A stretch of 64,000 nucleotides of DNA from a virus, in IMG/VR virus record IMGVR_UViG_3300028392_000034, positions 84,971 through 148,970 of that record; one strand, written 5' to 3'. Numbering within the stretch: position 1 is the stretch's first letter; every line of letters starts with the position of its first letter. A program made the translations under genes and the position numbers. Below the pieces are notes generated by a model. The model did no database searches. It worked only from the letters and a program-made list of their open reading frames with translations, and was not told the DNA's origin. Below are positions 1 to 64,000 of this stretch, piece after piece.

Positions 1-3000
1 CATAAAGATCGTAACCAGTGAATACTGCACCATTTGGGAACGTGGTATTACCAGTATTGCCAAAGGCCCATGAGTTAGCACCAGAGTTAGTTTGAATATA
101 AACACTGCTATTACCAGCCAAGGTTGCTGTGTTAGCGGCGTAGTCTAGCCCTAAGTTTACTTGATATGGATCCGCTATGTTGGCAGTCAAACCTACTGTG
201 TCTGTTCCCAAAGTCCATACAGCACCACCGCCCGGCACAGTCAAGTTACCAGCAGTGTCAAATGTCCAGTTAGACTCAACAAAATTGTTGTTGCCTTGAT
301 TGCCCAGCACATTATATTGGGTGATAACAAATGTGCCTCCGGTGCCTTCAGACACAGTAATAACATCACCATTAACATATCCTGAGCCCGGATTTACTAC
401 AGTGACACTTGCTAATTGGTTACTCAGTCCATAGCCTATGCCTACCGTCATTCCTGTGCCTGAACCACCAGTGGTTGCCTTCAAAGCACTTCCAGTATTA
501 TATCCACTACCGCCAGTAACAATGGTACAAATATTAAATTGTCCACCGGCTGTTAAGGTTAACCCTTCTAGATTGATCAATCTGCCATCTGTGCCAAATG
601 TCCATTGTGCTGAGTTGCCTACCGCATCATTGCTGTTGACCACAATATTGCCAGTGTTGGCCAATTTCACATAAAGATTGTCGCTGCCTAGATACAGTTC
701 AGTGTTATACAAATTGCCTGTGGTAAGATGTAAATGATTGCCTTCGACAACATTGCCAGTTGGGTATATTGCCAATTGTTGATCAATATTGCCACCATCG
801 GCAGGGGTAATAATCACTGCATTGCCAGAATAAGTTGTGACTGGTCCTTCTGATACGACACCGCCCTGGGGTAGCGTTAAGTCACCACCTGACCCAAAGT
901 CCCAAGCCTGTGTGTTGCCAACGTTGCCAGAATTGCTTGTGATTACTGTACCGAAAGCATCTATGTTTAGTTGACCCTGGTCTTCACGGATGTAAACACT
1001 TTGATCTGCGCTGAACACAATGCCAGCACCTTGACTGGCATTACCTGGGCCAATCAAGTTGCCTGTACCTGTTTCAAATGTCCAAGTTCCGTAGCCATCC
1101 GTGCCCACATTGACTACCAAATTGCCGTCTGCTGTGGCTATGTTGGCATAGCTGTTACCGTTGGCAATGAGATTGGTTGCTCCACCACCTGATCCACCGT
1201 AAGGATTGCCGTTGGCATAGTTGATGCTGGCAATGTTACTGGGTAGTGTTAAGTTACCGTTTTCATCAAAGGTCCAACGAAGTGGTATACCATCACTTGC
1301 TTTCTGATTTTCAATGAATACTTGAGGTTTGTTTATTAAATTATCTTTGAATGTTACATCTATCCAAGACCATGCATCATTAGGTCCAGTAGCAACATCT
1401 TCTACGTATACATCCCAAACACCTGCTGTTTGATACTCTACTGTTCTATAATTTCCAAATGTTGTAGTGAGTTGCAATGATGTATCAGAAGTTATGTTAC
1501 CTGTAGGGAATATTGTAGTTCCATTATTTCTAAATGACCAAGTGCTTGCACCGGAACCAATGTTTACATTACCGTATTCTGCTAGGCCGTTGGCCGAACC
1601 GCCACCGGTGATACTTACAGCAGCACCTGGACCTGCTTGGCCAAAACCACCAATGATATCAACAGCACCTCCGGTGCCGCTACCACCAACACCACCTGTT
1701 ATCTGAACATATCCGCCCGAGGTAGTGCCACCTTGACCGCCGGTGATTTCAATAAAGCCAGGAGCACCATTGCCTTGCGATTCACCACCATCCATACGGA
1801 TATAACCGCCGGTGCCATCTGCTGGAGCATAACCACCACGGATCTTGACGTCACCACCCGAACCGTTGTTGTTGCCACCACGACCAGCCCATAAGTAGAT
1901 GTCACCACCTTCTCCGCCGTTGCTGTCTTCACCTTTGCCAGGATTGATTACCAAGCGTTGGCTATTAATACCATCTGCATTGCTACCATCTGGAGTTGAG
2001 ATAATGGCTTCTTGTGTGGCATCACCAAACAACAGGGTTTGACCACTAATTGTGCCCGACGGATTGTCACCACGTTGCACTGTTATATTTGGGAATATGG
2101 TGCTACGATCCGCACCAAAGGTCCAGGTGCCTGTGGCTGTGTTGATTGCCACATTACCTGCATAGTTGCTGACTGTCAATGCTTCTACGTTGGCATTTTG
2201 ATTTGCTGGCAAATAGACATCTGCGGCACCTTCAATACCGGGATTGATACGAATACCCTCTGTACCATATTCGGCACCGTTGTATTCACCAATGGTCCAC
2301 TGACCGTCCAGGTAGCCGATCAAGTTGCCAAGACCGTATTGTATAGTATTGGCGGCGCCGCTTGGTGTGTTTGGTAGTGCAATGGCGCCATTTACAGTGA
2401 CATTGCCGTCGACCAAAAAGCCATCCGGTGTGGTCACAGTGATATTCACACTGTTGACATTGGCATAGATACTGCCACTAGGATCTGGAATGTTGACTTC
2501 GCTGAATTCGTTAATCAGTTTGCTTGCTGTTCCAATGTTGGCAGAGGCCACAATTCCAGTTAGCCCAGATCCGTTTCCTGAATAGTTGTAGGAATAAATT
2601 GTGTTCCAACGCAGAGTAGGAGCACCCAAATTACGGACATGAGTCTGATCCGGCACAATGTTGACATTGCTCTTGACCATACCCGTTCCATTAGGAGCCA
2701 ACACCAAGTTACCGTTGGTATTTGTGGTTTTTATGGTGTTGCTGACCATTTGGATATTGCTACCAACCGGACCTGCCGCAAAAACTTGGTCAAAGTTTAG
2801 ATTGGTATCATTGAAAGCTGTGCGTAGCGGATCGCCTGTGCCGTCGTTTGGCAAAGTGCCAATGTTGATTATTTGTTGTCCGCCCGAGCTAAATGTGCCA
2901 GTCATGACACCCGTGGCTGTGGTCAACCCAACGACAGCACCGCCGGGCAAGCTGGTCACTGTGATGGTGCTGGTTGGGTATCCCGGAACGACGGTGCCGA

Positions 3001-3148
3001 TATAATAAGTAGCACCAGCGGTTATTCCGCCAAATGTGGTGCCCGAAAACACAATGGGCATGCCTGAAAACATGTTGGTCGCCGAGCTGACGGTAATCGT
3101 ATCGGTGGTAGCATTGGTGGCTGTAGCGGTTACTGTATAGGTGGTCAT
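1..3148 (-). CDS. Fibre/tail-type virion protein, 3' end beyond window
   Basis: An ATG at 3148 opens a minus-strand frame with no stop through at least 1,049 codons; checking every codon to base 1 found none, so the C-terminus lies outside the window. Residues 96-120 carry the module IGTLPNDGTGDPLR..F...N.NF, shared with the plus-strand structural protein starting at 26992. Residues 172-186 (RNLGAPTLRWNTIYS) resemble fibre repeats of marine T4-like phages. A glycine-rich, collagen-like stretch covers about residues 405-530, followed by repeats built on TWTFGxxGNxTxP. These are hallmarks of long fibrous virion proteins. A TAAATA late-promoter element at 3171-3176 and an AAAAAGG ribosome site precede it. 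It is divergent from the HTH gene at 3278. The exact virion role cannot be told. Confidence 0.85.
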   Translation of the reverse strand, partial: MTTYTVTATATNATTDTITVSSATNMFSGMPIVFSGTTFGGITAGATYYIGTVVPGYPTSTITVTSLPGGAVVGLTTATGVMTGTFSSGGQQIINIGTLPNDGTGDPLRTAFNDTNLNFDQVFAAGPVGSNIQMVSNTIKTTNTNGNLVLAPNGTGMVKSNVNIVPDQTHVRNLGAPTLRWNTIYSYNYSGNGSGLTGIVASANIGTASKLINEFSEVNIPDPSGSIYANVNSVNITVTTPDGFLVDGNVTVNGAIALPNTPSGAANTIQYGLGNLIGYLDGQWTIGEYNGAEYGTEGIRINPGIEGAADVYLPANQNANVEALTVSNYAGNVAINTATGTWTFGADRSTIFPNITVQRGDNPSGTISGQTLLFGDATQEAIISTPDGSNADGINSQRLVINPGKGEDSNGGEGGDIYLWAGRGGNNNGSGGDVKIRGGYAPADGTGGYIRMDGGESQGNGAPGFIEITGGQGGTTSGGYVQITGGVGGSGTGGAVDIIGGFGQAGPGAAVSITGGGSANGLAEYGNVNIGSGASTWSFRNNGTTIFPTGNITSDTSLQLTTTFGNYRTVEYQTAGVWDVYVEDVATGPNDAWSWIDVTFKDNLINKPQVFIENQKASDGIPLRWTFDENGNLTLPSNIASINYANGNPYGGSGGGATNLIANGNSYANIATADGNLVVNVGTDGYGTWTFETGTGNLIGPGNASQGAGIVFSADQSVYIREDQGQLNIDAFGTVITSNSGNVGNTQAWDFGSGGDLTLPQGGVVSEGPVTTYSGNAVIITPADGGNIDQQLAIYPTGNVVEGNHLHLTTGNLYNTELYLGSDNLYVKLANTGNIVVNSNDAVGNSAQWTFGTDGRLINLEGLTLTAGGQFNICTIVTGGSGYNTGSALKATTGGSGTGMTVGIGYGLSNQLASVTVVNPGSGYVNGDVITVSEGTGGTFVITQYNVLGNQGNNNFVESNWTFDTAGNLTVPGGGAVWTLGTDTVGLTANIADPYQVNLGLDYAANTATLAGNSSVYIQTNSGANSWAFGNTGNTTFPNGAVFTGYDLY

Positions 3149-3170
3149 GAGTCTAGTTAGCCTTTTTAGT

Positions 3171-3176
3171 TATTTA
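3171..3176 (-). promoter_or_regulatory. Late promoter element (TAAATA)
   Basis: On the minus strand this reads CATAAATA, 22 bases upstream of the fibre gene ATG at 3148. It matches the T4/cyanophage late consensus (N)ATAAATA and is followed by AAAAAGG. Confidence 0.6.
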
Positions 3177-3200
3177 TGGTAAAATAGCTATCCAGACGGC

Positions 3201-3230
3201 ATTGCACAATGTGCAATTCAGTGTTATACT
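3201..3230 (+). promoter_or_regulatory. Sigma70-type promoter overlapped by a perfect 17-bp palindrome (operator candidate)
   Basis: TTGCAC (3202-3207), a 17-bp spacer and TATACT (3225-3230) preceded by an extended -10 TG. The -35 is embedded in the perfect inverted repeat ATTGCACA-A-TGTGCAAT (3201-3217), a typical repressor-site geometry. A second dyad, GTTAAA-N5-TTTAAC, lies in the leader at 3244-3260. The HTH protein encoded just downstream is the obvious candidate ligand (autoregulation, inferred). Confidence 0.65.
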
Positions 3231-3277
3231 AGCATCAGCTGTTGTTAAACAGCGTTTAACATTGAAAGGTAAAAACA

Positions 3278-3541
3278 ATGAAACATTTTAATCCAGAAAC
3301 CAAGACGTTCAAAGTATTCACAGCATTGCAATCCGGCAAGGCTTTGACTGCTAGTCAAGCCAGTAAAATGGGCGTAAAAAACCTGTCAGCTGAAGTGAGC
3401 AGAATCCGTTCAAACGGTTTTGCCGTCTATACGAATTCTCGTAAAGCAGGCAACGGTGTTACTGTAACCGAATACGTGTTGGGCAAACCAAGCCGTAAAT
3501 TAGTAGCCGCTGGCTACCGCGCTCTTGCATTAGGTATCTAA
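3278..3541 (+). CDS. Small helix-turn-helix DNA-binding protein
   Basis: An 87-residue basic protein. Residues 10-45 (FKVFTALQSGKALTASQASK..GVKNLSAEVSRIR) fit a winged HTH of the type common in T4-like and marine phages: helix, ALTASQAS turn, recognition helix, then a wing (GFAVYTN) and a basic C-terminus. It is monocistronic, with AAAGG upstream and a strong terminator just after it. A palindromic operator candidate sits in its own promoter, suggesting autoregulation. The early/late role is unknown. Alternative: a host-gene regulator borrowed by the phage. Confidence 0.8.
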   Translation: MKHFNPETKTFKVFTALQSGKALTASQASKMGVKNLSAEVSRIRSNGFAVYTNSRKAGNGVTVTEYVLGKPSRKLVAAGYRALALGI

Positions 3542-3580
3542 TACCCTTCCGCTGTCCAATTCAGACTGGACACTGAGCCC

Positions 3581-3606
3581 AAACCCCGTGCAATGCGGGG
3601 TTTTTT
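3581..3606 (+). terminator. Rho-independent terminator
   Basis: Stem AAACCCCG/CGGGGTTT with loop TGCAATG, followed by a six-T run. It ends the HTH transcript just before the next promoter. Confidence 0.85.
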
Positions 3607-3612
3607 CTTGAC

Positions 3613-3641
3613 TTGACCATTAAATTCATTTCCTGTATAAT
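3613..3641 (+). promoter_or_regulatory. Sigma70-type promoter driving a leaderless gene
   Basis: TTGACC, 17-bp spacer, TATAAT (3636-3641), then ACTTGT and the ATG at 3648. The expected start of transcription is the A of the start codon. Confidence 0.8.
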
Positions 3642-3647
3642 ACTTGT

Positions 3648-4103
3648 ATGCTAAAACATCTATTCAAACGCCTGGGAAGATATAGGGTTATTATGGATCG
3701 CGAAAACAACGAACCATACCTGGAACGCTATTATCTTTTTCTTCGAGATCGTACTTGGTTTCCATTCAATGTGTTTTTACACAAATTTTTAAAAAGTGAT
3801 CCTGACCATGTGCATGATCATCCATGGCCCTATGCAACCGTAATTTTGCGTGGCGGCTACTGGGAATGGGTTCCGCAATTTGATGCAAACGGTCACAAAA
3901 TTTGTGAAATTGCCAAATGGCGCAGACCCGGTCATGTTCGCATTTGCAGTGCTGACTCGTACCATCGAATCGAACTAGACCCTAGTGTTGTTACCTGGAC
4001 CCTATTCATGCCAGGACCCAAACAGCGTGATTGGGGCTTTTTGGTTCGCAATCGCTGGATACAACATGAACAGTATTTTGCTCAACGACAAGCCATTAAA
4101 TAA
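3648..4103 (+). CDS. Cupin-like phage protein
   Basis: 151 residues. The motif HVHDHPW (His54, His56, His58) and a later His106 in SYHRIEL fit the metal site of a cupin barrel, with strands rich in aromatic residues between (GGYWEWVP). Such small cupins recur in large phage genomes, but their reaction is unknown. The gene begins 6 nt after a TATAAT box with no ribosome-binding site, so it is probably translated from a leaderless mRNA. The next gene begins 4 nt after its stop, and the HxD...H protein there suggests two Fe/2OG- or metal-type enzymes in one transcript. Confidence 0.75.
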   Translation: MLKHLFKRLGRYRVIMDRENNEPYLERYYLFLRDRTWFPFNVFLHKFLKSDPDHVHDHPWPYATVILRGGYWEWVPQFDANGHKICEIAKWRRPGHVRICSADSYHRIELDPSVVTWTLFMPGPKQRDWGFLVRNRWIQHEQYFAQRQAIK

Positions 4104-4107
4104 CAGC

Positions 4108-4683
4108 ATGACGTTAAAACCCTATCATCAACTTGATTGTCCAGACGATCTGCAGAAAACTATTTCTGAAAAAACCATTGATTTTTTAAAAACAAAACAT
4201 GATATTTTAAATGTAACAAAACCCTCGCTGTGGAACAAATTGGACACAGTAGAGTTTGTTCGAGCAGTTCCGGAGTTAGCACAATATTTCAAAACTCTCA
4301 AGTTGCAATTAAGAGAAGTGGCATTTACAATTTGTGTCAGTAACGAAAATGCCAATCTACACATTGATGAATTACCAGTGACTGCTAAAATTAACTTTCC
4401 TATTTTGAATACCCAAGACAGTCGAAATTTATGGTATTCGGTTCCGGCGGAATTAATGTCTCAAGTGAAACCGATCGTAAACAAATTTGGTGCAGCCTAT
4501 TACGATCTAAGTGCAATTGATCTTAGCCAGTGCCAACAACTTGCTTCGGTAGAAGTTTTAAAACCAGTGGTATTTAACAGTCAAATTCCACACACGATTG
4601 ACATGTCTAAATGTCAATCATTTCCAAGAGTAGTGTTAACCTGTATGTTTTTTAAAGAACCCGTCGATTTTCTTAAGGAGTAA
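4108..4683 (+). CDS. 2OG-Fe(II) oxygenase-like protein (Asp/Asn beta-hydroxylase type)
   Basis: 191 residues from the ATG at 4108. The candidate iron and 2-oxoglutarate ligands are His85-x-Asp87 (NLHID), His162 (PHTID) and Arg174 (FPRV), in the order and spacing of the double-stranded beta-helix oxygenases. A hydrophobic strand sits between them. No clear Shine-Dalgarno is seen, so it is probably coupled to the cupin gene ending at 4103. A second protein with the same HxD...H...R layout lies at 49642. The substrate is unknown, and a non-enzymatic relative of the fold is possible. Confidence 0.55.
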   Translation: MTLKPYHQLDCPDDLQKTISEKTIDFLKTKHDILNVTKPSLWNKLDTVEFVRAVPELAQYFKTLKLQLREVAFTICVSNENANLHIDELPVTAKINFPILNTQDSRNLWYSVPAELMSQVKPIVNKFGAAYYDLSAIDLSQCQQLASVEVLKPVVFNSQIPHTIDMSKCQSFPRVVLTCMFFKEPVDFLKE

Positions 4684-4685
4684 CT

Positions 4686-5213
4686 ATGCCCAATTGGTGT
4701 TCAAATCGTGCCGTTATTACAGGTCCAGCGCCGGTGATCGCTGAAATCAAACAGCGCCTGGCCCAGAATGATCCTGAATTGTTGGCTTGGATGGTGCCAC
4801 AGCCTCGATTTGAAGGCGATCAAGATTGGTACCAGTGGAATGTAAATAACTGGGGAACCAAGTGGGACATTTGTGATGTTGGTATCCTTGATGACACAGA
4901 GGAAGATTCAATCTCATTTGAGTTTTCTACAGCCTGGGCACCACCTATTGAAGCGTTTCATACCTGGGCCGCTGGTGATGGACGGGTGCAGTTTAAATTG
5001 GACTATTGGGAGTCTGGTGTGGGTTTTATAGGAACCACCACATACGATGGCGAATACCTAGACTCAGATGACGTTGATGCAAACTCAGATCAAGAACGCT
5101 ATCGAGAACTGGCAGCAGAGACGTGGGGCTATGTTGAATGGGACGACCCGGAGCCCTTGACTGAATGGTATAAAGAAGGTGTAAAGAACAAAGGATTGAC
5201 AAATGGAATTTGA
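4686..5213 (+). CDS. Api92-like / DUF1281-type phage protein
   Basis: 175 residues beginning MPNWCSNR, the signature start of the Api92/YubB (DUF1281) ferredoxin-like family, which is frequent in phages and plasmids. It is rich in Trp and acidic residues; the middle motif ISFEFSTAWAPPIEAF is also characteristic. The tail EPLTEWYKEGVKNKGL recurs almost unchanged at the end of the protein at 7484, which suggests shared ancestry of the tail or a common peptide signal. AAGGAG sits 7 nt before the ATG. Function unknown. Confidence 0.8.
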   Translation: MPNWCSNRAVITGPAPVIAEIKQRLAQNDPELLAWMVPQPRFEGDQDWYQWNVNNWGTKWDICDVGILDDTEEDSISFEFSTAWAPPIEAFHTWAAGDGRVQFKLDYWESGVGFIGTTTYDGEYLDSDDVDANSDQERYRELAAETWGYVEWDDPEPLTEWYKEGVKNKGLTNGI

Positions 5214-5562
5214 TGACGTTTTAAATGTGTTACTGGGCGTTGTAATCGGAATTGGCCTGGTCTTGCTGTATGCATGGTACCAATTTCAAATTCTTAGAAG
5301 TCAAATCGATCACATAATCGATCAGGCAATCACAGAAAAGTCTGCCATTGAATTGGAAATTGAAGTTGACAAGGGCGTGTATTTCTGCTACAATAACAAA
5401 GATAAACAGTTTGTTTGTCAAGGAAAAACAGCAACCGAAATCCGCGAAACCTTGCAAACTCGTTTTCCGGGCAAAGCGGCCTACTTGGTAGCCGGCGATC
5501 CTGTAATCGTAGCACAGTTCAAAGCAGAATTAGAAATCAATGAAAATAGCTCTAGCGTCTGA
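5203..5562 (+). CDS. Membrane-anchored hypothetical protein
   Basis: 119 residues with one hydrophobic segment at about residues 8-25 (LNVLLGVVIGIGLVLLYAW). A soluble, mainly beta C-terminal domain follows (YFCYNNKDKQFVCQGKTATE), whose pattern resembles small phage proteins that bind or cap a partner. It overlaps the previous gene by 11 nt and the metallophosphoesterase by 23 nt, so translation is coupled. No family recognised. Confidence 0.75.
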   Translation: MEFDDVLNVLLGVVIGIGLVLLYAWYQFQILRSQIDHIIDQAITEKSAIELEIEVDKGVYFCYNNKDKQFVCQGKTATEIRETLQTRFPGKAAYLVAGDPVIVAQFKAELEINENSSSV

Positions 5563-6463
5563 TATTCATTTGGAATTTGGTCCAATTGATCTAACCAATG
5601 ATCAAGCAGCTGATGTGCTGATCCTGGCCGGAGATATCTGTGTGGCCGACGACTTTGTTAGTCCACGTGGTTTCAAGCAAGAACAGGCACAACAGTATCG
5701 TAAATTCTTTGAGCAGGCATGCAGTGAATTTCCGCACGTGGTTTACATCCTGGGTAACCATGAACACTATCACGGTGACGCGGCTAAAAGTTATAGTATT
5801 CTTCGAGAGCATTTGGATTTTGGAAATTTGCATATTCTTGAAAAAGAAACATGGCGTCATCAGGATCATACCTTTATCTGTGGTACCTTGTGGACTGATA
5901 TGAATCGTGAGGACCCGATAACCTTGATGCATACCAAAACGGCCATGAATGATTTCCGTGGAGTGGTGAACAGCCGTCGGACCATAGCACGTAAAGTACC
6001 ACTTTACGAACCCAACCCACTGTGGACTGAAGATGGCCAGAATGGTGGGCGGTATCTCACAAATGAAGCAGGTCAAATGATTGTCATTGGGCATAAACGC
6101 AAAGAAGAGCCGGCCAACTGGAGCCCAGAAGATACTGTAGAAGAGCATCAGCAGATGTTGGCCTATATCAATACCGTGGTTCAGGATCCCGGCAACTACA
6201 TTGTGGTCGGGCATCATGCACCCAGCAGTCGCAGTGTAGCAGAGTATTATCGTGCCGACACAGTGATGAATGGTGCGTTCCGCAGTGAGCTGGATGAATT
6301 TATTGCAGATCGTCCACGTATCCGACTATGGGTGCATGGTCACATGCACAACGCCAGTGACTACCGGATTGGTGAGACCCGAGTGGTGTGTAACCCACGT
6401 GGATACATTGGCTATGAAACATGTGCAAACAACTTTGAACTAAAGTATTTGGAGGTCGAATGA
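5540..6463 (+). CDS. Calcineurin-like metallophosphoesterase
   Basis: 307 residues with the full metallophosphoesterase motif set: SDIHLEF (Asp8, His10), ILAGDIC, ILGNHEHYHGD, VVGHHAPS and VHGHMH. These place two metal ions for hydrolysis of a phosphomono- or diester. Phage relatives include proteins annotated as DNA-repair exonuclease-like or cyclic-nucleotide phosphodiesterases; motifs alone cannot choose the substrate. It is cytoplasmic, with no signal peptide. It starts inside the previous gene and ends in an ATGA overlap with the next, so it belongs to the 4.1-9.0 kb polycistron. Confidence 0.85.
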   Translation: MKIALASDIHLEFGPIDLTNDQAADVLILAGDICVADDFVSPRGFKQEQAQQYRKFFEQACSEFPHVVYILGNHEHYHGDAAKSYSILREHLDFGNLHILEKETWRHQDHTFICGTLWTDMNREDPITLMHTKTAMNDFRGVVNSRRTIARKVPLYEPNPLWTEDGQNGGRYLTNEAGQMIVIGHKRKEEPANWSPEDTVEEHQQMLAYINTVVQDPGNYIVVGHHAPSSRSVAEYYRADTVMNGAFRSELDEFIADRPRIRLWVHGHMHNASDYRIGETRVVCNPRGYIGYETCANNFELKYLEVE

Positions 6464-6651
6464 AAGTAAAAGAATATACAGTGTTGGTAGATTGTATCGA
6501 GCGCGGAGTCAAATACGGTATGAACCGTGCATATAAATATTCAGAAACCCCCACACGGGCCTACATTGAAGAACAGATTGCTGATGCTGTGTTGTTGGAA
6601 ATTTCGGAGTATTTTACGTTTGACAATGAAACAACCATGGAGATTGATTGA
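6460..6651 (+). CDS. Small phage hypothetical protein
   Basis: 63 residues, beginning MKVKEYTVLVDCIERGV, with a four-base ATGA overlap to the phosphoesterase and a GGAGG ribosome site. The layout suggests a short beta-strand followed by helices, as in small proteins widespread in T4-like phages. No functional motif is visible. Confidence 0.7.
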   Translation: MKVKEYTVLVDCIERGVKYGMNRAYKYSETPTRAYIEEQIADAVLLEISEYFTFDNETTMEID

Positions 6652-7091
6652 TGAAAATCGGACTTAGTTATAGTCGATGCGTTCGAGACATTGTGGACGG
6701 CAAGGTAGACATTGCGGATGTGCTAGTGCTGATTACTCGTACCGATTTCGATCCGCATGATGACAAGCAATGGTCAGGTATTTGGATTGGCTACGGTGGT
6801 GGCACAGACAATGCATACAGCCGTGGATTTTTTAGCCACAGCAATCCCGAATGGGCCGGCTACCACGATGAAGATCGTTTCCGTAGTGTCAGCATTGAAC
6901 TTTGGGAAACTGGTCGACTACATCAGCCACGCAAGTTTGGCGTAAAACCTGCTCGCCGTCCAGAGATTTGGTTAGAAACTGTTTTGCCTAGTAGCGAACT
7001 GGAAAGTAATCCTGCGGCAAAAAGTGCATGGGATCAGTTTCAAACAGTGGCTGGCTTGACCAACGTTAGTTTAGATCGGGAGTATCGATGA
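6651..7091 (+). CDS. Hypothetical protein
   Basis: 146 residues from the ATG at 6651, one base of which is shared with the preceding stop. It has a central glycine/aromatic region (WSGIWIGYGGGTDNAYSRGFF) and a Trp-rich C-terminal half. Soluble, slightly acidic, no membrane segment. It overlaps the next gene by 4 nt. I do not recognise the family. Confidence 0.7.
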   Translation: MKIGLSYSRCVRDIVDGKVDIADVLVLITRTDFDPHDDKQWSGIWIGYGGGTDNAYSRGFFSHSNPEWAGYHDEDRFRSVSIELWETGRLHQPRKFGVKPARRPEIWLETVLPSSELESNPAAKSAWDQFQTVAGLTNVSLDREYR

Positions 7092-7270
7092 ACTGGCTAA
7101 GATACAGTGGCATCACAGTTAGATTGAATCTAAATCCATTCCACTGGTCTTATTTGGGCGGCGCCGGTCGTGAGTTTAGAGGTGAGTGGGCCGGACCCAA
7201 TGAAAAGGGCTGGTATGTTCGATTTCTTTTTTTAACTGTTAGTGTTTGGATTGATGATGGGAGTTGGTAA
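7088..7270 (+). CDS. Small hypothetical protein
   Basis: 60 residues, rich in Trp, Gly and Phe (WSYLGGAGREFRGEW), with a possible short hydrophobic C-terminal stretch (FLFLTVSVWI). It is linked to both neighbours by stop/start overlaps, which supports expression in the same polycistron. No family recognised. Confidence 0.6.
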   Translation: MNWLRYSGITVRLNLNPFHWSYLGGAGREFRGEWAGPNEKGWYVRFLFLTVSVWIDDGSW

Positions 7271-7473
7271 TGACTGAATTGGCACTTAACCGTAAACAGC
7301 TGGGCAAGTTAACCGAGATATATACTCATTTTAAAGAAGTAGAATGGTTTACGATCAAAGTGGATCACACCAGTGGCATTGGCACAGGACTGGTAGTTAC
7401 ATTCAATCTGTTCAACGATAACGACAAAGATGTTGACACCACAATTGATATCACTGATGTAAGCACCTGGTAG
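7270..7473 (+). CDS. Small acidic hypothetical protein
   Basis: 67 residues from the ATG at 7270, whose A is the last base of the preceding TAA. The sequence is helical at the start (LALNRKQLGKLTEIYTHF), then strands with many Asp (NLFNDNDKDVDTTIDITDV). No catalytic motif. It fits an accessory early phage protein. Confidence 0.65.
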   Translation: MTELALNRKQLGKLTEIYTHFKEVEWFTIKVDHTSGIGTGLVVTFNLFNDNDKDVDTTIDITDVSTW

Positions 7474-7483
7474 TCGTTGAACT

Positions 7484-7888
7484 ATGGGCATGTTTGATAA
7501 TATCCGTTATCGAGGCGAGGAGTATCAAACAAAAGATACTCCGGCTCAGTTGTTGGATAATTACAAGATAGAACAGAATCAGGATGACGGGTATTGGTAT
7601 CTATGGCATGAAGAATACGATGCCGAGTGGGTTGAGGATGATGCAGCATTGTTGGGCGGCTATATAAAACAGTCAAACCAGCATTGGATATGCTGTAATG
7701 AGTTTGATGGGGAAATACGTTTTTATCGGCATGCATTAGAAACCCCGCAGAAATCATGGGAAAGCAATGCCTGGATAGAATACAAGGCCTTGTTCATGGA
7801 TGGGCAGATGATAAAGATTCGAGAAATATTCAATGAACCTCTTACCGAATGGTACAAAGATGGTGTAAAGGAAAAAGGATTAGAATGA
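7484..7888 (+). CDS. Conserved phage protein (MFDNIR... type)
   Basis: 134 residues. The opening MFDNIRYRG, the motif YQTKDTP and the central WHEEYDAEWV belong to a family widespread in large phages and without known function. It is rich in Trp and acidic residues. The C-terminal EPLTEWYKDGVKEKGLE is nearly identical to the end of the Api92-like protein at 4686, pointing to tail-segment exchange or a shared short signal. A four-base overlap links it to the next gene. Confidence 0.75.
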   Translation: MGMFDNIRYRGEEYQTKDTPAQLLDNYKIEQNQDDGYWYLWHEEYDAEWVEDDAALLGGYIKQSNQHWICCNEFDGEIRFYRHALETPQKSWESNAWIEYKALFMDGQMIKIREIFNEPLTEWYKDGVKEKGLE

Positions 7889-8562
7889 AAGTTTACATTA
7901 GCAAATATCGTGATCATTGGATCTCACCATACACCATCTTAAAAACTGTTTGTTTTTGGGAAAAGGATGAGGGTGTATTTTACGACCACGAAGATACAGG
8001 CCAAGGCCGATATGTCAAGTGGGTCAACTTCTTAAATCCCATTTGCGTTGCCGTGCGTAAGTTTTTAGACGTTGTGCATCCTCGAATCACGTATGTCAAA
8101 ATTGATCGGTGGGATACCTGGAGCATGGATCACACTTTGGCTGAAATTGTTCTGCCCATGCTTCGACAGTTGAATAAAGATAAACACGGTGCTCCGTATG
8201 TGGATGACAAAGATGTGCCCAAAGGCTTAGGCTTGCGTAGCACAGAAGCACCAGCCAAAGAAAACGAGTGGGATACTGATGCCAACCACTTCCGACGTTG
8301 GGATTGGGTGCTGGGTGAAATGATTTTTGCGTTCGAATGTAAAACAGATGACTCGTGGGAAGAGAAGTTTCGTTCGGGCGAGTTTGATCAGAAAACAGTG
8401 GCTTGTGCATGGGACGAAACCGGCAAGGCCACCATGTATAAATGGGAAGACGGCCCTAATCACACTTACCAATGTGATTACAAAGGTATAGAAAAGGTTC
8501 AGAAACGTATCAAAAATGGGTTTGTGCTGTTTGGAAAATACTACCAGAATCTTTGGGACTGA
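7885..8562 (+). CDS. Conserved phage hypothetical protein (WDTWSMD family)
   Basis: 225 residues from the ATG at 7885 (ATGA overlap with the previous stop). The sequence MKVYISKYRDHWISPYTIL, then DRWDTWSMDHTLAEIVLPML, PYVDDKDVP and FRRWDWVLGEMIFAFE is a highly conserved pattern in T4-like and other phages. The many Trp and Asp residues and the VDDxDVP segment are constant features, but no biochemical role is established to my knowledge. Probably a small structured enzyme or inhibitor acting early. Confidence 0.8.
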   Translation: MKVYISKYRDHWISPYTILKTVCFWEKDEGVFYDHEDTGQGRYVKWVNFLNPICVAVRKFLDVVHPRITYVKIDRWDTWSMDHTLAEIVLPMLRQLNKDKHGAPYVDDKDVPKGLGLRSTEAPAKENEWDTDANHFRRWDWVLGEMIFAFECKTDDSWEEKFRSGEFDQKTVACAWDETGKATMYKWEDGPNHTYQCDYKGIEKVQKRIKNGFVLFGKYYQNLWD

Positions 8563-9053
8563 TGACAGAAGAATCCAACATTGCCAAAGGCAGAGACAGT
8601 TTTGATATTTCTACTGGCAACACTTTAGTTGCCTTTTTCAATCGAAACATAACGCCTTACGCTACCAGCACCCTAGGACCCGCATTTGATCTAGTGCCGG
8701 TAGAAAAACAAAAAGATCTCATGATCAATCATGCCAGGATGTATGCCCAGCAGGAATATGATCGTATTATGGAATTGGTCGCAGTGCTACAAAAACAAGC
8801 CGAAGATATTCGACGTAGACTAGAAGTCACTGACCGGGTGCATGCCGCAGAATATCAGTTTCAAGTTGTGATGGGCAACTCGTATTGGTTGGTATGGCAC
8901 CGGAGACGTGAACGAACTCTCTTGGTCATGACCGGTCCTACAGAATGGAATACCGGTGTACCCGAAGATTATGAATACCTGACGCAGGTCAAATATATAG
9001 GAGATCATACTTGGTTAGAGATTGACACAAATAGAGAAAGCGTGTTAAAATAG
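8562..9053 (+). CDS. DUF2452 family protein
   Basis: 163 residues from the ATG at 8562. The run GRDSFDISTGNTLVAFFNRN, then ITPYATSTLGP, FDLVPVEKQKD and AQQEYDRIMELVAVLQKQA is diagnostic of DUF2452, a family found in bacteria and phages. The helical middle is followed by a C-terminal beta part (YQFQVVMGNSYWLVWHRR). Function is unknown. It closes the polycistron that began near 4.1 kb; the next gene has its own promoter, whose -35 lies inside this gene's last codons. Confidence 0.8.
   Translation: MTEESNIAKGRDSFDISTGNTLVAFFNRNITPYATSTLGPAFDLVPVEKQKDLMINHARMYAQQEYDRIMELVAVLQKQAEDIRRRLEVTDRVHAAEYQFQVVMGNSYWLVWHRRRERTLLVMTGPTEWNTGVPEDYEYLTQVKYIGDHTWLEIDTNRESVLK
9022..9050 (+). promoter_or_regulatory. 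Sigma70-type promoter driving a leaderless gene
   Basis: TTGACA, 17-bp spacer, TTAAAA (9045-9050); the ATG at 9057 follows 6 nt later. It lies within the end of the DUF2452 gene. Confidence 0.6.
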
Positions 9054-9056
9054 AGT

Positions 9057-9302
9057 ATGACAAACCCTTTTGAACAGATAGTGGCCTTTGCCGATCAAGA
9101 TAGTAAAATTCGTAAATCTATCTCTCAACAACAATTCGAGCAATGGCGCCAGGAGTTCAGTTTTGATGCCTTGTACGGCATTAGATACGGGCAAAGTTTT
9201 TGTAATCACTTTGGTATTACTGATAATATTCTGTTTTATACCTTCGACGATCCAGCCAAAGCTGATCTTTACATAAAGAAACACTACATTGCACGACCCT
9301 GA
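9057..9302 (+). CDS. Small hypothetical protein of a recurrent phage type
   Basis: 81 residues, expected to be translated from a leaderless mRNA. The C-terminal pattern (ILFYTFDDPAKADLYIKKHY) matches the ends of the proteins at 9289, 9901 and 19439: a strand with aromatic residues, an acidic turn, then a short helix. The four look like divergent copies of one small fold. Function unknown. Confidence 0.65.
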   Translation: MTNPFEQIVAFADQDSKIRKSISQQQFEQWRQEFSFDALYGIRYGQSFCNHFGITDNILFYTFDDPAKADLYIKKHYIARP

Positions 9303-9507
9303 ATATATCCACTCAATCACGGTTGCCCTGGACAACAAAGATGACATGTTGAGGTGGGATCAAATCTGTATTGACGCCATTGATCTGTTCGGCTTGCCTG
9401 GTGGTAGATACATAACTGATATTGGTGGCAACTCAATGGATTGGATTTTTCGAGACCAACAAGATGCATTACTTTTTAAATTGAAATTCAGCGAGGTCGT
9501 ATGTTAG
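9289..9507 (+). CDS. Small hypothetical protein, TTG start
   Basis: 72 residues if the TTG at 9289 is used, overlapping the previous gene by 14 nt; an internal ATG would give about 53 residues. It ends in WIFRDQQDALLFKLKF, the same strand-turn-helix tail as in the proteins at 9057, 9901 and 19439. The start is uncertain. Confidence 0.5.
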   Translation: MHDPEYIHSITVALDNKDDMLRWDQICIDAIDLFGLPGGRYITDIGGNSMDWIFRDQQDALLFKLKFSEVVC

Positions 9508-9908
9508 AAAAGAATTTATATTTTGCTTATGGTGCCAACATGCATCCAGAAGCCATGTCATGGCGTTGTCCTAAAGCTCAAGCCGATGGTGCTTTTATTC
9601 TGCAGGATTGGCAATTGAAATTCTACAACCACGCCACCGTTGAGCCATGCAGAGGTGCAGAAGTAGCCGGAGTCTTATGGAACATTACTGCTGATTGCGA
9701 ACGTAGTCTGGATGCATTTGAAGGATATCCGCACTACTACACCAAACGCACTTGGACACAAGATGGAGTAGAATTTTTCTTTTATGAAATGACCAGTCCT
9801 AAATCAGGCCGGCCTGGTGCAGGATATGTATCTGACATTGCAGAAAGTTATGCACTTTGGCAATTGCCTACCGAGTTATTAACCGAGTCCTTGCAGTCAC
9901 ATGCCTAA
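9501..9908 (+). CDS. Gamma-glutamylcyclotransferase-like protein (AIG2/GGCT fold)
   Basis: 135 residues with LYFAYGANM at the N-terminus, the substrate-binding YGxN loop of the GGCT family, and DAFEGYPHYY, which holds the candidate catalytic Glu. The family releases 5-oxoproline from gamma-glutamyl compounds such as glutathione fragments or gamma-glutamylamines. In a phage that also encodes peroxidase-cycle proteins, a glutathione-related role is possible but not shown. It overlaps both neighbours by a few bases. Confidence 0.8.
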   Translation: MLEKNLYFAYGANMHPEAMSWRCPKAQADGAFILQDWQLKFYNHATVEPCRGAEVAGVLWNITADCERSLDAFEGYPHYYTKRTWTQDGVEFFFYEMTSPKSGRPGAGYVSDIAESYALWQLPTELLTESLQSHA

Positions 9909-10167
9909 CGTCCAAGTTGAATCTGCTGATCAGTTGTTACAAAGTCCCATGCAGTTTATGCGGGACAAAGACAGTTTTGATCATGCCTGTAGAATTCAAA
10001 AAAACTATGGTGTGTTGGAAGAGATCCTGGACTGGTCCAAAAAATCATTGATAGACCAATGGCGATGGCAACTGGTCACTGTGAGTTCTAACGATCGACC
10101 CGGGGAATATATTTTCTATTTTGATAGCGAGCGTGATTACTTGGCATTTGTAATGAAATGGAGTTGA
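9901..10167 (+). CDS. Small hypothetical protein of a recurrent phage type
   Basis: 88 residues: a helical N-terminus (ESADQLLQSPMQFM), then WRWQLVTVSS and the tail YIFYFDSERDYLAFVMKW. That tail resembles those of the proteins at 9057, 9289 and 19439. It overlaps the GGCT-like gene by 8 nt. Function unknown. Confidence 0.65.
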   Translation: MPNVQVESADQLLQSPMQFMRDKDSFDHACRIQKNYGVLEEILDWSKKSLIDQWRWQLVTVSSNDRPGEYIFYFDSERDYLAFVMKWS

Positions 10168-10168
10168 T

Positions 10169-10918
10169 GTGACAGTAGATAATTTTGTAGTGTTAGACAG
10201 TGTATATGGTCGATTCATTGTGGCTAGGACCTGTTTGTTTCAAGCAGAAGCATTGGTCAAAACTGGACGTACCCATATCGAGTCAGAACTGGCCAATATC
10301 TTTGCCATTATTGATACCTTGCCTGCAGATGCGGTCATTGTGGATGGTGGAGCCAATGTTGGATTCTTTACTGTGCCTGTGGCCCATAGAACACAAGGCC
10401 GCGGCACTAGGATCGTTAGCTTTGAACCACAGCGTCAATTATTCCAAGCCTTGGGTGGCAGTTTGGCACTGAATGGATATCGCCATGTGTATCTGCACAA
10501 TTGCGGACTTGGTGCAGAACCCGGTATAGCCCAACTGCCCGAGGTCAATTACAGTGAAGTGCAAGATTTTGGTACTGTGTCGTTAACAGATGAAACTACC
10601 GTAGATGAAGATGGTTGGATGAACGACCGTGTGGTAAACATCACCAGTATTGACGCTATGGCATTGGCCAGACTGGATTTTTTTAAACTGGACGTAGAAG
10701 GCTACGAAGTTCCAGCACTAACCGGCGCACTTGCAACCATAAAGCAACACCGTCCGTGGATTTGGGTTGAATATTTTATCACCGGAGCGGATCCAATTAA
10801 AACGGCTTTGGCTGAACTGGATGACTATGTTTTTTATTTGGTTGATTATCAAAATATGCTGGCGGCTCCTAAAGAACGACTAGTTAGCATCACTACAACA
10901 GGACTAAAAGAGGTATAA
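10169..10918 (+). CDS. FkbM family methyltransferase
   Basis: 249 residues with a GTG start immediately after the preceding TGA; no in-frame ATG is better placed. SAM-binding motif I is IVDGGANVGFFTVPVA, and FFKLDVEGYEVPALTGA is the FkbM signature (DVEGxE). FkbM enzymes methylate hydroxyls on sugars or small molecules. Here the target could be a glycan or a modified base, which cannot be told. It is followed by a small acidic protein one base later. Confidence 0.85.
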   Translation: MTVDNFVVLDSVYGRFIVARTCLFQAEALVKTGRTHIESELANIFAIIDTLPADAVIVDGGANVGFFTVPVAHRTQGRGTRIVSFEPQRQLFQALGGSLALNGYRHVYLHNCGLGAEPGIAQLPEVNYSEVQDFGTVSLTDETTVDEDGWMNDRVVNITSIDAMALARLDFFKLDVEGYEVPALTGALATIKQHRPWIWVEYFITGADPIKTALAELDDYVFYLVDYQNMLAAPKERLVSITTTGLKEV

Positions 10919-10919
10919 T

Positions 10920-11114
10920 ATGACAATGGCAACACGATTTACATCACCGGATGGTAAGATATTTGTAGTAGAAGAAGTTCGACAGGTTGAAAAGGAACTG
11001 TGGGTTTACTATAATAATGCCACTACCGGGCAAAAATACTCATGTCTGTTGGATGCATTTAGCCAGCGATTTCAACCATTGGTAAACGAATCTCGCAGGG
11101 TTAGTGGGCACTAA
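10920..11114 (+). CDS. Small hypothetical protein
   Basis: 64 residues, a compact beta pattern (FVVEEVRQVEKELWVYYNN) resembling small SH3-like phage proteins. The stop codon lies inside an 18-bp palindrome at 11099-11116, just before the next promoter. No family recognised. Confidence 0.65.
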   Translation: MTMATRFTSPDGKIFVVEEVRQVEKELWVYYNNATTGQKYSCLLDAFSQRFQPLVNESRRVSGH

Positions 11115-11116
11115 CC
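11099..11116 (+). repeat. 18-bp perfect palindrome upstream of a promoter
   Basis: GGTTAGTG-GG-CACTAACC, without a T run, ending 6 bp before a -35. The reverse complement shares AGTGCCCACTAAC with the site at 17729, also upstream of an early-type promoter. Operator or activator site candidate. Confidence 0.55.
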
Positions 11117-11122
11117 TACAGG

Positions 11123-11151
11123 TTGACACCAAGTTATAATGATGTTATACT
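11123..11151 (+). promoter_or_regulatory. Sigma70-type promoter
   Basis: TTGACA, 17-bp spacer, TATACT (11146-11151), giving a leader of about 58 nt with GAAGGA before the ATG at 11216. The leader holds a small CCCG/CGGG hairpin at 11181-11196. Confidence 0.75.
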
Positions 11152-11215
11152 AGTGCTGTAGTAACAATTTATCAACTAATCCCGCATTGTGTCGGGTAAC
11201 GAAGGAAAAAGTAAA

Positions 11216-12265
11216 ATGGCCGCAAAACGCCTTGTCCGTAAATTTACGGAAGTTGTCGCAGAAGTAGAATCACAGCTCAAAGCACACTACGAAGTCACAG
11301 AAAAAGATCTGGCGGCTTGGCGAGCTCGTGCAAAAGCTCTAGTTCATACATTCCCACATAGTACCATGATTACCATAGAAGATCTTTGGATTGACTATGA
11401 AGTCCAACGTGACGTTATTCATAAACATGTTATCAACATTATGAAAAAATGGGATCCACGTATTTGTAGTCCAGGAAGTGCATGCCGTATTAAGGGCAGT
11501 AATATCTATTTGTATGATGCTCAACATCGTACCTTGGCCGCAGCCATCCTTGGCTATACAGAAATTCCTTGTGCTGTAGTAGAAACTGATGACCCAAACT
11601 TTGCTTCGTATGCGTTTGAAATGTTAAACGACACTGGAGTCAAGCGTCTTAATCCCGGCGACTTGCATCGTAATGCTTTGGTGCGTTACAAAAATGGCAG
11701 TCGTGATATCAAGAACGTTCGTGCCAGAACTATGCAAGATCAATTTGACAACAACGGTATTGACCTGCAAGACAAAGGTAGCCGTGCCAGTGATAACCTA
11801 CGTGGTGACAACGACTACTTCTTTAGTCACTTTAAGTATGCACAAAAAGGCATTGAGCTAGACGAGACTGGTCGGATCTTGAGTCAGATACTTGCGGCTG
11901 TTAAATCTGTGTATCCATTACAAGAAGAAATTGATCAAGGTGTTTTTATTGGCCTCTATGAATTGCAACGACTGGCTGGCACTGCTGGCACAGTTCAGTT
12001 ACCCGCAGACTGGATGAAAACACTATTAGAATCTTGTAGGCAGACGTTTAGAAGCAGTCACTTGATGCATGCCAAAGCAAAGATTCAATGGGAGCACAGT
12101 CACCCTGGCGCAGGTTGGGTCGCTCCAACTGCCATGAGTAACTTCCTGCGTGAATTGCACCTACGCAATGGTGGCGATTTAAACTTACCATTCCACGGTG
12201 CTGGCGCCAAGGTTGGTATCGAAGATGGTAATACGGCTCCTGGCTTGTTTCCTGAGGAGAATTGA
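11216..12265 (+). CDS. ParB/sulfiredoxin-like nuclease-fold protein
   Basis: 349 residues; the ATG at 11216 follows GAAGGA with normal spacing and is preferred over the in-frame GTG at 11189. Residues about 88-120 (ICSPGSACRI...YDAQHRTLAAAILGYTEIPCAVV) carry the D-x-Q-H-R core (Asp101-Arg105) of the ParB/Srx and DGQHR-type fold, seen in phage proteins that act with DNA methyltransferases. The C-terminal 200 residues are helical with no known motif. It heads a transcript that ends in an SPPY-type DNA methyltransferase, so a role in DNA modification or its control is likely. Nuclease activity is not established. Confidence 0.7.
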   Translation: MAAKRLVRKFTEVVAEVESQLKAHYEVTEKDLAAWRARAKALVHTFPHSTMITIEDLWIDYEVQRDVIHKHVINIMKKWDPRICSPGSACRIKGSNIYLYDAQHRTLAAAILGYTEIPCAVVETDDPNFASYAFEMLNDTGVKRLNPGDLHRNALVRYKNGSRDIKNVRARTMQDQFDNNGIDLQDKGSRASDNLRGDNDYFFSHFKYAQKGIELDETGRILSQILAAVKSVYPLQEEIDQGVFIGLYELQRLAGTAGTVQLPADWMKTLLESCRQTFRSSHLMHAKAKIQWEHSHPGAGWVAPTAMSNFLRELHLRNGGDLNLPFHGAGAKVGIEDGNTAPGLFPEEN

Positions 12266-12266
12266 A

Positions 12267-12731
12267 ATGAACGAGCAAAAATTTATTGAGTTGTTGAACA
12301 ACAAAAAAAAGTTAATGTCGTTGGTGCCCACACATCCATACGACACAAATTATAAAGTCATGTTTGAAAAAGTTCCGGCCTGGTATCAGGTCGTGATGGG
12401 ATTAAGTGAAAACTTATCAAATTCTAAAAAACGAGCAAAAAAATTTAAATGGGACTGCAATTTGGATTTGCCTTACCTGGCTGAATTATGGATTGCTCAA
12501 AATGGAAAATGTTCATTAACTGGCCAATGGTTGGATCATGTCAGCGGCACTCCAGAATATAAAAATCCATATCGTGCTAGTGTTGATCGCATCGACAACA
12601 CCAGAGGGTATGTCAAAGGAAATGTAAGACTGTTAACACACTGGGCCAATAATGCTAAAAGCACTTGGTCTGACTCAATCTTTGAAACTTTTGTTAAAAC
12701 ATCTAACCAGGTATTAACGGAAAATGCTTAA
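12267..12731 (+). CDS. HNH endonuclease-like protein
   Basis: 154 residues from an ATG behind GAGGAG. The C-terminal half has GKCSLTG (Cys82), SVDRIDNTRGYVKGNV (Asp107, Asp110) and LLTHWANNAK: the HNH-type layout in which a Cys knuckle precedes an acidic D-R-I-D strand and a GNV...H/N helix. Such free-standing genes in phages are often mobile homing endonucleases. Its base composition is richer in A than the flanking genes, which fits recent insertion between the ParB-like gene and the gene at 12724. Confidence 0.7.
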   Translation: MNEQKFIELLNNKKKLMSLVPTHPYDTNYKVMFEKVPAWYQVVMGLSENLSNSKKRAKKFKWDCNLDLPYLAELWIAQNGKCSLTGQWLDHVSGTPEYKNPYRASVDRIDNTRGYVKGNVRLLTHWANNAKSTWSDSIFETFVKTSNQVLTENA

Positions 12732-13281
12732 AGAATCCTTGGACCAATTCACAGCACCAATCTATGGTAAGACTCAACGCAGTCCTGAAACATATCGTAC
12801 AGTAGCTGCTCGTTGCCGTAGAAATCTCACTAGGTTAGTAGAAGAGTACCACGGCGTGGAAAATAACCAGCAAGAGTTACGAGAAATACGCAACGACATT
12901 GATGATAACCTACGTAGATATCACGAATACTGTATTCAACAACGTGATGGTATGAAAGCACACTATCACGAAATTGGTGCCGATGAAGACTGTGACTTTG
13001 AACACTTGATACCAGCGGCCCGTATTCGCGATCTGTTGTTAGCTGACTGTATCACTGTGGATCAAGCTCTTAATGCTCCTACTGTAGTTTTAAGTCGTGC
13101 CAAACACATGGCACTGAAAGATGCTGGATGGGCCAGCAAGACTCCAGACATGTGGTTGCCGTTTCGTCGATACACTAATGTATTTGAGGCTACGTATCAA
13201 ACACACGACGGAACAGCAGTAGATCCAACTACTTGGACCTTGGAACGACATTTTGATTACTTTAAACACTTGGTGATTTAA
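12724..13281 (+). CDS. Hypothetical protein of the ParB/methyltransferase cluster
   Basis: 185 residues, rich in Arg and His. It has a coiled N-terminal half (YRTVAARCRRNLTRLVEEYH) and a middle motif CDFEHLIPAARIRDLLL that superficially resembles an HNH core (H..IP). It ends PFRRYTN...THDG.... It overlaps the HNH gene by 8 nt and precedes the next gene by 1 nt. Not a family I recognise; its placement ties it to DNA modification. Confidence 0.65.
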   Translation: MLKESLDQFTAPIYGKTQRSPETYRTVAARCRRNLTRLVEEYHGVENNQQELREIRNDIDDNLRRYHEYCIQQRDGMKAHYHEIGADEDCDFEHLIPAARIRDLLLADCITVDQALNAPTVVLSRAKHMALKDAGWASKTPDMWLPFRRYTNVFEATYQTHDGTAVDPTTWTLERHFDYFKHLVI

Positions 13282-13282
13282 C

Positions 13283-13927
13283 ATGGAAGTTCAAAGCCAT
13301 GGTGTGGTATTTGAGGACAGTGTAGTCAGATCTATCACTGGCCTGAGCAAAGCCGAATATCAAACCCGATTAACTCATGCCTACTTTGCCACTATGGATG
13401 TGGTCAAAGGCATTGAGAGCGACGTCAATTACAGTATCAAAGTCAGCAAAGGCCGAGACATTGGCTGTGCTAATATACTTAGATTTATTGACCATTGTCG
13501 AGACACGGAATTTACTATGGTGGTTGGTGTATGGCAACAGATAACGCCCACAGTCAAACGCTATACCTGCATCTACGAATTTGACGTCACTCCTGCTCAT
13601 TACAATCTGTTATGGGCCAATGTTAACAAAGAAACTGTTGAACAATTTGTTGAATATGTTAAGAGTGTGCCGCACGGACCAGAAGGACAACGAGCGCATA
13701 GGAAGCTGTGGAAACAAAAACGCAAGGAAATTTATGAAACTTACGGTCAAGGACTTTGTCAAATTGATGCCAAGATTGACAGTAAACGACAACGCAGGGT
13801 TCAAGGTCGTTTTAGAATCAAAGATCTGATTACAGCACAAGCAATTCCGCATCGTAAATATGAAACAGCATATCGAGGCATCCAACTTCCATATGAACAA
13901 GCCAGTGGACCAAGACAGTTTGATTGA
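13283..13927 (+). CDS. Hypothetical protein, possible nuclease partner of the DNA methyltransferase
   Basis: 214 residues. VVRSITGLSKAEYQTRL is an N-terminal helical signature, then NYSIKVSKGRDIGCANILRF and VVGVWQQ. The late segment QIDAKIDSKRQRRVQGRF has acidic and Lys residues arranged as a possible nuclease core strand. The position directly before, and overlapping, the SPPY methyltransferase is typical of restriction-modification partners. This is inference from order and a weak motif; it may equally be a DNA-binding accessory. Confidence 0.6.
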   Translation: MEVQSHGVVFEDSVVRSITGLSKAEYQTRLTHAYFATMDVVKGIESDVNYSIKVSKGRDIGCANILRFIDHCRDTEFTMVVGVWQQITPTVKRYTCIYEFDVTPAHYNLLWANVNKETVEQFVEYVKSVPHGPEGQRAHRKLWKQKRKEIYETYGQGLCQIDAKIDSKRQRRVQGRFRIKDLITAQAIPHRKYETAYRGIQLPYEQASGPRQFD

Positions 13928-15065
13928 TCAATACTACCAACAACTATGTGACGAGTGGGGATACACACCTACTGTTGATGTCTGCACGGGCTACGAACCG
14001 GTTATGCCGAGACTTCGCGCCTTGGGCAAAGATGTATGGACCAAGGCTGACGATGCTGGCAAAGAATCTATCCAACAAGAAGTATTTGACATCTATAGAT
14101 CAGTGGGCATAGTTCCTATTACTTACTACAGCCTAGATGGATGTCGTGCTCAGGTCAATGACTTGGCAACCAAAACCAAATCAGTTAGAAACAGTCAACT
14201 GGGTGTGGGCAACAACGAAGGTCTAGCTTTTGGTCGCTTTTGGTTTCCTAACATGCAGGACGCCAAGTGGAACGACAATGCCACAGTGAGCATTCGTGCT
14301 AGATTCAATCACGATAACAAACTCAAACGTGCCATTAAGTTGGCCTATGTTCACAGAGATGAAGGTGAAGACACAGTCATACCCAAAAACATACGCAGAG
14401 CATTGGAACTAGTCAATGGTGGCACTATACAAAACTTCAAGCCCATGAATGCTCGTGCAGTATGGGAACACATTTGCCCTGTGTTCCGTGGCAACTTGTT
14501 GGACTTTAGTTCAGGCTATGGCGGACGCATGTTTGGCTCAATGACCAGCAATCTACGTTATCACTATACGGGTTTAGATCCCAACACCAGAACCTTTCAA
14601 GGACTTGAAGCCCTGGGTGCATTACTAGACGAACAAGGGCATGGTGCCGGATATCGGATGCATTGTGTTCCTAGCGAAGAATTTGAGCCTGAACCGGGTT
14701 TTTATGATGCAGCATTTTCAAGTCCACCTTACTTCAATTTGGAAACTTACACGGACGAGCCTACTCAGTGTATGAATCGTTATACCACCTTAGATGAATG
14801 GTTTGATGACTACGTGGCCAAGACTGTTGCAATGACACATAAGGCTTTGGCCGCAGACAGTCTATATGCTGTGAACATCGCTGATTATAAGAACGGCAAG
14901 CAAGAGTTTAAAATTGTTGACCGCTGGATTCGATTGGCTGAATCTGTAGGATTTCGACACGTAGAAACTGTGGACATGATTTTAAATGTGCGCCCAGGGG
15001 TCGGAAACGGCAAACTTGAGAAGGCTTACAAGTCAGAAGGAATTTACATCTTCCAGAAAAACTAG
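13893..15065 (+). CDS. DNA N4/N6-type methyltransferase
   Basis: 390 residues from the ATG at 13893; an ATG at 13860 is also possible. Both overlap the preceding gene. Motif IV is SPPY (residues 277-280, FSSPPYFNLETY) and motif I is LLDFSSGYGGRM near residue 205, so SAM motif I precedes the catalytic SPPY. This pattern belongs to amino-methyltransferases acting on adenine or cytosine in DNA. It probably protects phage DNA from host restriction or pairs with the ParB-like and unknown proteins upstream. A promoter for the next operon lies within its last 25 bases. Confidence 0.85.
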   Translation: MNKPVDQDSLIDQYYQQLCDEWGYTPTVDVCTGYEPVMPRLRALGKDVWTKADDAGKESIQQEVFDIYRSVGIVPITYYSLDGCRAQVNDLATKTKSVRNSQLGVGNNEGLAFGRFWFPNMQDAKWNDNATVSIRARFNHDNKLKRAIKLAYVHRDEGEDTVIPKNIRRALELVNGGTIQNFKPMNARAVWEHICPVFRGNLLDFSSGYGGRMFGSMTSNLRYHYTGLDPNTRTFQGLEALGALLDEQGHGAGYRMHCVPSEEFEPEPGFYDAAFSSPPYFNLETYTDEPTQCMNRYTTLDEWFDDYVAKTVAMTHKALAADSLYAVNIADYKNGKQEFKIVDRWIRLAESVGFRHVETVDMILNVRPGVGNGKLEKAYKSEGIYIFQKN

Positions 15066-15071
15066 TATAAT
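15043..15071 (+). promoter_or_regulatory. Sigma70-type promoter for the AhpC/AhpD operon
   Basis: TTTACA, 17-bp spacer, TATAAT (15066-15071), followed by GCAGGAG and the ATG at 15093. It overlaps the methyltransferase stop. Confidence 0.75.
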
Positions 15072-15092
15072 TACTTACTTGCAGGAGTTATT

Positions 15093-15341
15093 ATGGGCAA
15101 TCAAACTGATTATTTCAACCGCATAGGTTACCAATCAACATATCAAATCGGCGATAGAGTATTTGGTCGATTCAACGACATTCCTTTTGTAGGAACAGTT
15201 GGAAACGATCGCGTAGTCAGTCCTGCTGGCCCAGAAATAACTATTCACTTGGATTTACCAATCCGAATCAATGGCGAAGTAAAGAATTTTATTGTCGTCA
15301 AACATCAAGATATCAAACAAACTTTAAAGGAAATATTATGA
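15093..15341 (+). CDS. Small hypothetical protein
   Basis: 82 residues, first gene of the AhpC operon, behind GCAGGAG. Beta-rich (YQIGDRVFGRFNDIPFVGTVG, then EITIHLDLPIRING), like a small SH3/Tudor-type barrel, with a short C-terminal helix. It overlaps AhpC by four bases. No family recognised. Confidence 0.7.
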   Translation: MGNQTDYFNRIGYQSTYQIGDRVFGRFNDIPFVGTVGNDRVVSPAGPEITIHLDLPIRINGEVKNFIVVKHQDIKQTLKEIL

Positions 15342-15883
15342 AAACAGTTGGTGATAAATTAGAAAAATTCGCTGTAACAGGTGTTAAGCCAGGACAACCA
15401 GAAGATGCATTCTTCGAAATCACAGACGAGAGCTTTGCTGGCAAGTGGAAAGTAATCGTTTACTATCCAAAGGACTTTACATTTGTATGTCCTACAGAAA
15501 TCGTAGCCTACGATAAACTAGCCAGTGACTTTGCTGACCGTGACGCAGTATTGCTTACAGGTAGCACAGACAATGAGTTCTGCAAAGTGGCATGGCAAAC
15601 GGCACACGCCGATCTAAAGAAAATTACCCACATGCAGTTCGCAGACACACAGCGTGGTGAGTTGAGCTTGATTGAACAACTGGGTGTATTCTATGCGCCA
15701 GCAGGTGCCGCACTTCGTGCAACATTTATTGTTGACCCAGACAACACGATCCAACACGTTACAGTCAACAACTTGAATGTGGGTCGCTCACCAGAAGAAA
15801 CACTTCGTGTATTGGATTCTTGCCAAACTGGAGAATTGTGTCAGTGTAATAGACAAGTGGGTCAAGAAACACTAGGCAAGTAA
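15338..15883 (+). CDS. ahpC: Peroxiredoxin AhpC, three-Cys type
   Basis: 181 residues, full length for the Prx/AhpC family. The peroxidatic Cys51 is in DFTFVCPTE, and Cys168 and Cys170 (ELCQCN) near the C-terminus reproduce the Cys-x-Cys resolving pair of actinobacterial-type AhpC, the form reduced by AhpD rather than AhpF. It reduces H2O2, organic peroxides and peroxynitrite in the cytoplasm. An AhpD gene is present in the same operon (17165), separated by an inserted HNH gene. This supports a functional pair. Likely an infection-time defence against host oxidative stress. Confidence 0.9.
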   Translation: MKTVGDKLEKFAVTGVKPGQPEDAFFEITDESFAGKWKVIVYYPKDFTFVCPTEIVAYDKLASDFADRDAVLLTGSTDNEFCKVAWQTAHADLKKITHMQFADTQRGELSLIEQLGVFYAPAGAALRATFIVDPDNTIQHVTVNNLNVGRSPEETLRVLDSCQTGELCQCNRQVGQETLGK

Positions 15884-15897
15884 ATGGAAGGATTGGT

Positions 15898-15940
15898 GAT
15901 AAATAATAGTGTAGTTCACGGGACGGCAATCCCCAACTAC
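15898..15940 (+). promoter_or_regulatory. Late promoter element and leader hairpin before the HNH gene
   Basis: GATAAATA (15898-15905) is followed by the dyad GTAGTT...GGGA...TCCC...AACTAC (15911-15940). The ribosome site AAAGGAG is at 15952-15958. The homing-endonuclease-like gene thus seems to have its own late promoter. Confidence 0.5.
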
Positions 15941-15967
15941 TCTAATGCTACAAAGGAGCAATCAGCA

Positions 15968-16876
15968 ATGATATTTATCACCAACCGATACACTCGTATC
16001 TACTTTTCTATAATAGAAACTGCTAGATCAAGAGTGCTATCAAAAGACCATTACAAAGAAACTCATCATATTATTCCTCGTTCGATGGGCGGGGATAATT
16101 CTTCTGGTAATCTAGTTAACTTAACTGCTAGAGAACATTTTATCTGTCATAAACTTTTAGTAAGAATGACTGAAGGTGAGTCTAGAGGTAAAATGGCATT
16201 TGCGTTAGTATTGATGTCTGGTAAGAACGGTAGTAAGATTTATGATTCTACTAAAAAACTTTTAGCCGAACGAATGAGTAACTTACACCTCGGAAAGATT
16301 CCAGTTACCAATGGAGTTGTTGACAAAGCGATATTCGCAGGTGATAGTATTCCTGAAGGATTTTATCCGGGATTTTCACCTCTTACCATTAAGAAGCACG
16401 GTGCCGGCAACAAGGGGAAGAAGTGGATTACTGATGGGAATGTGTCATACCAAATAAAACATAATATTCTTCCGGAAGGATTTTACTGGGGACAGGCAGA
16501 TTATCAGAAAGAAAAATCTAGCCAACCGGGCGAACTTAATCCAATGTTTGGATTATTTTTTATCACAAACGGAACAACTAATTCTGTCTGTAATAATCTA
16601 GATAACATCCCCGAAGGATGGTATAAAGGTAAAATAGAAAAGAAAAGTGCGTTAAAAGTTGAGTCAAAACTAGGATCAAAAAATCCTATGTATGGAAGAC
16701 TTCCACACAATGCCAAATCTATTGAAATCGATGGTGTAGTTTATTCATCAATGTCAGAAGCCAGATTAAAAACTGGGTTGTCTAGAAGAACTATAGAAAA
16801 CTTGGTTAAGTCTGATTTGACTACACCTGCTGATTGTGTTATACTAAACAAGAAACATTTCGGAGTTGAAGAATGA
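15968..16876 (+). CDS. HNH homing endonuclease with NUMOD-like repeats
   Basis: 302 residues from the ATG at 15968, chosen because AAAGGAG lies 9 nt upstream; an in-frame ATG at 15884 lacks a ribosome site. The catalytic core is THHIIPRSMGG (His33-His34), with GNLVNLTAREHFICHKLL completing the HNH. The C-terminal part has repeats of the type ITDG...IPEGFYPG and NPMYGR, ending in a NUMOD1-like helix-turn-helix (SMSEARLKTGLSRRTIENLV). It is AT-rich against its neighbours and splits ahpC from ahpD, which fits insertion of a mobile gene. Confidence 0.85.
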   Translation: MIFITNRYTRIYFSIIETARSRVLSKDHYKETHHIIPRSMGGDNSSGNLVNLTAREHFICHKLLVRMTEGESRGKMAFALVLMSGKNGSKIYDSTKKLLAERMSNLHLGKIPVTNGVVDKAIFAGDSIPEGFYPGFSPLTIKKHGAGNKGKKWITDGNVSYQIKHNILPEGFYWGQADYQKEKSSQPGELNPMFGLFFITNGTTNSVCNNLDNIPEGWYKGKIEKKSALKVESKLGSKNPMYGRLPHNAKSIEIDGVVYSSMSEARLKTGLSRRTIENLVKSDLTTPADCVILNKKHFGVEE

Positions 16877-17142
16877 ACAAACGAATAAACGAACTTGCTG
16901 AACAGGTAAGTCCTGTTGCAACTATTGGTAATTGGGGCAGAGTTGAATGGTCAGACAATGTCTATCCACAACTTGGTGATAAGATGTATGCGTCTATTGA
17001 TTTGGAAAAGTTCGCCGAGTTGATTGTGCGAGAATGTGTTTCTATTTGTCAAGATGTAGATGGCGAAGATAACATTGATGCTAGGTCAGGTAGGCAGGAT
17101 TGTGCTGTAGAGATTAGAGAACATTTCGGAGTTGATGAATGA
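16873..17142 (+). CDS. Small hypothetical protein
   Basis: 89 residues, acidic, with the sequence MYASIDLEKFAELIVRECVSIC, a pattern common in small phage proteins. It overlaps the HNH gene by four bases and may have come in with it. The end (REHFGVDE) echoes the end of the HNH protein (KHFGVEE), which suggests that the HNH gene insertion duplicated or fused to a tail segment here. Confidence 0.65.
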   Translation: MNKRINELAEQVSPVATIGNWGRVEWSDNVYPQLGDKMYASIDLEKFAELIVRECVSICQDVDGEDNIDARSGRQDCAVEIREHFGVDE

Positions 17143-17164
17143 ATAACATTAAAAGGAAAACAAA

Positions 17165-17671
17165 ATGAGTTTTATTGAATCAGTAAAAGGTGCTTTGCCA
17201 GACTATGCCAAAGATACAAAATTGAATCTGGATGCAGTATTACTTCGTAGCACATTAGATGCAGATGTGGCCATGGGTTGTGCTGTGGCCGCACTGGCCG
17301 CAACTGGCAATGGTAAAATCCTATCAGTAATTTTGGCAGATTCTCCGGTATATGCCGAGTCAGCAATGACAGCGGCCAGCATCATGTCCCAAAACAACGT
17401 TTGGTACCCCTATGTTGAGATGGCCGATGATCCTGCATTAAAAGGTTTGCCAGCAGGTTTACGTATGAACGCTATTGCTAATCATGGCGGCACAACCAAA
17501 AGCAATTTTGAAGCATTTAGTTTGGCCGCAAGCATTGTGGGCAAGTGTCATTTCTGTGTAAAAGCACACTATGAAACATTGAAGCAAGAAGGCTATACTG
17601 TGGAACAACTTCGTGACATTGGCCGTATCGCGTCAGTTATGAATTCAGTGGCTCGAGTGCTAAACAGCTGA
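17165..17671 (+). CDS. ahpD: Alkylhydroperoxidase AhpD-like protein
   Basis: 168 residues behind AAAAGGAAAA. The active-site residues Glu116, Cys128, Cys131 (KCHFC) and His135 keep the spacing of mycobacterial AhpD (E-x11-C-x2-C-x3-H), in the carboxymuconolactone-decarboxylase/AhpD fold. AhpD uses lipoamide to recycle three-Cys AhpC, which is encoded upstream in this operon. A strong terminator ends the transcript. The pair would make a self-contained peroxidase, with reducing power from host lipoamide. Confidence 0.88.
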   Translation: MSFIESVKGALPDYAKDTKLNLDAVLLRSTLDADVAMGCAVAALAATGNGKILSVILADSPVYAESAMTAASIMSQNNVWYPYVEMADDPALKGLPAGLRMNAIANHGGTTKSNFEAFSLAASIVGKCHFCVKAHYETLKQEGYTVEQLRDIGRIASVMNSVARVLNS

Positions 17672-17693
17672 TCTGTTGTGTAAAAACAACACC

Positions 17694-17722
17694 CAAAAAC
17701 CCTACTTTTTGTAGGGTTTTTT
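17694..17722 (+). terminator. Rho-independent terminator after ahpD
   Basis: Stem AAAACCCTAC/GTAGGGTTTT with a T5 loop and trailing T residues. Confidence 0.85.
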
Positions 17723-17725
17723 GTG

Positions 17726-17741
17726 GTCAGTGCCCACTAAC
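17726..17741 (+). repeat. Imperfect palindrome shared with 11099-11116
   Basis: TCAGTGCCCACTAACT contains AGTGCCCACTAAC, also present (reverse complement) upstream of the promoter at 11123. It ends 18 bp before the next -35 and is part of a larger imperfect dyad with CTCAGTGGCCAC. Confidence 0.45.
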
Positions 17742-17759
17742 TCAGTGGCCACAATTCGG

Positions 17760-17788
17760 TTGACTCAAAATACTCCATTTGCTATAAT
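17760..17788 (+). promoter_or_regulatory. Sigma70-type promoter driving a leaderless gene
   Basis: TTGACT, 17-bp spacer, TATAAT, then ACTTGT and the ATG at 17795. The downstream bases match the recurrent cassette seen at 18128, 19663 and 20003, where the ATG is ATA. Confidence 0.8.
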
Positions 17789-17794
17789 ACTTGT

Positions 17795-18121
17795 ATGGAA
17801 GTTAAAAAGCAAACCCGAAAACGCCGTCAAGACAGCAACCATGCTGTCTATACCATAACCAACTTGGTCACAGGCGATTACTACATTGGTATTACCGTGT
17901 GCTCAGGTAGCATAAAACGGGCCCTAAAAGTGCGTTTTCAGAAGCACGTTCGCCGTGCAGTAACTGAAGAAAAAGTGTGGGCTTTATGCAACAGTATCCG
18001 TGAATATGGTGCTGAGATGCATACTGTTGAATTTGTTGAAAAAGTCCGCGGTCGCAAGCCAGCCCATGCACGTGAGCGCGAGCTGATTCGCGAATATGCG
18101 CCAGCTCTAAATACACATTGA
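17795..18121 (+). CDS. GIY-YIG nuclease-like protein
   Basis: 108 residues. Residues 18-34 (VYTITNLVTGDYYIGIT) fit the GIY-YIG core strand pair, followed by a basic helix with Arg (RALKVRFQKHVRRA) and the conserved late Glu (RERELIREY). Short GIY-YIG proteins in phages are usually homing endonucleases or repair-type nicking enzymes. This one is about the size of a bare catalytic domain with no DNA-binding tail. The ATG is the predicted first base of the mRNA. Confidence 0.75.
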   Translation: MEVKKQTRKRRQDSNHAVYTITNLVTGDYYIGITVCSGSIKRALKVRFQKHVRRAVTEEKVWALCNSIREYGAEMHTVEFVEKVRGRKPAHARERELIREYAPALNTH

Positions 18122-18127
18122 TTTAGG

Positions 18128-18156
18128 TTGACCAAAAAAGCCATTTCGGTTATAAT
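18128..18156 (+). promoter_or_regulatory. Recurrent early promoter cassette, copy A
   Basis: TTGACC, 17-bp spacer, TATAAT, then ACTTGTATAGAAACTAAAAAGGAG, giving a 25-nt leader with a perfect AAGGAG. Near-identical copies at 19663 and 20003. Confidence 0.85.
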
Positions 18157-18187
18157 ACTTGTATAGAAACTAAAAAGGAGCAGAAAA

Positions 18188-18460
18188 ATGTCCCAACTAA
18201 AAGAATACACATTAGAAATTTACCGAACTGATCGACGTGTCAAAGCAGGTCGTCGTTTGTATGCCAAGCAGGATTTTGCACCTAGCACCAAGGACTACAT
18301 CAATGCCGTGGCCGATGCTAAACGCGGTTTGGGTTTTGTTGTTGAAGTGTTTGAAACTTTTGTCACCAAGCAAAACCTAATAGGTGGTAAAGAATTCCAA
18401 GAGCGTTATGATACGCCTTACTTCTGCTCACCCGCAAGCGAATCTTATTGGAGCATGTAA
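18188..18460 (+). CDS. Small hypothetical phage protein
   Basis: 90 residues behind the promoter cassette and AAGGAG. Its N-terminal half is strongly basic (YRTDRRVKAGRRLYAKQDF), and it ends PYFCSPASESYWSM. The EYTLEIYRTDRRVK opening is shared with small proteins in other large phages. No function assigned. Confidence 0.7.
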   Translation: MSQLKEYTLEIYRTDRRVKAGRRLYAKQDFAPSTKDYINAVADAKRGLGFVVEVFETFVTKQNLIGGKEFQERYDTPYFCSPASESYWSM

Positions 18461-18461
18461 T

Positions 18462-18710
18462 ATGAAAGTTCGAGAACTTATTGAATCCCTGGGCTATATG
18501 AACCCTGATGCCGAAGTGCATTTCAGCTACAACTATGGCGACCACTGGCGCACCGAAGTAGCCCCTGCGGTTAACCAAGTGTCTGAGGGCATTGTGGAGT
18601 TCAGCGACTATCACCGTATGGACAAACTGGTCACAGACGATGAGGATGTCTATGACGAAGAAACAGGCGACTACAAGACAGAAGTCCGTCGTGTGGTAGT
18701 AATAGGTTAA
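18462..18710 (+). CDS. Small acidic hypothetical protein
   Basis: 82 residues from the ATG at 18462, immediately after the previous stop. MKVRELIESLGYMNPDAEVHFSY is a common opening of small phage and bacterial proteins that describe a strand-helix fold. The C-terminus is acidic (DDEDVYDEETGDYKTE). Function unknown. Confidence 0.7.
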   Translation: MKVRELIESLGYMNPDAEVHFSYNYGDHWRTEVAPAVNQVSEGIVEFSDYHRMDKLVTDDEDVYDEETGDYKTEVRRVVVIG

Positions 18711-18734
18711 TAATTGATACACAAGGAGTCAGAA

Positions 18735-18959
18735 ATGATTGCAGTAAGAGATTATGGTATGTTCACAGATCGCGGCAATGCCGCAATTGGTGACTTGGTA
18801 AACTTTGCCAAGACTGCAGAATTGACTTGGCCCGAAACATATCAAATATTAGGAATCCTAAGCGAGTCTAACCCTGAGATCTATGGTGAAGCCATGGACA
18901 CTGAAGTGCGTGAAATCGTTTATAGTCGTTGTAATTTTACCTCTGCCTTTTACTTCTAA
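18735..18959 (+). CDS. Small hypothetical protein
   Basis: 74 residues from an ATG behind AAGGAG (the ATG at 18735 decides the start over an upstream TTG). Mainly helical, with DYGMFTDRGNAAIGDLVNFA and an aromatic C-terminus. No family recognised. Confidence 0.65.
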   Translation: MIAVRDYGMFTDRGNAAIGDLVNFAKTAELTWPETYQILGILSESNPEIYGEAMDTEVREIVYSRCNFTSAFYF

Positions 18960-18968
18960 GGAATAAAA

Positions 18969-19442
18969 ATGGGAACTCGTTCACGTATCGCAGTCATGCA
19001 TGGTCCAATCGCAAAGTCTGTCTACTGTCATTGGGACGGCTATCTGGAACACAATGGTGCTATTTTGCAAGAGCATTATGACTCAAGCAAAGCCAACCAA
19101 CTGGTTGCCCTAGGCGACTTGAGTAGCCTACGCCCTGAGATTGGTGTAAAGCATCCTTTCAGTTGCTTGGATGCTGAGGCTGGTAGCGACTATGAACAAC
19201 GCTATGGCAACATGTGTACCTTTTACGATCGCGATCGCGGCGAAACAGAATGCACTTGGTCAGTAGATCATTCATTTGAAGACTTTTTGGACCGTACCAA
19301 GGGTTGCGGTGCTGAGTTTTACTATGTGATGAAAGATGGTACATGGTATGTGGGTGACACTTATGGCTCAACGGCCTTAAGCAATAAGTTAACACCATTG
19401 GCAGAAGCACTTGAAGCAGTGAAGGAAGAAGTACCTGCATGA
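18969..19442 (+). CDS. Conserved phage hypothetical protein (MGTRSRI family)
   Basis: 157 residues. MGTRSRIAVMHG...KSVYCHWDGYLEHNGAILQEHY and LVALGDLSSLRPEIG are strongly conserved in a phage protein family without known function. The Cys/His/Trp-rich segment near residues 20-30 suggests a metal- or nucleic-acid-binding loop. It overlaps the next gene by four bases. Confidence 0.8.
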   Translation: MGTRSRIAVMHGPIAKSVYCHWDGYLEHNGAILQEHYDSSKANQLVALGDLSSLRPEIGVKHPFSCLDAEAGSDYEQRYGNMCTFYDRDRGETECTWSVDHSFEDFLDRTKGCGAEFYYVMKDGTWYVGDTYGSTALSNKLTPLAEALEAVKEEVPA

Positions 19443-19666
19443 AAACCACCAGGATCAACTGTGGCGCTTGGACATTGAGCAATGATGACGTTGAACAGGC
19501 TACCAAACTGTTTGGCCCCGGTGGTACTCAAGCAGACCGTCGTTGGTTCTATAGGTTACTCGACGATAGAGAATGGCGCAAAAAAGGTCGCTTAGACACG
19601 CAGCTGGTGTTGTATTTTCGCAACAGCGTAGATGCTGTGTTTTTTGCCCTAAAAAAGGGTGGTTGA
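19439..19666 (+). CDS. Small basic hypothetical protein
   Basis: 75 residues. Its tail (LVLYFRNSVDAVFFALKKGG) has the same strand-turn-helix pattern as the proteins at 9057, 9289 and 9901. The stop codon overlaps the -35 box of the next promoter (TTGACC). Confidence 0.6.
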   Translation: MKTTRINCGAWTLSNDDVEQATKLFGPGGTQADRRWFYRLLDDREWRKKGRLDTQLVLYFRNSVDAVFFALKKGG

Positions 19667-19691
19667 CCAGAAATGCCCGATTTGCTATAAT
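19663..19691 (+). promoter_or_regulatory. Recurrent early promoter cassette, copy B
   Basis: TTGACC, 17-bp spacer, TATAAT, then the same leader as copy A ending AAAAAGGAG. Confidence 0.85.
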
Positions 19692-19721
19692 ACTTGTATA
19701 GAAACTAAAAAGGAGCCCAGA

Positions 19722-19997
19722 ATGAAAACCATTCAAGAAGTCAACCAAGCAATCATGTTCGGTAATTGGACCAATGTAGAACTGAGTAGCATGATCGATG
19801 CTGTCAAGTTTAACCGTGCCCGATTGACCAAGGACGTGAAGAATTCAATCAAGCCGGGTCAAATGGTCAAGTTTACATCAAGCCGTACCGGCAAGGTCAT
19901 GGTAGGTGATGTGACCAAAATTGCCATCAAGTTTGTCACAGTTCGCACTCCATCTGGCTTGTGGAAGGTGCCGGCCAACATGTTGGAAGCCGCATAA
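19722..19997 (+). CDS. Small hypothetical protein
   Basis: 91 residues behind promoter cassette B. The N-terminal helix (EVNQAIMFGNWTNVELSSM) is followed by a beta barrel-like C-terminal half (KPGQMVKFTSSRTGKVMVGDV) reminiscent of KOW/SH3 domains. Phage members of this type are frequent; function not known. Confidence 0.7.
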   Translation: MKTIQEVNQAIMFGNWTNVELSSMIDAVKFNRARLTKDVKNSIKPGQMVKFTSSRTGKVMVGDVTKIAIKFVTVRTPSGLWKVPANMLEAA

Positions 19998-20002
19998 AAC
20001 GG

Positions 20003-20031
20003 TTGACCAGAAACACCCATTTTTGTATAAT
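20003..20031 (+). promoter_or_regulatory. Recurrent early promoter cassette, copy C
   Basis: TTGACC, 17-bp spacer, TATAAT, leader ending AAAAAGGAG; 24 of the first 25 transcribed bases are the same as copies A and B. Confidence 0.85.
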
Positions 20032-20061
20032 ACTTGTATAGAAACTAAAAAGGAGTTCAAG

Positions 20062-20409
20062 ATGTCAGTTACAGTTAACGGTATCAAAGTAGATGCAATT
20101 GTAGCCGAAGCCAAGTCAGCCGCTCGTGAAGCCGCTGAACGATTCTTCCAAGATAAACTAGGCGGCCGTGATCAGTTTGCTTGTGGCTTTGCTTGGGTTG
20201 ACATTTTTGGTGTCAAAGGCAATACCAAATTAGGCCGGGCTTTCAAAGAAGCCGGTGTCAGCAAGAGCCATACCGGTGCTTTCCAAATTTGGAATCCAGC
20301 AGGCATGTATGTTCAGAACGTGGACACACTGGAAGCCGGTGCAGAAGCAGCCGCTCAAGTGTTTAAGAAATACGGGTTCACAGCCTACGCTGGTAGCCGT
20401 TTAGATTAA
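20062..20409 (+). CDS. Small hypothetical protein
   Basis: 115 residues from the ATG behind AAAAAGGAG. Alternating helix/strand with FACGFAWVDIFGVKGNTKLG and ending AQVFKKYGFTAYAGSRLD, a pattern seen in small phage-conserved proteins. The many Ala residues in the N-terminal helix (IVAEAKSAAREAAERFF) could form a coiled segment. Confidence 0.7.
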   Translation: MSVTVNGIKVDAIVAEAKSAAREAAERFFQDKLGGRDQFACGFAWVDIFGVKGNTKLGRAFKEAGVSKSHTGAFQIWNPAGMYVQNVDTLEAGAEAAAQVFKKYGFTAYAGSRLD

Positions 20410-20421
20410 TTGGAGTAACAT

Positions 20422-20610
20422 ATGAATAAAGTTTTTCTTATCGTGGCATTTGTGATATTGCTTATTATACTTGCACCAATTGCAACCATTTGGTCCTTGA
20501 ATACCTTGTTTCCTGCCTTGGCAATACCCGTGACATTTGATACCTGGATGGCGTCACTGGTCCTAGGCGGTGTTGTAGGCGGCACAACTGGCGTTTCATT
20601 TAAGAAATAA
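20422..20610 (+). CDS. Small two-segment membrane protein
   Basis: 62 residues with hydrophobic segments at about 5-27 and 44-58, ending in two Lys. Ribosome site TGGAG. First of four small membrane or lipoprotein genes between 20.4 and 22.5 kb. Could be a holin-like or envelope protein; no family recognised. Confidence 0.7.
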   Translation: MNKVFLIVAFVILLIILAPIATIWSLNTLFPALAIPVTFDTWMASLVLGGVVGGTTGVSFKK

Positions 20611-20611
20611 A

Positions 20612-20776
20612 ATGAACATAGATCAAGCCTGCGAAATCATGGAAGCCTATGCTGTGCAACAAGATTTAGAAGATCTAGAGGCAATTGAGCACATGGTCGA
20701 GAACTATCGTACATTAGATCCCAAAGTTCGTCAGGCATTGAAATTTTTTATGAACACCGCAAAGGAAATGGCATGA
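20612..20776 (+). CDS. Small acidic helical protein
   Basis: 54 residues (ATG 20612, TGA 20774-20776), starting one base after the membrane gene and ending in an ATGA overlap with the next. Helical and acidic (DLEDLEAIEHMVENY). The tight overlaps support it as real. Confidence 0.6.
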   Translation: MNIDQACEIMEAYAVQQDLEDLEAIEHMVENYRTLDPKVRQALKFFMNTAKEMA

Positions 20777-21426
20777 AAGCGAATCGCGATACAATGGCCG
20801 CAGTTGATGCCAACTTGCTCTGGGCTGCGGCTTGCACTGCCTTCCGTATCAACAACGGTTACTATAAGCAACCCGAAATGATCGGTGATCAGGTTGTGCG
20901 TTCACCCAATCGTGTTATTGTTGAGCGAGCTTTGTCTGACGCCAGTATGATTACTGATGCTGATCGTACTATGGGTGTGGACTGTCGTCGACACTTGGCC
21001 TCGGCTGTTACCTTGCAGGCCTTGCGAACCGAACTAAACGAATGGGCTAGGATAACTGCTCGAGTGTGCAGTTTGGATGAGATTACCAGCCGTTACGATA
21101 TGAGTGTGATCACAGCCATGCCGCACGGTTATGCTAGACAATTAAGAAAAGAATCAGTAGATGCTAGACTTGCTCGTTGTGATGGCCTGGTTGGCAAGGT
21201 AGGTGACAAGGTTGAGCTCACAGTAGAAGTGGTTCGCAGCAGCTACAGTGAAAAATTTAATACTTGGTTTATCACAGCCATTACTGACAACAATCATTCA
21301 GTTTACTTTTCGTATCGTGAGTCAATCGAACCCGATACTCACACAACTATTCGTGGCACGGTGAAGCGACACAATAACCTGGCCACTCAACTCAACCGTG
21401 TCAAAGTGTTAGGAGTTTCCGAATGA
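20773..21426 (+). CDS. Hypothetical protein with a C-terminal nucleic-acid-binding-like domain
   Basis: 217 residues. The N-terminal ~120 residues are helical, with scattered Arg. The C-terminal part (GDKVELTVEVVRSSYSEKFN, ITAITDNNHSVYF, TTIRGTVKRH) has the strand pattern of an OB-fold-like barrel, seen in several phage replication accessory proteins. Overlaps at both ends are four bases. Function not known. Confidence 0.7.
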   Translation: MKANRDTMAAVDANLLWAAACTAFRINNGYYKQPEMIGDQVVRSPNRVIVERALSDASMITDADRTMGVDCRRHLASAVTLQALRTELNEWARITARVCSLDEITSRYDMSVITAMPHGYARQLRKESVDARLARCDGLVGKVGDKVELTVEVVRSSYSEKFNTWFITAITDNNHSVYFSYRESIEPDTHTTIRGTVKRHNNLATQLNRVKVLGVSE

Positions 21427-21551
21427 AAACATTTATCATTGGTGCCATTTTTGGTATCGTTCTCTGCACCGTGGGATTTTCGGGCATTGCTCGGATGTTT
21501 GATAACGGTGTATCCAAAGTTCAACAAGTAACCAAAGAGGCAGCACAATGA
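21423..21551 (+). CDS. Small membrane peptide
   Basis: 42 residues with one hydrophobic segment (FIIGAIFGIVLCTVGFSGIA) and a basic, coil-like tail. Four-base overlaps with both neighbours support it. It may act with the entericidin-like lipoprotein that follows. Confidence 0.65.
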   Translation: MKTFIIGAIFGIVLCTVGFSGIARMFDNGVSKVQQVTKEAAQ

Positions 21552-21685
21552 AATCTTTAATTGTCATTGCAATGATTGGTCTATTGACCGCGTGTAACAC
21601 CGTGTCGGGTCTTGGTAAAGATCTGTCCGGCAGCGCAGAATGGACCAAAGACAAAATCAGCAAAAAAGAATTTAATCAAAAGTGA
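21548..21685 (+). CDS. Entericidin-like lipoprotein
   Basis: 45 residues: a signal peptide ending in the lipobox LTAC, then CNTVSGLGKDLSGSAEWTKDK. CNTxxGxGxDxxxxG is the signature of the entericidin A/B family of small bacterial envelope lipoproteins linked to a toxin/antidote lysis pair. The family is chromosomal in proteobacteria, so a phage copy is unusual. It could affect host envelope integrity or exclusion, which is inference. It overlaps the upstream membrane peptide by four bases. Confidence 0.75.
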   Translation: MKSLIVIAMIGLLTACNTVSGLGKDLSGSAEWTKDKISKKEFNQK

Positions 21686-21716
21686 TACTTTTGGTTAACC
21701 GGAATCTACATTATGG

Positions 21717-21745
21717 TTGACATTCAAACAACAGTCCGCTATAAT
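21717..21745 (+). promoter_or_regulatory. Strong sigma70-type promoter
   Basis: TTGACA, 17-bp spacer, TATAAT (21740-21745). Confidence 0.85.
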
Positions 21746-21751
21746 ATGGAT

Positions 21752-21770
21752 ATGCTAAACAATTTAGCAT
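21752..21770 (+). promoter_or_regulatory. 5'-terminal hairpin of the next transcript
   Basis: ATGCTAAA-CAA-TTTAGCAT, a perfect 8-bp stem that starts at the predicted transcription start, followed by a 47-nt leader with AAAGG. Likely stabilises the mRNA. Confidence 0.65.
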
Positions 21771-21817
21771 GTGTATTTTAAATCAACTTTTTAACAGGCA
21801 ACAACGAAAGGCAACTT

Positions 21818-22150
21818 ATGTCGCAAGATAAACTTTTTACCGTAGCAGGTACCGCAACTAATTCTAACGGAACAGTGAAAGCTCGTTTCGCTAACGACTT
21901 GGTGGCTCGTATCAAGATCCTGAACAAAGCAGGATGCACCAACATCAATTTGGTTGAGCTCCCAAGCCCAATGACCAAATTGCAAGCTCTCCAGCATTTG
22001 CAGAGCTTGGGCATTACCGAAGGTGATGCTGGTTATGCTGTAGCCAACAAATTGGCTGAGAAGACCAAGGTCGCCAAGAAAGGCGAAGTCAAAGTAGCAG
22101 GCGCTAGTATCAAGGCCACTGCAAAAACTTCAGCCAAAGTAACGGCTTAA
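21818..22150 (+). CDS. Conserved phage hypothetical protein (LFTVAGTAT family)
   Basis: 110 residues. KLFTVAGTATNSNGTVKARFAND and NLVELPSPMTKLQALQHLQSLG match a small protein found in many T4-like marine phages. The C-terminal half is a Lys/Ala-rich tail (KVAKKGEVKVAGASIKATAK), possibly nucleic-acid binding. It has the strongest-looking early promoter in the window and a hairpin leader, which suggests abundant expression. Role unknown. Confidence 0.8.
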   Translation: MSQDKLFTVAGTATNSNGTVKARFANDLVARIKILNKAGCTNINLVELPSPMTKLQALQHLQSLGITEGDAGYAVANKLAEKTKVAKKGEVKVAGASIKATAKTSAKVTA

Positions 22151-22192
22151 TAGGTACCAGGGGCAGTGCCAATAAGTCCCCTAACTTATACC

Positions 22193-22477
22193 ATGAACAA
22201 GATACTTGCAGTATCTTTTCTTTTTTTGTTATCCGGTTGTGCGGCTCCATTGGTGTGGACCGGGCTAGGCGTGTCGAGTGTGGTCGTTAACGAAACCACA
22301 GGCAAAGGCATTGCTGATCATACTGCCAGTGCAGTAACGCAACAAGACTGTAGACTTCCTAGGGCACTCAATAATCAATCCATTTGTCAAGATCCTGCAT
22401 TAACCAAAATACAATTAACTACAACTGGCACCAAGCCATCTACAGTTAGCGAAATTGAGTTGAGATATCGTCAATAA
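22193..22477 (+). CDS. Small lipoprotein
   Basis: 94 residues from the ATG at 22193. The signal peptide MNKILAVSFLFLLSG ends at the lipobox LLSG-Cys16. The mature part is about 79 residues with two Cys. Periplasmic or outer-membrane location is expected. No homologue recognised. Confidence 0.75.
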   Translation: MNKILAVSFLFLLSGCAAPLVWTGLGVSSVVVNETTGKGIADHTASAVTQQDCRLPRALNNQSICQDPALTKIQLTTTGTKPSTVSEIELRYRQ

Positions 22478-22504
22478 CTTGATCATTTGAGCTAAGTATG
22501 TTGT

Positions 22505-22735
22505 ATGTTAGACGACCTTGATTATCCCATTAGGATGGCCATTAACCAACTGTTGTTGGTTTTGTATCAGCAAGGTATTACGGAAATTCACACAGGCGGA
22601 CTCATGCGCTTGTTAGGAGTTCCAAACGAAGTTTCACAAGAGTATGACGATGAGCGTATACTGTTAGATGACGACTTTGTTAAACATGTGAGTGAATTTG
22701 GTTCACCAAGATCTTCGGATCAATCTTTACATTAA
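22505..22735 (+). CDS. Small conserved phage protein
   Basis: 76 residues; helical N-terminus (IRMAINQLLLVLYQQGITEI), then MRLLGVP and an acidic, low-complexity end. It resembles small phage proteins of unknown role. The last base is shared with the ATG of the next gene. No promoter of good quality could be assigned immediately upstream. Confidence 0.65.
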   Translation: MLDDLDYPIRMAINQLLLVLYQQGITEIHTGGLMRLLGVPNEVSQEYDDERILLDDDFVKHVSEFGSPRSSDQSLH

Positions 22736-22977
22736 TGACTGCACCTTCAAATAAAAATGGGGACGCCCTATATACGGTAATCTTACGGGCACCTGACGCA
22801 AAAAGCCAACTGACTCGATGGATCAATACTAGCCGAAACATACGGGCTCGTGTTGACGACAATCGTATGCACATCTATAATCAAAATACTTTGAGCCTGT
22901 TTATGGTCACTTGGACACATGGTTGGGACAACATGGTCATTTGGGATGCCTGGACAAAACGGCATATTAGTCTTTGA
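22735..22977 (+). CDS. Small hypothetical protein
   Basis: 80 residues with a strand-rich pattern (ALYTVILRAPDAKS; LSLFMVTWTHGWDNMVIWDAW) rich in Trp. It begins on the last base of the preceding stop. No family recognised. Confidence 0.65.
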   Translation: MTAPSNKNGDALYTVILRAPDAKSQLTRWINTSRNIRARVDDNRMHIYNQNTLSLFMVTWTHGWDNMVIWDAWTKRHISL

Positions 22978-22983
22978 TATTTC

Positions 22984-23011
22984 TTGACATCGTGTCTTTA
23001 TAGTGTATAAT
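22984..23011 (+). promoter_or_regulatory. Sigma70-type promoter
   Basis: TTGACA, 16-bp spacer, TATAAT; leader hairpin GTGC-TTAG-GCAC at about 23018-23029, then AAAGGA before the ATG at 23050. Confidence 0.8.
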
Positions 23012-23049
23012 TAAAGGGTGCTTAGGCACTTTATTATAAAGGAAATACA

Positions 23050-23238
23050 ATGTCACAAAACCATGACGCAATCAAAACAGCGTTTGATAACTATCTTACC
23101 GAAAACGAAAAGTTCACAGCCAAGGGTGTTAAAGCTGCCGCGGCTCGTGCTAGAAAAGCCTTGCAAGAAATGAGCAAAGCAATCAAAGAACGTCGTAAAG
23201 AAATCACAGTAGAAAAAGAAGCTCTAGCCGCAAAATAA
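23050..23238 (+). CDS. Small basic phage protein (histone-like/coil)
   Basis: 62 residues, strongly helical and Lys/Ala/Arg-rich (AKGVKAAAARARKALQEMSK), of a kind widespread in T4-like marine phages. The pattern suggests a DNA- or RNA-binding coiled helix, without proof. Behind its own promoter and hairpin leader. Confidence 0.75.
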   Translation: MSQNHDAIKTAFDNYLTENEKFTAKGVKAAAARARKALQEMSKAIKERRKEITVEKEALAAK

Positions 23239-23239
23239 C

Positions 23240-23410
23240 ATGCGGTATAGTTCTATTACAACTATAGTAGAAGACCCTGATCACCCAGGCGAAATGTTAT
23301 TGCTCCTGGGTGATGAGCTCTGCGAACACATGGAGTGGACGGAAGGTGATGTTCTAGAGTGGATAGATAACAAGGACGGCACATGGACCTTACGCAAGAA
23401 AAAACCTTAG
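23240..23410 (+). CDS. Small AbrB-like phage protein
   Basis: 56 residues (ATG 23240, TAG 23408-23410). LGDELCEHMEWTEGDVLEWIDNKDGTWTLRK reads as a swapped-hairpin AbrB-type strand pair (GDxLxW.....W..GD.). Such small proteins are conserved in T4-like phages. It overlaps the next gene by 28 nt, and the tight spacing supports it. Confidence 0.65.
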   Translation: MRYSSITTIVEDPDHPGEMLLLLGDELCEHMEWTEGDVLEWIDNKDGTWTLRKKKP

Positions 23411-23916
23411 ACGAGCTCGTCTCTGAGCTTAACGATACTGTCACAATATCGTTAGACGGCTACTATAAAAAAACCAACGGATGGGCCGATCCACAATATG
23501 GTGCTATTCCGCCGTTGACTGTGAGCAATATTGATGGCAACATCAACGGAACCACTTACAGCAACATTAGTCTTACCGGAAGTCCGTTTACATTTAGTAA
23601 TACTGCTGGGCATGTTTGGACCACCGGAACTACTAGCCCATACACTGTTAACAGTCCTTACACCATGAATCAAAGTGGTAAAGTTGTTATTCAAGGCGAT
23701 AATGCCGATCTTGTGATAGGCGAAAAAAGTATGCGAGATTGGATGGAACGGGTTGAGGAACGATTGAACATCCTAACACCTAACACCAAATTGGAAGAGG
23801 AATGGGAAGAACTCCGTGCTCTGGGCGAACAGTATCGTCAACTTGAACAGCACATCAAAGATAAACAGGCCACATGGGACCGTTTGAAGGCCATGCCACC
23901 GCCAGTGACAGAGTAA
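23383..23916 (+). CDS. Phage protein with C-terminal coiled coil
   Basis: 177 residues. The N-terminal helix (MDLTQEKTLDELVSELND) is followed by a Gly/Thr/Asn-rich stretch (residues 45-100) like a fibre segment. Then comes the well conserved block KVVIQGDNADLVIGEKSMRDW and a helical coil (EERLNILTPNTKLEEEWEELR...RLKAMPPP). This C-terminal block occurs in many marine phage and even eukaryotic-virus proteins. Role unknown; a capsid or structural accessory is plausible. Confidence 0.75.
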   Translation: MDLTQEKTLDELVSELNDTVTISLDGYYKKTNGWADPQYGAIPPLTVSNIDGNINGTTYSNISLTGSPFTFSNTAGHVWTTGTTSPYTVNSPYTMNQSGKVVIQGDNADLVIGEKSMRDWMERVEERLNILTPNTKLEEEWEELRALGEQYRQLEQHIKDKQATWDRLKAMPPPVTE

Positions 23917-23984
23917 TATGCCCAGTTAACGGCAAAAACCTATCAAAAATCGTAGATCTTTGCCGGCATAGGGTGTATAATAAT

Positions 23985-24097
23985 AAGTATTTTAGAGAGT
24001 AGAATACACAACCAAGCTAACAGATGTTTAGCGTAGGATTATAATCTTAGATCTACTCCACAACGGATGGACCAGTGCCGCAAAGCTGGTCTTTTTT
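23985..24097 (+). ncRNA. Candidate small structured RNA
   Basis: From just after the TATAAT box at 23976 to the T-run after GACCAG/CTGGTC. It contains two further hairpins and no plausible reading frame. About 110 nt, the size of many phage sRNAs. Not matched to any known family. Confidence 0.4.
24070..24097 (+). terminator. Rho-independent terminator
   Basis: GACCAG stem with CTGGTC, a 10-nt loop and six T residues (24092-24097). Confidence 0.8.
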
Positions 24098-24276
24098 AGA
24101 GAGGGCTTCGGAAATCCTCTTCATTGACAAACGGTCCGAATTGGCCAGCAACAACAGTCAATTCGGAGAATATGGCACTGAGGCCCGAGGTCTTTTGTCG
24201 AATCTACAGCCACCGTCAATGCGCTCATCCTGGGCACCTCCGCTGACACGCACAGTCTTGTGATGAGGAGAAGGCA

Positions 24277-24837
24277 TTGAAATTAAATTCGATAACTGAC
24301 GTAGGTAACAAAATTTTTCAATTTTGTGGTTTTATGATTGTGATGTTTGCTGTAATCACAGTAACACAATATAAATTAGATATCCTAAAAGTAACAAACG
24401 AAACAGCTCGACAAGGTTTTATCAGCGTCGAGGACAGAACCAGACAACTGGCCTGTTTAACCAAAAACATCTATTGGGAAAGTGCAAGCGAACCTTTTGA
24501 AGGTAAGGTCGCTGTAGCCCAAGTCACTATTAACCGTGTAGACAGCGGCAAATTTGCATCCGATATTTGCGGTGTGGTTTATCAAAAGAACATGGTCTTA
24601 GGCCGAGAAGTTTGCCAATTCAGTTGGATGTGTGACGGATCCAGTCGAATTAGACCCATTTATCCAGCCTATTGGAAAGAGTCAGAAGAAGTGGCTAAAA
24701 AAGTATTACTAGAAGGTTTTAGACTACCCGGCTTGAAGAATGCTCTGTATTTTCATGCAGACTATGTTCAAGCTCAATGGGGCAAACCACAAGTGGCCAA
24801 AATTGGTCGACACGTATTTTATTCAGAGAGGATATAA
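24277..24837 (+). CDS. Cell-wall hydrolase, SleB/CwlJ type, membrane-anchored
   Basis: 186 residues from a TTG start; GAGGAG at 24265-24270 decides it. There is one hydrophobic N-terminal segment (about residues 13-30). The hydrolase domain at about 60-186 has LTKNIYWESASEP (catalytic-type Glu), GKVAVAQVTINRVDSG and CQFSWMCDG, typical of the SleB/Hydrolase_2 family, which cleaves peptidoglycan. Phage members act as lysis or entry enzymes. It is separate from the GH19 endolysin block at 52 kb, so an early or alternative role is likely. The TTG start suggests low expression. Confidence 0.8.
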   Translation: MKLNSITDVGNKIFQFCGFMIVMFAVITVTQYKLDILKVTNETARQGFISVEDRTRQLACLTKNIYWESASEPFEGKVAVAQVTINRVDSGKFASDICGVVYQKNMVLGREVCQFSWMCDGSSRIRPIYPAYWKESEEVAKKVLLEGFRLPGLKNALYFHADYVQAQWGKPQVAKIGRHVFYSERI

Positions 24838-24839
24838 AC

Positions 24840-25151
24840 ATGGAAAAACTCGACGGTTGGATCAAGTGTGCAAGAGCATGGTTAGATCAGCAATTGCCCA
24901 AAGTAAGTGCCGATACGCTAGGGTGGTTGGCTGTGATCTTAATGCATTCCGCTACCATTCCTTCTTTGATAGCGTTATTAACCGGGTTAAGTGATCGCAC
25001 TCCGGGCCTAGATATTGTGCTGTTCATTTGGGCCGGCCTGTTGTTGTTGTTTGGTCGAGCCATTGTGCTCAAGGACACCTTAAACATTGTCACAATAGGT
25101 GTTGGGTTTATAATACAAGCCGTCATAATGGCTGTGATCTTGTTCAAATAA
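24840..25151 (+). CDS. Small three-segment membrane protein
   Basis: 103 residues from the ATG at 24840, two bases after the hydrolase stop. Hydrophobic segments at about 28-47, 57-75 and 83-101, with a short soluble N-terminus. The setting next to a wall hydrolase suggests a holin-like or envelope role. No family recognised. Confidence 0.65.
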   Translation: MEKLDGWIKCARAWLDQQLPKVSADTLGWLAVILMHSATIPSLIALLTGLSDRTPGLDIVLFIWAGLLLLFGRAIVLKDTLNIVTIGVGFIIQAVIMAVILFK

Positions 25152-25155
25152 ACGG

Positions 25156-25184
25156 TTGACCTGCGCCCAATTATCTGCTATAAT
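25156..25184 (+). promoter_or_regulatory. Sigma70-type promoter driving a leaderless gene
   Basis: TTGACC, 17-bp spacer, TATAAT, then ACAGT and the ATG at 25190. Confidence 0.8.
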
Positions 25185-25189
25185 ACAGT

Positions 25190-25420
25190 ATGATTAAGAT
25201 TTCTCAGGGTCGATCCTATAAAACTTTGCGTCCAAGTGACCCAGATTTTACATTCTCGCCTGATGGCTTTACACTGGTGTCACGAGCCGCAATTGAAATC
25301 AGTCAGCGATGTCCAGAAAACTATCAAGATCTTATACAGGAATGCATTCGTCACGGTTGGCTCAAACCTGTGGCCTATATGCGTGATACCGAATACACTA
25401 TGGAGTTATTACAAAAATGA
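25190..25420 (+). CDS. Small hypothetical phage protein
   Basis: 76 residues. MIKISQGRSYKTLRPSDPDF, FSPDGFTLVSRAAIEIS and LIQECIRHGWLKPVAYM follow a pattern seen in small T4-type phage proteins, with a two-helix C-terminus. Leaderless by promoter position. It overlaps the next gene by four bases. Confidence 0.75.
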   Translation: MIKISQGRSYKTLRPSDPDFTFSPDGFTLVSRAAIEISQRCPENYQDLIQECIRHGWLKPVAYMRDTEYTMELLQK

Positions 25421-25806
25421 CCATGCACCTAGTAGGCCCGTATCTTAGTCTCAACGGCAAAAAGAAAGGCCGAGTGAAATTTCGCAACGCCGACGAAGCT
25501 CGTAAATCACGTGAGCTCGATGCATCATGGCAAGAGTTAAAAAAGAAGTGGGAAGTAGACGCAGACGAGAAAAAACGTAGCCGGGCCTTAAAGGCCGAGC
25601 CACTCGATTATAAATTGTCCGCGCCCGCCGGCCGTTTTACCACACATCATATTCCCAGTCGCAACACTGGTGGCAATGCTACTCTAGCACCGGCCAAAGT
25701 TTACACAGGTACCAAAGTCAAAGGGATCGCTACCATGCACAAGTCAAATGCTGTTCCGGTATTTTCAGATGAGGAAGCCAAAGATATAAGTAAAATGCGT
25801 CGCTAA
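25417..25806 (+). CDS. Basic phage hypothetical protein
   Basis: 129 residues, Lys/Arg-rich, with long charged helix (RELDASWQELKKKWEVDADE) and a Ser/Thr/Gly-rich end (FTTHHIPSRNTGGNATLAP, then KVKGIATMHKSNAVPVF). This composition is common in small phage proteins found next to replication genes, role unknown. Confidence 0.75.
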   Translation: MTMHLVGPYLSLNGKKKGRVKFRNADEARKSRELDASWQELKKKWEVDADEKKRSRALKAEPLDYKLSAPAGRFTTHHIPSRNTGGNATLAPAKVYTGTKVKGIATMHKSNAVPVFSDEEAKDISKMRR

Positions 25807-25807
25807 A

Positions 25808-25828
25808 ATGAAAGAACTTATTAATTGA
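25808..25828 (+). CDS. Six-codon leader ORF overlapping the IF-1 start
   Basis: ATGAAAGAACTTATTAATTGA encodes MKELIN, and its TGA shares bases with the TTG of IF-1 (ATTGAGC). A peptide this small may be chance, but the ATTGA overlap would couple translation of IF-1 to it. Confidence 0.35.
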
Positions 25829-26043
25829 GCAAAGAAGATGTAATAAAAATGGAAGGGGTTGTAGCAGAAGTTTTACCCAATACCATGTTTCGTATCAAAA
25901 TGGAAAACTTTGAAAAGCCTGTGCTGGCCAACCTCAGTGGTCGTATGCGTAAAAACAACATCAAGGTCCTGATGGGCGACAGTGTAGAAATGGAATTTAG
26001 TCCCTACGATCTAACCCGTGGTCGTATTACTCGCCGTAGATAA
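25825..26043 (+). CDS. infA: Translation initiation factor IF-1
   Basis: 72 residues from a TTG start. Full-length and closely matching bacterial IF-1 (E. coli is 72): [20 protein letters not shown], a strand in the OB-fold core, and [20 protein letters not shown] followed by [14 protein letters not shown]-1 binds the A site of the 30S subunit during initiation and works with IF-2 and IF-3. Phage copies are known mainly from large phages. It starts four bases before the end of the six-codon ORF. The last codons overlap the late-promoter element that drives the sodB gene. Confidence 0.92.
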
Positions 26044-26046
26044 ATA
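26041..26046 (+). promoter_or_regulatory. Late promoter element, leaderless sodB
   Basis: GATAAATA lies at the IF-1 stop codon (TAA within it); only CCCT separates it from the ATG at 26051. Confidence 0.5.
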
Positions 26047-26050
26047 CCCT

Positions 26051-26605
26051 ATGCATGTTAGTATAAGACAAGATATTGAATTATTAGAAGCTTCGACTCG
26101 GCCAGCCAAGTTGGAAACCACACCTTTGCCCTACACACACAAGGCGTTGGAGCCTGTAATGAGCCCGGCTACAATTGAATACCATTACGAGCATTTGGCC
26201 AAAGGCTATGCCAAACGCTACAATGCGGGTGAAGGCAATGCAGATTTTAACCGTGCTGGTAGTTTTTTACATAATAAATTTTTTCCACAACTTCGAGAAC
26301 CCAAAGGAGCTAATCGCCCCAAAGGCGCTGTGCTAGAACTAATTGAAACCAACTTCGAAACCTACGAAGATTTTAAAGCGGCGTTCAAAGAAGTCGCGAT
26401 GAAGATTCAAGGATCAGGCTGGGTATATCTCAGCACCGCGGGCACAATTAAAACCATTCCAAACCATCAGGTTAGGACAGATATTTGTGTGCTAGTGGAC
26501 TGGTGGGAACACGCATGGAGCCTAGATTACCAATGGGACAAAGAGCGTTATCTAGATAACATCTGGAAAATTATTGACTGGAACGTTTGCAACGAAAGAA
26601 TATGA
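26051..26605 (+). CDS. sodB: Iron/manganese superoxide dismutase
   Basis: 184 residues from the ATG at 26051. All four metal ligands are present in the family spacing: His45 (TIEYHYEH), His74 (GSFLHNKFF), Asp150 and His154 (VDWWEHAW, followed by [16 protein letters not shown]). Length and fold are those of Fe/Mn-SOD; whether Fe or Mn cannot be told. Converts superoxide to H2O2 in the cytoplasm, which the phage AhpC/AhpD pair could then remove. No signal peptide. It overlaps the Fe-S carrier gene by four bases. Confidence 0.9.
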
Positions 26606-26928
26606 TCACAATTACCGACAACGCAGTGGCAAAAATACGAGATATCATTGCCGAAGAAAACAATCCCGAACTTAAACTACGTGTATTTGTCCAAGGCGGC
26701 GGCTGCAGCGGAATGCAATACGGTTTTACCCTAGACGAAATAAAAAACGAAGATGACTGGGACTTAAACTATAACGGAGTTCAAGTGCTAGTTGATAGCA
26801 TGAGCGGCGGATATCTACAAGGTGCAGAAGTAGACTACAAAGAAGACCAATACGGTGCTACTTTTAGTATCAAAAATCCCACAGCACAAACCACCTGTGG
26901 CTGCGGCAGTAGTTTTAGCCCAGGTTAA
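26602..26928 (+). CDS. erpA: A-type Fe-S carrier, ErpA/IscA family
   Basis: 108 residues; the start is the ATG overlapping the SOD stop. Three Cys ligands in family positions: Cys35 ([10 protein letters not shown]), Cys99 and Cys101 (TTCGCGSSF). It would carry and deliver [2Fe-2S]/[4Fe-4S] clusters. In ErpA-type proteins the sequence GGGCSGMxYGF is constant. Gene order sodB-erpA in one translationally coupled unit suggests a defence for Fe-S proteins against superoxide; the two radical-SAM enzymes at 38.8-41.2 kb are obvious clients. Inference. Confidence 0.9.
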
Positions 26929-26951
26929 ATAAAATACCCCACGTAGTCTAG

Positions 26952-26987
26952 AATTGGCCCTCTGCTAAATACAGCAAGAGGACAATT
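26952..26987 (+). promoter_or_regulatory. Late promoter inside a ribosome-site-masking dyad
   Basis: TAAATA (26966-26971) lies in the loop of a dyad: AATTG/CAATT outer arms, CCTCTGCT and AGC-A-AGAGG inner arms (26959-26981). The right arm holds the AGAGG Shine-Dalgarno of the gene at 26992. Transcripts started at the late promoter lack the left arm; read-through RNA has both. Confidence 0.6.
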
Positions 26988-26991
26988 ATCT

Positions 26992-29049
26992 ATGACCCAA
27001 CAAGTTATCCAAGTAGGAGCCGAACCAAATGACGGGCAGGGCACCCCTTTACGCAACTCTTTTATCATTACCAATGAAAATTTTACAGAACTTTATGCTC
27101 GTGCCCAGGTCTCTCCTCCTACTACTTTAGTTGGACAGATAGGTGATCAAGCCGGTTGGTATGCCTACGACAGCACGTATTTTTACTATTGCTTTGCAGA
27201 TTATGATGGAACCAGTGTTATTTGGGCACAGATAAGTCAAATTGGCAATGTAACCGTTACTACCATTCAAAATGGAACCAGTAATGTAGCCATTACCAAC
27301 ATCAATGGTAATGTAATTACTGGAGTCAGCGGATTCTCAAATGTTGTAACGGTTGCTGCCACTGGACAATATGTTCAAGGTGTTGTTAGTGCTCTTGGCA
27401 ATGTCACTGGCAGTTACATTTTAGGCAACGGTAGTCAATTAACTGGGCTTCCAGCAACTTACACCAATTCAAATGTTACCACATTGTTGGCCACATTTGG
27501 ATCAAATACAATTTCGTCCACTGGTAATATTACCAGTGGTAATCTAAGTGTAACTAATAATAGTGTTACTGTCGGCAATGTCACAGGTGGAAATTTAACC
27601 ACTGGTGGGCAAGTTAGTGCCACTGGCAACATTGTAACAGATCAATATTTTGTTGGCAACTTTTTTGGTAACATCACCGGTAACTTTGTAGTCCCTGGCA
27701 GCAATACTCAAGTTATATTCAATACCAACGGCAATGCTGATGCCGTCGCCGGTATGACTTTTAACAGAGATTCTAACACATTTATAGTATTAGGAGTTGT
27801 AAGTAGCCAAGGTAATGTTATAAGTGGAAACTTGACCACTGGTGGTCAAGTAAGTGCCACTGGCAATGTCAGAGGTGGCAATGTATTGACCACTGGTGTG
27901 ATCAGTGCTACCGGGAATGCCACAGTTGGTAATATCAGTGCTACAAATTACACCGGAACCGCAGTCAGTGTCACGGGCAATGTAACAAGTGCTAATGTAT
28001 CAACTGGCGGTGTGGTCAGCGCCACAGGTAATGTCAGTTCTGCAGGCAATGTTTCGGGCAATTATCTTCGTGCTACCCTTGACGTCAATGCCGGCGGAAA
28101 TGTATCGGCTACTGCACATACCGGAACCGCAGTCAATGTCACTGGCAACATAACAGGTGGCAATGTATTAACTGGTGGACAAGTAAGTGCTGTTGGCAAC
28201 ATAACTGGTAACTATTTTGTTGGTAACGGATCTGCACTAACCGGCGTCAGCAATTATGGCGACAGCAATGTCAACACACTGCTGGCCGCGTGGGGGTCCA
28301 ATACAGTATTAACCACTGGCACAATCACAGCCGGCAATGTAACAGGTGGCAATGTATTAACTGGTGGATTGGTAAGTGCTGTTGGCAACATAACTGGTGG
28401 CAACGTAGTAACAGGTGGATTGGTAAGTGCTGTTGGCAACATAACTGGTAACTATTTTGTTGGTAACGGATCTGCACTAACTGGTGTGATTGCCACTGGA
28501 ATTGGCACCATTGGCTCGTTGAGTGTAACCGGCAACATAACAGCTGGCAATATAACCGTGTCAACTGGCACTGTATCAGTGGGCAGCATAACAAACAACA
28601 ACAGCAACGCCGTTGGCAATATTGGTAGTTCGAGCAGCTATTTTAACACTGTGTTTGCTAAAGCCACTAGTGCTCAATATGCTGACTTGGCTGAAAATTA
28701 TCTAGCTGACACAGATTACACACCAGGCACTGTGGTTGTGTTTGGTGGCGAGCAAGAAATAACTATCAGCACCGACGTTGCTGATGAACGGGTAGCTGGT
28801 GCAATATCTACCAATCCGGCGCATTTAATGAATGCCGCCATGCCAGGATTACCAGTGGCATTGCGTGGACGAGTGCCGGTCAATGTCGTTGGGTCTGTAG
28901 TTAAGGGTGACAGTCTGGTAACCAGTTCGACTGCAGGACATGCTCAAAGCGTTGGCCGCAGTCGTTTATATGGACAGGCTGTGTTTGCCAAGGCTCTTGA
29001 AACCAATCTTGAGGACGGCAAAAAAGTTATTATCGCTGTTATAATTTAA
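26992..29049 (+). CDS. Repeat-rich tail/fibre protein
   Basis: 685 residues. Residues 4-36 (VIQVGAEPNDGQGTPLR, then ENFTELYAR) are the fibre N-terminal module seen also in the minus-strand gene at 3148. From about residue 130 to 520 runs an array of 15-20-residue repeats built on TGNxTGGNVxTGGxVSATGN, with DNA-level copies including a 59-bp pair. The C-terminal ~130 residues (QYADLAENYLADTDYTPGTVV, GGEQEITISTDVADERVAGAIS) form a domain shared with marine T4-like virion proteins. Probably a fibre or baseplate-linked protein. Preceded by a late promoter. Confidence 0.85.
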   Translation: MTQQVIQVGAEPNDGQGTPLRNSFIITNENFTELYARAQVSPPTTLVGQIGDQAGWYAYDSTYFYYCFADYDGTSVIWAQISQIGNVTVTTIQNGTSNVAITNINGNVITGVSGFSNVVTVAATGQYVQGVVSALGNVTGSYILGNGSQLTGLPATYTNSNVTTLLATFGSNTISSTGNITSGNLSVTNNSVTVGNVTGGNLTTGGQVSATGNIVTDQYFVGNFFGNITGNFVVPGSNTQVIFNTNGNADAVAGMTFNRDSNTFIVLGVVSSQGNVISGNLTTGGQVSATGNVRGGNVLTTGVISATGNATVGNISATNYTGTAVSVTGNVTSANVSTGGVVSATGNVSSAGNVSGNYLRATLDVNAGGNVSATAHTGTAVNVTGNITGGNVLTGGQVSAVGNITGNYFVGNGSALTGVSNYGDSNVNTLLAAWGSNTVLTTGTITAGNVTGGNVLTGGLVSAVGNITGGNVVTGGLVSAVGNITGNYFVGNGSALTGVIATGIGTIGSLSVTGNITAGNITVSTGTVSVGSITNNNSNAVGNIGSSSSYFNTVFAKATSAQYADLAENYLADTDYTPGTVVVFGGEQEITISTDVADERVAGAISTNPAHLMNAAMPGLPVALRGRVPVNVVGSVVKGDSLVTSSTAGHAQSVGRSRLYGQAVFAKALETNLEDGKKVIIAVII
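28183..28241 (+). repeat. 59-bp direct repeat, copy 1
   Basis: Identical to 28423-28481, 240 bp downstream, inside the fibre gene. It encodes VSAVGNITGNYFVGNGSALT in both places. Confidence 0.85.
28423..28481 (+). repeat. 59-bp direct repeat, copy 2
   Basis: Perfect second copy of 28183-28241; with shorter repeats between them, a site for expansion or contraction by recombination. Confidence 0.85.
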
Positions 29050-29050
29050 T

Positions 29051-31513
29051 ATGTCACAACCGGTTTGGCAAACTCCTGCTGGTAGCCTAGGGACCATACC
29101 CGAAGGAGTCTTTTACAGTCTTCCTTTATTGGCCACAGCTGACAATACTGTATATTATCAGCTAATAGCTGGTGCATTACCTCGCGGTATGCAGATTAAT
29201 GAAACAGGAATTATCACCGGAGTTCCAAACGCCCGGGCAACAATTCAAGGCGTTCCACTTGATGTGCCAGTAGACACTCTGAGTAAGTTTGCCGTAAGAG
29301 CGTATACACGAACCGGTATGGTAATCAATCGACTGGCCGACAGAACGTTTACCATTGAAGTGGCCAATACCGCGATTCCTGCATTTGTTACACCGGCAGG
29401 GCAACTGGCTCAGTTGTATGATGCCAGTTTAATTACAGATTTGCAAATACAATACACAGGCCCGGATAATACCATAGTTAAACTGATAGCAGGCAGCTTA
29501 CCTCCTGGTTTAACTATCAGCACTGCCGGATTGATATCTGGTTTAATTGGCCTTAGTAGCGCAAACACTGACTATGCGTTTACACTACAACTGACCGATG
29601 GCACAGTAAACGGAACTGTTAATAGATCATTCAGTATATATGTATGGAGTAGAAATAGTCTTTCGGCTGACGATACATATATCACCTCAGACAACACATT
29701 TATTACTGCCGACGGAACACCTATACTTGTGCCAGTATTATTAAATACTCCCGGATCAATTGGTACTGTGCGTAGTGACAATTTCTTTGCTTATCAATTC
29801 AATGGTGTAGATTTAAATGGTGATCAATTTCAGTATTCTACTGACGCCGACATACCTGGACTGACATTAGATCCCAATTCAGGTTGGTTCTATGGAAACA
29901 TTCCTCCATTGGGTATAAACAATCAAACGTATTCTTTTAACATTTATCTGCAATTAGTTGCCTACCCTGACTACATTAGTCCTCCATATGCGTTTTCATT
30001 AACTGTAATCGGACCAGTAAGTGCTGATGTAACTTGGTTGGTTCCTGACAATCTTGGAACAATCGACAACGGTGCCACTAGCACATTTTATGTAGCGGCT
30101 GTAAATAGAAGTGGTGTAACACTACAATATCAACTGCTGTCAGGCAGTGATAGTTTATTACCTCAAGGTTTAGAATTATTACCCTCGGGTGAAATTGCCG
30201 GGCGAGTAAGTTTTAATACTTTTGCCTTGGACATGGGCACAACTACATTTGACAACAACACTACTACATTTGATTTGGTTTACTATTTTACAGTTACCGC
30301 TTATAGTGTTGATGGTTTAATCAGCTCTAACAAAGTATTTTCAATTCGAGTCAACCGAGCCTATAACGAGCCTTACGACAATCTTTATATTCAGGCCATG
30401 CCACCACTCAATGATCGGGCCGTGATCAATAGTCTGCTACAAAATAGTGATATTTTTCAACAAAACTTATTATATCGCCCAACCGATCCCAACTTTGGTG
30501 TGGCAAAAAATGTAACTTATTATCATGCGTATGGTCTTAGTGCCGCCACATTGGATGAATATGTAGCCAGTTTAGACATTAACCACTATTGGAAAAATCT
30601 TGTGCTGGGTTCTATCGAAGTTGCACAGGCCATTGATAGTTCAGGAACGGTCATCTACGAAGTGGTCTACAGTAGAATCATTGATGACCTGGTCAACGCA
30701 CAAGGCCAAAGTGTCAGTAAAGATGTCACACTACCCTATCCTGTCACTGCCGAATTACCGTATCCTAAAAACTCAACAGTGAGTGTCAGCACAGTATATC
30801 CTAACAGTTTGATCAACATGCGAGATCAAGTTATTGATGTAGTAGGACAAATTTCAAATACATTGCCCTTGTGGATGATTTGTAAACAGGCCAATGGCCA
30901 AACTTTGGGCTTTACTCCGGCCTGGGTCATAGCCTATGCCAATCCCGGACGCGGTGAACAATTGGCCTATTATATTGGTCAAGATTTTATTGACCAACTC
31001 AACGTGATTGACTTTGAAGTTGATCGTTACGAATTAGACAATCTATTAACCCGGAATTGGAATAGAGCCGATCAACATTGGGGCTATTCCGACAATTCAG
31101 CGATCCCGTACCCAGCTAGCTTGACCACGTTTGACCTTATTGGATTACCTATATTCTCTTCGACTGAATCATACCAAGTTGGGCAGGTTGTGGAATATCA
31201 AACTATACGCGGCGACGTCAGAATTAATAAAATATACGAATGTATACAAGCGACTGTGCCAGGAACGTTGCCCACTGATCCTGCATATTGGAATCAAAAT
31301 GGTCAAAATATCGGCAGCTGGATCAACGACGCAGATGCAATAACCACCTGGGAAGATGACTATTTTACACTGACCAATTGGACTTATGCAACACCACCGG
31401 GTACTACGTTTGACGGCGGAAGTATGCAGTTCACTGCGCCAGTTGACATGTATTCTAACACCAATGTATACGATAAATATCTCGTATTCCCCCGACGCAA
31501 TATTTTAGGATAA
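29051..31513 (+). CDS. Large virion structural protein with Ig-like repeats
   Basis: 820 residues, following the fibre gene by one base. The N-terminal two thirds contains at least four He_PIG/Ig-like blocks, each with Pro/Gly turns such as YQLIAGALPRGMQINETGII and KLIAGSLPPGLTISTAGLI, and GVTLQYQLLSGSDSLLPQGL. The C-terminal part is different, with LQNSDIFQQNLLYRPTDPN and several Trp-rich motifs (WIINDADAITTW-like). Looks like a tail or baseplate-associated protein; the tail wedge or the fibre-linker role cannot be chosen by eye. Confidence 0.8.
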   Translation: MSQPVWQTPAGSLGTIPEGVFYSLPLLATADNTVYYQLIAGALPRGMQINETGIITGVPNARATIQGVPLDVPVDTLSKFAVRAYTRTGMVINRLADRTFTIEVANTAIPAFVTPAGQLAQLYDASLITDLQIQYTGPDNTIVKLIAGSLPPGLTISTAGLISGLIGLSSANTDYAFTLQLTDGTVNGTVNRSFSIYVWSRNSLSADDTYITSDNTFITADGTPILVPVLLNTPGSIGTVRSDNFFAYQFNGVDLNGDQFQYSTDADIPGLTLDPNSGWFYGNIPPLGINNQTYSFNIYLQLVAYPDYISPPYAFSLTVIGPVSADVTWLVPDNLGTIDNGATSTFYVAAVNRSGVTLQYQLLSGSDSLLPQGLELLPSGEIAGRVSFNTFALDMGTTTFDNNTTTFDLVYYFTVTAYSVDGLISSNKVFSIRVNRAYNEPYDNLYIQAMPPLNDRAVINSLLQNSDIFQQNLLYRPTDPNFGVAKNVTYYHAYGLSAATLDEYVASLDINHYWKNLVLGSIEVAQAIDSSGTVIYEVVYSRIIDDLVNAQGQSVSKDVTLPYPVTAELPYPKNSTVSVSTVYPNSLINMRDQVIDVVGQISNTLPLWMICKQANGQTLGFTPAWVIAYANPGRGEQLAYYIGQDFIDQLNVIDFEVDRYELDNLLTRNWNRADQHWGYSDNSAIPYPASLTTFDLIGLPIFSSTESYQVGQVVEYQTIRGDVRINKIYECIQATVPGTLPTDPAYWNQNGQNIGSWINDADAITTWEDDYFTLTNWTYATPPGTTFDGGSMQFTAPVDMYSNTNVYDKYLVFPRRNILG

Positions 31514-31516
31514 AAA

Positions 31517-32572
31517 ATGACAGTTCCATTCACATTCGGCACAGAATCCAGCCCAATTCCATTAAGTCAGCTAGATGCAAATTTTGCTGCCCCAATAGCA
31601 TTTGCCAACACAGCAGGCAATGTTGCCAATGCTGCACAGCCAAATATTACCAGTGTTGGCACGTTGACTTCGTTGTCAGTCGCTGGCAATGTCACAGGTG
31701 GGAACTTGGTAACCAATGGCGCTGTATCAATCACTGGTAATATTGCAGTAGGCAACATTGCCACCGGCGGGCGTGTCAGTGCTACAGGCAATGTTACAGG
31801 TGGTAACTTATTAACAGCTGGATCGATTAGTGCCACCGGCAATGCCACTGTTGGCAACATATCAGTCACAGGTATCTTAGGCCTTGGTTCAACTGCGTCA
31901 ATTACTGGTAATGTCAATGCTGGCGGAAACATAACTTCCACTGGTGATATCAGCACTCAAGGTAATGTGCTGGCACAAGGTATTGTGTCAGCCACTGGTA
32001 ACATTGTGACTGCTGGCAAGTTTGTGGGAGCTTTTCAGGGCAGCATTGTTGGAAACATCACAGGTGCACCTGGATCAACTTCGCAAGTTTTATTCAATAC
32101 CTCTGGCAACGTTGATGCTGTTGGCGGATTGACCTATAACAAAGGATCTAATGCATTGGGTGTGCTAGGTACAATATCAGCACAGGGCAATATTACTACG
32201 GGTGGTAATTTATCAGTGGCGGCTAATGTATCAGTTACTGGTACAACTCAATTGGTTGGAATAGCTACAGCACCAACAGCATCAACTGGCACAAACAACA
32301 ATCAAGTGGCCACCGCGGCTTTTGTTAACAATCAAATAACTGCCTTCCAAAGTGCCAGTCTGGGAACTATGTCTAGCCAAAATGCCAATGCTGTTTCAAT
32401 CACCGGTGGCGCCATTGGCAATGTGTCAGCAGTTGGTTTATCTGGCGGCTGGTCTATAACTCCTAGTGGAAATACATTGTTTTTTAGTTTTAGCGGAAGT
32501 AATATTGCTAAGTTAGATTCAAGTGGCAACTTTACCACCATCGGCAATATAACTGGATCTGGAACCTTGTAA
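31517..32572 (+). CDS. Repeat-rich fibre protein
   Basis: 351 residues of the same TGNxTGGN repeat type as the protein at 26992. N-terminal anchor FTFGTESSPIPLSQLDANFA, then repeats to about 215. There follows TQLVGIATAPTASTGTNNNQVATAAFVNNQI, a motif frequent in phage fibres, and the end GNTLFFSFSGSNIAKLDSSGNF. The last base overlaps the ATG of the next gene. Probable fibre subunit. Confidence 0.8.
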   Translation: MTVPFTFGTESSPIPLSQLDANFAAPIAFANTAGNVANAAQPNITSVGTLTSLSVAGNVTGGNLVTNGAVSITGNIAVGNIATGGRVSATGNVTGGNLLTAGSISATGNATVGNISVTGILGLGSTASITGNVNAGGNITSTGDISTQGNVLAQGIVSATGNIVTAGKFVGAFQGSIVGNITGAPGSTSQVLFNTSGNVDAVGGLTYNKGSNALGVLGTISAQGNITTGGNLSVAANVSVTGTTQLVGIATAPTASTGTNNNQVATAAFVNNQITAFQSASLGTMSSQNANAVSITGGAIGNVSAVGLSGGWSITPSGNTLFFSFSGSNIAKLDSSGNFTTIGNITGSGTL

Positions 32573-33510
32573 TGACTTTGCCTACTTCAGGACCTATAAG
32601 TCTCGTTGACATACAGGCAGAGTTTGGCGGCCCAACACCAATCAAGTTAGAGAATTATTATCGTGGTGGTGCCTATGTGCTAGACACTGATTATGCACCA
32701 AATGTACCAGCGTCGGGTCCTATTAGCCTTGGCGATTTTTATGGAGCTAAACGCACAGGATTAACTACTGTTAGTTTTAATAATGTGGGAAGTAATTTTA
32801 TAATTCTTCCAGCAACTTTTTCTGGTAATTTGACCATTGTTACAATGACTGGTGGTGGAGGTGGTGGAGGTGGCCCAGACAGCCAGCCAGGGCGAGTAGG
32901 GTATCCTGGATTAACTATCACCGGTGGAAATATACCTGCAAGCCCAGGAGATGTAATCAACGCCTATGTTGGAGGCGGAGGTGGCGCAGGTGGATCCGGC
33001 GGCGGCGGTGGCGGTGGGGGTGGCAAGATTATTTGCACCAAACTATATGAACTTGGACTAATGAGCAAAGAAATATATCTTGCAGATCAAGCATTTGGTG
33101 CAGAGTTAGTTAAATCTCATCCAGATATCTACAATGGTTATCGCGCCTGGGCTGAAATAGTAGTGGACTGGATGGACGGACGCGGACCTAAAATGATGCC
33201 TTGGATGTCAGATGAAGATTTTAGCAATGCTGCCCGGTCTTGGTCTACTCGATGGGCACAAGCTATTGCTACACCGTGGGCCGAAGAAATGGCCTATCAA
33301 ATGTCAGAAAGTATGTTGCCCAACAATACAGGTAAAGCCATTATGGCCATCGGAACACCGATATGTAAAATAGTCGGTGTATGGCAACGAGTCGTTGGGC
33401 CAAGCAACAAACCAGCTGGATTTGGAAAAGGGTTGATGTTGATTCCTGTATTTGTCTTACTTAAACTTGTAGCCGAACTAGGACGATTGATTGAAGGAAA
33501 AAAACCATGA
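32572..33510 (+). CDS. Fibre/adhesin protein with Gly-rich linker and C-terminal IICTKLYELG domain
   Basis: 312 residues. Residues 1-60 have two copies of PxSGPISLxDxxxEFGG/YGAK, a known marine-phage virion N-terminus. A Gly-rich part (residues ~95-150, GGGGGGGGGK at its end) follows. The C-terminal ~160 residues (KIICTKLYELGLMSKEIYLAD, EMAYQMS, GKAIMAIGTPICKIVG) form a helical domain widespread in marine phage fibres, with one hydrophobic helix near the end. The Gly-rich part stops abruptly at the junction to the helical domain; compare the gene at 33716. Confidence 0.8.
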   Translation: MTLPTSGPISLVDIQAEFGGPTPIKLENYYRGGAYVLDTDYAPNVPASGPISLGDFYGAKRTGLTTVSFNNVGSNFIILPATFSGNLTIVTMTGGGGGGGGPDSQPGRVGYPGLTITGGNIPASPGDVINAYVGGGGGAGGSGGGGGGGGGKIICTKLYELGLMSKEIYLADQAFGAELVKSHPDIYNGYRAWAEIVVDWMDGRGPKMMPWMSDEDFSNAARSWSTRWAQAIATPWAEEMAYQMSESMLPNNTGKAIMAIGTPICKIVGVWQRVVGPSNKPAGFGKGLMLIPVFVLLKLVAELGRLIEGKKP

Positions 33511-33707
33511 TAGATCTATTAACACAAAATATATTAACTTTAAACAAAACAGATCAGGCCCAAGTGTTTCGCATGTTGTCCGACAATGCTGATGTTCTGA
33601 TAAAAGTGATACCAAACGCACCCTTATTGGTCAGTATCATAAGCGGTATGCCGGTTGACGATAGTCCAATTATTCAAGCCTACACCGCTTGGAAACATAG
33701 TTTGTAG
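33507..33707 (+). CDS. Small hypothetical protein within the fibre locus
   Basis: 66 residues; four-base overlap with the fibre gene. Helical and hydrophobic in parts (VFRMLSDNADVLIKVIPNAP; VSIISGMPVDDS). Lies between two Gly-rich genes; may be a fibre chaperone or a carry-along gene. No family recognised. Confidence 0.65.
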   Translation: MIDLLTQNILTLNKTDQAQVFRMLSDNADVLIKVIPNAPLLVSIISGMPVDDSPIIQAYTAWKHSL

Positions 33708-33715
33708 GAAAAAAT

Positions 33716-34162
33716 ATGGCCATTACAGATTATTACGGGGGGTTAGGTGGAAGTTTTGGGGGCTCTGGATATAGCGGAGGGGGTGGCGGTGGCGGTGCCG
33801 CTTCGGTAGTTTCTGTAAACACCGTAATACTAGCTGTGGCCGGTGGTGGTGGTGGCGGGGGCGGTGGCGGGCAGTATAGTGCTGGCCTCCCCAATCAAAA
33901 CACTCCGGGTAATGCTGGTACCACATATGGTGGGTATGGGCAAGGCAAAGGCAGCGGAGACGGCGCAGGTGGAGGTGGTGGAGGTGGTGGCCAATTTGGT
34001 GGTGCAGGTGGACTTGTGACCGGTGGCGACAATGGCGCATACTCTGGAGAAAACGGCAATTGTTTAGTGCCCACCGGTGGTGTTGTATCTGCTGGATCAA
34101 ATGGCGGCAGCATTAATAGTGCAGGTGCCCAAGGAATTGTAACTTTAAGTTATTATTCTTAG
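33716..34162 (+). CDS. Gly-rich fibre protein
   Basis: 148 residues with about half glycine (GGSFGGSGYSGGGGGGGAAS, VVSVNTVILAVAGGGGGGG, GGGGGGGGQFGGAGG), ending with a beta-strand (AQGIVTLSYYS). It has the look of the second half of a Gly-rich adhesin domain whose first half sits in the protein at 32572. Ribosome site AGGAAAAAAT. Could be a separate small adhesin. Cell-surface receptor binding is the usual role of this type. Confidence 0.7.
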   Translation: MAITDYYGGLGGSFGGSGYSGGGGGGGAASVVSVNTVILAVAGGGGGGGGGGQYSAGLPNQNTPGNAGTTYGGYGQGKGSGDGAGGGGGGGGQFGGAGGLVTGGDNGAYSGENGNCLVPTGGVVSAGSNGGSINSAGAQGIVTLSYYS

Positions 34163-34176
34163 CCTTATTAGAGTTT

Positions 34177-34184
34177 GATAAATA
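34177..34184 (+). promoter_or_regulatory. Late promoter element (GATAAATA)
   Basis: 25 nt before the ATG at 34209, followed by TTAGGA. Confidence 0.6.
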
Positions 34185-34208
34185 TTATAGGATAAATTAG
34201 GAATACAT

Positions 34209-35117
34209 ATGACAAGTGCAATTAACCCAAACAACATTAACGGTGCTTACCCAGTAGCCGGGCAGGACAATAATTCGCAAGGATTCCGTGATAATTTCAC
34301 AAATACCTCTACGAACTTTCAATATGCAGCTGACGAAATTTCAGATCTGCAAAGCAAAGCAGTGTTAAAAGCAGCATTAACTGGAACTACACTTGACAAC
34401 GATATGTTGGGCAGTCCTTTATCCAATGCACTATTATCTAACATGAGCGAAAATGTAGTTGTGTTAAACACAGTGAGCGGAACAACTGTTATCAACTATG
34501 CCTTGGCCAGTTATCAAACCCTAACAACCAACGGTGCTGTAAGTCTAAGTTTTACTAATTTTCCAGCAGCTGGAGCGGCCGCATCTGTAGTGGTTCAAGT
34601 CACAGTGGCCAGCACAATTCATACACTGGTATTGCCGGCCGCAGTCACAGTAAACAACACAGGAATACAAGGTCTTAATACTTCAACCAATACTATTTCG
34701 TTTGCTGCCACTGGTGTTTATAGTTTTGAATTTTCAACCAGCAATGGTGGAAGTACCATTACAGTTAGAGAAGTTAACAAAGTGTTACAGCCATTCAACA
34801 ACAGCAGTGAAAATTTAACCGACACTGCAAACGTTAATGCAGCAGTAACTACCAGTTATTTCAGCACAGTCACTTCTACTACAGCTCAATTGCTTGCAGG
34901 TGTTCCTGGACAAATTAAAACTTTGGCCATGTATTCAGCTTCGGGCAACATGAGAATCACTGTTTCCAATGCCGGATGGAAAACTTCAGGCACCGGAAAT
35001 ATCCTATTCACTGCAACTGGCCAGGCCTGCACACTACAATATATCAACAGCAATGTGGCCAACATAGCTCAAAGCAAATGGTTCTGTATTGGCAACAACG
35101 GCGCCACATTTAGCTAA
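34209..35117 (+). CDS. Structural protein (fibre-like)
   Basis: 302 residues. The N-terminal NINGAYPVAGQDNNSQGFRD and NFTNTSTNFQYAADEISDLQ is the same kind of module as in the fibre genes at 3148(-) and 26992. The rest is Thr/Ser/Asn-rich beta structure with TTNGAVSLSFTNFPAAGAAA and a conserved C-terminus. Secreted-type composition but no signal peptide. Part of the late block with its own late promoter; role in the virion unknown. Confidence 0.8.
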   Translation: MTSAINPNNINGAYPVAGQDNNSQGFRDNFTNTSTNFQYAADEISDLQSKAVLKAALTGTTLDNDMLGSPLSNALLSNMSENVVVLNTVSGTTVINYALASYQTLTTNGAVSLSFTNFPAAGAAASVVVQVTVASTIHTLVLPAAVTVNNTGIQGLNTSTNTISFAATGVYSFEFSTSNGGSTITVREVNKVLQPFNNSSENLTDTANVNAAVTTSYFSTVTSTTAQLLAGVPGQIKTLAMYSASGNMRITVSNAGWKTSGTGNILFTATGQACTLQYINSNVANIAQSKWFCIGNNGATFS

Positions 35118-35127
35118 CCAAAACTCA

Positions 35128-35156
35128 TTGACTTTTGTCACGAGATCATATACAAT
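35128..35156 (+). promoter_or_regulatory. Sigma70-type promoter driving a leaderless gene
   Basis: TTGACT, 17-bp spacer, TACAAT, then CAGTAT and the ATG at 35163. Confidence 0.7.
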
Positions 35157-35162
35157 CAGTAT

Positions 35163-35384
35163 ATGGAACATCCTTTAATTGGTAGTTTGGAAGATTTTAC
35201 ACCCGAACAACTGCTGGAAAAAATTACCGAACTAAGTCGCAAATTGGGCATAGCCTACAGCATGGGCAATGGCCATCTTTGCAATCAACTCAGAATGGCC
35301 ATTGAAAGCCATCAAAACAAATACCAAGAAAAAATTCGCCGCAACACCGACACCAACTTTGATGGAGTAATCGACATCTCATGA
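35163..35384 (+). CDS. Small conserved phage protein
   Basis: 73 residues. PEQLLEKITELSRKLGIAYSMG, HLCNQLRMAIESHQ and the acidic end TDTNFDGVIDIS (EF-hand-like DTNFDGVID) match a small family in T4-like marine phages, helical, with no known role. Leaderless; overlaps the next gene by four bases. Confidence 0.75.
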   Translation: MEHPLIGSLEDFTPEQLLEKITELSRKLGIAYSMGNGHLCNQLRMAIESHQNKYQEKIRRNTDTNFDGVIDIS

Positions 35385-35992
35385 ACGTTAGACTTAAACA
35401 CGACATACAATTTACCGCGGGCATATACCATGACAATAAACTGATCATGAACAACTACACTCTTAGATTGTGGATGACCACCAACAGTGAAAATTCTGTT
35501 GACCAAAGTATTTCATTTGAACGAATTAAGTATTTTGTCTACACTCAAATCGACAATACTATTTTTATCAACAGTAACCAAAAAGCACAATGCACTCTTT
35601 TTTCCAAAGCTGGGCTCGATATTACAACCATGCCAAATGATCCTGTTGACCAATTGGTAGGAATAATGTTATACTACAAGTTAAATGCCATTACAGAAGA
35701 TCGTATGATTATTATGGAAACTGAAATATCCAGCACATACGGTGCTAATATGACGTATCTACATTCTGATTTTGAAAACACTTCTGGATTCAAACAACCC
35801 GACTGGTGGACTAGTCCCGACTTAGCTCACAGTGATTTTGTGCTCGCTAATAAATCTGAAAAAGTATTATCTATACCAACCAGCACAGATTGGAGAGAGT
35901 TGGAATTGGCCTGGTCCGACGAACCTGCAGCAAACTCTCCAGGAAATGTTGTAGTGTTTGCAGATTTTAAACAGCCCAATGAAACAAAATAA
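35381..35992 (+). CDS. Hypothetical protein
   Basis: 203 residues; N-terminal strand-rich half (LKHDIQFTAGIYHDNKLIMN, ISFERIKYFVYTQIDNTIFI), then FENTSGFKQPDWWTSPDLAHS in the C-terminal half. It is embedded in the replication-type block, between a small helical protein and the DnaE-like fragment, with four- and 14-base overlaps. No family recognised. Confidence 0.7.
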   Translation: MNVRLKHDIQFTAGIYHDNKLIMNNYTLRLWMTTNSENSVDQSISFERIKYFVYTQIDNTIFINSNQKAQCTLFSKAGLDITTMPNDPVDQLVGIMLYYKLNAITEDRMIIMETEISSTYGANMTYLHSDFENTSGFKQPDWWTSPDLAHSDFVLANKSEKVLSIPTSTDWRELELAWSDEPAANSPGNVVVFADFKQPNETK

Positions 35993-36500
35993 ATTCGGTG
36001 AACTAGTATTTTCAGAAGATGACATTTGTGACTTGTTGATGCAAGGGCGCACTGTCGATTCTTTACAACGCATGACAGTTGATGAAACGGTTGATCTTGA
36101 AAATTTAGTCGGGCTGATTGAAAAGCCAGAATCATTGTTTCGTTGGAGCTTCCCTCATAACAGCGACATAGCAGTTCCAGAGTTTCATTTGACACAACAA
36201 AATAGTTGGCACATGCCTGCGGAATATAAGCAGTTGGATATTGCAGAACATATACTTGGACTTTGTAAATCTGAAGCTGAACTACAGCGATGCGGGGAAG
36301 AATTATTGCTATTCCAAGAACGCAATCTGTTTGACCTGTTACGATATTTAAAATATCTAGTGGATGTTATGACCATTAATTGTGTCATTTGGGGAGTAGG
36401 ACGTGGATCGAGTGTGGCCAGTTATGTTTTATACAAATTGGGCGTTCATCGAATTGACAGCCTATTCTATAATTTAGACTGCCGTGAATTTCTGCGTTAA
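35979..36500 (+). CDS. DNA polymerase III alpha (DnaE)-like fragment
   Basis: 173 residues. The C-terminal third WGVGRGSSVASYVLYKLGVHR, then IDSLFYNLDCREFLR closely follows the DnaE/PolC palm entry motif (VGPGRGSGAGSLVAYxLGIT.IDPL.Y.L.FERFLN), and the preceding ERNLFDLLRYLKYLVDVMT fits the adjacent helix. The fragment has neither the catalytic Asp-x-Asp nor the rest of DnaE, and ends just after the ERFLN motif. It is not a polymerase on its own. It could bind nucleotide or template, or interfere with the host replicase. Located in a block with the clamp loader. Confidence 0.7.
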   Translation: MKQNKFGELVFSEDDICDLLMQGRTVDSLQRMTVDETVDLENLVGLIEKPESLFRWSFPHNSDIAVPEFHLTQQNSWHMPAEYKQLDIAEHILGLCKSEAELQRCGEELLLFQERNLFDLLRYLKYLVDVMTINCVIWGVGRGSSVASYVLYKLGVHRIDSLFYNLDCREFLR

Positions 36501-36503
36501 ATA
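36498..36503 (+). promoter_or_regulatory. Late promoter element (TAAATA)
   Basis: GTTAAATA overlapping the stop of the DnaE-like fragment, 24 nt before the ATG at 36528, with AAGGA between. Confidence 0.5.
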
Positions 36504-36527
36504 CAGGTATATGCTAAGGAAATCAAA

Positions 36528-37031
36528 ATGACACGCAACGTTTATAAATCAGCCATGGGTAAAACAGTAGACATGGGATCATTGTTATTGCAAAACGAAA
36601 GAGTTCGAGCTGTGGGCAACATGAATGTAAATGCTCGCGGCGATCGTTTGAACAGTAATAACGAAATAGTTGAGCCAAAAAATCAACAAGCTCAACGTAG
36701 GTATAAAAAGCAAACCAATGTATCTGCTGGACCAGCACATTCAAGCACACGTTCGGCCAAAGAAGCAGTTCAACAGCCCGTGGTTGACCCCACCGATAGT
36801 TTTTCAGATCTGCCAATAGACGAGCCACCTGCAGAACCAGTGGTTGTTCCAGAACCAGCCACACCTATAGTGACAGCACCTCCTCCAGTGTCTCCAGAGC
36901 GTCAGAATACTCCGACACCGGCCCAGGGCGGCGGCCTAGCCGGCGCTATTGCTAGATCTAGAGAAGTCAAACAAGAATTGGAAAAAACACGTCGCCAACA
37001 AGCACAGGCGCAAGGCGTAAGAAGGATTTAA
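36528..37031 (+). CDS. Pro-rich marine-phage conserved protein
   Basis: 167 residues. MTRNVYKSAMGKTVDMGSLL...ERVRAVGNMNVNARGD is a signature of a protein conserved across T4-like marine phages, followed by a variable Pro-rich linker (residues ~85-140) and a short basic coil (SREVKQELEKTRRQQAQAQG). The conserved N-terminus suggests a virion or assembly protein. Probably expressed late from the element at 36498. Confidence 0.75.
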   Translation: MTRNVYKSAMGKTVDMGSLLLQNERVRAVGNMNVNARGDRLNSNNEIVEPKNQQAQRRYKKQTNVSAGPAHSSTRSAKEAVQQPVVDPTDSFSDLPIDEPPAEPVVVPEPATPIVTAPPPVSPERQNTPTPAQGGGLAGAIARSREVKQELEKTRRQQAQAQGVRRI

Positions 37032-37040
37032 AAGGACCGT

Positions 37041-37442
37041 ATGACTAAATTAGCATTTGAACCACACCGAATCTCTCAAAGCCAACTCAAGGCTTTAAAT
37101 GATAACATATTAGTAGCAGACATGGAGTTTGATACTCGATTAAGTCAGGGCGGTATTATTATACCCAATGATAATGGAACCAGTCTGGGTATTCGCCCAC
37201 GCTGGGGTCGTGTATATGCTGTGGGTCCAAAGCAAACGGATGTCGTTGTGGGTCAATGGATTATGGTAGCACATGGCCGTTGGACAAGGGGCATTGATAT
37301 TGACGATGGCACCGCTGACCATAAAATAACCATTCGTAAAATTGATCCCAATGATATCTTGTTGGTTTCAGACGAGCCAGACCGTCCACGCGATGACACA
37401 CATAGCGATGCTGTTTACGTTCCTAACAAATCCAACGAATAA
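37041..37442 (+). CDS. GroES-like co-chaperonin (gp31 type)
   Basis: 133 residues, a good length for the T4 gp31/GroES family (gp31 is 111, GroES 97). It has ALNDNILVADMEFDTRLSQGGIIIPNDNGTS (mobile-loop analogue), PRWGRVYAVGPKQTDVVVGQ and IMVAHGRWTRGI. In T4, gp31 replaces GroES on GroEL to fold the major capsid protein. A phage-encoded copy here is likely to serve the capsid in the same way. It sits in a run of helper genes with the clamp loader. Confidence 0.85.
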   Translation: MTKLAFEPHRISQSQLKALNDNILVADMEFDTRLSQGGIIIPNDNGTSLGIRPRWGRVYAVGPKQTDVVVGQWIMVAHGRWTRGIDIDDGTADHKITIRKIDPNDILLVSDEPDRPRDDTHSDAVYVPNKSNE

Positions 37443-37448
37443 AGCGGT

Positions 37449-37670
37449 ATGGGATTTCGTAAACCCGATGTAGCGTCAGCGTATTCTATTATACGCCAGA
37501 GTCTAGGCGAAATACATAGTCCTTACAACGACGGTTTTACCGGACGAGCTTGCAAACAAGAATTGTATATGTTAAAATGTTGGTTAGACGCCGAGTATAA
37601 AAAGCTACCAACTTTTTCAGGCGAAGAAAAATGGGAACAAGACAGACTAGTAGAAATACTCAAACAATAA
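37449..37670 (+). CDS. Small hypothetical phage protein
   Basis: 73 residues, strongly helical (SAYSIIRQSLGEIHSPYND, CKQELYMLKCWLDAEYKKLP, WEQDRLVEILKQ). Found between the GroES-like gene and a small membrane protein. A typical small phage protein; no family recognised. Confidence 0.65.
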   Translation: MGFRKPDVASAYSIIRQSLGEIHSPYNDGFTGRACKQELYMLKCWLDAEYKKLPTFSGEEKWEQDRLVEILKQ

Positions 37671-37688
37671 CATCAAAGGAAAAACAAA

Positions 37689-37877
37689 ATGGCATTGACT
37701 AGACCTACCAAAACACAAGTAGAAAATCCAAACATCATCAAACATCGTGTTATTACTTTTACCAAAAGCGGACTGCGTATTGTGGCCTGTGGATTTTTAG
37801 CCTATTACGACATACAAATTGCAGCCTGTTTGTTTCTAGTAGCAGAGCTGTTGGGTGTGGCCCAAGAATTAATTTAA
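37689..37877 (+). CDS. Small membrane-associated protein
   Basis: 62 residues; hydrophobic segment at about residues 26-58 (GLRIVACGFLAYYDIQIAACLFLVAELLG), likely two short helices. Behind AAAGGA. Role unknown. Confidence 0.6.
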   Translation: MALTRPTKTQVENPNIIKHRVITFTKSGLRIVACGFLAYYDIQIAACLFLVAELLGVAQELI

Positions 37878-37898
37878 ACAGTTGATTAAAGGTATTGA

Positions 37899-38819
37899 AT
37901 GAAAGAACTTTGGATAGAGAAATATAGACCAAAAACTGTAGATGGTTATGTGTTTGTTGATGATAATCAACGTCAACAAGTAGAGTCATGGATTCGAGAT
38001 GGAAGTATTCCAAATCTATTGTTTAGCGGCAGTCCTGGCACAGGCAAAACCACATTAGGAAAACTACTGATCAATGAACTAGGTGTTGATGAGTATGATG
38101 TCCTATATGCTAACGGATCAAAAGAAGGTCGTAAGATTGAATGGGTAGATAAACTGATCAGTTTTTGTCAGACTATGCCATTTGGTAAGTTTAAGGTTGT
38201 GTTTATTGACGAAGCAGACTATTTGAATCCTAATTCAGTTCAACCTGCCATGCGTAACTTAATGGAAGACTATAGTCACAGCGTTCGATTCATTTTAACT
38301 TGTAACTATCCTAATAAAATTATTCCGCCGCTACATTCAAGACTGCAACAGTTACATATCTTAAAAAGTGATCATACTGAATTTACAGCCCGCGCTGCCA
38401 CGGTGTTAGTGACAGAAGAAATTGAATTTGATATTGATACCTTAGATAGTTATGTCCGTGCCACTTATCCAGATCTGCGTAAGTGCTTACAGTTATTACA
38501 ACAAAATAGTCAGTCTGGCGTGTTGAATGCACCCAACAGCGCAGACAAGAGTGTAGGCGATTGGAAACTGGATTGTGTTCAGTTGTTTAAGTCGGGCAAA
38601 ATTCGTGAAGCCCGAACACTAATTTGTCAGCAAAGCACTCCAGAAGAAACCGAAGATATTTTTCGCTGGATGTATGACAATTTAGATCTCTGGACCACTG
38701 ATGTAGAACGTCAAGACCAAGCAATCATTATTATTCGCAACGGCATGGCTGCAATGCCAATGGTAGCTGATCAAGAAATCAATTTAAGTGCCACACTGTG
38801 TGAACTAAGCAGGCTGTAA
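37899..38819 (+). CDS. gp44: Clamp-loader large subunit (gp44-like AAA+ ATPase)
   Basis: 306 residues. Walker A at 44-51 (GSPGTGKT), Walker B at 103-107 (IDEAD), sensor/arginine-finger region with HSVRFILTCNYPNKIIPPLHSR (SRC-like motif as SRL). The N-terminal WIEKYRPKTVDGYVF is the gp44/RFC-type opening. In T4 four gp44 and one gp62 load the gp45 sliding clamp, needed for replication and late transcription. gp62 and gp45 are not visible in the window. The gene sits next to the GroES-like and radical-SAM genes. Confidence 0.9.
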   Translation: MKELWIEKYRPKTVDGYVFVDDNQRQQVESWIRDGSIPNLLFSGSPGTGKTTLGKLLINELGVDEYDVLYANGSKEGRKIEWVDKLISFCQTMPFGKFKVVFIDEADYLNPNSVQPAMRNLMEDYSHSVRFILTCNYPNKIIPPLHSRLQQLHILKSDHTEFTARAATVLVTEEIEFDIDTLDSYVRATYPDLRKCLQLLQQNSQSGVLNAPNSADKSVGDWKLDCVQLFKSGKIREARTLICQQSTPEETEDIFRWMYDNLDLWTTDVERQDQAIIIIRNGMAAMPMVADQEINLSATLCELSRL

Positions 38820-38821
38820 CA

Positions 38822-39958
38822 ATGCCGGCATATGAGGTTCTTGAACCTGCAATAGATCCCAACAATAGAATCTCTTTTCTATTGGATTGGGAACTCACAA
38901 TGAAGTGTAATCTTGATTGTAGTTATTGTGACTCAGGATTAAACGGAGGACACGATAACTCTACCAAACATCCTCCAAAAGACAAATGTATCCAAGCTCT
39001 AGAGTTTATGTTTGAATATGCGGATCAATACATGCAATTCAAGCCTAATGGACTACGGTATGTTGTGCTCAATGTGTATGGTGGAGAAAGTTTACACCAC
39101 CCTGATATAGTAGAAATATTATCTCAAATACAACAAAAATATCAACCATACGCAGACCGTTGGAAATTAACAGTTACTACAACAACCAATGCCATAATAT
39201 CCGATAAAAAATTATCAAAAATAATTCCTTATATTGATGAATTCACCGTGAGTTCTCATGTGGAATGTACCGACCGTCAAAAACAACAGTTTAAACACAA
39301 TCTATTGTCTATTAGAGACTCGGGTAAGAGATTAAAATGTATTGTGATGCTGCATGATAATCCGCAACTATTTCAACAATCTCAAGATTTTTTATTATGG
39401 CTTGATGAAAATCAAATACGCTCATTGCCCAAACAAATCGACGGCGCCAGTTTAAATCAATCGTATGATCAACAACAAATAAAATGGTTTAATTCAATAT
39501 ATCAAAATAAAACATACGGAACAAAAATCTTTGAAATTATCAATACTGATGTTGGTGCGTCTTCCAATCTCAGTCAGGTCGGACGAGCCTGTTGTGGCGG
39601 CAGACAAAGTTGTCTAGATCAGAATTACAAGGAACGCCACTATTACGTTCTCGATAATAAATTTCCAGACTGGTATTGTAGTGTGAATCAATTTTTTCTT
39701 TTTATCAAACAGGTCAATGGAGAAGTATATGTCAATAAAGATTGCAAAATGACATTTGATGGAACCGTTGGGCCAATTGGAAATTTAGATGAGCCTGACA
39801 AAATCATCAACCAACTAAAAACACAACTAAATAACGGACAGCCTGTAATACAATGTAAAATACCCGTATGTCGTTGTGGTCTTTGCGCTCCTAAAGCGAA
39901 AAATCTAGACACATATCATTCAATCATAAAAAAATATCAAAAAAATCACATCACATGA
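38822..39958 (+). CDS. Radical-SAM protein with SPASM-like C-terminal Cys cluster
   Basis: 378 residues. Cys29-x3-Cys33-x2-Cys36 in MKCNLDCSYCDSG binds the radical-SAM [4Fe-4S] cluster; VYGGES is the SAM-contact motif. The C-terminal part is Cys-rich (KDCKMTF, then CKIPVCRCGLC), as in SPASM/Twitch domains holding auxiliary clusters. Members modify peptides, sugars or cofactors. With the sister gene at 40243 and the Fe-S carrier at 26602 it forms a likely Fe-S-dependent system of unknown product. It overlaps the next gene by four bases. Confidence 0.85.
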   Translation: MPAYEVLEPAIDPNNRISFLLDWELTMKCNLDCSYCDSGLNGGHDNSTKHPPKDKCIQALEFMFEYADQYMQFKPNGLRYVVLNVYGGESLHHPDIVEILSQIQQKYQPYADRWKLTVTTTTNAIISDKKLSKIIPYIDEFTVSSHVECTDRQKQQFKHNLLSIRDSGKRLKCIVMLHDNPQLFQQSQDFLLWLDENQIRSLPKQIDGASLNQSYDQQQIKWFNSIYQNKTYGTKIFEIINTDVGASSNLSQVGRACCGGRQSCLDQNYKERHYYVLDNKFPDWYCSVNQFFLFIKQVNGEVYVNKDCKMTFDGTVGPIGNLDEPDKIINQLKTQLNNGQPVIQCKIPVCRCGLCAPKAKNLDTYHSIIKKYQKNHIT

Positions 39959-40236
39959 GATACCTGATGCTAACATATTATTACCAGCCCTCTGGTAAAA
40001 TCGACGAAGTCATGACTGTGGCAACTCGAGTCAAAAATAAAGATTGGCAAACTGCCAGTGTAATTTTGGACTTTAAAGAACAAATAGTTCTCAAAGCTGC
40101 CCTGCGTGATACTGCTATTCCTAAAGACTGGGATCGAATTGTTGGCTACTATTATCCGTTCTATACCAACATCATGGAAAGATTATTGCAACAAAACGGT
40201 CATGAATTACCCAAGGCAGTCGCAATGCAACCATAA
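39955..40236 (+). CDS. Conserved marine-phage hypothetical protein
   Basis: 93 residues. MRYLMLTYYYQPSGKIDEVM, ASVILDFKEQIVLKAALRD and YYYPFYTNIMERLLQQNGHE are typical of a small protein conserved in T4-like marine phages. Here it sits between the two radical-SAM genes, overlapping the first by four bases. No activity known; the placement may be chance or a functional adaptor. Confidence 0.75.
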   Translation: MRYLMLTYYYQPSGKIDEVMTVATRVKNKDWQTASVILDFKEQIVLKAALRDTAIPKDWDRIVGYYYPFYTNIMERLLQQNGHELPKAVAMQP

Positions 40237-40242
40237 TGACTC

Positions 40243-41151
40243 ATGATTGAATCAATTACTGGATTTCACATTGAACCTACTAATATTTGCACACTAAAAT
40301 GTCCTGGTTGTGCAAGAACTCAATTTATTGAACAGTGGCCACAGCACTGGAAAAATCAAAGTCTTGATATTGATTTATTGTTGCAGTTTCTTGATATTGA
40401 TTTGACCAATATAGGTATAAAATTATGCGGCGACTACGGTGATCCGATATATCATTATGATTTTATCAATTTTGTCCGGCGGTTAAAACAAAAAGGTGCT
40501 GTGGTGATGATCACCACCAATGGCAGTTATAAAACACATAACTGGTGGCAAGAGTTAGTTGATATGTTATCGTCCCAGGACAACATAACGTTCAGTATCG
40601 ACGGTACTCCTGAAAATTTTACCCAATATCGAATCAACGCCGATTGGGATTCAATTCGAGTTGGACTAGATGTTGTTGCTGGTTCCAATTGCAATAGTCA
40701 TTGGAAATATATACCTTTTGCGTTCAATCAAACTGATATTGAACAGGTAGAAAAACTCAGTCAGACAATTGGCATCAAGAATTTCTATGTGGGATTCAGT
40801 GACCGATTTGACGAAAAAACTCAGCACTTGATCCCAGACAAGTCGTTGATTAGTTCTCGTTACGCTGTGCAGGCCAAATGGAAATTAGAAAATGCCGCAA
40901 CAGCATTGACACCCAAATGCCATACCGGCCATGAGCATTTTATTACAGCCGGCGGACATTATATTCCATGTTGCTATCTTGCCGACCATAGATTTTATTA
41001 CAAAACACCATTTGGTAAAAACAAACCGCAATACGATATTCGTCAACATACCCTGTCTGAAATTTTACAACAGCCGCAGACCATAGAGTTTTATCAAACA
41101 CTGGATCAACATCCTGGATGCCAATACAACTGCCCAAACACAGCCGGTTGA
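40243..41151 (+). CDS. Radical-SAM/SPASM-like protein
   Basis: 302 residues. Cys16-x3-Cys20-x2-Cys23 (NICTLKCPGCAR) is the radical-SAM site; the KLCGDYGDP segment is the SAM-contact region. Later Cys pairs (GGHYIPCCYLAD; HPGCQYNCPN) suggest an auxiliary cluster. The sequence resembles the MoaA/PqqE-like class, but the substrate is unknown. A shorter version of the type at 38822; the two could be partners or paralogues. Confidence 0.85.
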   Translation: MIESITGFHIEPTNICTLKCPGCARTQFIEQWPQHWKNQSLDIDLLLQFLDIDLTNIGIKLCGDYGDPIYHYDFINFVRRLKQKGAVVMITTNGSYKTHNWWQELVDMLSSQDNITFSIDGTPENFTQYRINADWDSIRVGLDVVAGSNCNSHWKYIPFAFNQTDIEQVEKLSQTIGIKNFYVGFSDRFDEKTQHLIPDKSLISSRYAVQAKWKLENAATALTPKCHTGHEHFITAGGHYIPCCYLADHRFYYKTPFGKNKPQYDIRQHTLSEILQQPQTIEFYQTLDQHPGCQYNCPNTAG

Positions 41152-41176
41152 CCAAAACTGTGCTTTGTAGTATAAT
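41148..41176 (+). promoter_or_regulatory. Sigma70-type promoter driving a leaderless gene
   Basis: TTGACC overlapping the radical-SAM stop, 17-bp spacer, TATAAT, then AACAGT and the ATG at 41183. Confidence 0.8.
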
Positions 41177-41182
41177 AACAGT

Positions 41183-41785
41183 ATGAAATCAAAATATCAA
41201 AATTTAAACAAACTGATTCTAACCGACGCTGATGGTGTGCTATTAGATTGGGAATGGGCATTTAATGTTTGGATGCAAGAACACGGCTTTGAAGAAGTCT
41301 CGGGCAGTAAACTCAATTATGATATGAGTGTGCGTTACGGTATACCAAAAGAGCAAGTTAAAAAACTGATACGCATCTTTAATGAATCGGCCGCAATTGG
41401 ATTTTTACCTGCACTACGTGATGCCATGTATTATGTCAAGCGACTGCATGAAGAATACGGATTTAGATTTCACTGTATCACCAGTTTGAGTTTGGATCCT
41501 AATGCACAAAAACTTCGCGAAATGAATCTAAATAAATTGTTCGGGACGTCGGTATTTGAACGTATTGTGTGCTTGGACACCGGTGCTGACAAAGAAGAGG
41601 CCTTGGAAGAATACAAAGGCTCTGGATGCTATTGGCTTGAGGACAAACCAGAAAATGCCGAAGCTGGCTACAATGTAGGCCTACAAAGTCTACTGGTAGA
41701 ACACGGGCATAACATGCATTATTATCACAAAGGCATTACTGTAGTTAAAAACTGGAAGCACATTTACGAGATCGTTACCGGATGA
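41183..41785 (+). CDS. HAD-superfamily phosphatase/5'-nucleotidase-like
   Basis: 200 residues. Motif I is LTDADGVLLDW (Asp15, Asp17); a later CITSLS and the motif IV region YWLEDKPENAEAG complete the HAD set. Phage members are often called deoxyribonucleotidases or polynucleotide 3'-phosphatases. The alpha-helical cap is between residues 35 and 95. Cytoplasmic. Leaderless by promoter position and overlapping the next gene by four bases. Confidence 0.8.
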   Translation: MKSKYQNLNKLILTDADGVLLDWEWAFNVWMQEHGFEEVSGSKLNYDMSVRYGIPKEQVKKLIRIFNESAAIGFLPALRDAMYYVKRLHEEYGFRFHCITSLSLDPNAQKLREMNLNKLFGTSVFERIVCLDTGADKEEALEEYKGSGCYWLEDKPENAEAGYNVGLQSLLVEHGHNMHYYHKGITVVKNWKHIYEIVTG

Positions 41786-42510
41786 CGCCGTTGATACACA
41801 ATTATTCACAAGTAGCAGGTCGAACCCTACACTGGGATACCAGCGACAATAAAAATAACTATATTCAGAGCCTACAAAATCCAGTAGCATATCAACGACT
41901 ACATGATCTTGGATTTATAAATACACAGATTGACTACCAATACAATAGTCACGGGTTTAGAACAAAAGAATTTGATCAGCCATTTGATGCAGTGTGTTTT
42001 GGTTGTAGTTTTACCATGGGCACCGGAGTTCACAGTCGAGATACCTGGCCTGAACAGTTGTCTGCTATCACCGGTCTGTCGGTGGCCAATCTTGGACATG
42101 CTGGCAGTAGCAACGATACAGCCGTTAGATTTGCATTGCATTATTTGCCATTGCTACGCCCTCAGTATGCCATATGGCTACAAACAGATATGCATCGTAT
42201 TGAGCTATTGGATGAATCATTTCCAATGAGCTTGAATATTATAGCTAGTGATACTCAAAATCCCTGTGCCAACGATTTCTTTATTAAAACTTGGTTCACG
42301 TCGCCCTCTAATCAACAGTTGAATCTTCAAAAGAACGCCTTGGCATTTAAACAGCTATGCAATTCTTTGGGTATACAGAGTATAATTTTGCCCAGAGATA
42401 ACGCCATGGATTATCCATGGCCTGGTGGCACAGCTAGAGATTTACTACATCCTGGTGCAGACATATATAAAAAACTAGCCCAACAAGTTGCTGGGCTACT
42501 GGTTTCCTAA
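41782..42510 (+). CDS. SGNH-hydrolase-like protein
   Basis: 242 residues. Block I is VCFGCSFTMGTG (nucleophile Ser76), then block II/III NLGHAGSSND and the C-terminal LLHPGADIY with the catalytic-type Asp/His. SGNH hydrolases act on esters, often deacetylating polysaccharides or lipids. In phages the fold is also found as an accessory of fibres or as an esterase of surface glycans. No signal peptide is visible. The stop overlaps the convergent phoH stop by four bases. A second SGNH-type protein is encoded at 44581. Confidence 0.75.
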   Translation: MTPLIHNYSQVAGRTLHWDTSDNKNNYIQSLQNPVAYQRLHDLGFINTQIDYQYNSHGFRTKEFDQPFDAVCFGCSFTMGTGVHSRDTWPEQLSAITGLSVANLGHAGSSNDTAVRFALHYLPLLRPQYAIWLQTDMHRIELLDESFPMSLNIIASDTQNPCANDFFIKTWFTSPSNQQLNLQKNALAFKQLCNSLGIQSIILPRDNAMDYPWPGGTARDLLHPGADIYKKLAQQVAGLLVS

Positions 42511-43256
42511 TCGGAGTAAAGTCGTAGCACAGAATCAATGATTCTATGCCGCTGTATGTCTTGATTGTCAAGATTGCAAACAGCTATTCCTTTTACACCC
42601 CCTTCCCCCAGTCTTTGGCACAGGTCCATTAGACCATTATTGCCGCGGTTGCGATCCGCTTGTTCTACGTCGCCCGTGATTACAATTTTACTACCTTGGC
42701 CAATACGGGTCATTAGCATTTTGCACTGATTGGGAGTTGCATTCTGCATCTCGTCAGCGATAATATACGCATTTTTAAAAGTGCGGCCGCGCATGAAGGC
42801 CAATGGAGCTATCTCTATTCGTTGCTCCTGGATCATGGCAGCAATGTCCGGCTGACGATAATACTCACGTAGTATATCAGTCAATGGACGAACCCATGGA
42901 TCCATCTTTTGATTTAAATCACCGGGCAAGAACCCGTGCTGTTCATCTTCTACACCCACTGCGGGCCGCGTCAATACTATACGATTGACCTCACCTGCTC
43001 TAAATGCCTTTACTGCTGCCAGCATGGCTAAATATGTTTTTCCTGTTCCTGCTGGTCCTGCTGTGATCACAATCGGCTGATCTGCATCTTGCAAAGCCAG
43101 CACCAAACGTTCTTGATTTCTTGTGCGTGGCACAATATCAATGGGTCGTTGTTTTACTGGTTTTACTTGATCGAAGCGGATTGTATTTTCTTGATATGTC
43201 ATGTCATGACGTTTTTGTGATTTTGCTGCTCTTTGTCTACTCAATTTATACTCCAT
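42507..43256 (-). CDS. phoH: PhoH-like ATPase
   Basis: 249 residues. Walker A at 67-74 (GPAGTGKT), then VLTRPAVGVEDEQHGFLPGD, APLAFMRGRTFKNAYIIADEMQNATP and GSKIVITGDVEQADR: all hallmarks of the PhoH family frequent in marine phages. It has helicase/nuclease-like nucleotide-binding features; the phage role is unsettled. One of only four minus-strand genes in the window. The leader carries an ACAGCA/TGCTGT hairpin and a late-promoter element. Confidence 0.9.
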   Translation of the reverse strand: MEYKLSRQRAAKSQKRHDMTYQENTIRFDQVKPVKQRPIDIVPRTRNQERLVLALQDADQPIVITAGPAGTGKTYLAMLAAVKAFRAGEVNRIVLTRPAVGVEDEQHGFLPGDLNQKMDPWVRPLTDILREYYRQPDIAAMIQEQRIEIAPLAFMRGRTFKNAYIIADEMQNATPNQCKMLMTRIGQGSKIVITGDVEQADRNRGNNGLMDLCQRLGEGGVKGIAVCNLDNQDIQRHRIIDSVLRLYSD

Positions 43257-43275
43257 TGTAGTTGAGTTACTTCTA

Positions 43276-43303
43276 ACAGCACCTTTTGCTGTCCAAGTAT
43301 TTA
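43276..43303 (-). promoter_or_regulatory. Late promoter element and leader hairpin of phoH
   Basis: On the minus strand: CGTAAATAC (TAAATA at 43298-43303), then ACAGCA-N5-TGCTGT (43276-43292), and the ATG at 43256. The loop holds AAAGG. Confidence 0.5.
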
Positions 43304-43411
43304 CGGATCTAGTTCCTTGAGTTTAGTGTGGGTAGTAAATGATTCAAAAACGGCATAAGTATTAGGCTACACTCCAGATATTCAAACTCTCTGCTTAGAT
43401 CGAAATCACCA

Positions 43412-43417
43412 TAAATA
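43412..43417 (+). promoter_or_regulatory. Late promoter element, leaderless gene
   Basis: CATAAATA, then ATCGT and the ATG at 43423; divergent from the phoH late element. Confidence 0.55.
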
Positions 43418-43422
43418 ATCGT

Positions 43423-44013
43423 ATGAGCAAAACCATTGATCAAGCTATATTCAAAGACGGTGCCGACTATTGGCAAATAGCCCAAAACATTCAGGATATC
43501 TATCTCAGTGAAGGCAGTCTCCTGACCCTACTGGACTTTGAGCGTGTGCTGGATGAGCTGGATTTGTATGCTTTTAAAAACTGGCAAATTGGCGAATTGG
43601 TATCTGGCCCTGAGATCAGCAAATACCGTGTGACTTGCATTTTTATGTGGCCAGAAAAGCTAATGCCAGATCCAAGAGGCGGGCGTAGATTATTGCCGTT
43701 TGATTGTGTGGTCAAATACAAAAAAACACAAATGAAAGTGCCGATCAAGATTGAAGATCCTAGTGATTATCGTCCAGGCACCCATAAAGCTCGCATAACA
43801 GAAAAACCCGTATGGCTAGTAGAAATATCCATGCCCAAAGCCTTGATGAGTGATATACGCACAGGCTCAGTAGAATTAGAAGATCAAGATATTGATTTAG
43901 CTGACTTAGATGATGCCTACGAGCAGGATCTAGATCAAGAAAGTTATCAAAGTGATTCACAGGCCCAAAATGCACAACAACAACTCCAACAACCTCAACA
44001 ACCTGCTTTCTGA
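43423..44013 (+). CDS. Conserved marine T4-like phage protein
   Basis: 196 residues. WQIGELVSGPEISKYRVTC, WPEKLMPDPRGGRRLL and VVKYKKTQMKVPIKIEDP match a family conserved in T4-like marine phages, followed by an acidic then Gln-rich low-complexity tail. Role not known to me. The start is the predicted first base of a late mRNA. It overlaps the next gene by 44 nt. Confidence 0.75.
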   Translation: MSKTIDQAIFKDGADYWQIAQNIQDIYLSEGSLLTLLDFERVLDELDLYAFKNWQIGELVSGPEISKYRVTCIFMWPEKLMPDPRGGRRLLPFDCVVKYKKTQMKVPIKIEDPSDYRPGTHKARITEKPVWLVEISMPKALMSDIRTGSVELEDQDIDLADLDDAYEQDLDQESYQSDSQAQNAQQQLQQPQQPAF

Positions 44014-44539
44014 AAGCCTAGGGTTTAAAGACCTTGACGGCATGATGAAGCCCACGGTTCACGTGGACGAATTTTCAAGCAAAATGGGCGATGACGACGA
44101 TGTCATAGTCATCAGCTTCTTTGTGCGTGATCAACAGGCCGCCAAAGACCTAATGAATTGGTTTGAAAAGGGTTACGACTTTGTGTTGGATGCTGATCGT
44201 AGTCCAGGTGAAATCAAACCCAATCGGTATTTGGTCTATGTGGAAATTCGCCGTCGCTCAACGGCTGGTGGCAATGTAGAACAGTTGTTGGATGATCTAA
44301 ATACCCTGACTGAATTTGACGACAGTTCGGCGTGGACCATGCACTATAAAGGTAAAGAAACTCCTTTTAGTAGAGATGAGTTCGATCGGTTAGTTCCGTT
44401 GAGCCCAAGAGCTTACCGCGAACGTTATGAACGAGATCTAAATGAAGTGCGTGTTGCTGCCGGTATACCAGTGGTCAGTAACTATGATAAACGAGATCGA
44501 GCATTACAAGCCATTCAATCAGCCGCTGGCATACTGTAA
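43970..44539 (+). CDS. Conserved marine T4-like phage protein
   Basis: 189 residues from the ATG at 43970; a start at 43952 or 44042 is also possible. After an Asn-rich leader it carries FSSKMGDDDDVIVISFFVRD, LDADRSPGEIKPNRYLVYV and ALQAIQSAAGIL, a conserved pair with the protein before it. Likely acts in virion assembly or DNA maturation; function unknown. Confidence 0.75.
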   Translation: MHNNNSNNLNNLLSESLGFKDLDGMMKPTVHVDEFSSKMGDDDDVIVISFFVRDQQAAKDLMNWFEKGYDFVLDADRSPGEIKPNRYLVYVEIRRRSTAGGNVEQLLDDLNTLTEFDDSSAWTMHYKGKETPFSRDEFDRLVPLSPRAYRERYERDLNEVRVAAGIPVVSNYDKRDRALQAIQSAAGIL

Positions 44540-44569
44540 AAATTCTGATTCAACTGCGTAATATAGGTA

Positions 44570-44575
44570 TATAAT
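44570..44575 (+). promoter_or_regulatory. -10 box of a likely leaderless promoter
   Basis: TATAAT, then TGCCT and the ATG at 44581. The -35 is poor (TTCAAC at 15 bp), so this promoter is uncertain. Confidence 0.5.
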
Positions 44576-44580
44576 TGCCT

Positions 44581-45264
44581 ATGCGATTAAAAAGTTTTGG
44601 GTGTAGTTTCATACACGGAACAGAATTATCCGATCAAACATTTGTTGGCGTACGAGATATGCCAAGTCAATCCACCTGGCCAGCACACTTGGCACGTCAC
44701 CTCAACCGACAATATCGATGTTTTTCTCATGGCGGGTCTGGAAATTTACAAATATTAACACGAGTATTAGATCAAGCAGCCAGTAGCGACAGTTTAGATG
44801 TATTTGTAATTGGATGGACTTGGATTGAACGTTTTGATTATTACGTTGACAATCACGGTGATCAAGCCATAGACCCTTGGAATACTATAAGCCCAACGGA
44901 TCAAAGCACAGTTGCACAAATATACTATCGAGATCTACATTCTGAATTTCGTGATAAGTTAGTGAGTTTAACCAGCATAAAACTAGCAATCGATACCTTA
45001 CAACAACGCAATATACCGTTTATTATGACCAGTCTAGACGAGTTATTGTTTGATCAACGCTGGCATGTTTCGCCAGCCATATTGGATCTTCAGGCTTATA
45101 TACGACCTTTTATAACTGATTTCGATGGACAAAATTTCCTAGAGTGGACCAAACGCAACGGGCATCCGATTGGGTCTGGCGGCCACCCACTAGAAGCGGC
45201 ACACTGTGCCGCTGGTGATTATATGATCAAAGTTTTTGATAAACAAAATACAATCGATCATTAG
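44581..45264 (+). CDS. SGNH-hydrolase-like protein
   Basis: 227 residues. The N-terminal LKSFGCSFIHG (nucleophile Ser9), SHGGSGNLQIL (Gly and Asn blocks), and a C-terminal GSGGHPLEAAHCAAG (catalytic His) follow the SGNH order. It is the second such protein, shorter and starting right at the motif. The 3' end overlaps the convergent methyltransferase gene by 38 nt. Substrate unknown. Confidence 0.7.
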   Translation: MRLKSFGCSFIHGTELSDQTFVGVRDMPSQSTWPAHLARHLNRQYRCFSHGGSGNLQILTRVLDQAASSDSLDVFVIGWTWIERFDYYVDNHGDQAIDPWNTISPTDQSTVAQIYYRDLHSEFRDKLVSLTSIKLAIDTLQQRNIPFIMTSLDELLFDQRWHVSPAILDLQAYIRPFITDFDGQNFLEWTKRNGHPIGSGGHPLEAAHCAAGDYMIKVFDKQNTIDH

Positions 45265-45946
45265 TATCTTTTTTAAACTCTAACAATTTTAAATTGTATT
45301 TTTCAGCAAACTCTTTTACTATTTCAAATGTCCACGGAAATATTTCCACATACGGACCGGTCTTGTGTGTAATACCTGGATTGGCCCGCAAGTAAAATCG
45401 ACCGCCTGCATCCAGTATATCCACACATTTTTTAAAGCGACTTTCTATTTCATCACGATCGTTGAAGTTGATTGATCCTAGTGCAATAACAACATCATGG
45501 CTCCCCACATAATCCAAAATATCAACCATATAGTCAGCACAGTTGTTGTAAGGGTCGATACCAAGTAAATTGTTAATCCTACCCTTAAATGGGTGATACC
45601 CGCAACCAACGTCCAAAACGCTTCGAGGATTCTGTTTATTAATTTCATCTGCTAGTTCCCATCCTGTGTAATCATAATCGCCTGTTCTAGGCTTCCAAAT
45701 TTCGCCAAAAAAGCGATTGATATAACGCTCACTTAGGTCATGTGTTATATCCCGTACGGTGCCTATATACTCACAAGGCAAACTCAACTCTGCTTCCACA
45801 GCATCTTTGAACTTTCTATAACGTGCCGGAGTCCAGGGCAGGTCTTGCACAATAGTATCGGCGTCAATTACGATGTCGGCATACTTGGGCAAATTAAAGG
45901 CTGTAGTTAAATTTTCTTTAATCAGGTTAAAAATTTTGGTGTTCAT
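45227..45946 (-). CDS. SAM-dependent methyltransferase-like protein
   Basis: 239 residues. Motif I is SVLDVGCGYHPF; GIDPYNNC and DVVIALGSINF follow as motifs II and IV. The N-terminus is helical with no further domain. Its first codons (MNTKIFNLIKEN) are repeated twice further upstream at 46605-46691. AT-rich and on the strand opposite to its neighbours, so probably a recent arrival. The target is not predictable. Confidence 0.8.
   Translation of the reverse strand: MNTKIFNLIKENLTTAFNLPKYADIVIDADTIVQDLPWTPARYRKFKDAVEAELSLPCEYIGTVRDITHDLSERYINRFFGEIWKPRTGDYDYTGWELADEINKQNPRSVLDVGCGYHPFKGRINNLLGIDPYNNCADYMVDILDYVGSHDVVIALGSINFNDRDEIESRFKKCVDILDAGGRFYLRANPGITHKTGPYVEIFPWTFEIVKEFAEKYNLKLLEFKKDTNDRLYFVYQKL
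45911..45946 (-). repeat. Direct repeat R1 (start of the methyltransferase gene)
   Basis: ATGAACACCAAAATTTTTAAC plus a similar tail; R2 is 46632-46652 and R3 is 46655-46691. R1 and R3 are near-identical over about 36 bp. Confidence 0.8.
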
Positions 45947-45955
45947 TGATATCTT

Positions 45956-46615
45956 TCATTGTTTGTGTTGCAATATAAAACGCACATGTCCATTTATATG
46001 TGCCCATTTGTCTATTTTACTTTGCGGAAATCCTTGAAGTGTGGGATAATCTAATAAGTTAATTTTGTATCCTGTTGAATGCAGTATATCATCAAATAAT
46101 AAAATCAATTGTTCCATTGGAACATTAGGCTTGTTAGGTAAAACATTAAAATTAAATGTAAATAAAAATTGATCTTTTACTATATTCATTGCTAGATCAA
46201 TTTGTTTGGGCACCTCACTCCATTTAATGAAATGAAGGCTGTTCAGCGCCATTCCGCAAGTCCAATTCTTTGCATGTCCTCGACTGAAATCCTCATCAAA
46301 AAAATCAACAAAATCTTGTTTTGAAAATTCATTTGTATTAGGATCAAATCCCACAATGTTCGGGAACCAGTTTTTCCAAACACATTCTCCACAGCCTACG
46401 TCAATAACCGATTCGGGTTGATTGTTATATAACTGATCAATGTAATAGCAAATGTCTCGGAATCCTATTTTCAACCCTGATTCATAAAGGTATCTGGGAC
46501 TAATTTCAAGATCACCCACAGTATCAAACAGTCGATCATAGTGTTTTAATAATTTAGCATTCAGGTCCGGGAAATTTTTAAATGTTGTGTTCGGTGAATA
46601 GGGGTTAATTAACAT
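45956..46615 (-). CDS. SAM-dependent methyltransferase-like protein
   Basis: 219 residues. Motif I is SVIDVGCGECVWK, with GFDPNTNEF (motif II) and ALNSLHFIKW. It is a diverged relative of the protein at 45227 by its motif order. No Shine-Dalgarno is visible; the region upstream has two degenerate copies of the neighbour's start. Substrate unknown. Confidence 0.75.
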   Translation of the reverse strand: MLINPYSPNTTFKNFPDLNAKLLKHYDRLFDTVGDLEISPRYLYESGLKIGFRDICYYIDQLYNNQPESVIDVGCGECVWKNWFPNIVGFDPNTNEFSKQDFVDFFDEDFSRGHAKNWTCGMALNSLHFIKWSEVPKQIDLAMNIVKDQFLFTFNFNVLPNKPNVPMEQLILLFDDILHSTGYKINLLDYPTLQGFPQSKIDKWAHINGHVRFILQHKQ

Positions 46616-46631
46616 AGTTTTTCCAGTTCAA

Positions 46632-46652
46632 GTTAAAAATTTTGGTGTTCAT
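46632..46652 (-). repeat. Direct repeat R2
   Basis: A copy of the methyltransferase start (ATGAACACCAAAATTTTTAAC) with no gene following it; the frame stops near 46605. Confidence 0.75.
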
Positions 46653-46654
46653 TA

Positions 46655-46691
46655 AAATTTCTTTAAAAAGGTTAAAAATTTTAGTGTTCAT
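46655..46691 (-). repeat. Direct repeat R3
   Basis: ATGAACACTAAAATTTTTAAC with CTTTTTAAAGAAATTTTA, a second copy in the same frame as R2 (tandem ORF of 28 codons, 46605-46691). Confidence 0.75.
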
Positions 46692-46710
46692 ACGAAATTT
46701 TCCGTTCTTT

Positions 46711-46760
46711 GATAAATAAATTTACAAGAGAGATAAAAAATTTTGCCTCCCTTGTAAATT
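46711..46760 (+). promoter_or_regulatory. Late promoter element and strong leader hairpin of the ferritin-like gene
   Basis: GATAAATA at 46711-46718, then AATTTACAAG...CTTGTAAATT (46719-46728 with 46751-46760), a perfect 10-bp stem with an inner GAG/CTC pair. AAGGAG at 46774-46779 is outside the hairpin, so it does not mask the ribosome site. Confidence 0.6.
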
Positions 46761-46785
46761 CATCATAACTATTTAAGGAGATTAT

Positions 46786-47481
46786 ATGAACAGTAAAGAA
46801 TTTGTTGCCAAGATCGTGGCAGACAATCAAGCATTATTCCAAGCTAGTCAACACAATGTGAAAGCATACTTTGACAGCAAGCCTGCTCAAGAAGAGTTGG
46901 TCGAGCACTTTGTTGGCCGCATGGTCAACGAGCGTATGAACATGGTTGAAATCAGCCAAGCTATTGCAACAATGCCTGCTGATGCAGATCCAGTTGAATT
47001 GCAGTTGTTGACACAACAAGCACACGACGAAGCTGTTCATTTCCGCATGGTCAAAGAAGTAATTGAACACATCACTGGTGCACCGGTTGATGTTGAAGCT
47101 GCTATCGCCAAAGAAGCTGCCAAACCCACTGCCAAAGGCGCTGGTTTGTTGGCCAAATACGGCGCAGAAAATGATCCAGTTGCCTTGGCAGCTTACCAGT
47201 TGGTAGCCGAAGGCCGTGCCGAAGCAGTGTGGGATCAAATGGCCGACTGCATCGAAGATCCATTTATCTCCAAGAGCTATGCTAAAATTGCTCGCGACGA
47301 AGGCTTCCACAGCAAGATCGGTGCTCGCAAGTTAGAGCAGTTGGTTACAGACGCAGACGTTGCTGCCAAAGTTGAAACTTTGGTTGCCGCCATGCGTAAA
47401 GACTTGTATGAAATTTCATGCAAGAACACTGTTGCCGCAGATGCTGGTAAAGCATTGGTAGCAGACGCATACGGTTGGTAA
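46786..47481 (+). CDS. Ferritin-like diiron protein
   Basis: 231 residues, nearly all helical. Two DExxH motifs at 81-85 (DEAVH) and 171-175 (DEGFH), with Glu49 and a Glu in AEGRAEAVWD between, build the four-helix diiron site of the ferritin-like superfamily. It resembles the rubrerythrin/COQ7-like group in length but lacks a rubredoxin Cys pair. Possible roles are a peroxidase or an oxidase of a small substrate. Strong late-type leader with hairpin. It is followed by a glutamine amidotransferase gene one base later. Confidence 0.8.
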   Translation: MNSKEFVAKIVADNQALFQASQHNVKAYFDSKPAQEELVEHFVGRMVNERMNMVEISQAIATMPADADPVELQLLTQQAHDEAVHFRMVKEVIEHITGAPVDVEAAIAKEAAKPTAKGAGLLAKYGAENDPVALAAYQLVAEGRAEAVWDQMADCIEDPFISKSYAKIARDEGFHSKIGARKLEQLVTDADVAAKVETLVAAMRKDLYEISCKNTVAADAGKALVADAYGW

Positions 47482-47482
47482 T

Positions 47483-48034
47483 TTGAATATAGGATTAACA
47501 CAACGAATCCTATATCATAACGGTCAAGCGTATGATGCCACCCAGCATGGATGGTATTCATACTTACAGGGTCATACGCTTGTTCCAGTAGCAAATAGAA
47601 CAGATCAAGATTTTGAAGCAGTAGCACAAGAATTAGATGTATTAATCATCACAGGTGGAGACGACACTGCTCTTCGCCGCACAGTAGAATTAAAGTTAGC
47701 AGGACAAATGGCCTTGCGTAAAAAACCAGTTGTTGGTGTTTGTCATGGTTGTTTTTTGTTAACTGATGTATTAGGTGGTCGAGTAGAAGAAGTAGCAGGA
47801 CATCATAATACCACGCACAACGTAAATTACTTTGGTGAGCTAATAGCGGTCAATAGCTATCATACTTTGGCAATTAAAAAATTGCATCGGTCTGGTACGG
47901 TATTAGCCACTGACGCCGAAGGCAATTGTGAAGCGTGGATTGATGGTCAAACAGCAGGAGTGGTCTGGCACCCGGAACGTATGAAAACGCCTTGGTTACC
48001 AGATGAAATTTTAAATTTAACTTTTAAGGAATAA
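47483..48034 (+). CDS. Class I glutamine amidotransferase-like (peptidase C26)
   Basis: 183 residues from a TTG start just after the ferritin-like stop. The nucleophile Cys is in GVCHGCFLLTD; catalytic His and Glu are in VVWHPERM. This set fits PuuD/peptidase C26 and other class I glutaminase domains that release gamma-glutamyl groups or supply ammonia. The N-terminal region is unlike PuuD. Alone, without a synthetase partner, gamma-glutamyl hydrolase activity is the more likely reading. No SD is clear at the TTG. Confidence 0.75.
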   Translation: MNIGLTQRILYHNGQAYDATQHGWYSYLQGHTLVPVANRTDQDFEAVAQELDVLIITGGDDTALRRTVELKLAGQMALRKKPVVGVCHGCFLLTDVLGGRVEEVAGHHNTTHNVNYFGELIAVNSYHTLAIKKLHRSGTVLATDAEGNCEAWIDGQTAGVVWHPERMKTPWLPDEILNLTFKE

Positions 48035-48035
48035 A

Positions 48036-49028
48036 ATGAAACGATTATTTGCAGCATTGTTTATTACCATGGCCGGAATGGGCGCATGTTCGGTATCCCA
48101 TGCTTGGGAACCTACAAAAACAGTCACAGTTGTTGTGGGCAACACACCCGGTGCCGGAAACGAGATAGCATTCCGTAAACTGGCCGAAATTGTGCAGAAG
48201 AAAAATCCCAAGTTTGTTTATGTGGTGGAAAATCGCCCGGGTGCCGACAGTGCAGTGGCCAACAACCATTTCATACAACAACCTGCAGATGGCTATACCA
48301 TCAACTTGCCAAGCCATATGAGCAGCTATGTCACCAATGATATTTGGGAAGCAAAGATTAAAAAATATCAATGGGACAGTTTTGTTGATGTATTGACCAT
48401 GGGCAAGAGTCCGCTGGTATTGGTTGCCAGCCCAAAAAGCACAGTAGAAACACCAGTTGACTTTGTGCGTTATCTTGCTAAGTCTACTCGGCCTATTAAT
48501 ATTGCTGTAGGCGGCGGAGCACATAGAACAGCATACGAATATTTGATTAACAAAGCACATGGCAATCGTGATCTGATCAAGCCAATCAAATTCAACGGTC
48601 CATTGCCAGCAGTGACCAGCGTGGCACAGTACGATGGAAAAGTAGGCACAGAGTTTGGTATTATGCCTATTGCTGTGGCTAGGCCATTGGTCGAAGCCGG
48701 CAAAGTCAAAGCCATTGGATTTACTGGTACACGCACAATGCCACAGTATCCGGATGTGCCACTGTTGAACACTGTGGCACCGGGAATTAATGTATACGCA
48801 GCTTGGTCAATTGAATTGCCCCCCAACACAGACAAAGAAATTGTTGCATGGTATCAGAAAACATTCAGTGCCGCAATTCGCAGCAAGGAATATGCCGAAT
48901 GGCGTGAGAAAAACGTAGTATTCTATGAAGAGGCCGAACTTACTCCAGCAGGTTTGAAAAAACAAATGGAAAGTTTACGTGAAACATTCTTGCCAGTGCT
49001 ACAACGAATTGATTTGAGTAAAGAATGA
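48036..49028 (+). CDS. TctC/Bug-family periplasmic binding protein
   Basis: 330 residues behind TTAAGGAAT. The signal peptide ends at SHA (about residue 23). The mature part has VVVGNTPGAGNEIAFRKLAE, VVENRPGADSAVANNHFI, INIAVGGGAHRTAYE, EAGKVKAIGFTGTRTMPQYP and VPLLNTVAPG, all classic Bug/TctC motifs. These proteins bind carboxylates for tripartite tricarboxylate transporters and are expanded in beta-proteobacteria. A free phage-encoded binding protein, with no TctA/TctB in view, would act with host transport or binding. Very unusual cargo for a phage. It overlaps the next gene by four bases. Confidence 0.9.
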   Translation: MKRLFAALFITMAGMGACSVSHAWEPTKTVTVVVGNTPGAGNEIAFRKLAEIVQKKNPKFVYVVENRPGADSAVANNHFIQQPADGYTINLPSHMSSYVTNDIWEAKIKKYQWDSFVDVLTMGKSPLVLVASPKSTVETPVDFVRYLAKSTRPINIAVGGGAHRTAYEYLINKAHGNRDLIKPIKFNGPLPAVTSVAQYDGKVGTEFGIMPIAVARPLVEAGKVKAIGFTGTRTMPQYPDVPLLNTVAPGINVYAAWSIELPPNTDKEIVAWYQKTFSAAIRSKEYAEWREKNVVFYEEAELTPAGLKKQMESLRETFLPVLQRIDLSKE

Positions 49029-49645
49029 AGTATATTTTTTGTGCCGGTGCTCCAGGCAGTAAATGGTCGAGCTTGATTAAAAATATCTACTATAGTCCCA
49101 GTATAGATCGTACTGACTATACCGAAGATAGAACCTACTACCACGATGCTTCGGGCAAATTAGACCTGATGCATCTTGGAGTATACTTTGATCCTGGAAT
49201 GGAGTTTGGCGATTTCTTTGACAAGCTCAGTGACTATACAAAAGAACAATGTGAAGCAGAGTTTGATCGGCCTTTTTCAGGCGAAGGTACACGTATTATC
49301 AAAAGTCATGTGTTTGCACACCATGTAGACTTTATTAAATCTACGTGGCCCGACTGTCCTATTATTTTAGCCCTGCGTGACAACGATGCTTGTCTGGGCT
49401 GGTGGGTGCGTTGCGGACATTTTAATATTACCTATCCCAGCTACGATAAGTATTATAAGAATTTGCGTGAAATGAGTAAAATCATTGATTGGCAAAATCG
49501 AGACATAGGCCGGGCATGGGCTAATTATGATGGCCTTGTTGTTCGCAACAATCAAGAACTAGCAGAAATATTAGGTATTCCACAACCGCCAGAAGAATAT
49601 CAGCAAGACTATATGGCGTCTGACCTAGAGGTAAAAGTAATATGA
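49025..49645 (+). CDS. Sulfotransferase-like P-loop protein
   Basis: 206 residues. CAGAPGSKWSSLI (residues 6-18) is a 5'-PSB-type P-loop without the Walker Lys-Thr, KSHVFAHH supplies a possible catalytic His, and ILALRDNDACLGWW resembles the 3'-PB segment that contacts PAPS. The layout fits the sulfotransferase superfamily. Sequence is weakly conserved, so another P-loop activity remains possible. Lies four bases inside the TctC-like gene and before an oxygenase gene. Confidence 0.55.
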   Translation: MKYIFCAGAPGSKWSSLIKNIYYSPSIDRTDYTEDRTYYHDASGKLDLMHLGVYFDPGMEFGDFFDKLSDYTKEQCEAEFDRPFSGEGTRIIKSHVFAHHVDFIKSTWPDCPIILALRDNDACLGWWVRCGHFNITYPSYDKYYKNLREMSKIIDWQNRDIGRAWANYDGLVVRNNQELAEILGIPQPPEEYQQDYMASDLEVKVI

Positions 49646-50328
49646 AAAATCAAGCAGATTATGACAGCAGTTGGCAGTGGTGTGTAGACCATAGTCGTTA
49701 TCATTTCAATGATTCTCGCAAGGATCAACCAGGTGAGTGGTTCCAAGTGTTGGGCCGCTTTGTAGGCACATGGTCAGATGAAGTCGCTCAAGCACAGGGC
49801 AAACCTATAACTTGGGCCACACGTAAATTTTACGGCAACGATGACAACACAGTTAGCCCTATGCTGGCACAAGAAGAAAATGATTTACGCACAACAGGTG
49901 CACCAGTAGACCTTGAGTTAACCGATGCGGTATTTGATATCAGTGCATATCCTACGTTGACTAGAATAAGTGAATACTTTGGGCTGGAAGATCCCAAGAT
50001 ACGTATGCATTATCAACAACCTGGTCAAATGTTTAATCTGCACATAGACAAATTACAAGAACGCTGTCCCGATGATCCAGAACAGGTAGTGCGTATGACC
50101 GTAATGTTAGATGATTGGCGCCCTGGACAATTCTATCTATTTGGTACTCACACATATTCGCATTGGCAAGCCGGAGATGTTCACATATTCGACTGGGCCA
50201 ATGTTCCACATGCCACGGCCAATGCCAGTCGCTACATGCGTCCAACACTACAGGTCACAGGACTTAAAACAGAGAAAACTCGTCAGATGATGGCCGTAGC
50301 AGGACCGTTGGTCAAATATCTAGTATGA
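49642..50328 (+). CDS. 2OG-Fe(II) oxygenase-like protein (Asp/Asn beta-hydroxylase type)
   Basis: 228 residues. FNLHIDKL gives His134 and Asp136; FDWANVPHATANASRYMRPTL gives His190 and the 2OG-binding Arg197/Arg200. RMTVMLDDWRPGQFYLFGTH contains the core strands. The same HxD...H...R layout as the protein at 4108 but longer. It lies between two sulfotransferase-like genes, overlapping both by four bases, so a hydroxylation step in the same pathway is plausible. Confidence 0.65.
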   Translation: MKNQADYDSSWQWCVDHSRYHFNDSRKDQPGEWFQVLGRFVGTWSDEVAQAQGKPITWATRKFYGNDDNTVSPMLAQEENDLRTTGAPVDLELTDAVFDISAYPTLTRISEYFGLEDPKIRMHYQQPGQMFNLHIDKLQERCPDDPEQVVRMTVMLDDWRPGQFYLFGTHTYSHWQAGDVHIFDWANVPHATANASRYMRPTLQVTGLKTEKTRQMMAVAGPLVKYLV

Positions 50329-50954
50329 AAAAACAGTTGTTGATTATATCAGGTCCACAAGGATCTGGTAATCATGTCTGGAGTAAAATACTTGCCTTGC
50401 ATCCAGCAGTGTATGGGTGGAAAGAATTGAATCAAACCTATTGGATCGGGCATGATCAAGAACCATTTGCTGACTGTTGGAACAACACCGATCTATTGAA
50501 AAATTTCGATTGGAATCAAAGCGATTATTATGTGACCGGTGTAAGTTGTCCTTACATGAACAATGGTGAACGCACTGTGCCCAATTTAATCGGCTTTGCA
50601 GCACAGGCCATGGGCTGTGGCATCAATGTACGATTTGCTATCATCGGGCGAGATCGTAATATCTTGTCGTTTCAAGAAACTCGGTTGCGTGGTGAGCCCA
50701 CATACAATATAGCTGTAGAACAGTATCAACGATTGGCCACATGGAATCCTGTATATCTCAGCTACGAGTTACTGCAATTGTATTCTTGTGACTATTTGAG
50801 GCAACTAAGTATTCTATTAGAGTTTCCAATAGATTACAACAATGCTTACATTGCGGAAATACTCCAAGATGACACTAATCAAAAATACTTTCAACCGGTA
50901 GCACATCATCCAACAGATGATTTAGCAAGACACACTTCAAGGAAATGGCGATGA
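50325..50954 (+). CDS. Sulfotransferase-like P-loop protein, second copy
   Basis: 209 residues. LLIISGPQGSGNHVWSKILA (residues 5-24) is the P-loop region; AIIGRDRNILSFQETRLRG fits the 3'-PB segment. Related in arrangement to the protein at 49025 but not close in sequence. The stop overlaps the APS-kinase-like gene by four bases. The pair next to an APS-kinase-type enzyme suggests PAPS-dependent sulfation. Confidence 0.5.
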   Translation: MKKQLLIISGPQGSGNHVWSKILALHPAVYGWKELNQTYWIGHDQEPFADCWNNTDLLKNFDWNQSDYYVTGVSCPYMNNGERTVPNLIGFAAQAMGCGINVRFAIIGRDRNILSFQETRLRGEPTYNIAVEQYQRLATWNPVYLSYELLQLYSCDYLRQLSILLEFPIDYNNAYIAEILQDDTNQKYFQPVAHHPTDDLARHTSRKWR

Positions 50955-51790
50955 CCCAACGTATATTGATAATGGGATTACCGGGTTCGGGCAAAACAAC
51001 ATTGGCTGCAGAACTCAAACGCTATTTAGAACTGCACGGAACAGCAGATCTAAGCAATGCTGAAATGTTGCCCATCACCGGATTCCGACCACACGTCACT
51101 TGGTTCAACGCCGACGATATTCGTCGCAAATACAACGATTGGGACTTCAGCAATGACGGACGTATTCGTCAAAGTATACGCATGTTTCAGTTCAGTATCG
51201 AGTCCGGTGGCGATTATGTTATCTGTGACTTTGTTGCACCCTTGGTCGAACAGCGTAACAATTTCAAAGCCGACTGGACTATCTGGGTCGATACAATTCG
51301 TGAAGGCCGTTATGCAGATACCAATGCAGCCTTTGTTGAACCTGAAGTATATGACTTCCGTGTCACGGAACAAAATGCAGAAAAGTGGGCTGAATTTATT
51401 GGCCAGCACATTATAGACCAGCGTCGCCGACCTGTGTTTGATTGGAAACGAGAAACTGTGCAGATGTTGGGTCGCTGGCAACCATGGCATGATGGACACC
51501 GTGCCTTGTTTGAACGATTGATTGCCAAGACCGGCCAGGTAGTTATTCAAATACGTGACGTTCAAGGTTGGCAAGGGTCAAATCCATTTGAAGTAGAACA
51601 GGTTAAAAAGTTTATTCGGCGTGATCTAGATCCTATCTATCAAGGACAATACGAAATACAAGTAGTGCCTAATATTGTTCACATAGGTTGGGGACGAGGT
51701 GTAGGTTACACTGCCGGAGAGGAAACTTTTGATGAATCAGTCACTGACATCAGTGCTACAAAGATTCGTAAAGAGTTAGGATTAAAATAA
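50951..51790 (+). CDS. APS-kinase-like / HxGH nucleotidyltransferase fusion
   Basis: 279 residues from the ATG at 50951 (AAGGA 7 nt upstream and an ATGA overlap decide it). N-terminal domain: GLPGSGKTTLA (residues 9-19), then FNADDIRRKYNDWDFSNDGR and ICDFVAPLVEQR, the pattern of adenylylsulfate kinase (D-DxxR...DFSxxxR). The C-terminal domain is a nucleotidyltransferase: GRWQPWHDGH (180-183 region) and ISATKIRKEL. ATP sulfurylase itself has a different insert, so NMN/CMP-type adenylyl or cytidylyl transfer is possible. As a fused PAPS-synthetase-like unit it would make the sulfate donor for the neighbouring sulfotransferases. Inference. Confidence 0.75.
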   Translation: MTQRILIMGLPGSGKTTLAAELKRYLELHGTADLSNAEMLPITGFRPHVTWFNADDIRRKYNDWDFSNDGRIRQSIRMFQFSIESGGDYVICDFVAPLVEQRNNFKADWTIWVDTIREGRYADTNAAFVEPEVYDFRVTEQNAEKWAEFIGQHIIDQRRRPVFDWKRETVQMLGRWQPWHDGHRALFERLIAKTGQVVIQIRDVQGWQGSNPFEVEQVKKFIRRDLDPIYQGQYEIQVVPNIVHIGWGRGVGYTAGEETFDESVTDISATKIRKELGLK

Positions 51791-51794
51791 CATC

Positions 51795-52001
51795 ATGAAT
51801 GATACGCCAGTTCGTAGCCTTGCCAAGGCAGTTAGCTGGCGTATCACTGGCACTATAGATACTTTCCTTATCAGTTGGTTGATTACAGGACAGGCACTGC
51901 TAGCCAGTGGTATTGCCTTGACAGAAATCTTGACCAAAGTAGGGTTATTTTGGGCGCATGAAAGAGTGTGGAACAGGGTCAAATGGGGCAGGACCAACTA
52001 A
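51795..52001 (+). CDS. DUF2061 family membrane protein
   Basis: 68 residues. AVSWRITGTIDTFLISWLITG and ALTEILTKVGLFWAHERVWNRV are diagnostic of DUF2061, a small bacterial inner-membrane family with two helices. It is often coded near sulfate-assimilation genes (APS kinase) in bacteria and phages, and here it directly follows the APS-kinase-like gene. The stop overlaps the endolysin late promoter. Confidence 0.85.
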   Translation: MNDTPVRSLAKAVSWRITGTIDTFLISWLITGQALLASGIALTEILTKVGLFWAHERVWNRVKWGRTN

Positions 52002-52030
52002 ATATTAGTATCTAACAAGGTACTGATATT
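51999..52030 (+). promoter_or_regulatory. Late promoter within a dyad before the endolysin
   Basis: TAAATA (51999-52004) overlaps the left arm AATATTAGTA (52001-52010); the right arm TACTGATATT (52021-52030) ends at the ATG. The 10-nt loop holds AAGG. Pairing in read-through RNA would bury the start; a late transcript would lack the left arm. Confidence 0.6.
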
Positions 52031-52642
52031 ATGCAAATTACACCACAACAGCTACAACAATGCATTGGCAATAACCCATATTTAGAGCACTGGGCCGAAG
52101 CCTTAAACAAAATACTACCAGATTATGAAATCAACACACCACAGCGTGTGGCTGCTTTTATTGCTCAATCGGCACACGAAAGTGGTAACTTTACTGCACT
52201 ACACGAAAACTTGAACTATCGGGCCGAAACACTGAGAAAAATTTTCCCCAAGTATTTCACTGACTCCAGTGCAGAACAGTTTGCTCATCAACCCGAAATG
52301 ATTGCCAATCGGGTCTATGCCAACAGAATGGGCAATGGTGACGAAGCGTCAGGTGACGGCTTCCGTTACTGCGGTCGTGGACTTATTCAGTTGACCGGCA
52401 AAGCCAACTATCAAGCCTTTGCCGACAGTTTAGAAATGCCAGTAGAAGCTGTTCCTGACTTCTTACAAACATTTGAAGGTGCTATACAAAGTGCCTGCTG
52501 GTTCTGGGAAAGCAACAACTTGAATCAATACGCCGACTCGGGTGATATCCTGACAATGACCAAACGCATCAACGGTGGCACCATTGGCCTAGAAGATCGC
52601 CAAAAACATTATAACCACGCATTACTAGTGTTCGGAGCTTGA
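52031..52642 (+). CDS. Endolysin, GH19 chitinase-fold
   Basis: 203 residues. The GH19 core AHESGNFTALHENLNYRAE gives catalytic Glu50 and Glu59; YCGRGLIQLTGKANYQAFAD and INGGTIGLEDRQKHY complete the family pattern. It breaks the peptidoglycan backbone at the end of infection. No signal peptide, so the holin at 53343 must release it. Head of the lysis block (endolysin, spanins, holin), with a late promoter in a dyad. Confidence 0.9.
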   Translation: MQITPQQLQQCIGNNPYLEHWAEALNKILPDYEINTPQRVAAFIAQSAHESGNFTALHENLNYRAETLRKIFPKYFTDSSAEQFAHQPEMIANRVYANRMGNGDEASGDGFRYCGRGLIQLTGKANYQAFADSLEMPVEAVPDFLQTFEGAIQSACWFWESNNLNQYADSGDILTMTKRINGGTIGLEDRQKHYNHALLVFGA

Positions 52643-52643
52643 T

Positions 52644-53072
52644 GTGTGGATTTTAAAGTGGTTGCCTGACATTGTATTTTACTTGGTCCTGTTGACCGGA
52701 CTGGCGGGTCTTGCGGCAAGTTCGGTTCTAAAATTTGTTCCACTGGTATCACTGTATCGTGCGCCTATTCAATGGATTGCGGCCATCATAACTGCATTTG
52801 GTTTGTATATGACCGGTGCCATCAGTGACAACCATGCATGGTTAGCCCGCGTGGCTGATCTGGAACAGCAAGTGGCAGCGGCCGAAGCCCGGAGCCAAGC
52901 AGAAAATGTAAAAATTGTAACCAAAATTGTTACCAAGCGTGAGTATTACAGGACCCAAGGCAACGATATTGTTCAATACGTAGATCGTGAAGTTGCAAAA
53001 TATGACAACACTTGCCCGGTGCCCAAGGAAGTTGTCAAAGCACACAATGATGCAGCCGGAGACCGTCGATGA
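52644..53072 (+). CDS. Inner-membrane spanin-like protein (Rz type)
   Basis: 142 residues from a GTG start. Two or three hydrophobic segments in the first 65 residues, then a coiled-coil region (ARVADLEQQVAAAEARSQAEN) and a periplasmic part with a short Cys. The overlap with the lipoprotein gene is four bases, the typical i-spanin/o-spanin arrangement. It differs from classic Rz in having more than one N-terminal segment. Confidence 0.7.
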   Translation: MWILKWLPDIVFYLVLLTGLAGLAASSVLKFVPLVSLYRAPIQWIAAIITAFGLYMTGAISDNHAWLARVADLEQQVAAAEARSQAENVKIVTKIVTKREYYRTQGNDIVQYVDREVAKYDNTCPVPKEVVKAHNDAAGDRR

Positions 53073-53326
53073 AATACCTCTTATTAGTCATGTTACTGGC
53101 AGGTTGCACAACAGTTCCAGTGGCACGCCGGTTTCCTGAAGCTCCAACGCAACTGCTAGAAACATGCCCACAATTGAAAACTATTGATACTGAAACAACA
53201 GTATTCAGTGTGTTGACCAAAACAGTTGTGTCAAACTACACCACATACCACGAATGTGCTACACTACAACGGGGATGGGTCGACTGGTATAACACTCAAA
53301 AGAAAACTTTTGAGGAAGTAAAATAA
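53069..53326 (+). CDS. Outer-membrane spanin lipoprotein (Rz1 type)
   Basis: 85 residues. Signal peptide and lipobox LLAGC (Cys13). The mature protein has two or three Pro in RRFPEAPTQLL and a C-terminal Thr/Tyr-rich region. Coupled to the i-spanin by a four-base overlap. Together they would fuse the inner and outer membranes after endolysin action. Confidence 0.7.
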   Translation: MKYLLLVMLLAGCTTVPVARRFPEAPTQLLETCPQLKTIDTETTVFSVLTKTVVSNYTTYHECATLQRGWVDWYNTQKKTFEEVK

Positions 53327-53342
53327 CAACAAGGAGCAAACC

Positions 53343-53867
53343 ATGGCAGATGAAACACTGAGCGCAAGTGAAAAGAAAAAAGAAGATTGGATGAATTCAA
53401 AGTGGCGTCCAATGATGGGCTGGATGTATATGTTGGTCTGCTTCTTTGACTTTGTTATTGCACCTATCTTGTGGAGCCTGACACAGGCCATGTTCCACGG
53501 TGGTGTTAATGTGCAATGGCAACCACTCACTCTACAAGGTGCTGGATTGTTCCACATCTCCATGGGTGCTGTGCTGGGTATTGCGGCCTATGGTCGCACA
53601 CAGGAGAAACTAAATGGAGCCAACAACGGGGGCATCGCCCTGCCAACAAGCGGAGGAACAACATATACGCCGCCGACACCAATCCAGCCCACAGCACCCA
53701 CCGGCTTTGGAAGCACAACTGCAACACCAACACCAGCCGCAAGCGGCTTTGGTAGCAGTGCAGGCTTTGGAGCAGGAGCGACTGCAGCTGCGCCAACCAT
53801 AACAACCACACCGCCAGCATTTGGCAGTAAGCCCACCGGGCCAGCACAATCATTCCCAGCATTATAA
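53343..53867 (+). CDS. Holin, 3-TM family
   Basis: 174 residues behind AAGGAGC. KWRPMMGWMYMLVCFFDFVIAPILW (residues 20-44) is the signature of the three-helix holin of marine T4-like phages and gene transfer agents, followed by a hydrophobic segment around 61-85. The C-terminal half is a low-complexity Pro/Thr/Gly tail (GFGSTTATPTPAASGFGSSA). It would open the inner membrane for endolysin escape. Confidence 0.8.
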   Translation: MADETLSASEKKKEDWMNSKWRPMMGWMYMLVCFFDFVIAPILWSLTQAMFHGGVNVQWQPLTLQGAGLFHISMGAVLGIAAYGRTQEKLNGANNGGIALPTSGGTTYTPPTPIQPTAPTGFGSTTATPTPAASGFGSSAGFGAGATAAAPTITTTPPAFGSKPTGPAQSFPAL

Positions 53868-53883
53868 TATAAGGAGAAACATC

Positions 53884-54027
53884 ATGTTAGACACTGTATT
53901 TTGGATCGCAGTAGGAGCATTTGTAGGTTGGAACTTTCCACAACCTGACTTTGCAAAAAACATACAAGCAAAATATTTGCAAAAATATATTGACAAACTT
54001 AAAGTTGTGTTATTTTTCTGGAGGTAA
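53884..54027 (+). CDS. Small membrane protein
   Basis: 47 residues from the ATG at 53884, behind AAGGAG. One hydrophobic segment (FWIAVGAFVGWNFPQP) and a basic C-terminal part. Adjacent to the holin and probably in the lysis operon; may tune lysis timing. Unknown family. Confidence 0.7.
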   Translation: MLDTVFWIAVGAFVGWNFPQPDFAKNIQAKYLQKYIDKLKVVLFFWR

Positions 54028-54029
54028 TC

Positions 54030-54248
54030 ATGAATTACATAATATCAATGATCGCTTTGATTGTGTTAATTGTCACCAACCCGGCCTATGCTGAAGTAAC
54101 CACCAAAGAAGTCTGTAGAGACAAAGTAGACAAAGCTGGCAAAGTGGTTCGAGACAAAAGTGGAAAAACTACACAGACGTGCAAAAAAATCAAAGTGCAT
54201 AAAAAGGTAGACGGAACCCGGGTTCCAGAAAAAGCACCCAAGAAGTAA
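54030..54248 (+). CDS. Small secreted basic protein
   Basis: 72 residues with a signal peptide ending AYA-E (about residue 21) and a strongly basic mature part with a Cys pair (VCRDKVDKAGKVVRDKSGKTT, TCKKIKVHKK). Behind GGAGG. Likely periplasmic; it may bind anionic envelope polymers. A terminator follows. Confidence 0.7.
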   Translation: MNYIISMIALIVLIVTNPAYAEVTTKEVCRDKVDKAGKVVRDKSGKTTQTCKKIKVHKKVDGTRVPEKAPKK

Positions 54249-54263
54249 TTGTAATCACTCCAG

Positions 54264-54300
54264 GCAAACAGTATAATTAATATGCTGTTTGCTTTTTTTT
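54264..54300 (+). terminator. Rho-independent terminator, with a promoter-like loop
   Basis: GCAAACAG/CTGTTTGC with a 13-nt loop and a run of eight T residues. The loop holds TATAAT (54272-54277) with TTGTAA 17 bp upstream, so it may also be a weak promoter reading into the DnaJ gene. Confidence 0.8.
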
Positions 54301-54304
54301 TGAC

Positions 54305-55087
54305 ATGACTGACCACTACCAAACTCTGGGCGTTGACCGCAACGCTACTCCTGACCAAATCAAACGGGCCTATCGTAAATTGGCCAGTCAGCATCATCCT
54401 GACAAAGGTGGAGACAAAGCACGATTTCAAGAAATTCAAGCCGCATACGATATACTAGGCAACGAGCAAAAACGTGCCGAATACAACAATCCGCGTCCGC
54501 AGGGTTTTAATTTTCAACATCAGGGGCCAGGCGGATTTGATTTTAACACTATATTTGATGTGTTCGGTGCCAGGTTCCAACAGCCACATCAACGGGTGAA
54601 TCGAGCACAAATGACCTTGTGGATTACACTAAACGATGTGGCCGTAGCTGGCCGCAAAACTATCAGTGTAGGCACTCCTCAAGGCACACAAGTTATAGAA
54701 ATAGATATACCTGCCAATATCGATGATGGTGATAGTGTTCAATACGCTGGTGTAGGCCCAGGTGGTATTGACCTAGTAATAACCTTTAGAATTCACCCCA
54801 ATCCCAAATGGCATCGTCAAGGCCCGAATTTGACTGTAGACCAAGACGTAAGCGTGTGGGACCTCATTTTAGGTAAGGATATTGTAATTCAAGACGTTTT
54901 GGGCAATCAACTTACCTTAACTGTACCGCCCAGAACACAGGCCAAAACCACGTTTAGATTACAAGGACGAGGACTTGGGCAAAAAGGCAATGCACCTGGC
55001 GATATGTTTGTGCGGGTTAATGCTGTGATACCTGCACATATTCCTGAATCATTGATGGCGGCCATTGTCCAAAGTCGTGACCAATAA
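54305..55087 (+). CDS. dnaJ: DnaJ-type co-chaperone (no zinc finger)
   Basis: 260 residues. J-domain with HPD at 31-33 (SQHHPDKGGDKARF), a short Gly/Phe region (GFNFQHQGPGGFDF) and two beta client-binding domains (MTLWITLNDVAVAGRKTIS; DIPANIDDGDSVQYAGVGPG). It lacks the zinc finger of DnaJ, as in CbpA/DnaJB. It would stimulate host DnaK. Directly followed by the ClpA-like unfoldase. There is no Shine-Dalgarno at the ATG, so it may be leaderless from the terminator-embedded promoter. Confidence 0.9.
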   Translation: MTDHYQTLGVDRNATPDQIKRAYRKLASQHHPDKGGDKARFQEIQAAYDILGNEQKRAEYNNPRPQGFNFQHQGPGGFDFNTIFDVFGARFQQPHQRVNRAQMTLWITLNDVAVAGRKTISVGTPQGTQVIEIDIPANIDDGDSVQYAGVGPGGIDLVITFRIHPNPKWHRQGPNLTVDQDVSVWDLILGKDIVIQDVLGNQLTLTVPPRTQAKTTFRLQGRGLGQKGNAPGDMFVRVNAVIPAHIPESLMAAIVQSRDQ

Positions 55088-55129
55088 ATAACCATATAGG
55101 TTGCAATTCTATTCTAACGGTAGTATAAT
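55085..55129 (+). promoter_or_regulatory. Tandem late and sigma70-type promoters for clpA
   Basis: AATAAATA (55083-55090) in the dnaJ stop region, then TTGCAA-N17-TATAAT (55101-55129); the ATG at 55160 follows AAAAGGA. This gene may be active early and late. Confidence 0.65.
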
Positions 55130-55159
55130 AACTGTAAGGCGTATTATTAAAAGGAATAC

Positions 55160-57436
55160 ATGCAAAACAATCCCGAAATTGAACAAATAGTCGATGCCGC
55201 AGTCAAAATGGCACGTGATAGTCATCATGAATATGTAATGACTGAACATGTGTTGTTGTCGTTAATTAAACATGATCCTTTCTGTCGTGTATTAGACAAG
55301 TTCGGCACTGACACAGGACGACTACAACAAGAGCTAGAATCTTATCTCAGTGGTATAGTCACAATAGTTGCAGCAACTCCAGTTCCACCCAAGAAAACCA
55401 ATGCGCTGGAACGTGTGTTTAATCGCGCACTAACACAGGTGCTGTTTACTGGTCGCAGAAGTGTTAGCACCTTGGATTTATACTTGGCCATAATGAGCGA
55501 GACCAATAGTCATGCACACTATTTCTTGCTTAAATTTGGAGTGAAAAAACAAGAATTTGCAGAATTTTATCAAACCAATTATAAACAAAGTGATGTTCGA
55601 CTCACTGACCAACAGGCAACAGAAATACTGGCCGAGCACTGTGTTAATTTGACTGACTTGGCCAGAGAAGATCGATTAGAGCCCATGATTGGCCGCACCG
55701 ACGAACTAGATGAAATGATCACAGTGTTGGCCCGCAAGTTCAAAGCCAATGTGCTGATGGTAGGCGATCCTGGTGTGGGTAAAACTGCCATCGTCGAAGG
55801 CCTAGCGCAGGAAATGCAGGCCAACCGTGTTCCAGCATTCCTTAAAGGACACGAACTGTGGAGTTTAGAAGTAGGAAGCCTGTTGGCTGGATCCAAGTAT
55901 CGCGGCGAGTTTGAAGAAAAGTTCAAGGCCGTTATTACTGCACTTGAAACCAAGAAAAACTGTATCTTGTTTGTGGACGAAGCACACACTATGCAAGGCG
56001 CAGGTGCCAGCAGTCAAGGCAGTTTAGACATGGCCAATATGCTTAAACCTGCCATCACTAGAGGCAATATCAAAGTGGTAGCGTCAACCACCTGGGAAGA
56101 ATACTACGAATCATTTGAAAAAGATCGTGCGTTGATGCGTCGCTTCCATCGGGTCAGCATTGATGAACCTGATGCAGTAACAACAGAGCAAATCCTTATT
56201 GGACTTAGCCCACGATTGGAATCGTTTCACAATGTGTTGATTGACACCGAAGCTATCACAGCCGCAGTTCACTTGAGTGGACGTTACATACACGATCGTA
56301 AAAATCCCGACAAATCAATTGATCTATTAGACGGTGCCTGTGCCAAGGAACGTGTACGAGATGCGGGCAATGTAACTGTCAACAAGCAAATGATCATGGA
56401 GCAATTGAGTCGAGTTACCGCGGTTCCTTTGGATCGATTGGAGAATGAACGCAGTGCCAAGATTGTTGATTTAGAAACCAACATCAAGCAAAAATTATAT
56501 GGACAAGATGCGGCAGTGGATCGTGTGCTGGAACGTGTGTATATCAACTTCAGTGGCATCGGCAATGCCAAGCGTCCTATTGCCAGTTTCTTGTTCTTGG
56601 GCCCAACTGGCACAGGTAAAACAGAGTTGGCTAAATTGCTCGGTGAGCATCTAGATATGAAACTGCTCAAGTATGATATGAGTGAATACCAAGAACGTCA
56701 TACTGTGTCGGGTCTCATTGGTGCTCCTCCAGGCTATGTGGGTTTTGAGTCCGGCACAGTGGGCGGCGGTAAACTGATCAGTGATGTAAGTAAAAATCCG
56801 TTTAGTATCTTGCTGTTTGATGAAATCGAAAAGGCACACCCTGACGTGATCAACATCATGTTGCAGATGTTGGATGAAGCACGTATTACATCAAGCAGTG
56901 GCAAAACAGTGGATCTTAAAAACTGTATCATTATTATGACATCAAACTTGGGTGCCAGAGACAATGAAAACAACAACATTGGATTTGGACAAAGTTTAGA
57001 ACGCACTGGCAGTGAAGAAAAAGCCATGAAAGAGTTCTTTAAGCCCGAGCTACGCAACCGTATTGACTGTGTGTGTAAGTTTGACAAGTTAGATACATTG
57101 GCCATCAAGAAGGTTGTGCTTAAATTTGTCGACGAACTCAAAGATAGTTTGTTAAACAAAAACATCCGGTTAAACTTGACCGAGTCAGTGATTGACATGT
57201 TGGCTGACAAAGGTTACGACAGCAAAATGGGTGCTAGACCACTGGGCCGTAAAATTGACGAATTAATCCGTGTGCCGCTTAGTAAGCGTATCTTGTTTGA
57301 TCGCCTGGACAACTGCACTATAACTGCCACAATGGTCGAAGATACTGTTGAATTTGATATTGAACCTCTGGTGCTGGCTCCTACAGTAGACAAAGACGGA
57401 TACATCGTGCTCAACCAAACAGGCGCAAATGTTTAA
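55160..57436 (+). CDS. clpA: ClpA-like AAA+ unfoldase
   Basis: 758 residues, full length for ClpA (E. coli 758). N-domain with YVMTEHVLLSLIKHDP at 23-40; first AAA+ domain with Walker A GDPGVGKT (202-209) and LFVDEAHTMQGAG; second with GPTGTGKT (481-488) and MLQMLDEARITSSSGK. IGF at 607-609 in NNIGFGQSLERTG aligns with the ClpP-binding IGL/IGF loop. It could unfold host or phage proteins and, with host ClpP, degrade them. Sits next to DnaJ, with early and late promoters. No ClpP gene visible. Confidence 0.92.
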   Translation: MQNNPEIEQIVDAAVKMARDSHHEYVMTEHVLLSLIKHDPFCRVLDKFGTDTGRLQQELESYLSGIVTIVAATPVPPKKTNALERVFNRALTQVLFTGRRSVSTLDLYLAIMSETNSHAHYFLLKFGVKKQEFAEFYQTNYKQSDVRLTDQQATEILAEHCVNLTDLAREDRLEPMIGRTDELDEMITVLARKFKANVLMVGDPGVGKTAIVEGLAQEMQANRVPAFLKGHELWSLEVGSLLAGSKYRGEFEEKFKAVITALETKKNCILFVDEAHTMQGAGASSQGSLDMANMLKPAITRGNIKVVASTTWEEYYESFEKDRALMRRFHRVSIDEPDAVTTEQILIGLSPRLESFHNVLIDTEAITAAVHLSGRYIHDRKNPDKSIDLLDGACAKERVRDAGNVTVNKQMIMEQLSRVTAVPLDRLENERSAKIVDLETNIKQKLYGQDAAVDRVLERVYINFSGIGNAKRPIASFLFLGPTGTGKTELAKLLGEHLDMKLLKYDMSEYQERHTVSGLIGAPPGYVGFESGTVGGGKLISDVSKNPFSILLFDEIEKAHPDVINIMLQMLDEARITSSSGKTVDLKNCIIIMTSNLGARDNENNNIGFGQSLERTGSEEKAMKEFFKPELRNRIDCVCKFDKLDTLAIKKVVLKFVDELKDSLLNKNIRLNLTESVIDMLADKGYDSKMGARPLGRKIDELIRVPLSKRILFDRLDNCTITATMVEDTVEFDIEPLVLAPTVDKDGYIVLNQTGANV

Positions 57437-58106
57437 ACCTGTTGTCAAAGATCGATTATTTTACAGTCAATTTGAGTATTGCGTAAGGTTTCATTTGGAA
57501 GAAGTTAGTTGTTTAAGAACTCTGGAACATGCACACATTGACAGTATGATTGAGCGTAGGATTGCCTGGCGGTCAATAAGTCAAACTATGAATAACCGAC
57601 CACTTGTGACACAATTATCCAATCAGTCAAATAAAATTACCGAAACAACAGTTAAAAATTTGCACGTATTGGCTGATGTATTATTGACTACGCCAGCAAA
57701 TTTTAAGTTGGTAGTTAGTGCGTTCACTGGGTATGTTTACGCTAACGATCGAATGTTAATTGATCAAGTGGCTAAATTACCAGGCGTGTCTTACGTTGAA
57801 TATAGTCAAGCTGTTGTGAGTCGCCCTAGAAATACAATTCAATTACGAGATCCCAAATATCAATGGCGCAGTTATTTTAAAGTAGGCAAATTAACTGCCG
57901 AGCAAAAAACTCATTTAAAAAACTTTTTAGCAAATCAGTCCGGTATTAGAATTAGTCCTGCACTAAAAAATTGGATCAATTTTAAATATACACGAACACA
58001 AGATTATTTCTTCATTGATTATAATGAACCCGTTTGGTTGACCATGTTGAGTTTGGTGGTGCCGGGACTAATAAGAAAAACATTAGAAATAATCCCGGCT
58101 AAATAG
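57429..58106 (+). CDS. Hypothetical phage protein
   Basis: 225 residues, basic, overlapping clpA by eight bases. MFKPVVKDRLFYSQFEYCVRF and HIDSMIERRIAWRSISQTM start it, followed by a strand-rich middle (NFKLVVSAFTGYVYANDR) and the end IRKTLEIIPAK. Looks like a soluble phage-specific protein. A DNA-binding or replication role is possible from the base composition, but no motif is seen. Confidence 0.7.
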   Translation: MFKPVVKDRLFYSQFEYCVRFHLEEVSCLRTLEHAHIDSMIERRIAWRSISQTMNNRPLVTQLSNQSNKITETTVKNLHVLADVLLTTPANFKLVVSAFTGYVYANDRMLIDQVAKLPGVSYVEYSQAVVSRPRNTIQLRDPKYQWRSYFKVGKLTAEQKTHLKNFLANQSGIRISPALKNWINFKYTRTQDYFFIDYNEPVWLTMLSLVVPGLIRKTLEIIPAK

Positions 58107-58112
58107 TTGACT

Positions 58113-58277
58113 ATGGCTAAAATACACGAAGAATTAGTTGTGATCAAACTATCAAAATTGATTAAAGATGCTGCCCCAGGTGGTAAACTTTCTACAGACG
58201 ATATGTTAATTGCTTTGCAAGCAATAGCAGAAGAACTGGCTGGGTCAGACATCATTGTGGAAATTCAACAAGTATGA
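58113..58277 (+). CDS. Small hypothetical protein
   Basis: 54 residues (ATG 58113, TGA 58275-58277). Helical (HEELVVIKLSKLIKDAAPGG; MLIALQAIAEELAGSD) with VVIKLSKLIKDA common to small T4-like marine phage proteins. Ends in an ATGA overlap with the next gene, which supports it. Confidence 0.7.
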   Translation: MAKIHEELVVIKLSKLIKDAAPGGKLSTDDMLIALQAIAEELAGSDIIVEIQQV

Positions 58278-58636
58278 CCGCATATACTACACAAACACTA
58301 GTGCCGTTTTTGCAACAAGGCATACCGGGCAATGGTTATGCTGGTGGCAATACGTTTGTTAGTAATGCAGTTCCTGCTGCCAACTACTACGGTGGACAAG
58401 GTGCTATTCAAACTTTAACAGCCAATGTGGCAGGTTTTCAAGGTAATATCTCCGTGGAAGCTACTTTAAATGATCTTCAAGATTCAGCACCTTGGTTTGA
58501 AATAGCCAATGTGATTGCGGCCAATGTGGCGACCCAAATTACTAGCAACACTGTAATTGGCAATTTTACTTGGCTACGAGCAACCATTACTGATTTTGCT
58601 GCCGGCAATATAAACACCGTTACTGCAGCGTATTAA
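58274..58636 (+). CDS. Small virion-type protein
   Basis: 120 residues. Gly/Asn-rich with LVPFLQQGIPGNGYAGGNTF, then TLTANVAGFQGNISVEATLND and NFTWLRATITDFAAGNINTVT, a pattern of a beta-sandwich virion protein frequent in T4-like marine phages. Overlaps the previous gene by four bases; precise location in the virion unknown. Confidence 0.75.
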   Translation: MTAYTTQTLVPFLQQGIPGNGYAGGNTFVSNAVPAANYYGGQGAIQTLTANVAGFQGNISVEATLNDLQDSAPWFEIANVIAANVATQITSNTVIGNFTWLRATITDFAAGNINTVTAAY

Positions 58637-59074
58637 ATGACAAACACTATCAGTATCTCTTTTAATTTAAACACCTCTGACAGTCGAGCTGAATTGGGGT
58701 TCGAAGCCTGGGTCGACGATGAAAAATTTGTTGATATCAATCATGTGCAAGGCCAGCAACTGATCAAAATAGACATCAACGACGCCGACGGTGATCATGA
58801 ATTGCGGCTGATATTAAAGAACAAAACGGAAACGCATACTAAAATAGATGAGCAAGGTAATATTGTGTCAGATGCAACATTGTCTATTTCCAATTTGGCA
58901 TTTGATGAAATTAAACTTGGGCATATGGTAACCAAGTTGGCCACGTATGATCACAATTTTAACGGTACAAAAGAACTGGTACAGGATCAATTCTATGGCG
59001 AAATGGGTTGTAACGGTGTAGTTGGTTTACGATTTACCACGCCTATATACCTGTGGTTGCTAGAAAACATGTAA
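58637..59074 (+). CDS. Beta-sandwich phage protein
   Basis: 145 residues directly after the previous stop. ISISFNLNTSDSRAELGFEA, LIKIDINDADGDHELRLILK and LYLWLLENM at the end suggest a carbohydrate-binding-module-like sandwich. It contains an Asp-rich loop (DINDADGDHE) that may bind calcium. Possibly a virion accessory or head fibre; function unknown. Confidence 0.7.
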   Translation: MTNTISISFNLNTSDSRAELGFEAWVDDEKFVDINHVQGQQLIKIDINDADGDHELRLILKNKTETHTKIDEQGNIVSDATLSISNLAFDEIKLGHMVTKLATYDHNFNGTKELVQDQFYGEMGCNGVVGLRFTTPIYLWLLENM

Positions 59075-59077
59075 CCA

Positions 59078-59083
59078 TAAATA
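59078..59083 (+). promoter_or_regulatory. Late promoter element, leaderless gene
   Basis: CATAAATA, then TATTACA and the ATG at 59091 (7 nt). Confidence 0.55.
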
Positions 59084-59090
59084 TATTACA

Positions 59091-59864
59091 ATGAATTATC
59101 TTGTAATATATCCTGGGCGCTTCCATCCTTTTCACCTGGGCCACATGGCCAGTTACGATTGGCTGACCAACAAGTTTGGCGAAAACAGTGTATATATTGC
59201 CAGTAGTAGTGTGCAGGCCGCAGACACAAGTCCGTTTAGTTTCGGTGACAAAGTCGCAATGATGACCAAACTGGGTGTTCCGCCCGGGCATGTGGTCAAT
59301 GTCAAAAACCCGTACCAAGCTGTAGAAATTACATCCGGCTTGTCGGCCGAAGAAAAGGCCGACACAGCACTGATATTTGCTGTCAGCGCCAAGGATGCCG
59401 AACGTTTTAACTTTGCTCCTAAAAAAGACGGATCTGCTAGTTACTTACAACCTTTGCCCGACAACGAAAAAGGCATGATGCCCATGACTCAACATGGGTA
59501 TGTTGTGGTGACTCCTACTGTGAACTTTCGAGTACGAGGTGTAGATGCCAATAGTGCTAGCCAAATTCGCAAATTGTATTTGGATGGCAACGATAGTGAT
59601 CGTGATCAAATTATAACAGACCTATATGGCACACCAGATCCAGAGCTACGAGACATGTTTGATCAACGATTAGGAGTAAATCAACCTGAAGAAGGTGTCA
59701 TATACGGACAGGAAGCAGTATTCGCCGGCGATAATCCTGTGAGTGTGATGCGTGAGCACAAGTTGGCTCGAATACAAGAAAATATTCAATGGCTAAAGAG
59801 CAAAATCAAAACCGTTAAGGACGGTCAAGACTATATTGACGAACGCAAGACTAGGAAAAAATAG
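59091..59864 (+). CDS. HxGH-type nucleotidyltransferase
   Basis: 257 residues. GRFHPFHLGHM (residues 9-19, His15-His18) is the HIGH-superfamily active site; ANSASQIRKLYL is the ISxxxIR-like second motif, and the middle segment FSFGDKVAMMTKLGV fits the family. Similar phage proteins are called nicotinamide-nucleotide or cytidylyl transferases. It also has a C-terminal extension after residue ~190. The substrate cannot be chosen. It directly precedes the glycosyltransferase gene. Confidence 0.8.
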   Translation: MNYLVIYPGRFHPFHLGHMASYDWLTNKFGENSVYIASSSVQAADTSPFSFGDKVAMMTKLGVPPGHVVNVKNPYQAVEITSGLSAEEKADTALIFAVSAKDAERFNFAPKKDGSASYLQPLPDNEKGMMPMTQHGYVVVTPTVNFRVRGVDANSASQIRKLYLDGNDSDRDQIITDLYGTPDPELRDMFDQRLGVNQPEEGVIYGQEAVFAGDNPVSVMREHKLARIQENIQWLKSKIKTVKDGQDYIDERKTRKK

Positions 59865-59878
59865 CCGTGTGTGTTATA

Positions 59879-59908
59879 CTCTATTAAATATCATACACTT
59901 TAATAGAG
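59879..59908 (+). promoter_or_regulatory. Late promoter in a perfect 10-bp dyad masking the ribosome site
   Basis: CTCTATTAAA (59879-59888) and TTTAATAGAG (59899-59908), with TAAATA overlapping the left arm at 59885-59890. The right arm holds the AGAGGA ribosome site of the gene at 59915. Late transcripts lack the left arm. Confidence 0.65.
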
Positions 59909-59914
59909 GAACTT

Positions 59915-60781
59915 ATGGCTGAAACCCAAGACGCAACACCAACAACACAAGCACCGGCATTACAGCCAGGTCAACAACAGATCCAAGTCAACGTTGACTA
60001 TTTAAAAACTACCCGTGTGCATATTTGTATGCCGTGTTATGGTGGCATGCTAACAGAATCGACATTTATGAGCTACATCAAGTGGGCCAACACTTGTCGT
60101 CAATTGGGCATTGATTGGACCATGGAAACCATGACCAATGAAAGTTTGATCAGTCGTGCTAGAAATACGCTCACAGCCAAGTTCCTGCACAACAAAGAAA
60201 GCACTCACTTGATGTTTGTTGATGCTGACATTGGTTGGGAACCCTGGCACCTGCTGGTCATGCTGAACGCACAAAAAGATGTCATTGGTGGATTATATCC
60301 AATGAAATCGTTGCCGGTCAAATGGTGTGTGAACGGATTTGATGGTGCAGAAGTGTCAGAAGACGGCACCTTACAAGAAGTCAGCAAAACTGGCACAGGT
60401 TTCATGTTGATCAAGCGTGATGTATTTGAGAAACTAAATGCTCATCCTGCTACCAAACCTTTTATCAACGACATTGGTTTGCCTGCAGAACTCAATCCTT
60501 ACATGAAAACTTACTTTGACACAGCAGTGCGCGAAAATCGCTACTACAGTGAAGACTGGACATTCTGTGAAAACTGGCGTGACATCGGCGGTAAAGTTTG
60601 GGTGGACAAACGTGTCCTGCTTAAACACACCGGAACCTACGTATTTGACTTCCAGACACAGGATCAACTTTACAAAGATCTGCATAATTTGGCCATGTCT
60701 AATGGACAAGCCCTAAGCAATACACCGCCTGCACCAGTTGAAGCCACAGTGCTAGCCTCAAGCAAGAAAAAGAAAAAATAA
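59915..60781 (+). CDS. GT-A type glycosyltransferase
   Basis: 288 residues. The core VHICMPCYGGML...FVDADIGWEPWHL contains the DxD metal site (residues ~105-107), then GGLYPMKSLPVKWC and a C-terminal half with YYSEDWTFCENWRDIG and HTGTYVF. This pattern is found in phage glycosyltransferases of the family-2-like group that modify phage DNA, capsid or host envelope. The Ala/Thr/Gln-rich first 25 residues look like a linker. Preceded by the dyad-late promoter; terminator follows. Confidence 0.85.
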   Translation: MAETQDATPTTQAPALQPGQQQIQVNVDYLKTTRVHICMPCYGGMLTESTFMSYIKWANTCRQLGIDWTMETMTNESLISRARNTLTAKFLHNKESTHLMFVDADIGWEPWHLLVMLNAQKDVIGGLYPMKSLPVKWCVNGFDGAEVSEDGTLQEVSKTGTGFMLIKRDVFEKLNAHPATKPFINDIGLPAELNPYMKTYFDTAVRENRYYSEDWTFCENWRDIGGKVWVDKRVLLKHTGTYVFDFQTQDQLYKDLHNLAMSNGQALSNTPPAPVEATVLASSKKKKK

Positions 60782-60806
60782 ATTAATTTTTGTTTGTTCT
60801 ACACAG

Positions 60807-60831
60807 GCCGCTAAGTTAGCGGCTTTTGTTT
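60807..60831 (+). terminator. Rho-independent terminator
   Basis: GCCGCTA-AGT-TAGCGGC (60807-60823), then TTTTGTTT. Confidence 0.85.
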
Positions 60832-60837
60832 ATCCGG

Positions 60838-60843
60838 TAAATA
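60838..60843 (+). promoter_or_regulatory. Late promoter element, leaderless gene
   Basis: GGTAAATA, then CTATCT and the ATG at 60850 (6 nt); no ribosome-binding site is present. Confidence 0.55.
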
Positions 60844-60849
60844 CTATCT

Positions 60850-63800
60850 ATGAACATCACGGAATTAAACTCATATAATCTTGACGACGCTGTTAAATTC
60901 AATGATCAATTGAATCCACGCTTGTGGGACAATCGTGAGCATTTGCGCCCCGAAGTGCGCGAACGCTTGCTGGAAATAGCCGACGACTTTCGTGAGTTTT
61001 TGGGTGTAACAGATCTAGCAATTAAGGACATTACCATCAGCGGATCAAATGCGGCTTATACATATACGCCCAACAGTGATATCGACCTACACTTGGTAGT
61101 AGACATGCCAGATAATCCTGTTTACCGTGAACTGTTTGATGCCAAAAAGTTTCAGTATAACGAACAACACGATATTAAAATTGGTGGCGCCGATGTAGAA
61201 CTATATGTGCAAGATGCCGACAAGCCGCACGTCAGTCAGGGCATATATTCTATACTAAACAACGACTGGTTACAGGTTCCACGTAGAGTACGGAGTGTAG
61301 TGGATGATACCAGCACCCGCAACAAGTTTGAAAAAGTTGGCCGGCAAATTGAATCGGCCATTAAGTCCGGTAATTTAAAACGCATAACACGTTTAGCGGA
61401 AAAAATTAAAAAGATGCGTCAGACTGGATTGGAAAATCACGGTGAGTTTGGTCCAGAAAATTTAGCATTTAAAATGTTGCGTAGTCAGGGTTTGATTAAA
61501 CAGTTATACGATGCCCGCAATACGGCCAAGGATAGAGAATTTAGTCTCAAAGAAAAAGCAGTTGTACCACGAACAACATATGGCTTCCGCACTCCTACTG
61601 TAGTCGAAGCTGATACAGTGGCGCTTGAAGAAGCGTCGGTACCGTCAGATGAAGCAATACTCAAAGACTTTATTGGTTTCTGTGTTGCTGAACTGAAGAT
61701 CAAATCCATGCCCACAATCAAACTGCGTCGAGATCCGCAATGGCCTGTGACACACACCACCTTTGGCCGCTACATCAATGATCAACACCTGTTGGAAGTG
61801 GCCTGGGGCGATCGTCACATCATGGATGTGCTGCGCACTGTGGCACATGAACTCACACACAAACATCAACACGAGCGTGATGGCAAGCGCATGGATAGCA
61901 CTGCTGGCGAAACTGGATCACCATGGGAAAATGAAGCCAATGCCAGAGCCGGCATACTCATGCGTGACTATGCTAGAATGCATCCAGAATACTTTGCTGT
62001 GGGCCAAGCCGATGATTTACATGCCGACGAAGTTCACGAAAGTGCATCAGGTTATATTCCTACCAAGCGGCAGGCTAAAGATCCACGCTATAGTATGGCG
62101 CTCACGGTGGACATTAAACCAGGACAAGTGGGCCGAGAAGCCAATAAATTAAAACTCAAGACCGACAGTCAAGGTCATCCACAGATAGCCAACCCCAATG
62201 GTCTGTTTGAACAGTTGGCAACAGAACTGGATCATTTCAAACAGCAAGATCTATTTGAAATCAACATGGGGAGCAAGAACCTGCGCAGAGAGGCTGCTAA
62301 AACCGGTGCCATTGCAGGCATGGAATTTGAAATGATTGTGCCCAATGTTGAAGGCAGTGGGGACGAAGATTTAGAACCTGACTATGACATGGACGAGCGT
62401 TGCCGTAGCATACAGGATGCCTATGACTTTTTCTATGATGGTGACTACAACAGTCGCCGTGATTGTGATCGTATGCGTGAAAAAATGCACGAGGACTATT
62501 TAGAGTGGTTGGATGACAAAATAGCCACGGACTGGACACGAGGTGGTGAGGAATACATTGCTGAATGGGTCAAGAACAATGTGGATGAATCTGTATGGAA
62601 TCCCGACGATTTGGCGGGTGATGCTCGCAACGAAGCCTTGGAAGAATATGCAGCCAATATTCATGCTGACCCTGATAGTAGAGACTATGAATCAGCCTAT
62701 GAAGAGTTCCGTGAAGAAAATCAAGAAAGTTATGATGAAAGCGACTGGTTGGATGATGCAGATCTAGATCGCATGAGTTATGTTGAAGGTTCATACAGTA
62801 TGAATTGGCCGCACTGGCGATCACAAGGCGGTGGCGAAGCTAACATTGAAGATGTGGCACAAGAGTTTGAAAATGCCATTGGGCGTGATGTTAGAGCCAG
62901 TGGCAACTATCATTCAGGCTCGGTGATCAGACCCAGTCCTACACAGTTGCGTTATGTGGTTGAACCCGATGGCAGTTTAGAACCGGACAATTCCGGCGAC
63001 CAAGGCTTGGAGTTTGTATCACCACCCTTGCCCATTGATGAAATACTAGGTGACCTAAACAAGGTCCGGGCCTGGGCCAAAGAATATGGTTGCTATACCA
63101 ATGATTCAACCGGCTTGCACATCAACATCTCAGTGCCCGACTATAGTAGACAGAAACTAGACTTTGTGAAACTGGCCTTGCTCATGGGCGACAATTATGT
63201 GTTGGATGCATTTGGGCGTGCCGGCAATACCTATGCCAAGTCAGCCTTGGACATTGTTAAAAAAGCCGTACGTGACAATCCTGACAATGCGGCCAAACTG
63301 TTGGACAAGATGAAGGGCAACATGGACCAGTTGGCCAGCAAGGCCATACACTCAGGTATCACCAGCAAGTATACGTCAATCAACACCAAGGACGGACACA
63401 TTGAATTCCGCTCACCCGGCGGTGACTGGTTGGATGAGAACTTTGATCAAATTGAAAACACTCTATTGCGTTTCACAGTGGCTATGAGTGCGGCACTTGA
63501 TCCTGATGCATACCGCCAAGAATATTTGACTAAACTATACAAGTTGTTGAGCGACGGTAACAAAGATGTTGACACTATCCGATACTTCAGTGACTATGTG
63601 GCTGGCAAGATTCCCAAAGCTGCACTGAGAAGCTTTGTCAAACAAGCACAACTACAACGCAATATCAAGCGTGGCAAGCATGACGGCCAAAAAATGTGGT
63701 GGAAAGTTTACAAATACGGCAAGAATGCTGGCCAATATAGTTACACAGTGGAAGTGGTTGCTACCTCAGAAGAAGAAGCCAAACAGAAGGCTGCAAAAGA

Positions 63801-64000
63801 ATGGGGCGAACCGCTCTTGGTCAACACTCTGGCTCAAATGGATGCTGAAGTTTTACGGCCCTACGATGAACAACCAGACAAACCTGGCGCAACACAGACC
63901 GGCACAGGAACCTATGAACTGTTCGATAGACGCACTGGTGAGGTAATTCCCGACACTGAATTCTCTGCTCGCAATCAATCAGATGTAAACACAAGATTAG
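60850..64000 (+). CDS. Multidomain nucleotidyltransferase / HExxH peptidase / amidoligase protein, 3' end beyond window
   Basis: The frame is open from the ATG at 60850 to base 64000 (1,050 codons, no stop), so the C-terminus is outside. Domain 1: pol-beta-type nucleotidyltransferase, GSNAAYTYTPNSDIDLHL (Gly65-Ser66, Asp77, Asp79). Domain 2: zinc peptidase, HELTH at 333-337 with a likely third ligand Glu360/362 in WENEANARAG. Domain 3: amidoligase-like, GMEFEM (490-495), GLEFVSPPLP (719-728), STGLHINIS (753-761) and HIEFRSPGGDW (850-860), matching the Amidoligase_2 ATP-dependent carboxylate-amine ligase motifs. Long acidic linkers separate them, and a coil and Arg/Lys-rich segment follow. Late-type leaderless start. 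Possibly a virion or DNA-end processing polyprotein. Confidence 0.75.
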   Translation, partial: MNITELNSYNLDDAVKFNDQLNPRLWDNREHLRPEVRERLLEIADDFREFLGVTDLAIKDITISGSNAAYTYTPNSDIDLHLVVDMPDNPVYRELFDAKKFQYNEQHDIKIGGADVELYVQDADKPHVSQGIYSILNNDWLQVPRRVRSVVDDTSTRNKFEKVGRQIESAIKSGNLKRITRLAEKIKKMRQTGLENHGEFGPENLAFKMLRSQGLIKQLYDARNTAKDREFSLKEKAVVPRTTYGFRTPTVVEADTVALEEASVPSDEAILKDFIGFCVAELKIKSMPTIKLRRDPQWPVTHTTFGRYINDQHLLEVAWGDRHIMDVLRTVAHELTHKHQHERDGKRMDSTAGETGSPWENEANARAGILMRDYARMHPEYFAVGQADDLHADEVHESASGYIPTKRQAKDPRYSMALTVDIKPGQVGREANKLKLKTDSQGHPQIANPNGLFEQLATELDHFKQQDLFEINMGSKNLRREAAKTGAIAGMEFEMIVPNVEGSGDEDLEPDYDMDERCRSIQDAYDFFYDGDYNSRRDCDRMREKMHEDYLEWLDDKIATDWTRGGEEYIAEWVKNNVDESVWNPDDLAGDARNEALEEYAANIHADPDSRDYESAYEEFREENQESYDESDWLDDADLDRMSYVEGSYSMNWPHWRSQGGGEANIEDVAQEFENAIGRDVRASGNYHSGSVIRPSPTQLRYVVEPDGSLEPDNSGDQGLEFVSPPLPIDEILGDLNKVRAWAKEYGCYTNDSTGLHINISVPDYSRQKLDFVKLALLMGDNYVLDAFGRAGNTYAKSALDIVKKAVRDNPDNAAKLLDKMKGNMDQLASKAIHSGITSKYTSINTKDGHIEFRSPGGDWLDENFDQIENTLLRFTVAMSAALDPDAYRQEYLTKLYKLLSDGNKDVDTIRYFSDYVAGKIPKAALRSFVKQAQLQRNIKRGKHDGQKMWWKVYKYGKNAGQYSYTVEVVATSEEEAKQKAAKEWGEPLLVNTLAQMDAEVLRPYDEQPDKPGATQTGTGTYELFDRRTGEVIPDTEFSARNQSDVNTRL

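Follow-up and report, generated by a model that had tools for sequence, protein, structure and literature searches.

A TctC/Bug-type solute-binding protein conserved in a lineage of large phages, encoded in an operon slot that in some relatives holds a TctA-type permease and another TctC-like protein

The gene under study is carried by a virus contig of 148,970 bases, the last 64 kb of which (the whole stretch of DNA analyzed here, referred to as the window) contain an open reading frame (ORF) at 48036-49028 on the plus strand. The frame runs from an ATG through a stop codon, encodes 330 amino acids, and has zero internal stops; a ribosome-binding-like AAGGA, identified by eye, is located five bases ahead of the ATG (48026-48030, +). 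It belongs to a run of seven genes (46786-51790) that are contiguous, with 1-base gaps or 4- to 10-base overlaps. The run opens with c23 (46786-47481, +; 231 aa), for which only a sub-threshold match to the ribonucleotide reductase small chain was obtained, and c25 (47483-48034, +), a glutamine amidotransferase-like protein whose best NCBIfam match, gamma-glutamyl-CDP-amidate hydrolase, falls under the cut-off. Downstream of the focal gene, and overlapping it by 4 bp, is c2 (49025-49645, +), a sulfotransferase-like P-loop protein; 17 of 22 members match Sulfotransfer_3 (best E value, 1.1e-6), and the c2 model weakly resembles sulfotransferases (best E value, 0.0096). The product of c3 (49642-50328, +) is 2-oxoglutarate/Fe(II) oxygenase-like, judged by eye from an invariant H134-x-D136...H190...R200 arrangement typical of 2-oxoglutarate oxygenases, and Pfam returned nothing convincing for it. 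The run closes with c4 (50325-50954, +), a conserved P-loop-like protein that has no Pfam family match, and c10 (50945-51790, +), in which profile matches indicate an APS-kinase-like N-terminal and an NMN-adenylyltransferase-like C-terminal domain. A divergent, methyltransferase-like gene, c1 (45227-45946, −), was recognized in the neighborhood survey.

Several other features of the locus were noted. The c25 and c10 genes (47483-48034 and 50945-51790) resemble parts of a capsule phosphoramidate pathway, for which the one supporting match, NF045546 at 1.5e-12, lies under its cut-off; the pair recalls Campylobacter Cj1415-Cj1417, which we take to be the phosphoramidate capsule pathway. Two radical-SAM-like genes are located at 38822-41151. 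The gene-poor ends of the window are explained by genes cut at the edges (open frames of 1,053 and 546 codons). Scans of positions 40000-56000 against Rfam gave no match, and a promoter and terminator scan gave no useful excess over shuffled sequence.

The 330-aa protein matched Pfam TctC (PF03401) at 6.6e-18, with 65.6 bits against a curated cut-off of 27, and that cut-off was exceeded in 23/23 records of the viral TctC family. With this protein as the query, PHROGs yielded no matching family and NCBIfam nothing exceeding chance level. A profile of 17 diverse relatives retrieved exclusively TctC/Bug-type proteins from the PDB (25hk at 1e-16, TphC, BugD, AdpC, and Bug27). The AlphaFold2 model (mean pLDDT, 92; pTM, 0.86) shows the TctC topology of a Type II, two-domain binding protein, and its best structural match is Bug27 (Z score of 35.3 over 290 residues, 1.9 Å), with AdpC (Z, 34.4) and MatC (Z, 32.2) among the further matches. 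Each of the 11 highest-ranking matches is a TctC-type protein (Z, 29.8 to 35.3), and the following group falls to a Z score of 16.9. The phage protein thus shares fold, length, signal peptide, and Pfam family with characterized TctC/Bug proteins (Bug27, BugD, AdpC/Rpa4515, and MatC), at 16 to 22% identity to solved members in structural alignment. These profile and model comparisons confirm the family assignment proposed by a sequence-only reading of this DNA, namely, a TctC/Bug-type solute-binding protein that is predicted to be secreted.

The N terminus consists of MKR, a hydrophobic stretch, and SHA ahead of WEP, from which a signal peptide is predicted at residues 1 to 23 (48036-48104, +) with probable cleavage before W24; the A-x-A motif and the W24 region are conserved in the family. 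An A-x-A before W[EQ]P is present in 78/80 family members and the remaining two also begin in a signal-peptide-like manner, which upholds the earlier signal peptide claim at the level of a sequence rule. Cys18 is placed as in a lipobox, which suggested a lipoprotein, but this reading was dropped because the Cys is not conserved.

Section 13 of PMC5812351 describes the ligand loops of cellular TctC proteins, and homology to these was used to place the loops of the phage family. Ten residues are invariant in 80/80 family members: G39, G41, N42, E43, G159, G161, H163, E206, F207, and P211. According to that section, the pincer-loop signature PFxAGGxxD is almost ubiquitous, with exceptions. The phage loop reads G-N-T-P-G-A-G-N-E instead of the cellular P-F-x-A-G-G-x-x-D (PMC5812351, section 13), such that in the viral family P is replaced by G35, F by N36 (77/80), the second G by A40 (77/80), and D by E43. 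The signature was found in 0/80 family members and, among near cellular TctCs, in 12/60 (strict) or 19/60 (relaxed), so it does not separate the two sets here. Hence, of the earlier statement that the protein has all typical Bug motifs, the family identity holds but the pincer-loop signature is altered. In AdpC, the signature Phe is described as a hydrophobic docking site (PMC5812351, section 13); because this residue is replaced in the viral family, the ligand or the binding mode may be unlike those of the solved proteins. Thr22 is named as a contact of Bug27 in PMC11452294. Quinolinate was considered as the ligand by analogy with Bug27 and found unsupported; Thr22, for example, aligns to Asn42 of the phage protein (PDB alignment, chain numbering assumed).

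To estimate selection on the mature part of the protein, dN/dS was calculated for the same 80 of 81 members that were used for the residue counts (one member outside 300 to 400 aa was omitted). The median was 0.07 over 70 related, non-independent pairs; very divergent proteins account for the three pairs at the upper end, which reach 0.39. The viral TctC family is under strong purifying selection.

The sequence-only reading held that periplasmic solute-binding genes are very rare in phages. A single-protein query found 14 virus loci, and a query with a 14-row alignment found relatives in 102 virus contigs, 80 of which were retained; these relatives are 51 to 100% identical to the window protein and reside on contigs of up to 524,565 bases. 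Counts from the collections are lower bounds that favor close relatives because they are based on conserved peptide patterns. The claim of rarity is therefore not supported: with 102 contigs, the family is common among large uncultivated phages, though near-absent from GenBank phages, where 50,697 records gave one weak match (21.8% identity, on an unverified fecal scaffold). Plasmids gave 285 matching records, with 24.9 to 30.0% identity among the 40 listed. A first cellular scan, restricted to two phage-derived patterns, returned 35 stretches, none of which was confirmed; of 531 cellular loci confirmed subsequently, the best 80 share 22 to 31% identity with the window protein. Family-profile scores were 576 to 590 bits for members on other jumbo contigs and at best 107.5 bits in four TctC-rich cellular genomes. 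Within the searches made, the TctC family of the window thus appears to be virus-only.

To look for a donor, 90 rows were placed in a quick maximum-likelihood tree, the cellular ones being the first 60 of 123 matches of 290 to 360 aa. The 17 viral family members included in it form one group (SH-aLRT, 99) with zero cellular rows inside, on a stem of 2.31 changes per column. Of 13 further phage TctC-like proteins, 12 cluster separately from it, but on long branches for which mutual attraction is possible. The phylogeny that had been proposed as a check accordingly places the viral clade alone, and this quick tree singles out no donor clade. Nesting in a host clade near a donor, the criterion for a recent host auxiliary metabolic gene, was not observed. 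A recent acquisition from beta-proteobacteria, in which the sequence-only reading had described the family as expanded, is not borne out, given the low identity of the best cellular loci and the long viral stem.

The record is metagenomic and the family is carried by uncultivated sequences only, which raised the concern that host DNA had been assembled or binned into a phage contig. The family was surveyed at 81 loci (80 virus contigs plus the window; 11 duplicate loci from the same contigs with shorter flanks were omitted beforehand), comprising 57 distinct relatives at the 95% level with a common neighborhood. One contig, L016, matches the window at 100% over 20,990 bp, represents the same population, and is counted with it within the 81. 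A T4-type capsid gene (Gp23) is present in all nine family contigs of >330 kb tested and absent from the window's record, a fragment; overall, Gp23 was matched in 20/35 records. The likelihood of an artefact is negligible, and a chimera is excluded for practical purposes. The window itself encodes a clamp loader (at 37899) nearest, at 52.8%, to the PA5oct group of ∼286-kb Pseudomonas phages, as well as an endolysin, a ClpA-like ATP-dependent protease, and, by our own reading, a DnaJ-like gene. The TctC gene is probably part of the standing gene set in a lineage of large T4-type phages, which may infect aquatic Gram-negative hosts.

The gene order is conserved, although the following counts are conditional on the binding protein because the loci were selected by it. 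Among the 78 loci with an ORF after the binding-protein gene, c2 comes directly next in 65, and 46 of those 65 retain the 4-base overlap. The gene directly before it is c1 in 50/80 loci and c25 in 14/80; where c1 is not directly adjacent, c23/c25 lie in between.

Virus contigs were also searched with c2, which gave 355 relatives, 80 of which were retained and 79 of which were new loci. A window-type binding protein is present in 27 of the 79, TctA plus a TctC-like secreted protein in 19, the TctC-like partner alone in 1, and neither, within the flanks available, in 32. Both forms together were found in 0 loci, against ∼7/79 expected under independence, a figure that treats as independent loci that share ancestry. 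The TctA gene is a full-length ORF (479 to 493 aa) in 16 of the 19 loci, and five slot permeases tested matched Pfam TctA at 1.4e-83 to 2.2e-91. Its partner is a secreted protein of ∼350 aa for which Pfam made no TctC call; profile comparison with the window family aligned the first 89 columns at 93.7% probability, and its PDB matches are weak but TctC-type, with BugD first at 8e-5. By these profiles, the partner is a remote TctC. In contig L280, the order is c23, c25, TctA, partner, c2, c3, and c4, compared to c23, c25, binding protein, c2, c3, and c4 in the window, with c23 86% and c25 64% identical between the two. The reciprocal search with TctA found 157 virus contigs, of which 80 were retained; the partner is present in 76/80 of these loci, c2 in 52/80, and the window-type protein in 0/80. 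A strong Gp23 match was obtained in 5/11 TctA records tested (G026, G028, G029, G030, and G031). The TctA genes of G012 and G017 have few close relatives, with one beyond the source contigs. Because the binding protein alternates with TctA plus a TctC-like protein between homologous flanks, the position appears to be given over to solute uptake, and no other observation points as strongly to an uptake role for the window protein as this either/or exchange.

The exchange with a permease pair also bears on the suggestion that the protein is a decoy or mediates superinfection exclusion, by blocking a phage receptor or titrating a host factor. Its conservation and predicted secretion would suit such a role, but the invariant residues map to the ligand loops of the fold and the low dN/dS is unlike that of typical arms-race proteins. 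No support for a decoy or receptor blocker was found, and we regard it as very unlikely.

No TctA was detected by profile in the 149-kb record, a fragment, and 0 of its 221 ORFs have five or more hydrophobic windows, whereas a phage TctA used as a control scores nine. An own permease elsewhere in this record was therefore dropped as a candidate. TctB was likewise absent by profile from the 149-kb record and was recovered from 0/23 family records; among TctA-carrying records, it was found in 1/20. Small ORFs of 132 and 136 aa near a marine phage TctA were considered as TctB and are not membrane-like by eye. The phage record fragment thus holds TctC of the tripartite TctA-TctB-TctC (TTT) transporter and neither TctA nor TctB, which is the outcome of the check for TctAB-like genes that the sequence-only reading had called for. 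Its proposal that the protein serves a host TctAB is plausible on this basis, and coupling to host TctAB is the most likely arrangement because the record has no phage permease; for the same reason, the uptake partner is an assumed one. Because TctB is so scarce in both sets of records, the phage TctA may itself need a host TctB.

The lack of a permease in the 149-kb record can also be read in favor of signaling, in which the solute-bound secreted protein would act on a host sensor or chemoreceptor and not on a permease. Cellular TctC/Bug proteins are often orphans with no adjoining permease, as is the phage protein, and many bacteria have more orphan TctCs than TctAs, for which signaling is one suggestion made in PMC5812351. 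The 19/79 sister loci that hold TctA and its TctC-like partner, never together with the window-type protein, fit transport better, and sensing is accordingly considered unlikely.

We therefore favor, with moderate confidence, a periplasmic binding protein that feeds a TctA-type permease during infection in this lineage of large T4-type phages. The protein would be exported by its signal peptide during infection and would close on a small, probably carboxylate-like solute in the periplasm. It would then pass the solute to a TctA-type permease, most likely that of the host TctAB in the window phage; in relatives, this position of the operon brings in a TctA of the phage's own and another TctC-like protein. 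As a result, the infected cell may take up a compound of benefit to the phage. The altered pincer loop counts against this uptake reading, as do the lack of a permease in the 149-kb record, the scarcity of phage TctB, and the signaling suggested for cellular orphan TctCs. A further point against it is that 32/79 c2 loci have neither alternative, so that a transporter is dispensable for the module, although short flanks conceal some.

Imported solute may also be the substrate or cosubstrate of the operon enzymes, which would act on some molecule of the phage or the host; such a role would be one version of the uptake reading and compatible with it. The tight co-operon with c2, c3, c4, and c10 argues for it, as do the Sulfotransfer_3 matches of c2 and the APS-kinase-like and NMNAT-like domains of c10. 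On the other hand, c3 and c4 are without a Pfam family, the enzyme activities are guesses, and c2 occurs without either transporter form in 32/79 loci. Supply of the operon enzymes is considered less likely than not. A tentative and broader proposal is that a widespread T4-type jumbo lineage carries an interchangeable solute-import cassette, either a TctC-type protein capturing the host TctAB or an own TctA with a dedicated binding protein, co-transcribed with phage-specific sulfotransferase-, oxygenase-, and kinase-nucleotidyltransferase-like enzymes that would use the imported acid.

The PstS transporter is of the ABC class and imports phosphate, which distinguishes it from TTT. Cyanophage PstS is likewise a phage-encoded periplasmic binding protein and is thought to raise host nutrient uptake (PMC6359870); in contrast to PstS, relatives of the window phage also encode the permease. 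A tctA domain match was reported on SUP05 virus contigs with its role given as unknown (PMC4164917, mentioned again below a table in PMC6359870). As in relatives of the window phage, a viral contig there carries a TTT permease domain, but the account of it in PMC4164917 gives a domain match only and mentions neither a binding protein nor an operon or phage lineage. A "tctc" in PMC8290583 belongs to a primer and was rejected as a prior report. By the searches made, the conserved TctC/TctA module of jumbo phages is undescribed in the open-access full text searched, with the SUP05 tctA as the one relevant prior statement. Unlike cellular TctC/Bug proteins, the phage family forms a virus-only clade in the quick tree. 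Entries of the same type are present in BFVD/UniProt as automatically annotated PBP2_Bug_TTT phage proteins; A0A6J5T247, from an uncultured Caudovirales phage, has 41% identity in the structure search, and four more are less close. Such entries reportedly stem from a 2019 Microbiome paper, the main text of which (PMC6802176) nowhere mentions tricarboxylate, Bug, transporter, solute-binding, or sulfotransferase.

Phages that influence what their hosts take up have been described chiefly among cyanophages, for phosphate. In the present case, a family of secondary transporters that bacteria use for organic acids has become an established and virus-specific component of numerous large aquatic phages. 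The exchange of a binding protein only for a binding protein plus permease makes phage steering of organic-acid uptake testable, and it offers a natural comparison of which TTT parts the phage must supply and which the host.

Additional transporter-related genes were seen in these phages. More than one TctC match occurs in 13/23 records with the family (one extra match is weak), and jumbo phages of this lineage (records G001 to G022) often encode, at different loci, two or three secreted TctC-like proteins that diverge from one another. TctA is present in 2/23 family records, next to another secreted protein and away from the c2-linked slot. In the window-family phages L095 (7810-9990) and L096 (8843-11068), it lies beside a further secreted binding-protein-like gene and is adjoined by a gene with an SGG-DS motif that is N-type-ATP-pyrophosphatase-like by eye. 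A 182-kb record with a T4-type capsid gene (G028, locus L361) carries TctB and then a canonical TctA (5986-7919; E value, 6.3e-151), as well as a 536-aa ORF that is TonB-dependent-receptor-like by eye (10251-11861). Near c2 and c3, contig L230 encodes a DctP (TRAP-type) binding protein (11250-12191; 5.9e-46) with no obvious signal peptide. In the marine TctA contig L326, a 349-aa ORF located two genes before TctA resembles, by eye, an amino acid ABC binding protein.

Follow-up and report, generated by a model that had tools for sequence, protein, structure and literature searches.

The three enzyme modules of the polyprotein

The last 3,151 nucleotides of a 64,000-nt stretch of viral DNA (here the window; positions 84971–148970 of the 148,970-bp IMG/VR record IMGVR_UViG_3300028392_000034) encode a nucleotidyltransferase (NTase), a zinc metallopeptidase (zincin) and an amidoligase in a single open reading frame (ORF). 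The ORF starts with the ATG at 60850 on the + strand and is still unterminated after 1050 residues, at the point where both the window and the virus record stop inside the gene. Another contig in IMG/VR, L002, matches all 3,151/3,151 shared bases and a further 8 kb upstream exactly, and completes the ORF as a full-length polyprotein of 2,082 residues (Table 1). This extension, suggested in an earlier sequence-only reading of the locus, added DUF6934-like, ParB-like and basic C-terminal modules. The C-terminal halves differ among relatives, with LysM and SLT domains in L017 and other modules in L010 and L012. No solved structure matching the ORF was found by sequence search.

Close upstream of the polyprotein gene (54305–57436), a DnaJ-like gene is followed by one for a Clp-type ATPase (phrog_4871, E 5e-231), possibly a chaperone/unfoldase pair. 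Elsewhere in the window, two radical-SAM-like genes (38822–41151) adjoin a T4 gp44-type clamp loader (37899–38819), and a 1049-residue ORF on the − strand (2–3148), open at the window start, matches only a head-closure PHROG, and that weakly (E 0.002). The remaining window is mostly coded on the + strand.

Table 1. Features of the polyprotein and of the operon that follows it. Positions are those of the window unless contig L002 or residues are named; a slash marks the candidate point of cleavage.
Feature	Position	Strand	Basis or remark
Polyprotein ORF, 5' half, 1050/2082 aa	60850..64000	+	Contig end falls inside gene; rest is L002:8001-14249
Module 1: pol-beta NTase and helical domain	60850..61551	+	PF01909; phrog_36119, E 2.8e-43; catalytic residues; fold
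NTase/zincin junction, two candidate prohead-protease sites, VVE/A (residue 253) and LEE/A (residue 261)	61600..61632	+	
Module 2: minigluzincin metallopeptidase, HELTH 333-337 (61846-61860), third ligand E360	61633..62034	+	A3 alignment; Foldseek 4jix; S-SRM01 solo homologue
Candidate site VHE/S (residue 397), zincin/module 3 boundary	62032..62040	+	
Module 3: ~63-aa SASGYIPTKRQAKDPRYSMALTVDIKPG module, no assigned function	62041..62229	+	Also directly behind leaders in other phages
Candidate site LFE/I (residue 470), ahead of amidoligase	62251..62259	+	
Module 4: Amidoligase_2 / COOH-NH2 ligase, glutamine-synthetase-like fold	62263..63729	+	PF12224; A2 alignment; model and Foldseek
Beginning of variable C-terminal half	63730..64000	+	Continues in L002
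DUF6934-like domain	Residues 1496-1554 (L002)		Below Pfam cut-off
ParB-like domain	Residues 1629-1687 (L002)		Below Pfam cut-off; supported by several PHROGs
QGVAE/G linkers	Residues 1700 and 1925 (L002)		
Basic C-terminal module	After DVAE/N, residue 2028 (L002)		
Operon gene, 382 aa	L002:14246-17607		Start MKANEFITE/KWSQKYKSSINC, i.e. MKANEFITE/KW
Operon gene, 308 aa	L002:14246-17607, middle		Start MRLREFAP (related start); GH19-type lytic domain by eye from sequence
Operon gene, 429 aa	L002:14246-17607		Start MKAHEFVVE/S; ParB-like; KKQGVTE/AFDQPY joint

The N-terminal module scores above the Pfam cut-off for NTP_transf_2 (PF01909, residues 49–107; E 2e-4, 22.1 bits against a cut-off of 21) and has the marks of that superfamily, a GS...DxD motif with a third acidic residue on the sheet. 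G65, S66, D77, D79 and E117 are identical in 35/35 aligned homologues. AlphaFold modelled the NTase and zincin part (mean pLDDT 88.6) as two confident domains with a disordered joint between them, and the best Foldseek matches of the NTase model were AAD(9)/AadA adenylyltransferases and the CD-NTase CdnE. By its model, module 1 most resembles small-molecule adenylyltransferases; its catalytic activity is predicted. Solo homologues occur in cyanophages, Caulobacter phage Cr30, Maribacter phages and Lak phages. The solo NTase of cyanophages and Lak phages (phrog_36119) consists of the same NTase and helical domain, 30–40% identical to module 1, but unlike the polyprotein is single and without a linker, and in cyanophages sits in the replication gene region.

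Module 2 is a gluzincin by its HExxH motif and downstream Glu ligand. H333, E334 and H337 are kept in 27/27 homologues and E360 in 28/29; in a separate zincin alignment (A3), HExxH and the downstream Glu are invariant (21/21). The zincin model best matched the minigluzincin jannalysin (4jix, Foldseek prob 0.97), and the match to Peptidase_M78 (IrrE; PF06114, residues 330–381) was weak, at 13.7 bits under the Pfam cut-off of 22. Cyanophage S-SRM01 encodes a solo zincin without attached modules.

Module 4 belongs to Pfam Amidoligase_2 (PF12224, residues 665–822; E 4.7e-7, 30.4 bits against a cut-off of 22) by score and by its catalytic residues, E492, E494, H757, E852 and R854 being conserved in 21/21 homologues and E705, D707 and E721 likewise invariant (A2 alignment). 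Its AlphaFold model (pLDDT 75) best matched glutamine synthetase (Foldseek E 1.6e-3, prob 0.97) and YbdK; we claim only the superfamily because the TM-scores of the model are low (0.2). The module shares the conserved catalytic Glu/His/Arg and the glutamine-synthetase-like fold with the Pfam family, from which it differs by a long acidic helical insert (approximately residues 510–640) and by being fused to NTase and zincin modules. The predicted reaction would couple a carboxylate with an amine. Solo amidoligases occur in Salicola phage SCTP-2 and in the Agrobacterium jumbo phage Atu_ph07, where the gene (L067:3581-5083) has a leader-like start, lies two genes from a T4-type portal gene and adjoins an RlaP-type NTase.

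Pfam profiles, homologue alignments and AlphaFold/Foldseek comparisons thus bear out the polyprotein-like fusion and the three assignments of the sequence-only reading: the pol-beta NTase, the HELTH zincin and the amidoligase. All residues it had singled out (Asp77/79, His333/337, Glu492/494 and His757) proved invariant in homologues, and among the profiles NTP_transf_2 and Amidoligase_2 scored above their cut-offs and Peptidase_M78 below.

Module junctions and capsid-targeting-like leaders

The modules of the polyprotein are separated by candidate sites of the form [LIVMF]-x-E (Table 1), a motif near the one (L/I-x-E) after which gp21, the prohead protease of T4, cuts. The NTase/zincin junction falls inside a disordered stretch of the AlphaFold model (pLDDT <50 at residues 243–257). 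At the zincin/module 3 junction, relatives have IAE/S, VTE/S, LEE/G, LTE/A or LKE/A; several have QNE/S or QYE/S, without a hydrophobic P3. Ahead of the amidoligase most relatives have LDE/V, and the solo amidoligase genes have LTE/V, LNE/V, LDE/V or LTE/L following a leader of 13–20 residues. Module 3 also follows leaders elsewhere (MKIKDLFE/TAAVGYI and MLLNELFSQLDE/VGGVG); searches of cultured phages with module 3 and the C-terminal modules gave no match at E 0.01.

Further solo modules start with MRAQEFVTE/NFADG, MLIKELTE/NFADG, MRYKQIKPVVEQTLTE/VNMSP, MRLHDIFETQLDE/VSMSP and MRWQDISSKKLTE/LKM, and the S-SRM01 leader reads MKNFHQFITE/AT. Leaders of the MRAxEF[IV]xE type are near-copies of the T4 capsid-targeting sequence MKTYQEFIAE, with which IPII and IPIII start (MKTYQEFIAE/A). 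The passages on T4 in PMC9026906 describe the IP leaders as capsid-targeting propeptides of 10–19 residues, removed by gp21 after L/I-X-E. Judged from leaders such as FVTE, V at P3 would extend this reported rule (L/I at P3). The polyprotein itself begins with MNITEL, which resembles a capsid-targeting leader though it is no clear one. Directly after it, in the same virus and beyond the window end, lies a leader-bearing operon (L002:14246-17607; Table 1).

Of the ORFs that carry the QGVAEG linker (see below), 32/75 have a leader; internal positions predict 2.8, and among the remaining ORFs of these loci the count is 165/1082 (Fisher p 5e-8). Junctions were also placed by homology instead of by motif, by locating the leader-following module of one ORF inside another ORF. 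The 306 junctions so placed are not independent, because module families are shared; 235 of them carry [LIVMF]xE at −5 to +2, against 35 expected from random positions in the same ORFs. When these modules lie inside a fusion, [LIVMF]xE again stands ahead of them, in upstream sequence that is unrelated. The motif is short, and its density is just 1.6-fold higher in junction segments than in domains (24.0 vs 14.8 per 1000 residues). Genome-wide, none of G000, G005 and G004 had a clear surplus of leaders by a loose test, and a tighter test of the G000 fragment as a whole gave no enrichment (13/187 vs 10.9); a strict leader pattern occurred 10 times in G005 vs 2.5 expected.

In S-SRM01, a leader-bearing cytidyltransferase is followed by a modular-looking protein of 552 residues with a DUF3008 domain (L069:5913-7571; E 6e-14).

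Prohead protease, capsid and virion context

Two relatives on long contigs (G004 and G005) encode gp21 (E 1e-25), the gp23 match in relatives reaches E 1e-98, and the gp21 protease is present on 6/12 long linker-bearing contigs; an ORF of L064 also encodes a gp21 homologue. Neither gp21 nor gp23 was found in the 148,970-bp record of the window virus, itself a fragment. The relatives' capsid protein has KKYLRE/NASSG near the expected end of its propeptide, and their scaffold has VITE/SLST. Some linker-bearing ORFs have matches among PHROGs annotated as virion structural protein or as endolysin. Mass spectrometry of purified virions detected the cytidylyltransferase T4-GC190 of cyanophage S-SM1 (PMC3037559). 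Its N-terminus, MKKFSAFLNE/A, is of the leader type, which together with the virion detection gives outside support for the entry of leader-bearing proteins into virions.

We consider it probable that the polyprotein is a set of independent effector enzymes destined for the head of a T4-type myovirus and cut at the joints by a gp21-type protease. The modules with their intact active sites, the interchange of leaders and joints, the in-frame linker DNA, the shuffling of modules and the gp21 and gp23 of relatives are observed; packaging, cleavage and injection we infer as follows. The producer would be a T4-type myovirus, probably a jumbo phage, whose prohead core would take up the polyprotein as T4 internal proteins are taken up, and a gp21-type prohead protease would cut it at the joints between modules, behind [LIVMF]-x-E. 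The mature head would then hold the NTase, minigluzincin, amidoligase, ParB-like and small modules as separate proteins, which would enter the host along with the DNA. In the single-gene forms a cleavable capsid-targeting leader would replace the joint, and QGVAEG, as a nearly fixed DNA string, would be a seam for module exchange between phages.

If true, a leader or joint would mark packaged cargo; many hypothetical proteins of environmental T4-type phages could then be understood in the same way, and proteins delivered at infection would be predictable from sequence. It would also explain the fusion of enzymes as unrelated as an NTase, a peptidase, an amidoligase, GNAT, ParB-like proteins, a nucleotidase and lytic enzymes.

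Alternative explanations

The locus could instead encode a polyvalent protein (Iyer et al., 2017), an injected multidomain protein that either works uncut or, should it be processed, is cut by its own zincin. Zincin MPTases have been proposed to process polyvalent proteins (PMC5512222), and a large multidomain phage protein with a zincin and a ParB-like domain, and in L017 with LysM and SLT lytic domains, has the expected composition. Self-processing by the internal peptidase had also been raised as a possibility in the sequence-only reading. However, a zincin is present in just 4/139 linker-bearing ORFs and also exists solo with nothing attached, and the junctions fit the prohead-protease rule and can trade places with capsid-targeting leaders, so we consider this account unlikely. 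Because 135/139 linker-bearing ORFs have no zincin and the junction motif fits the prohead-protease rule, we rejected zincin self-processing as a general mechanism. The embedded zincin may cut something, and self-processing confined to the NTase-zincin-amidoligase ORFs is conceivable.

We regard as improbable an intracellular enzyme fusion that is expressed in infection and never packaged, with the [LIVMF]xE joints as short linkers conserved by chance. In cultured cyanophages, the solo genes for NTase and zincin do belong to the replication region, with gp43, uvsX and regA-like genes as neighbours, and the genes immediately upstream of the polyprotein in the window (a cytidyltransferase and a putative glycosyltransferase) are without leaders. 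Yet the operon downstream in the same virus carries leaders, a replication-region cytidylyltransferase with a leader is in virions, and the Atu_ph07 amidoligase combines a leader-like start with a position near the portal gene.

Exchange of modules among relatives

Relatives were fetched as 61 loci, and the counts of modules per ORF include some duplicate entries. One module stands without the other two in many ORFs (NTase in 45, zincin in 18 and amidoligase in 9); combinations are NTase with amidoligase (3 ORFs), NTase with zincin (2) and all three (17). The order NTase, zincin, module 3, amidoligase is common to approximately 12 distinct relatives, and relatives insert up to ~400 residues of other modules between the shared ones. 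NTase, zincin and amidoligase behave as independent exchangeable units. That the three act sequentially on one substrate, in a peptide-tag or toxin-like conjugation, is highly improbable: all three share one ORF, with active sites intact, in the 17 scanned entries (some of them duplicates), but solo modules are frequent and neighbours vary, and we rejected a tandem pathway because each enzyme also occurs by itself or in different company. The proposal that the combination could nucleotidylate, cut and ligate is the part of the sequence-only interpretation that gained no support, the modules occurring singly, paired or reordered elsewhere; the fusion and the three enzyme assignments were supported.

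Other linker-joined polyproteins combine a GNAT acetyltransferase with a GH19 endolysin (L015:7283-9277) and a deoxyribonucleotidase with ParB-like domains (L017:13507-16419). Synechococcus phage DSL-LC02 (WJZ48406), a cultured T4-like cyanophage, encodes a 665-residue protein of the same small modules adjoining the small terminase (L296:928-2925).

A linker conserved as DNA

IMG/VR stretches were searched for the exact string CAAGGTGTGGCGGAAGG, which encodes the linker. It was present in at least 120 stretches, with up to four copies in one stretch among the matches listed, and between modules that keep changing. Among the matches listed, 163/163 copies read in the QGVAEG frame (of the three frames of that strand), and this frame was the longest of six in 161/163. 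Conservation drops to background beyond ~21 nt. A synonymous control string gave 40 single matches in mixed frames, and 257 Gb of bacterial genomes gave 26 single matches to the linker, also in mixed frames, by which a bacterial origin was rejected. At loci chosen independently of the linker, 10/13 QGVAE were encoded by an identical 15-mer, vs 0.75% expected from codon usage, and the Ala codon was GCG in 12/13, although GCG makes up 9% of Ala codons. These two counts and the control string reject an ordinary codon-level coincidence.

With exact duplicates removed, the flanks of 165 linkers group into 124 families on the upstream side and 133 on the downstream side; pairs of linkers share the upstream family alone in 63 cases, the downstream family alone in 51 and both sides in 0. 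The joint is probably kept as DNA because modules recombine through it. We tentatively propose that the element of ~21 nt, about RARCAAGGTGTGGCGGAAGGC, in frame (K/E)QGVAEG, is both a prohead-protease site and a recombination seam, by which T4-type phages would add, remove and exchange cargo cassettes in frame, to be released singly inside the head. The DNA-conserved linker adds a possible mechanism of module exchange, and is the part of the system that could prove categorically new; none of the papers searched mentions the QGVAEG linker.

Comparison with known systems

With phiKZ and SPN3US, whose ejection proteins are cut by gp175 and gp245, respectively, the polyprotein would share head-packaged proteins trimmed after glutamate by a gp21 relative; the relevant passages of PMC9026906 and PMC10052503 describe removal of propeptides from head proteins, not the splitting of several enzymes off one chain. 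With polyvalent proteins (PMC5512222) it shares giant mosaic architecture, zincin, ParB-like, lytic and basic domains and domain shuffling, and like them it holds several unrelated effector domains in one phage protein. It differs from them in its prohead-protease-type joints, its leader-bearing single-gene equivalents, its DNA-conserved linker, the presence of amidoligase and pol-beta NTase modules in a phage, and a zincin that is not the general processor. With T4 IPI-IPIII and Alt the system shares the short leader M[KR]..EF[IVL]xE/, the T4-type gp21 and gp23 of relatives, and unrelated cargo behind one leader type. The T4 internal proteins are separate genes, whereas here the cargo is different and many domains lie in one chain with internal protease-type sites. 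By analogy, the polyprotein would work like the T4 internal proteins, with their leader and gp21-type rule, while looking like a polyvalent protein.
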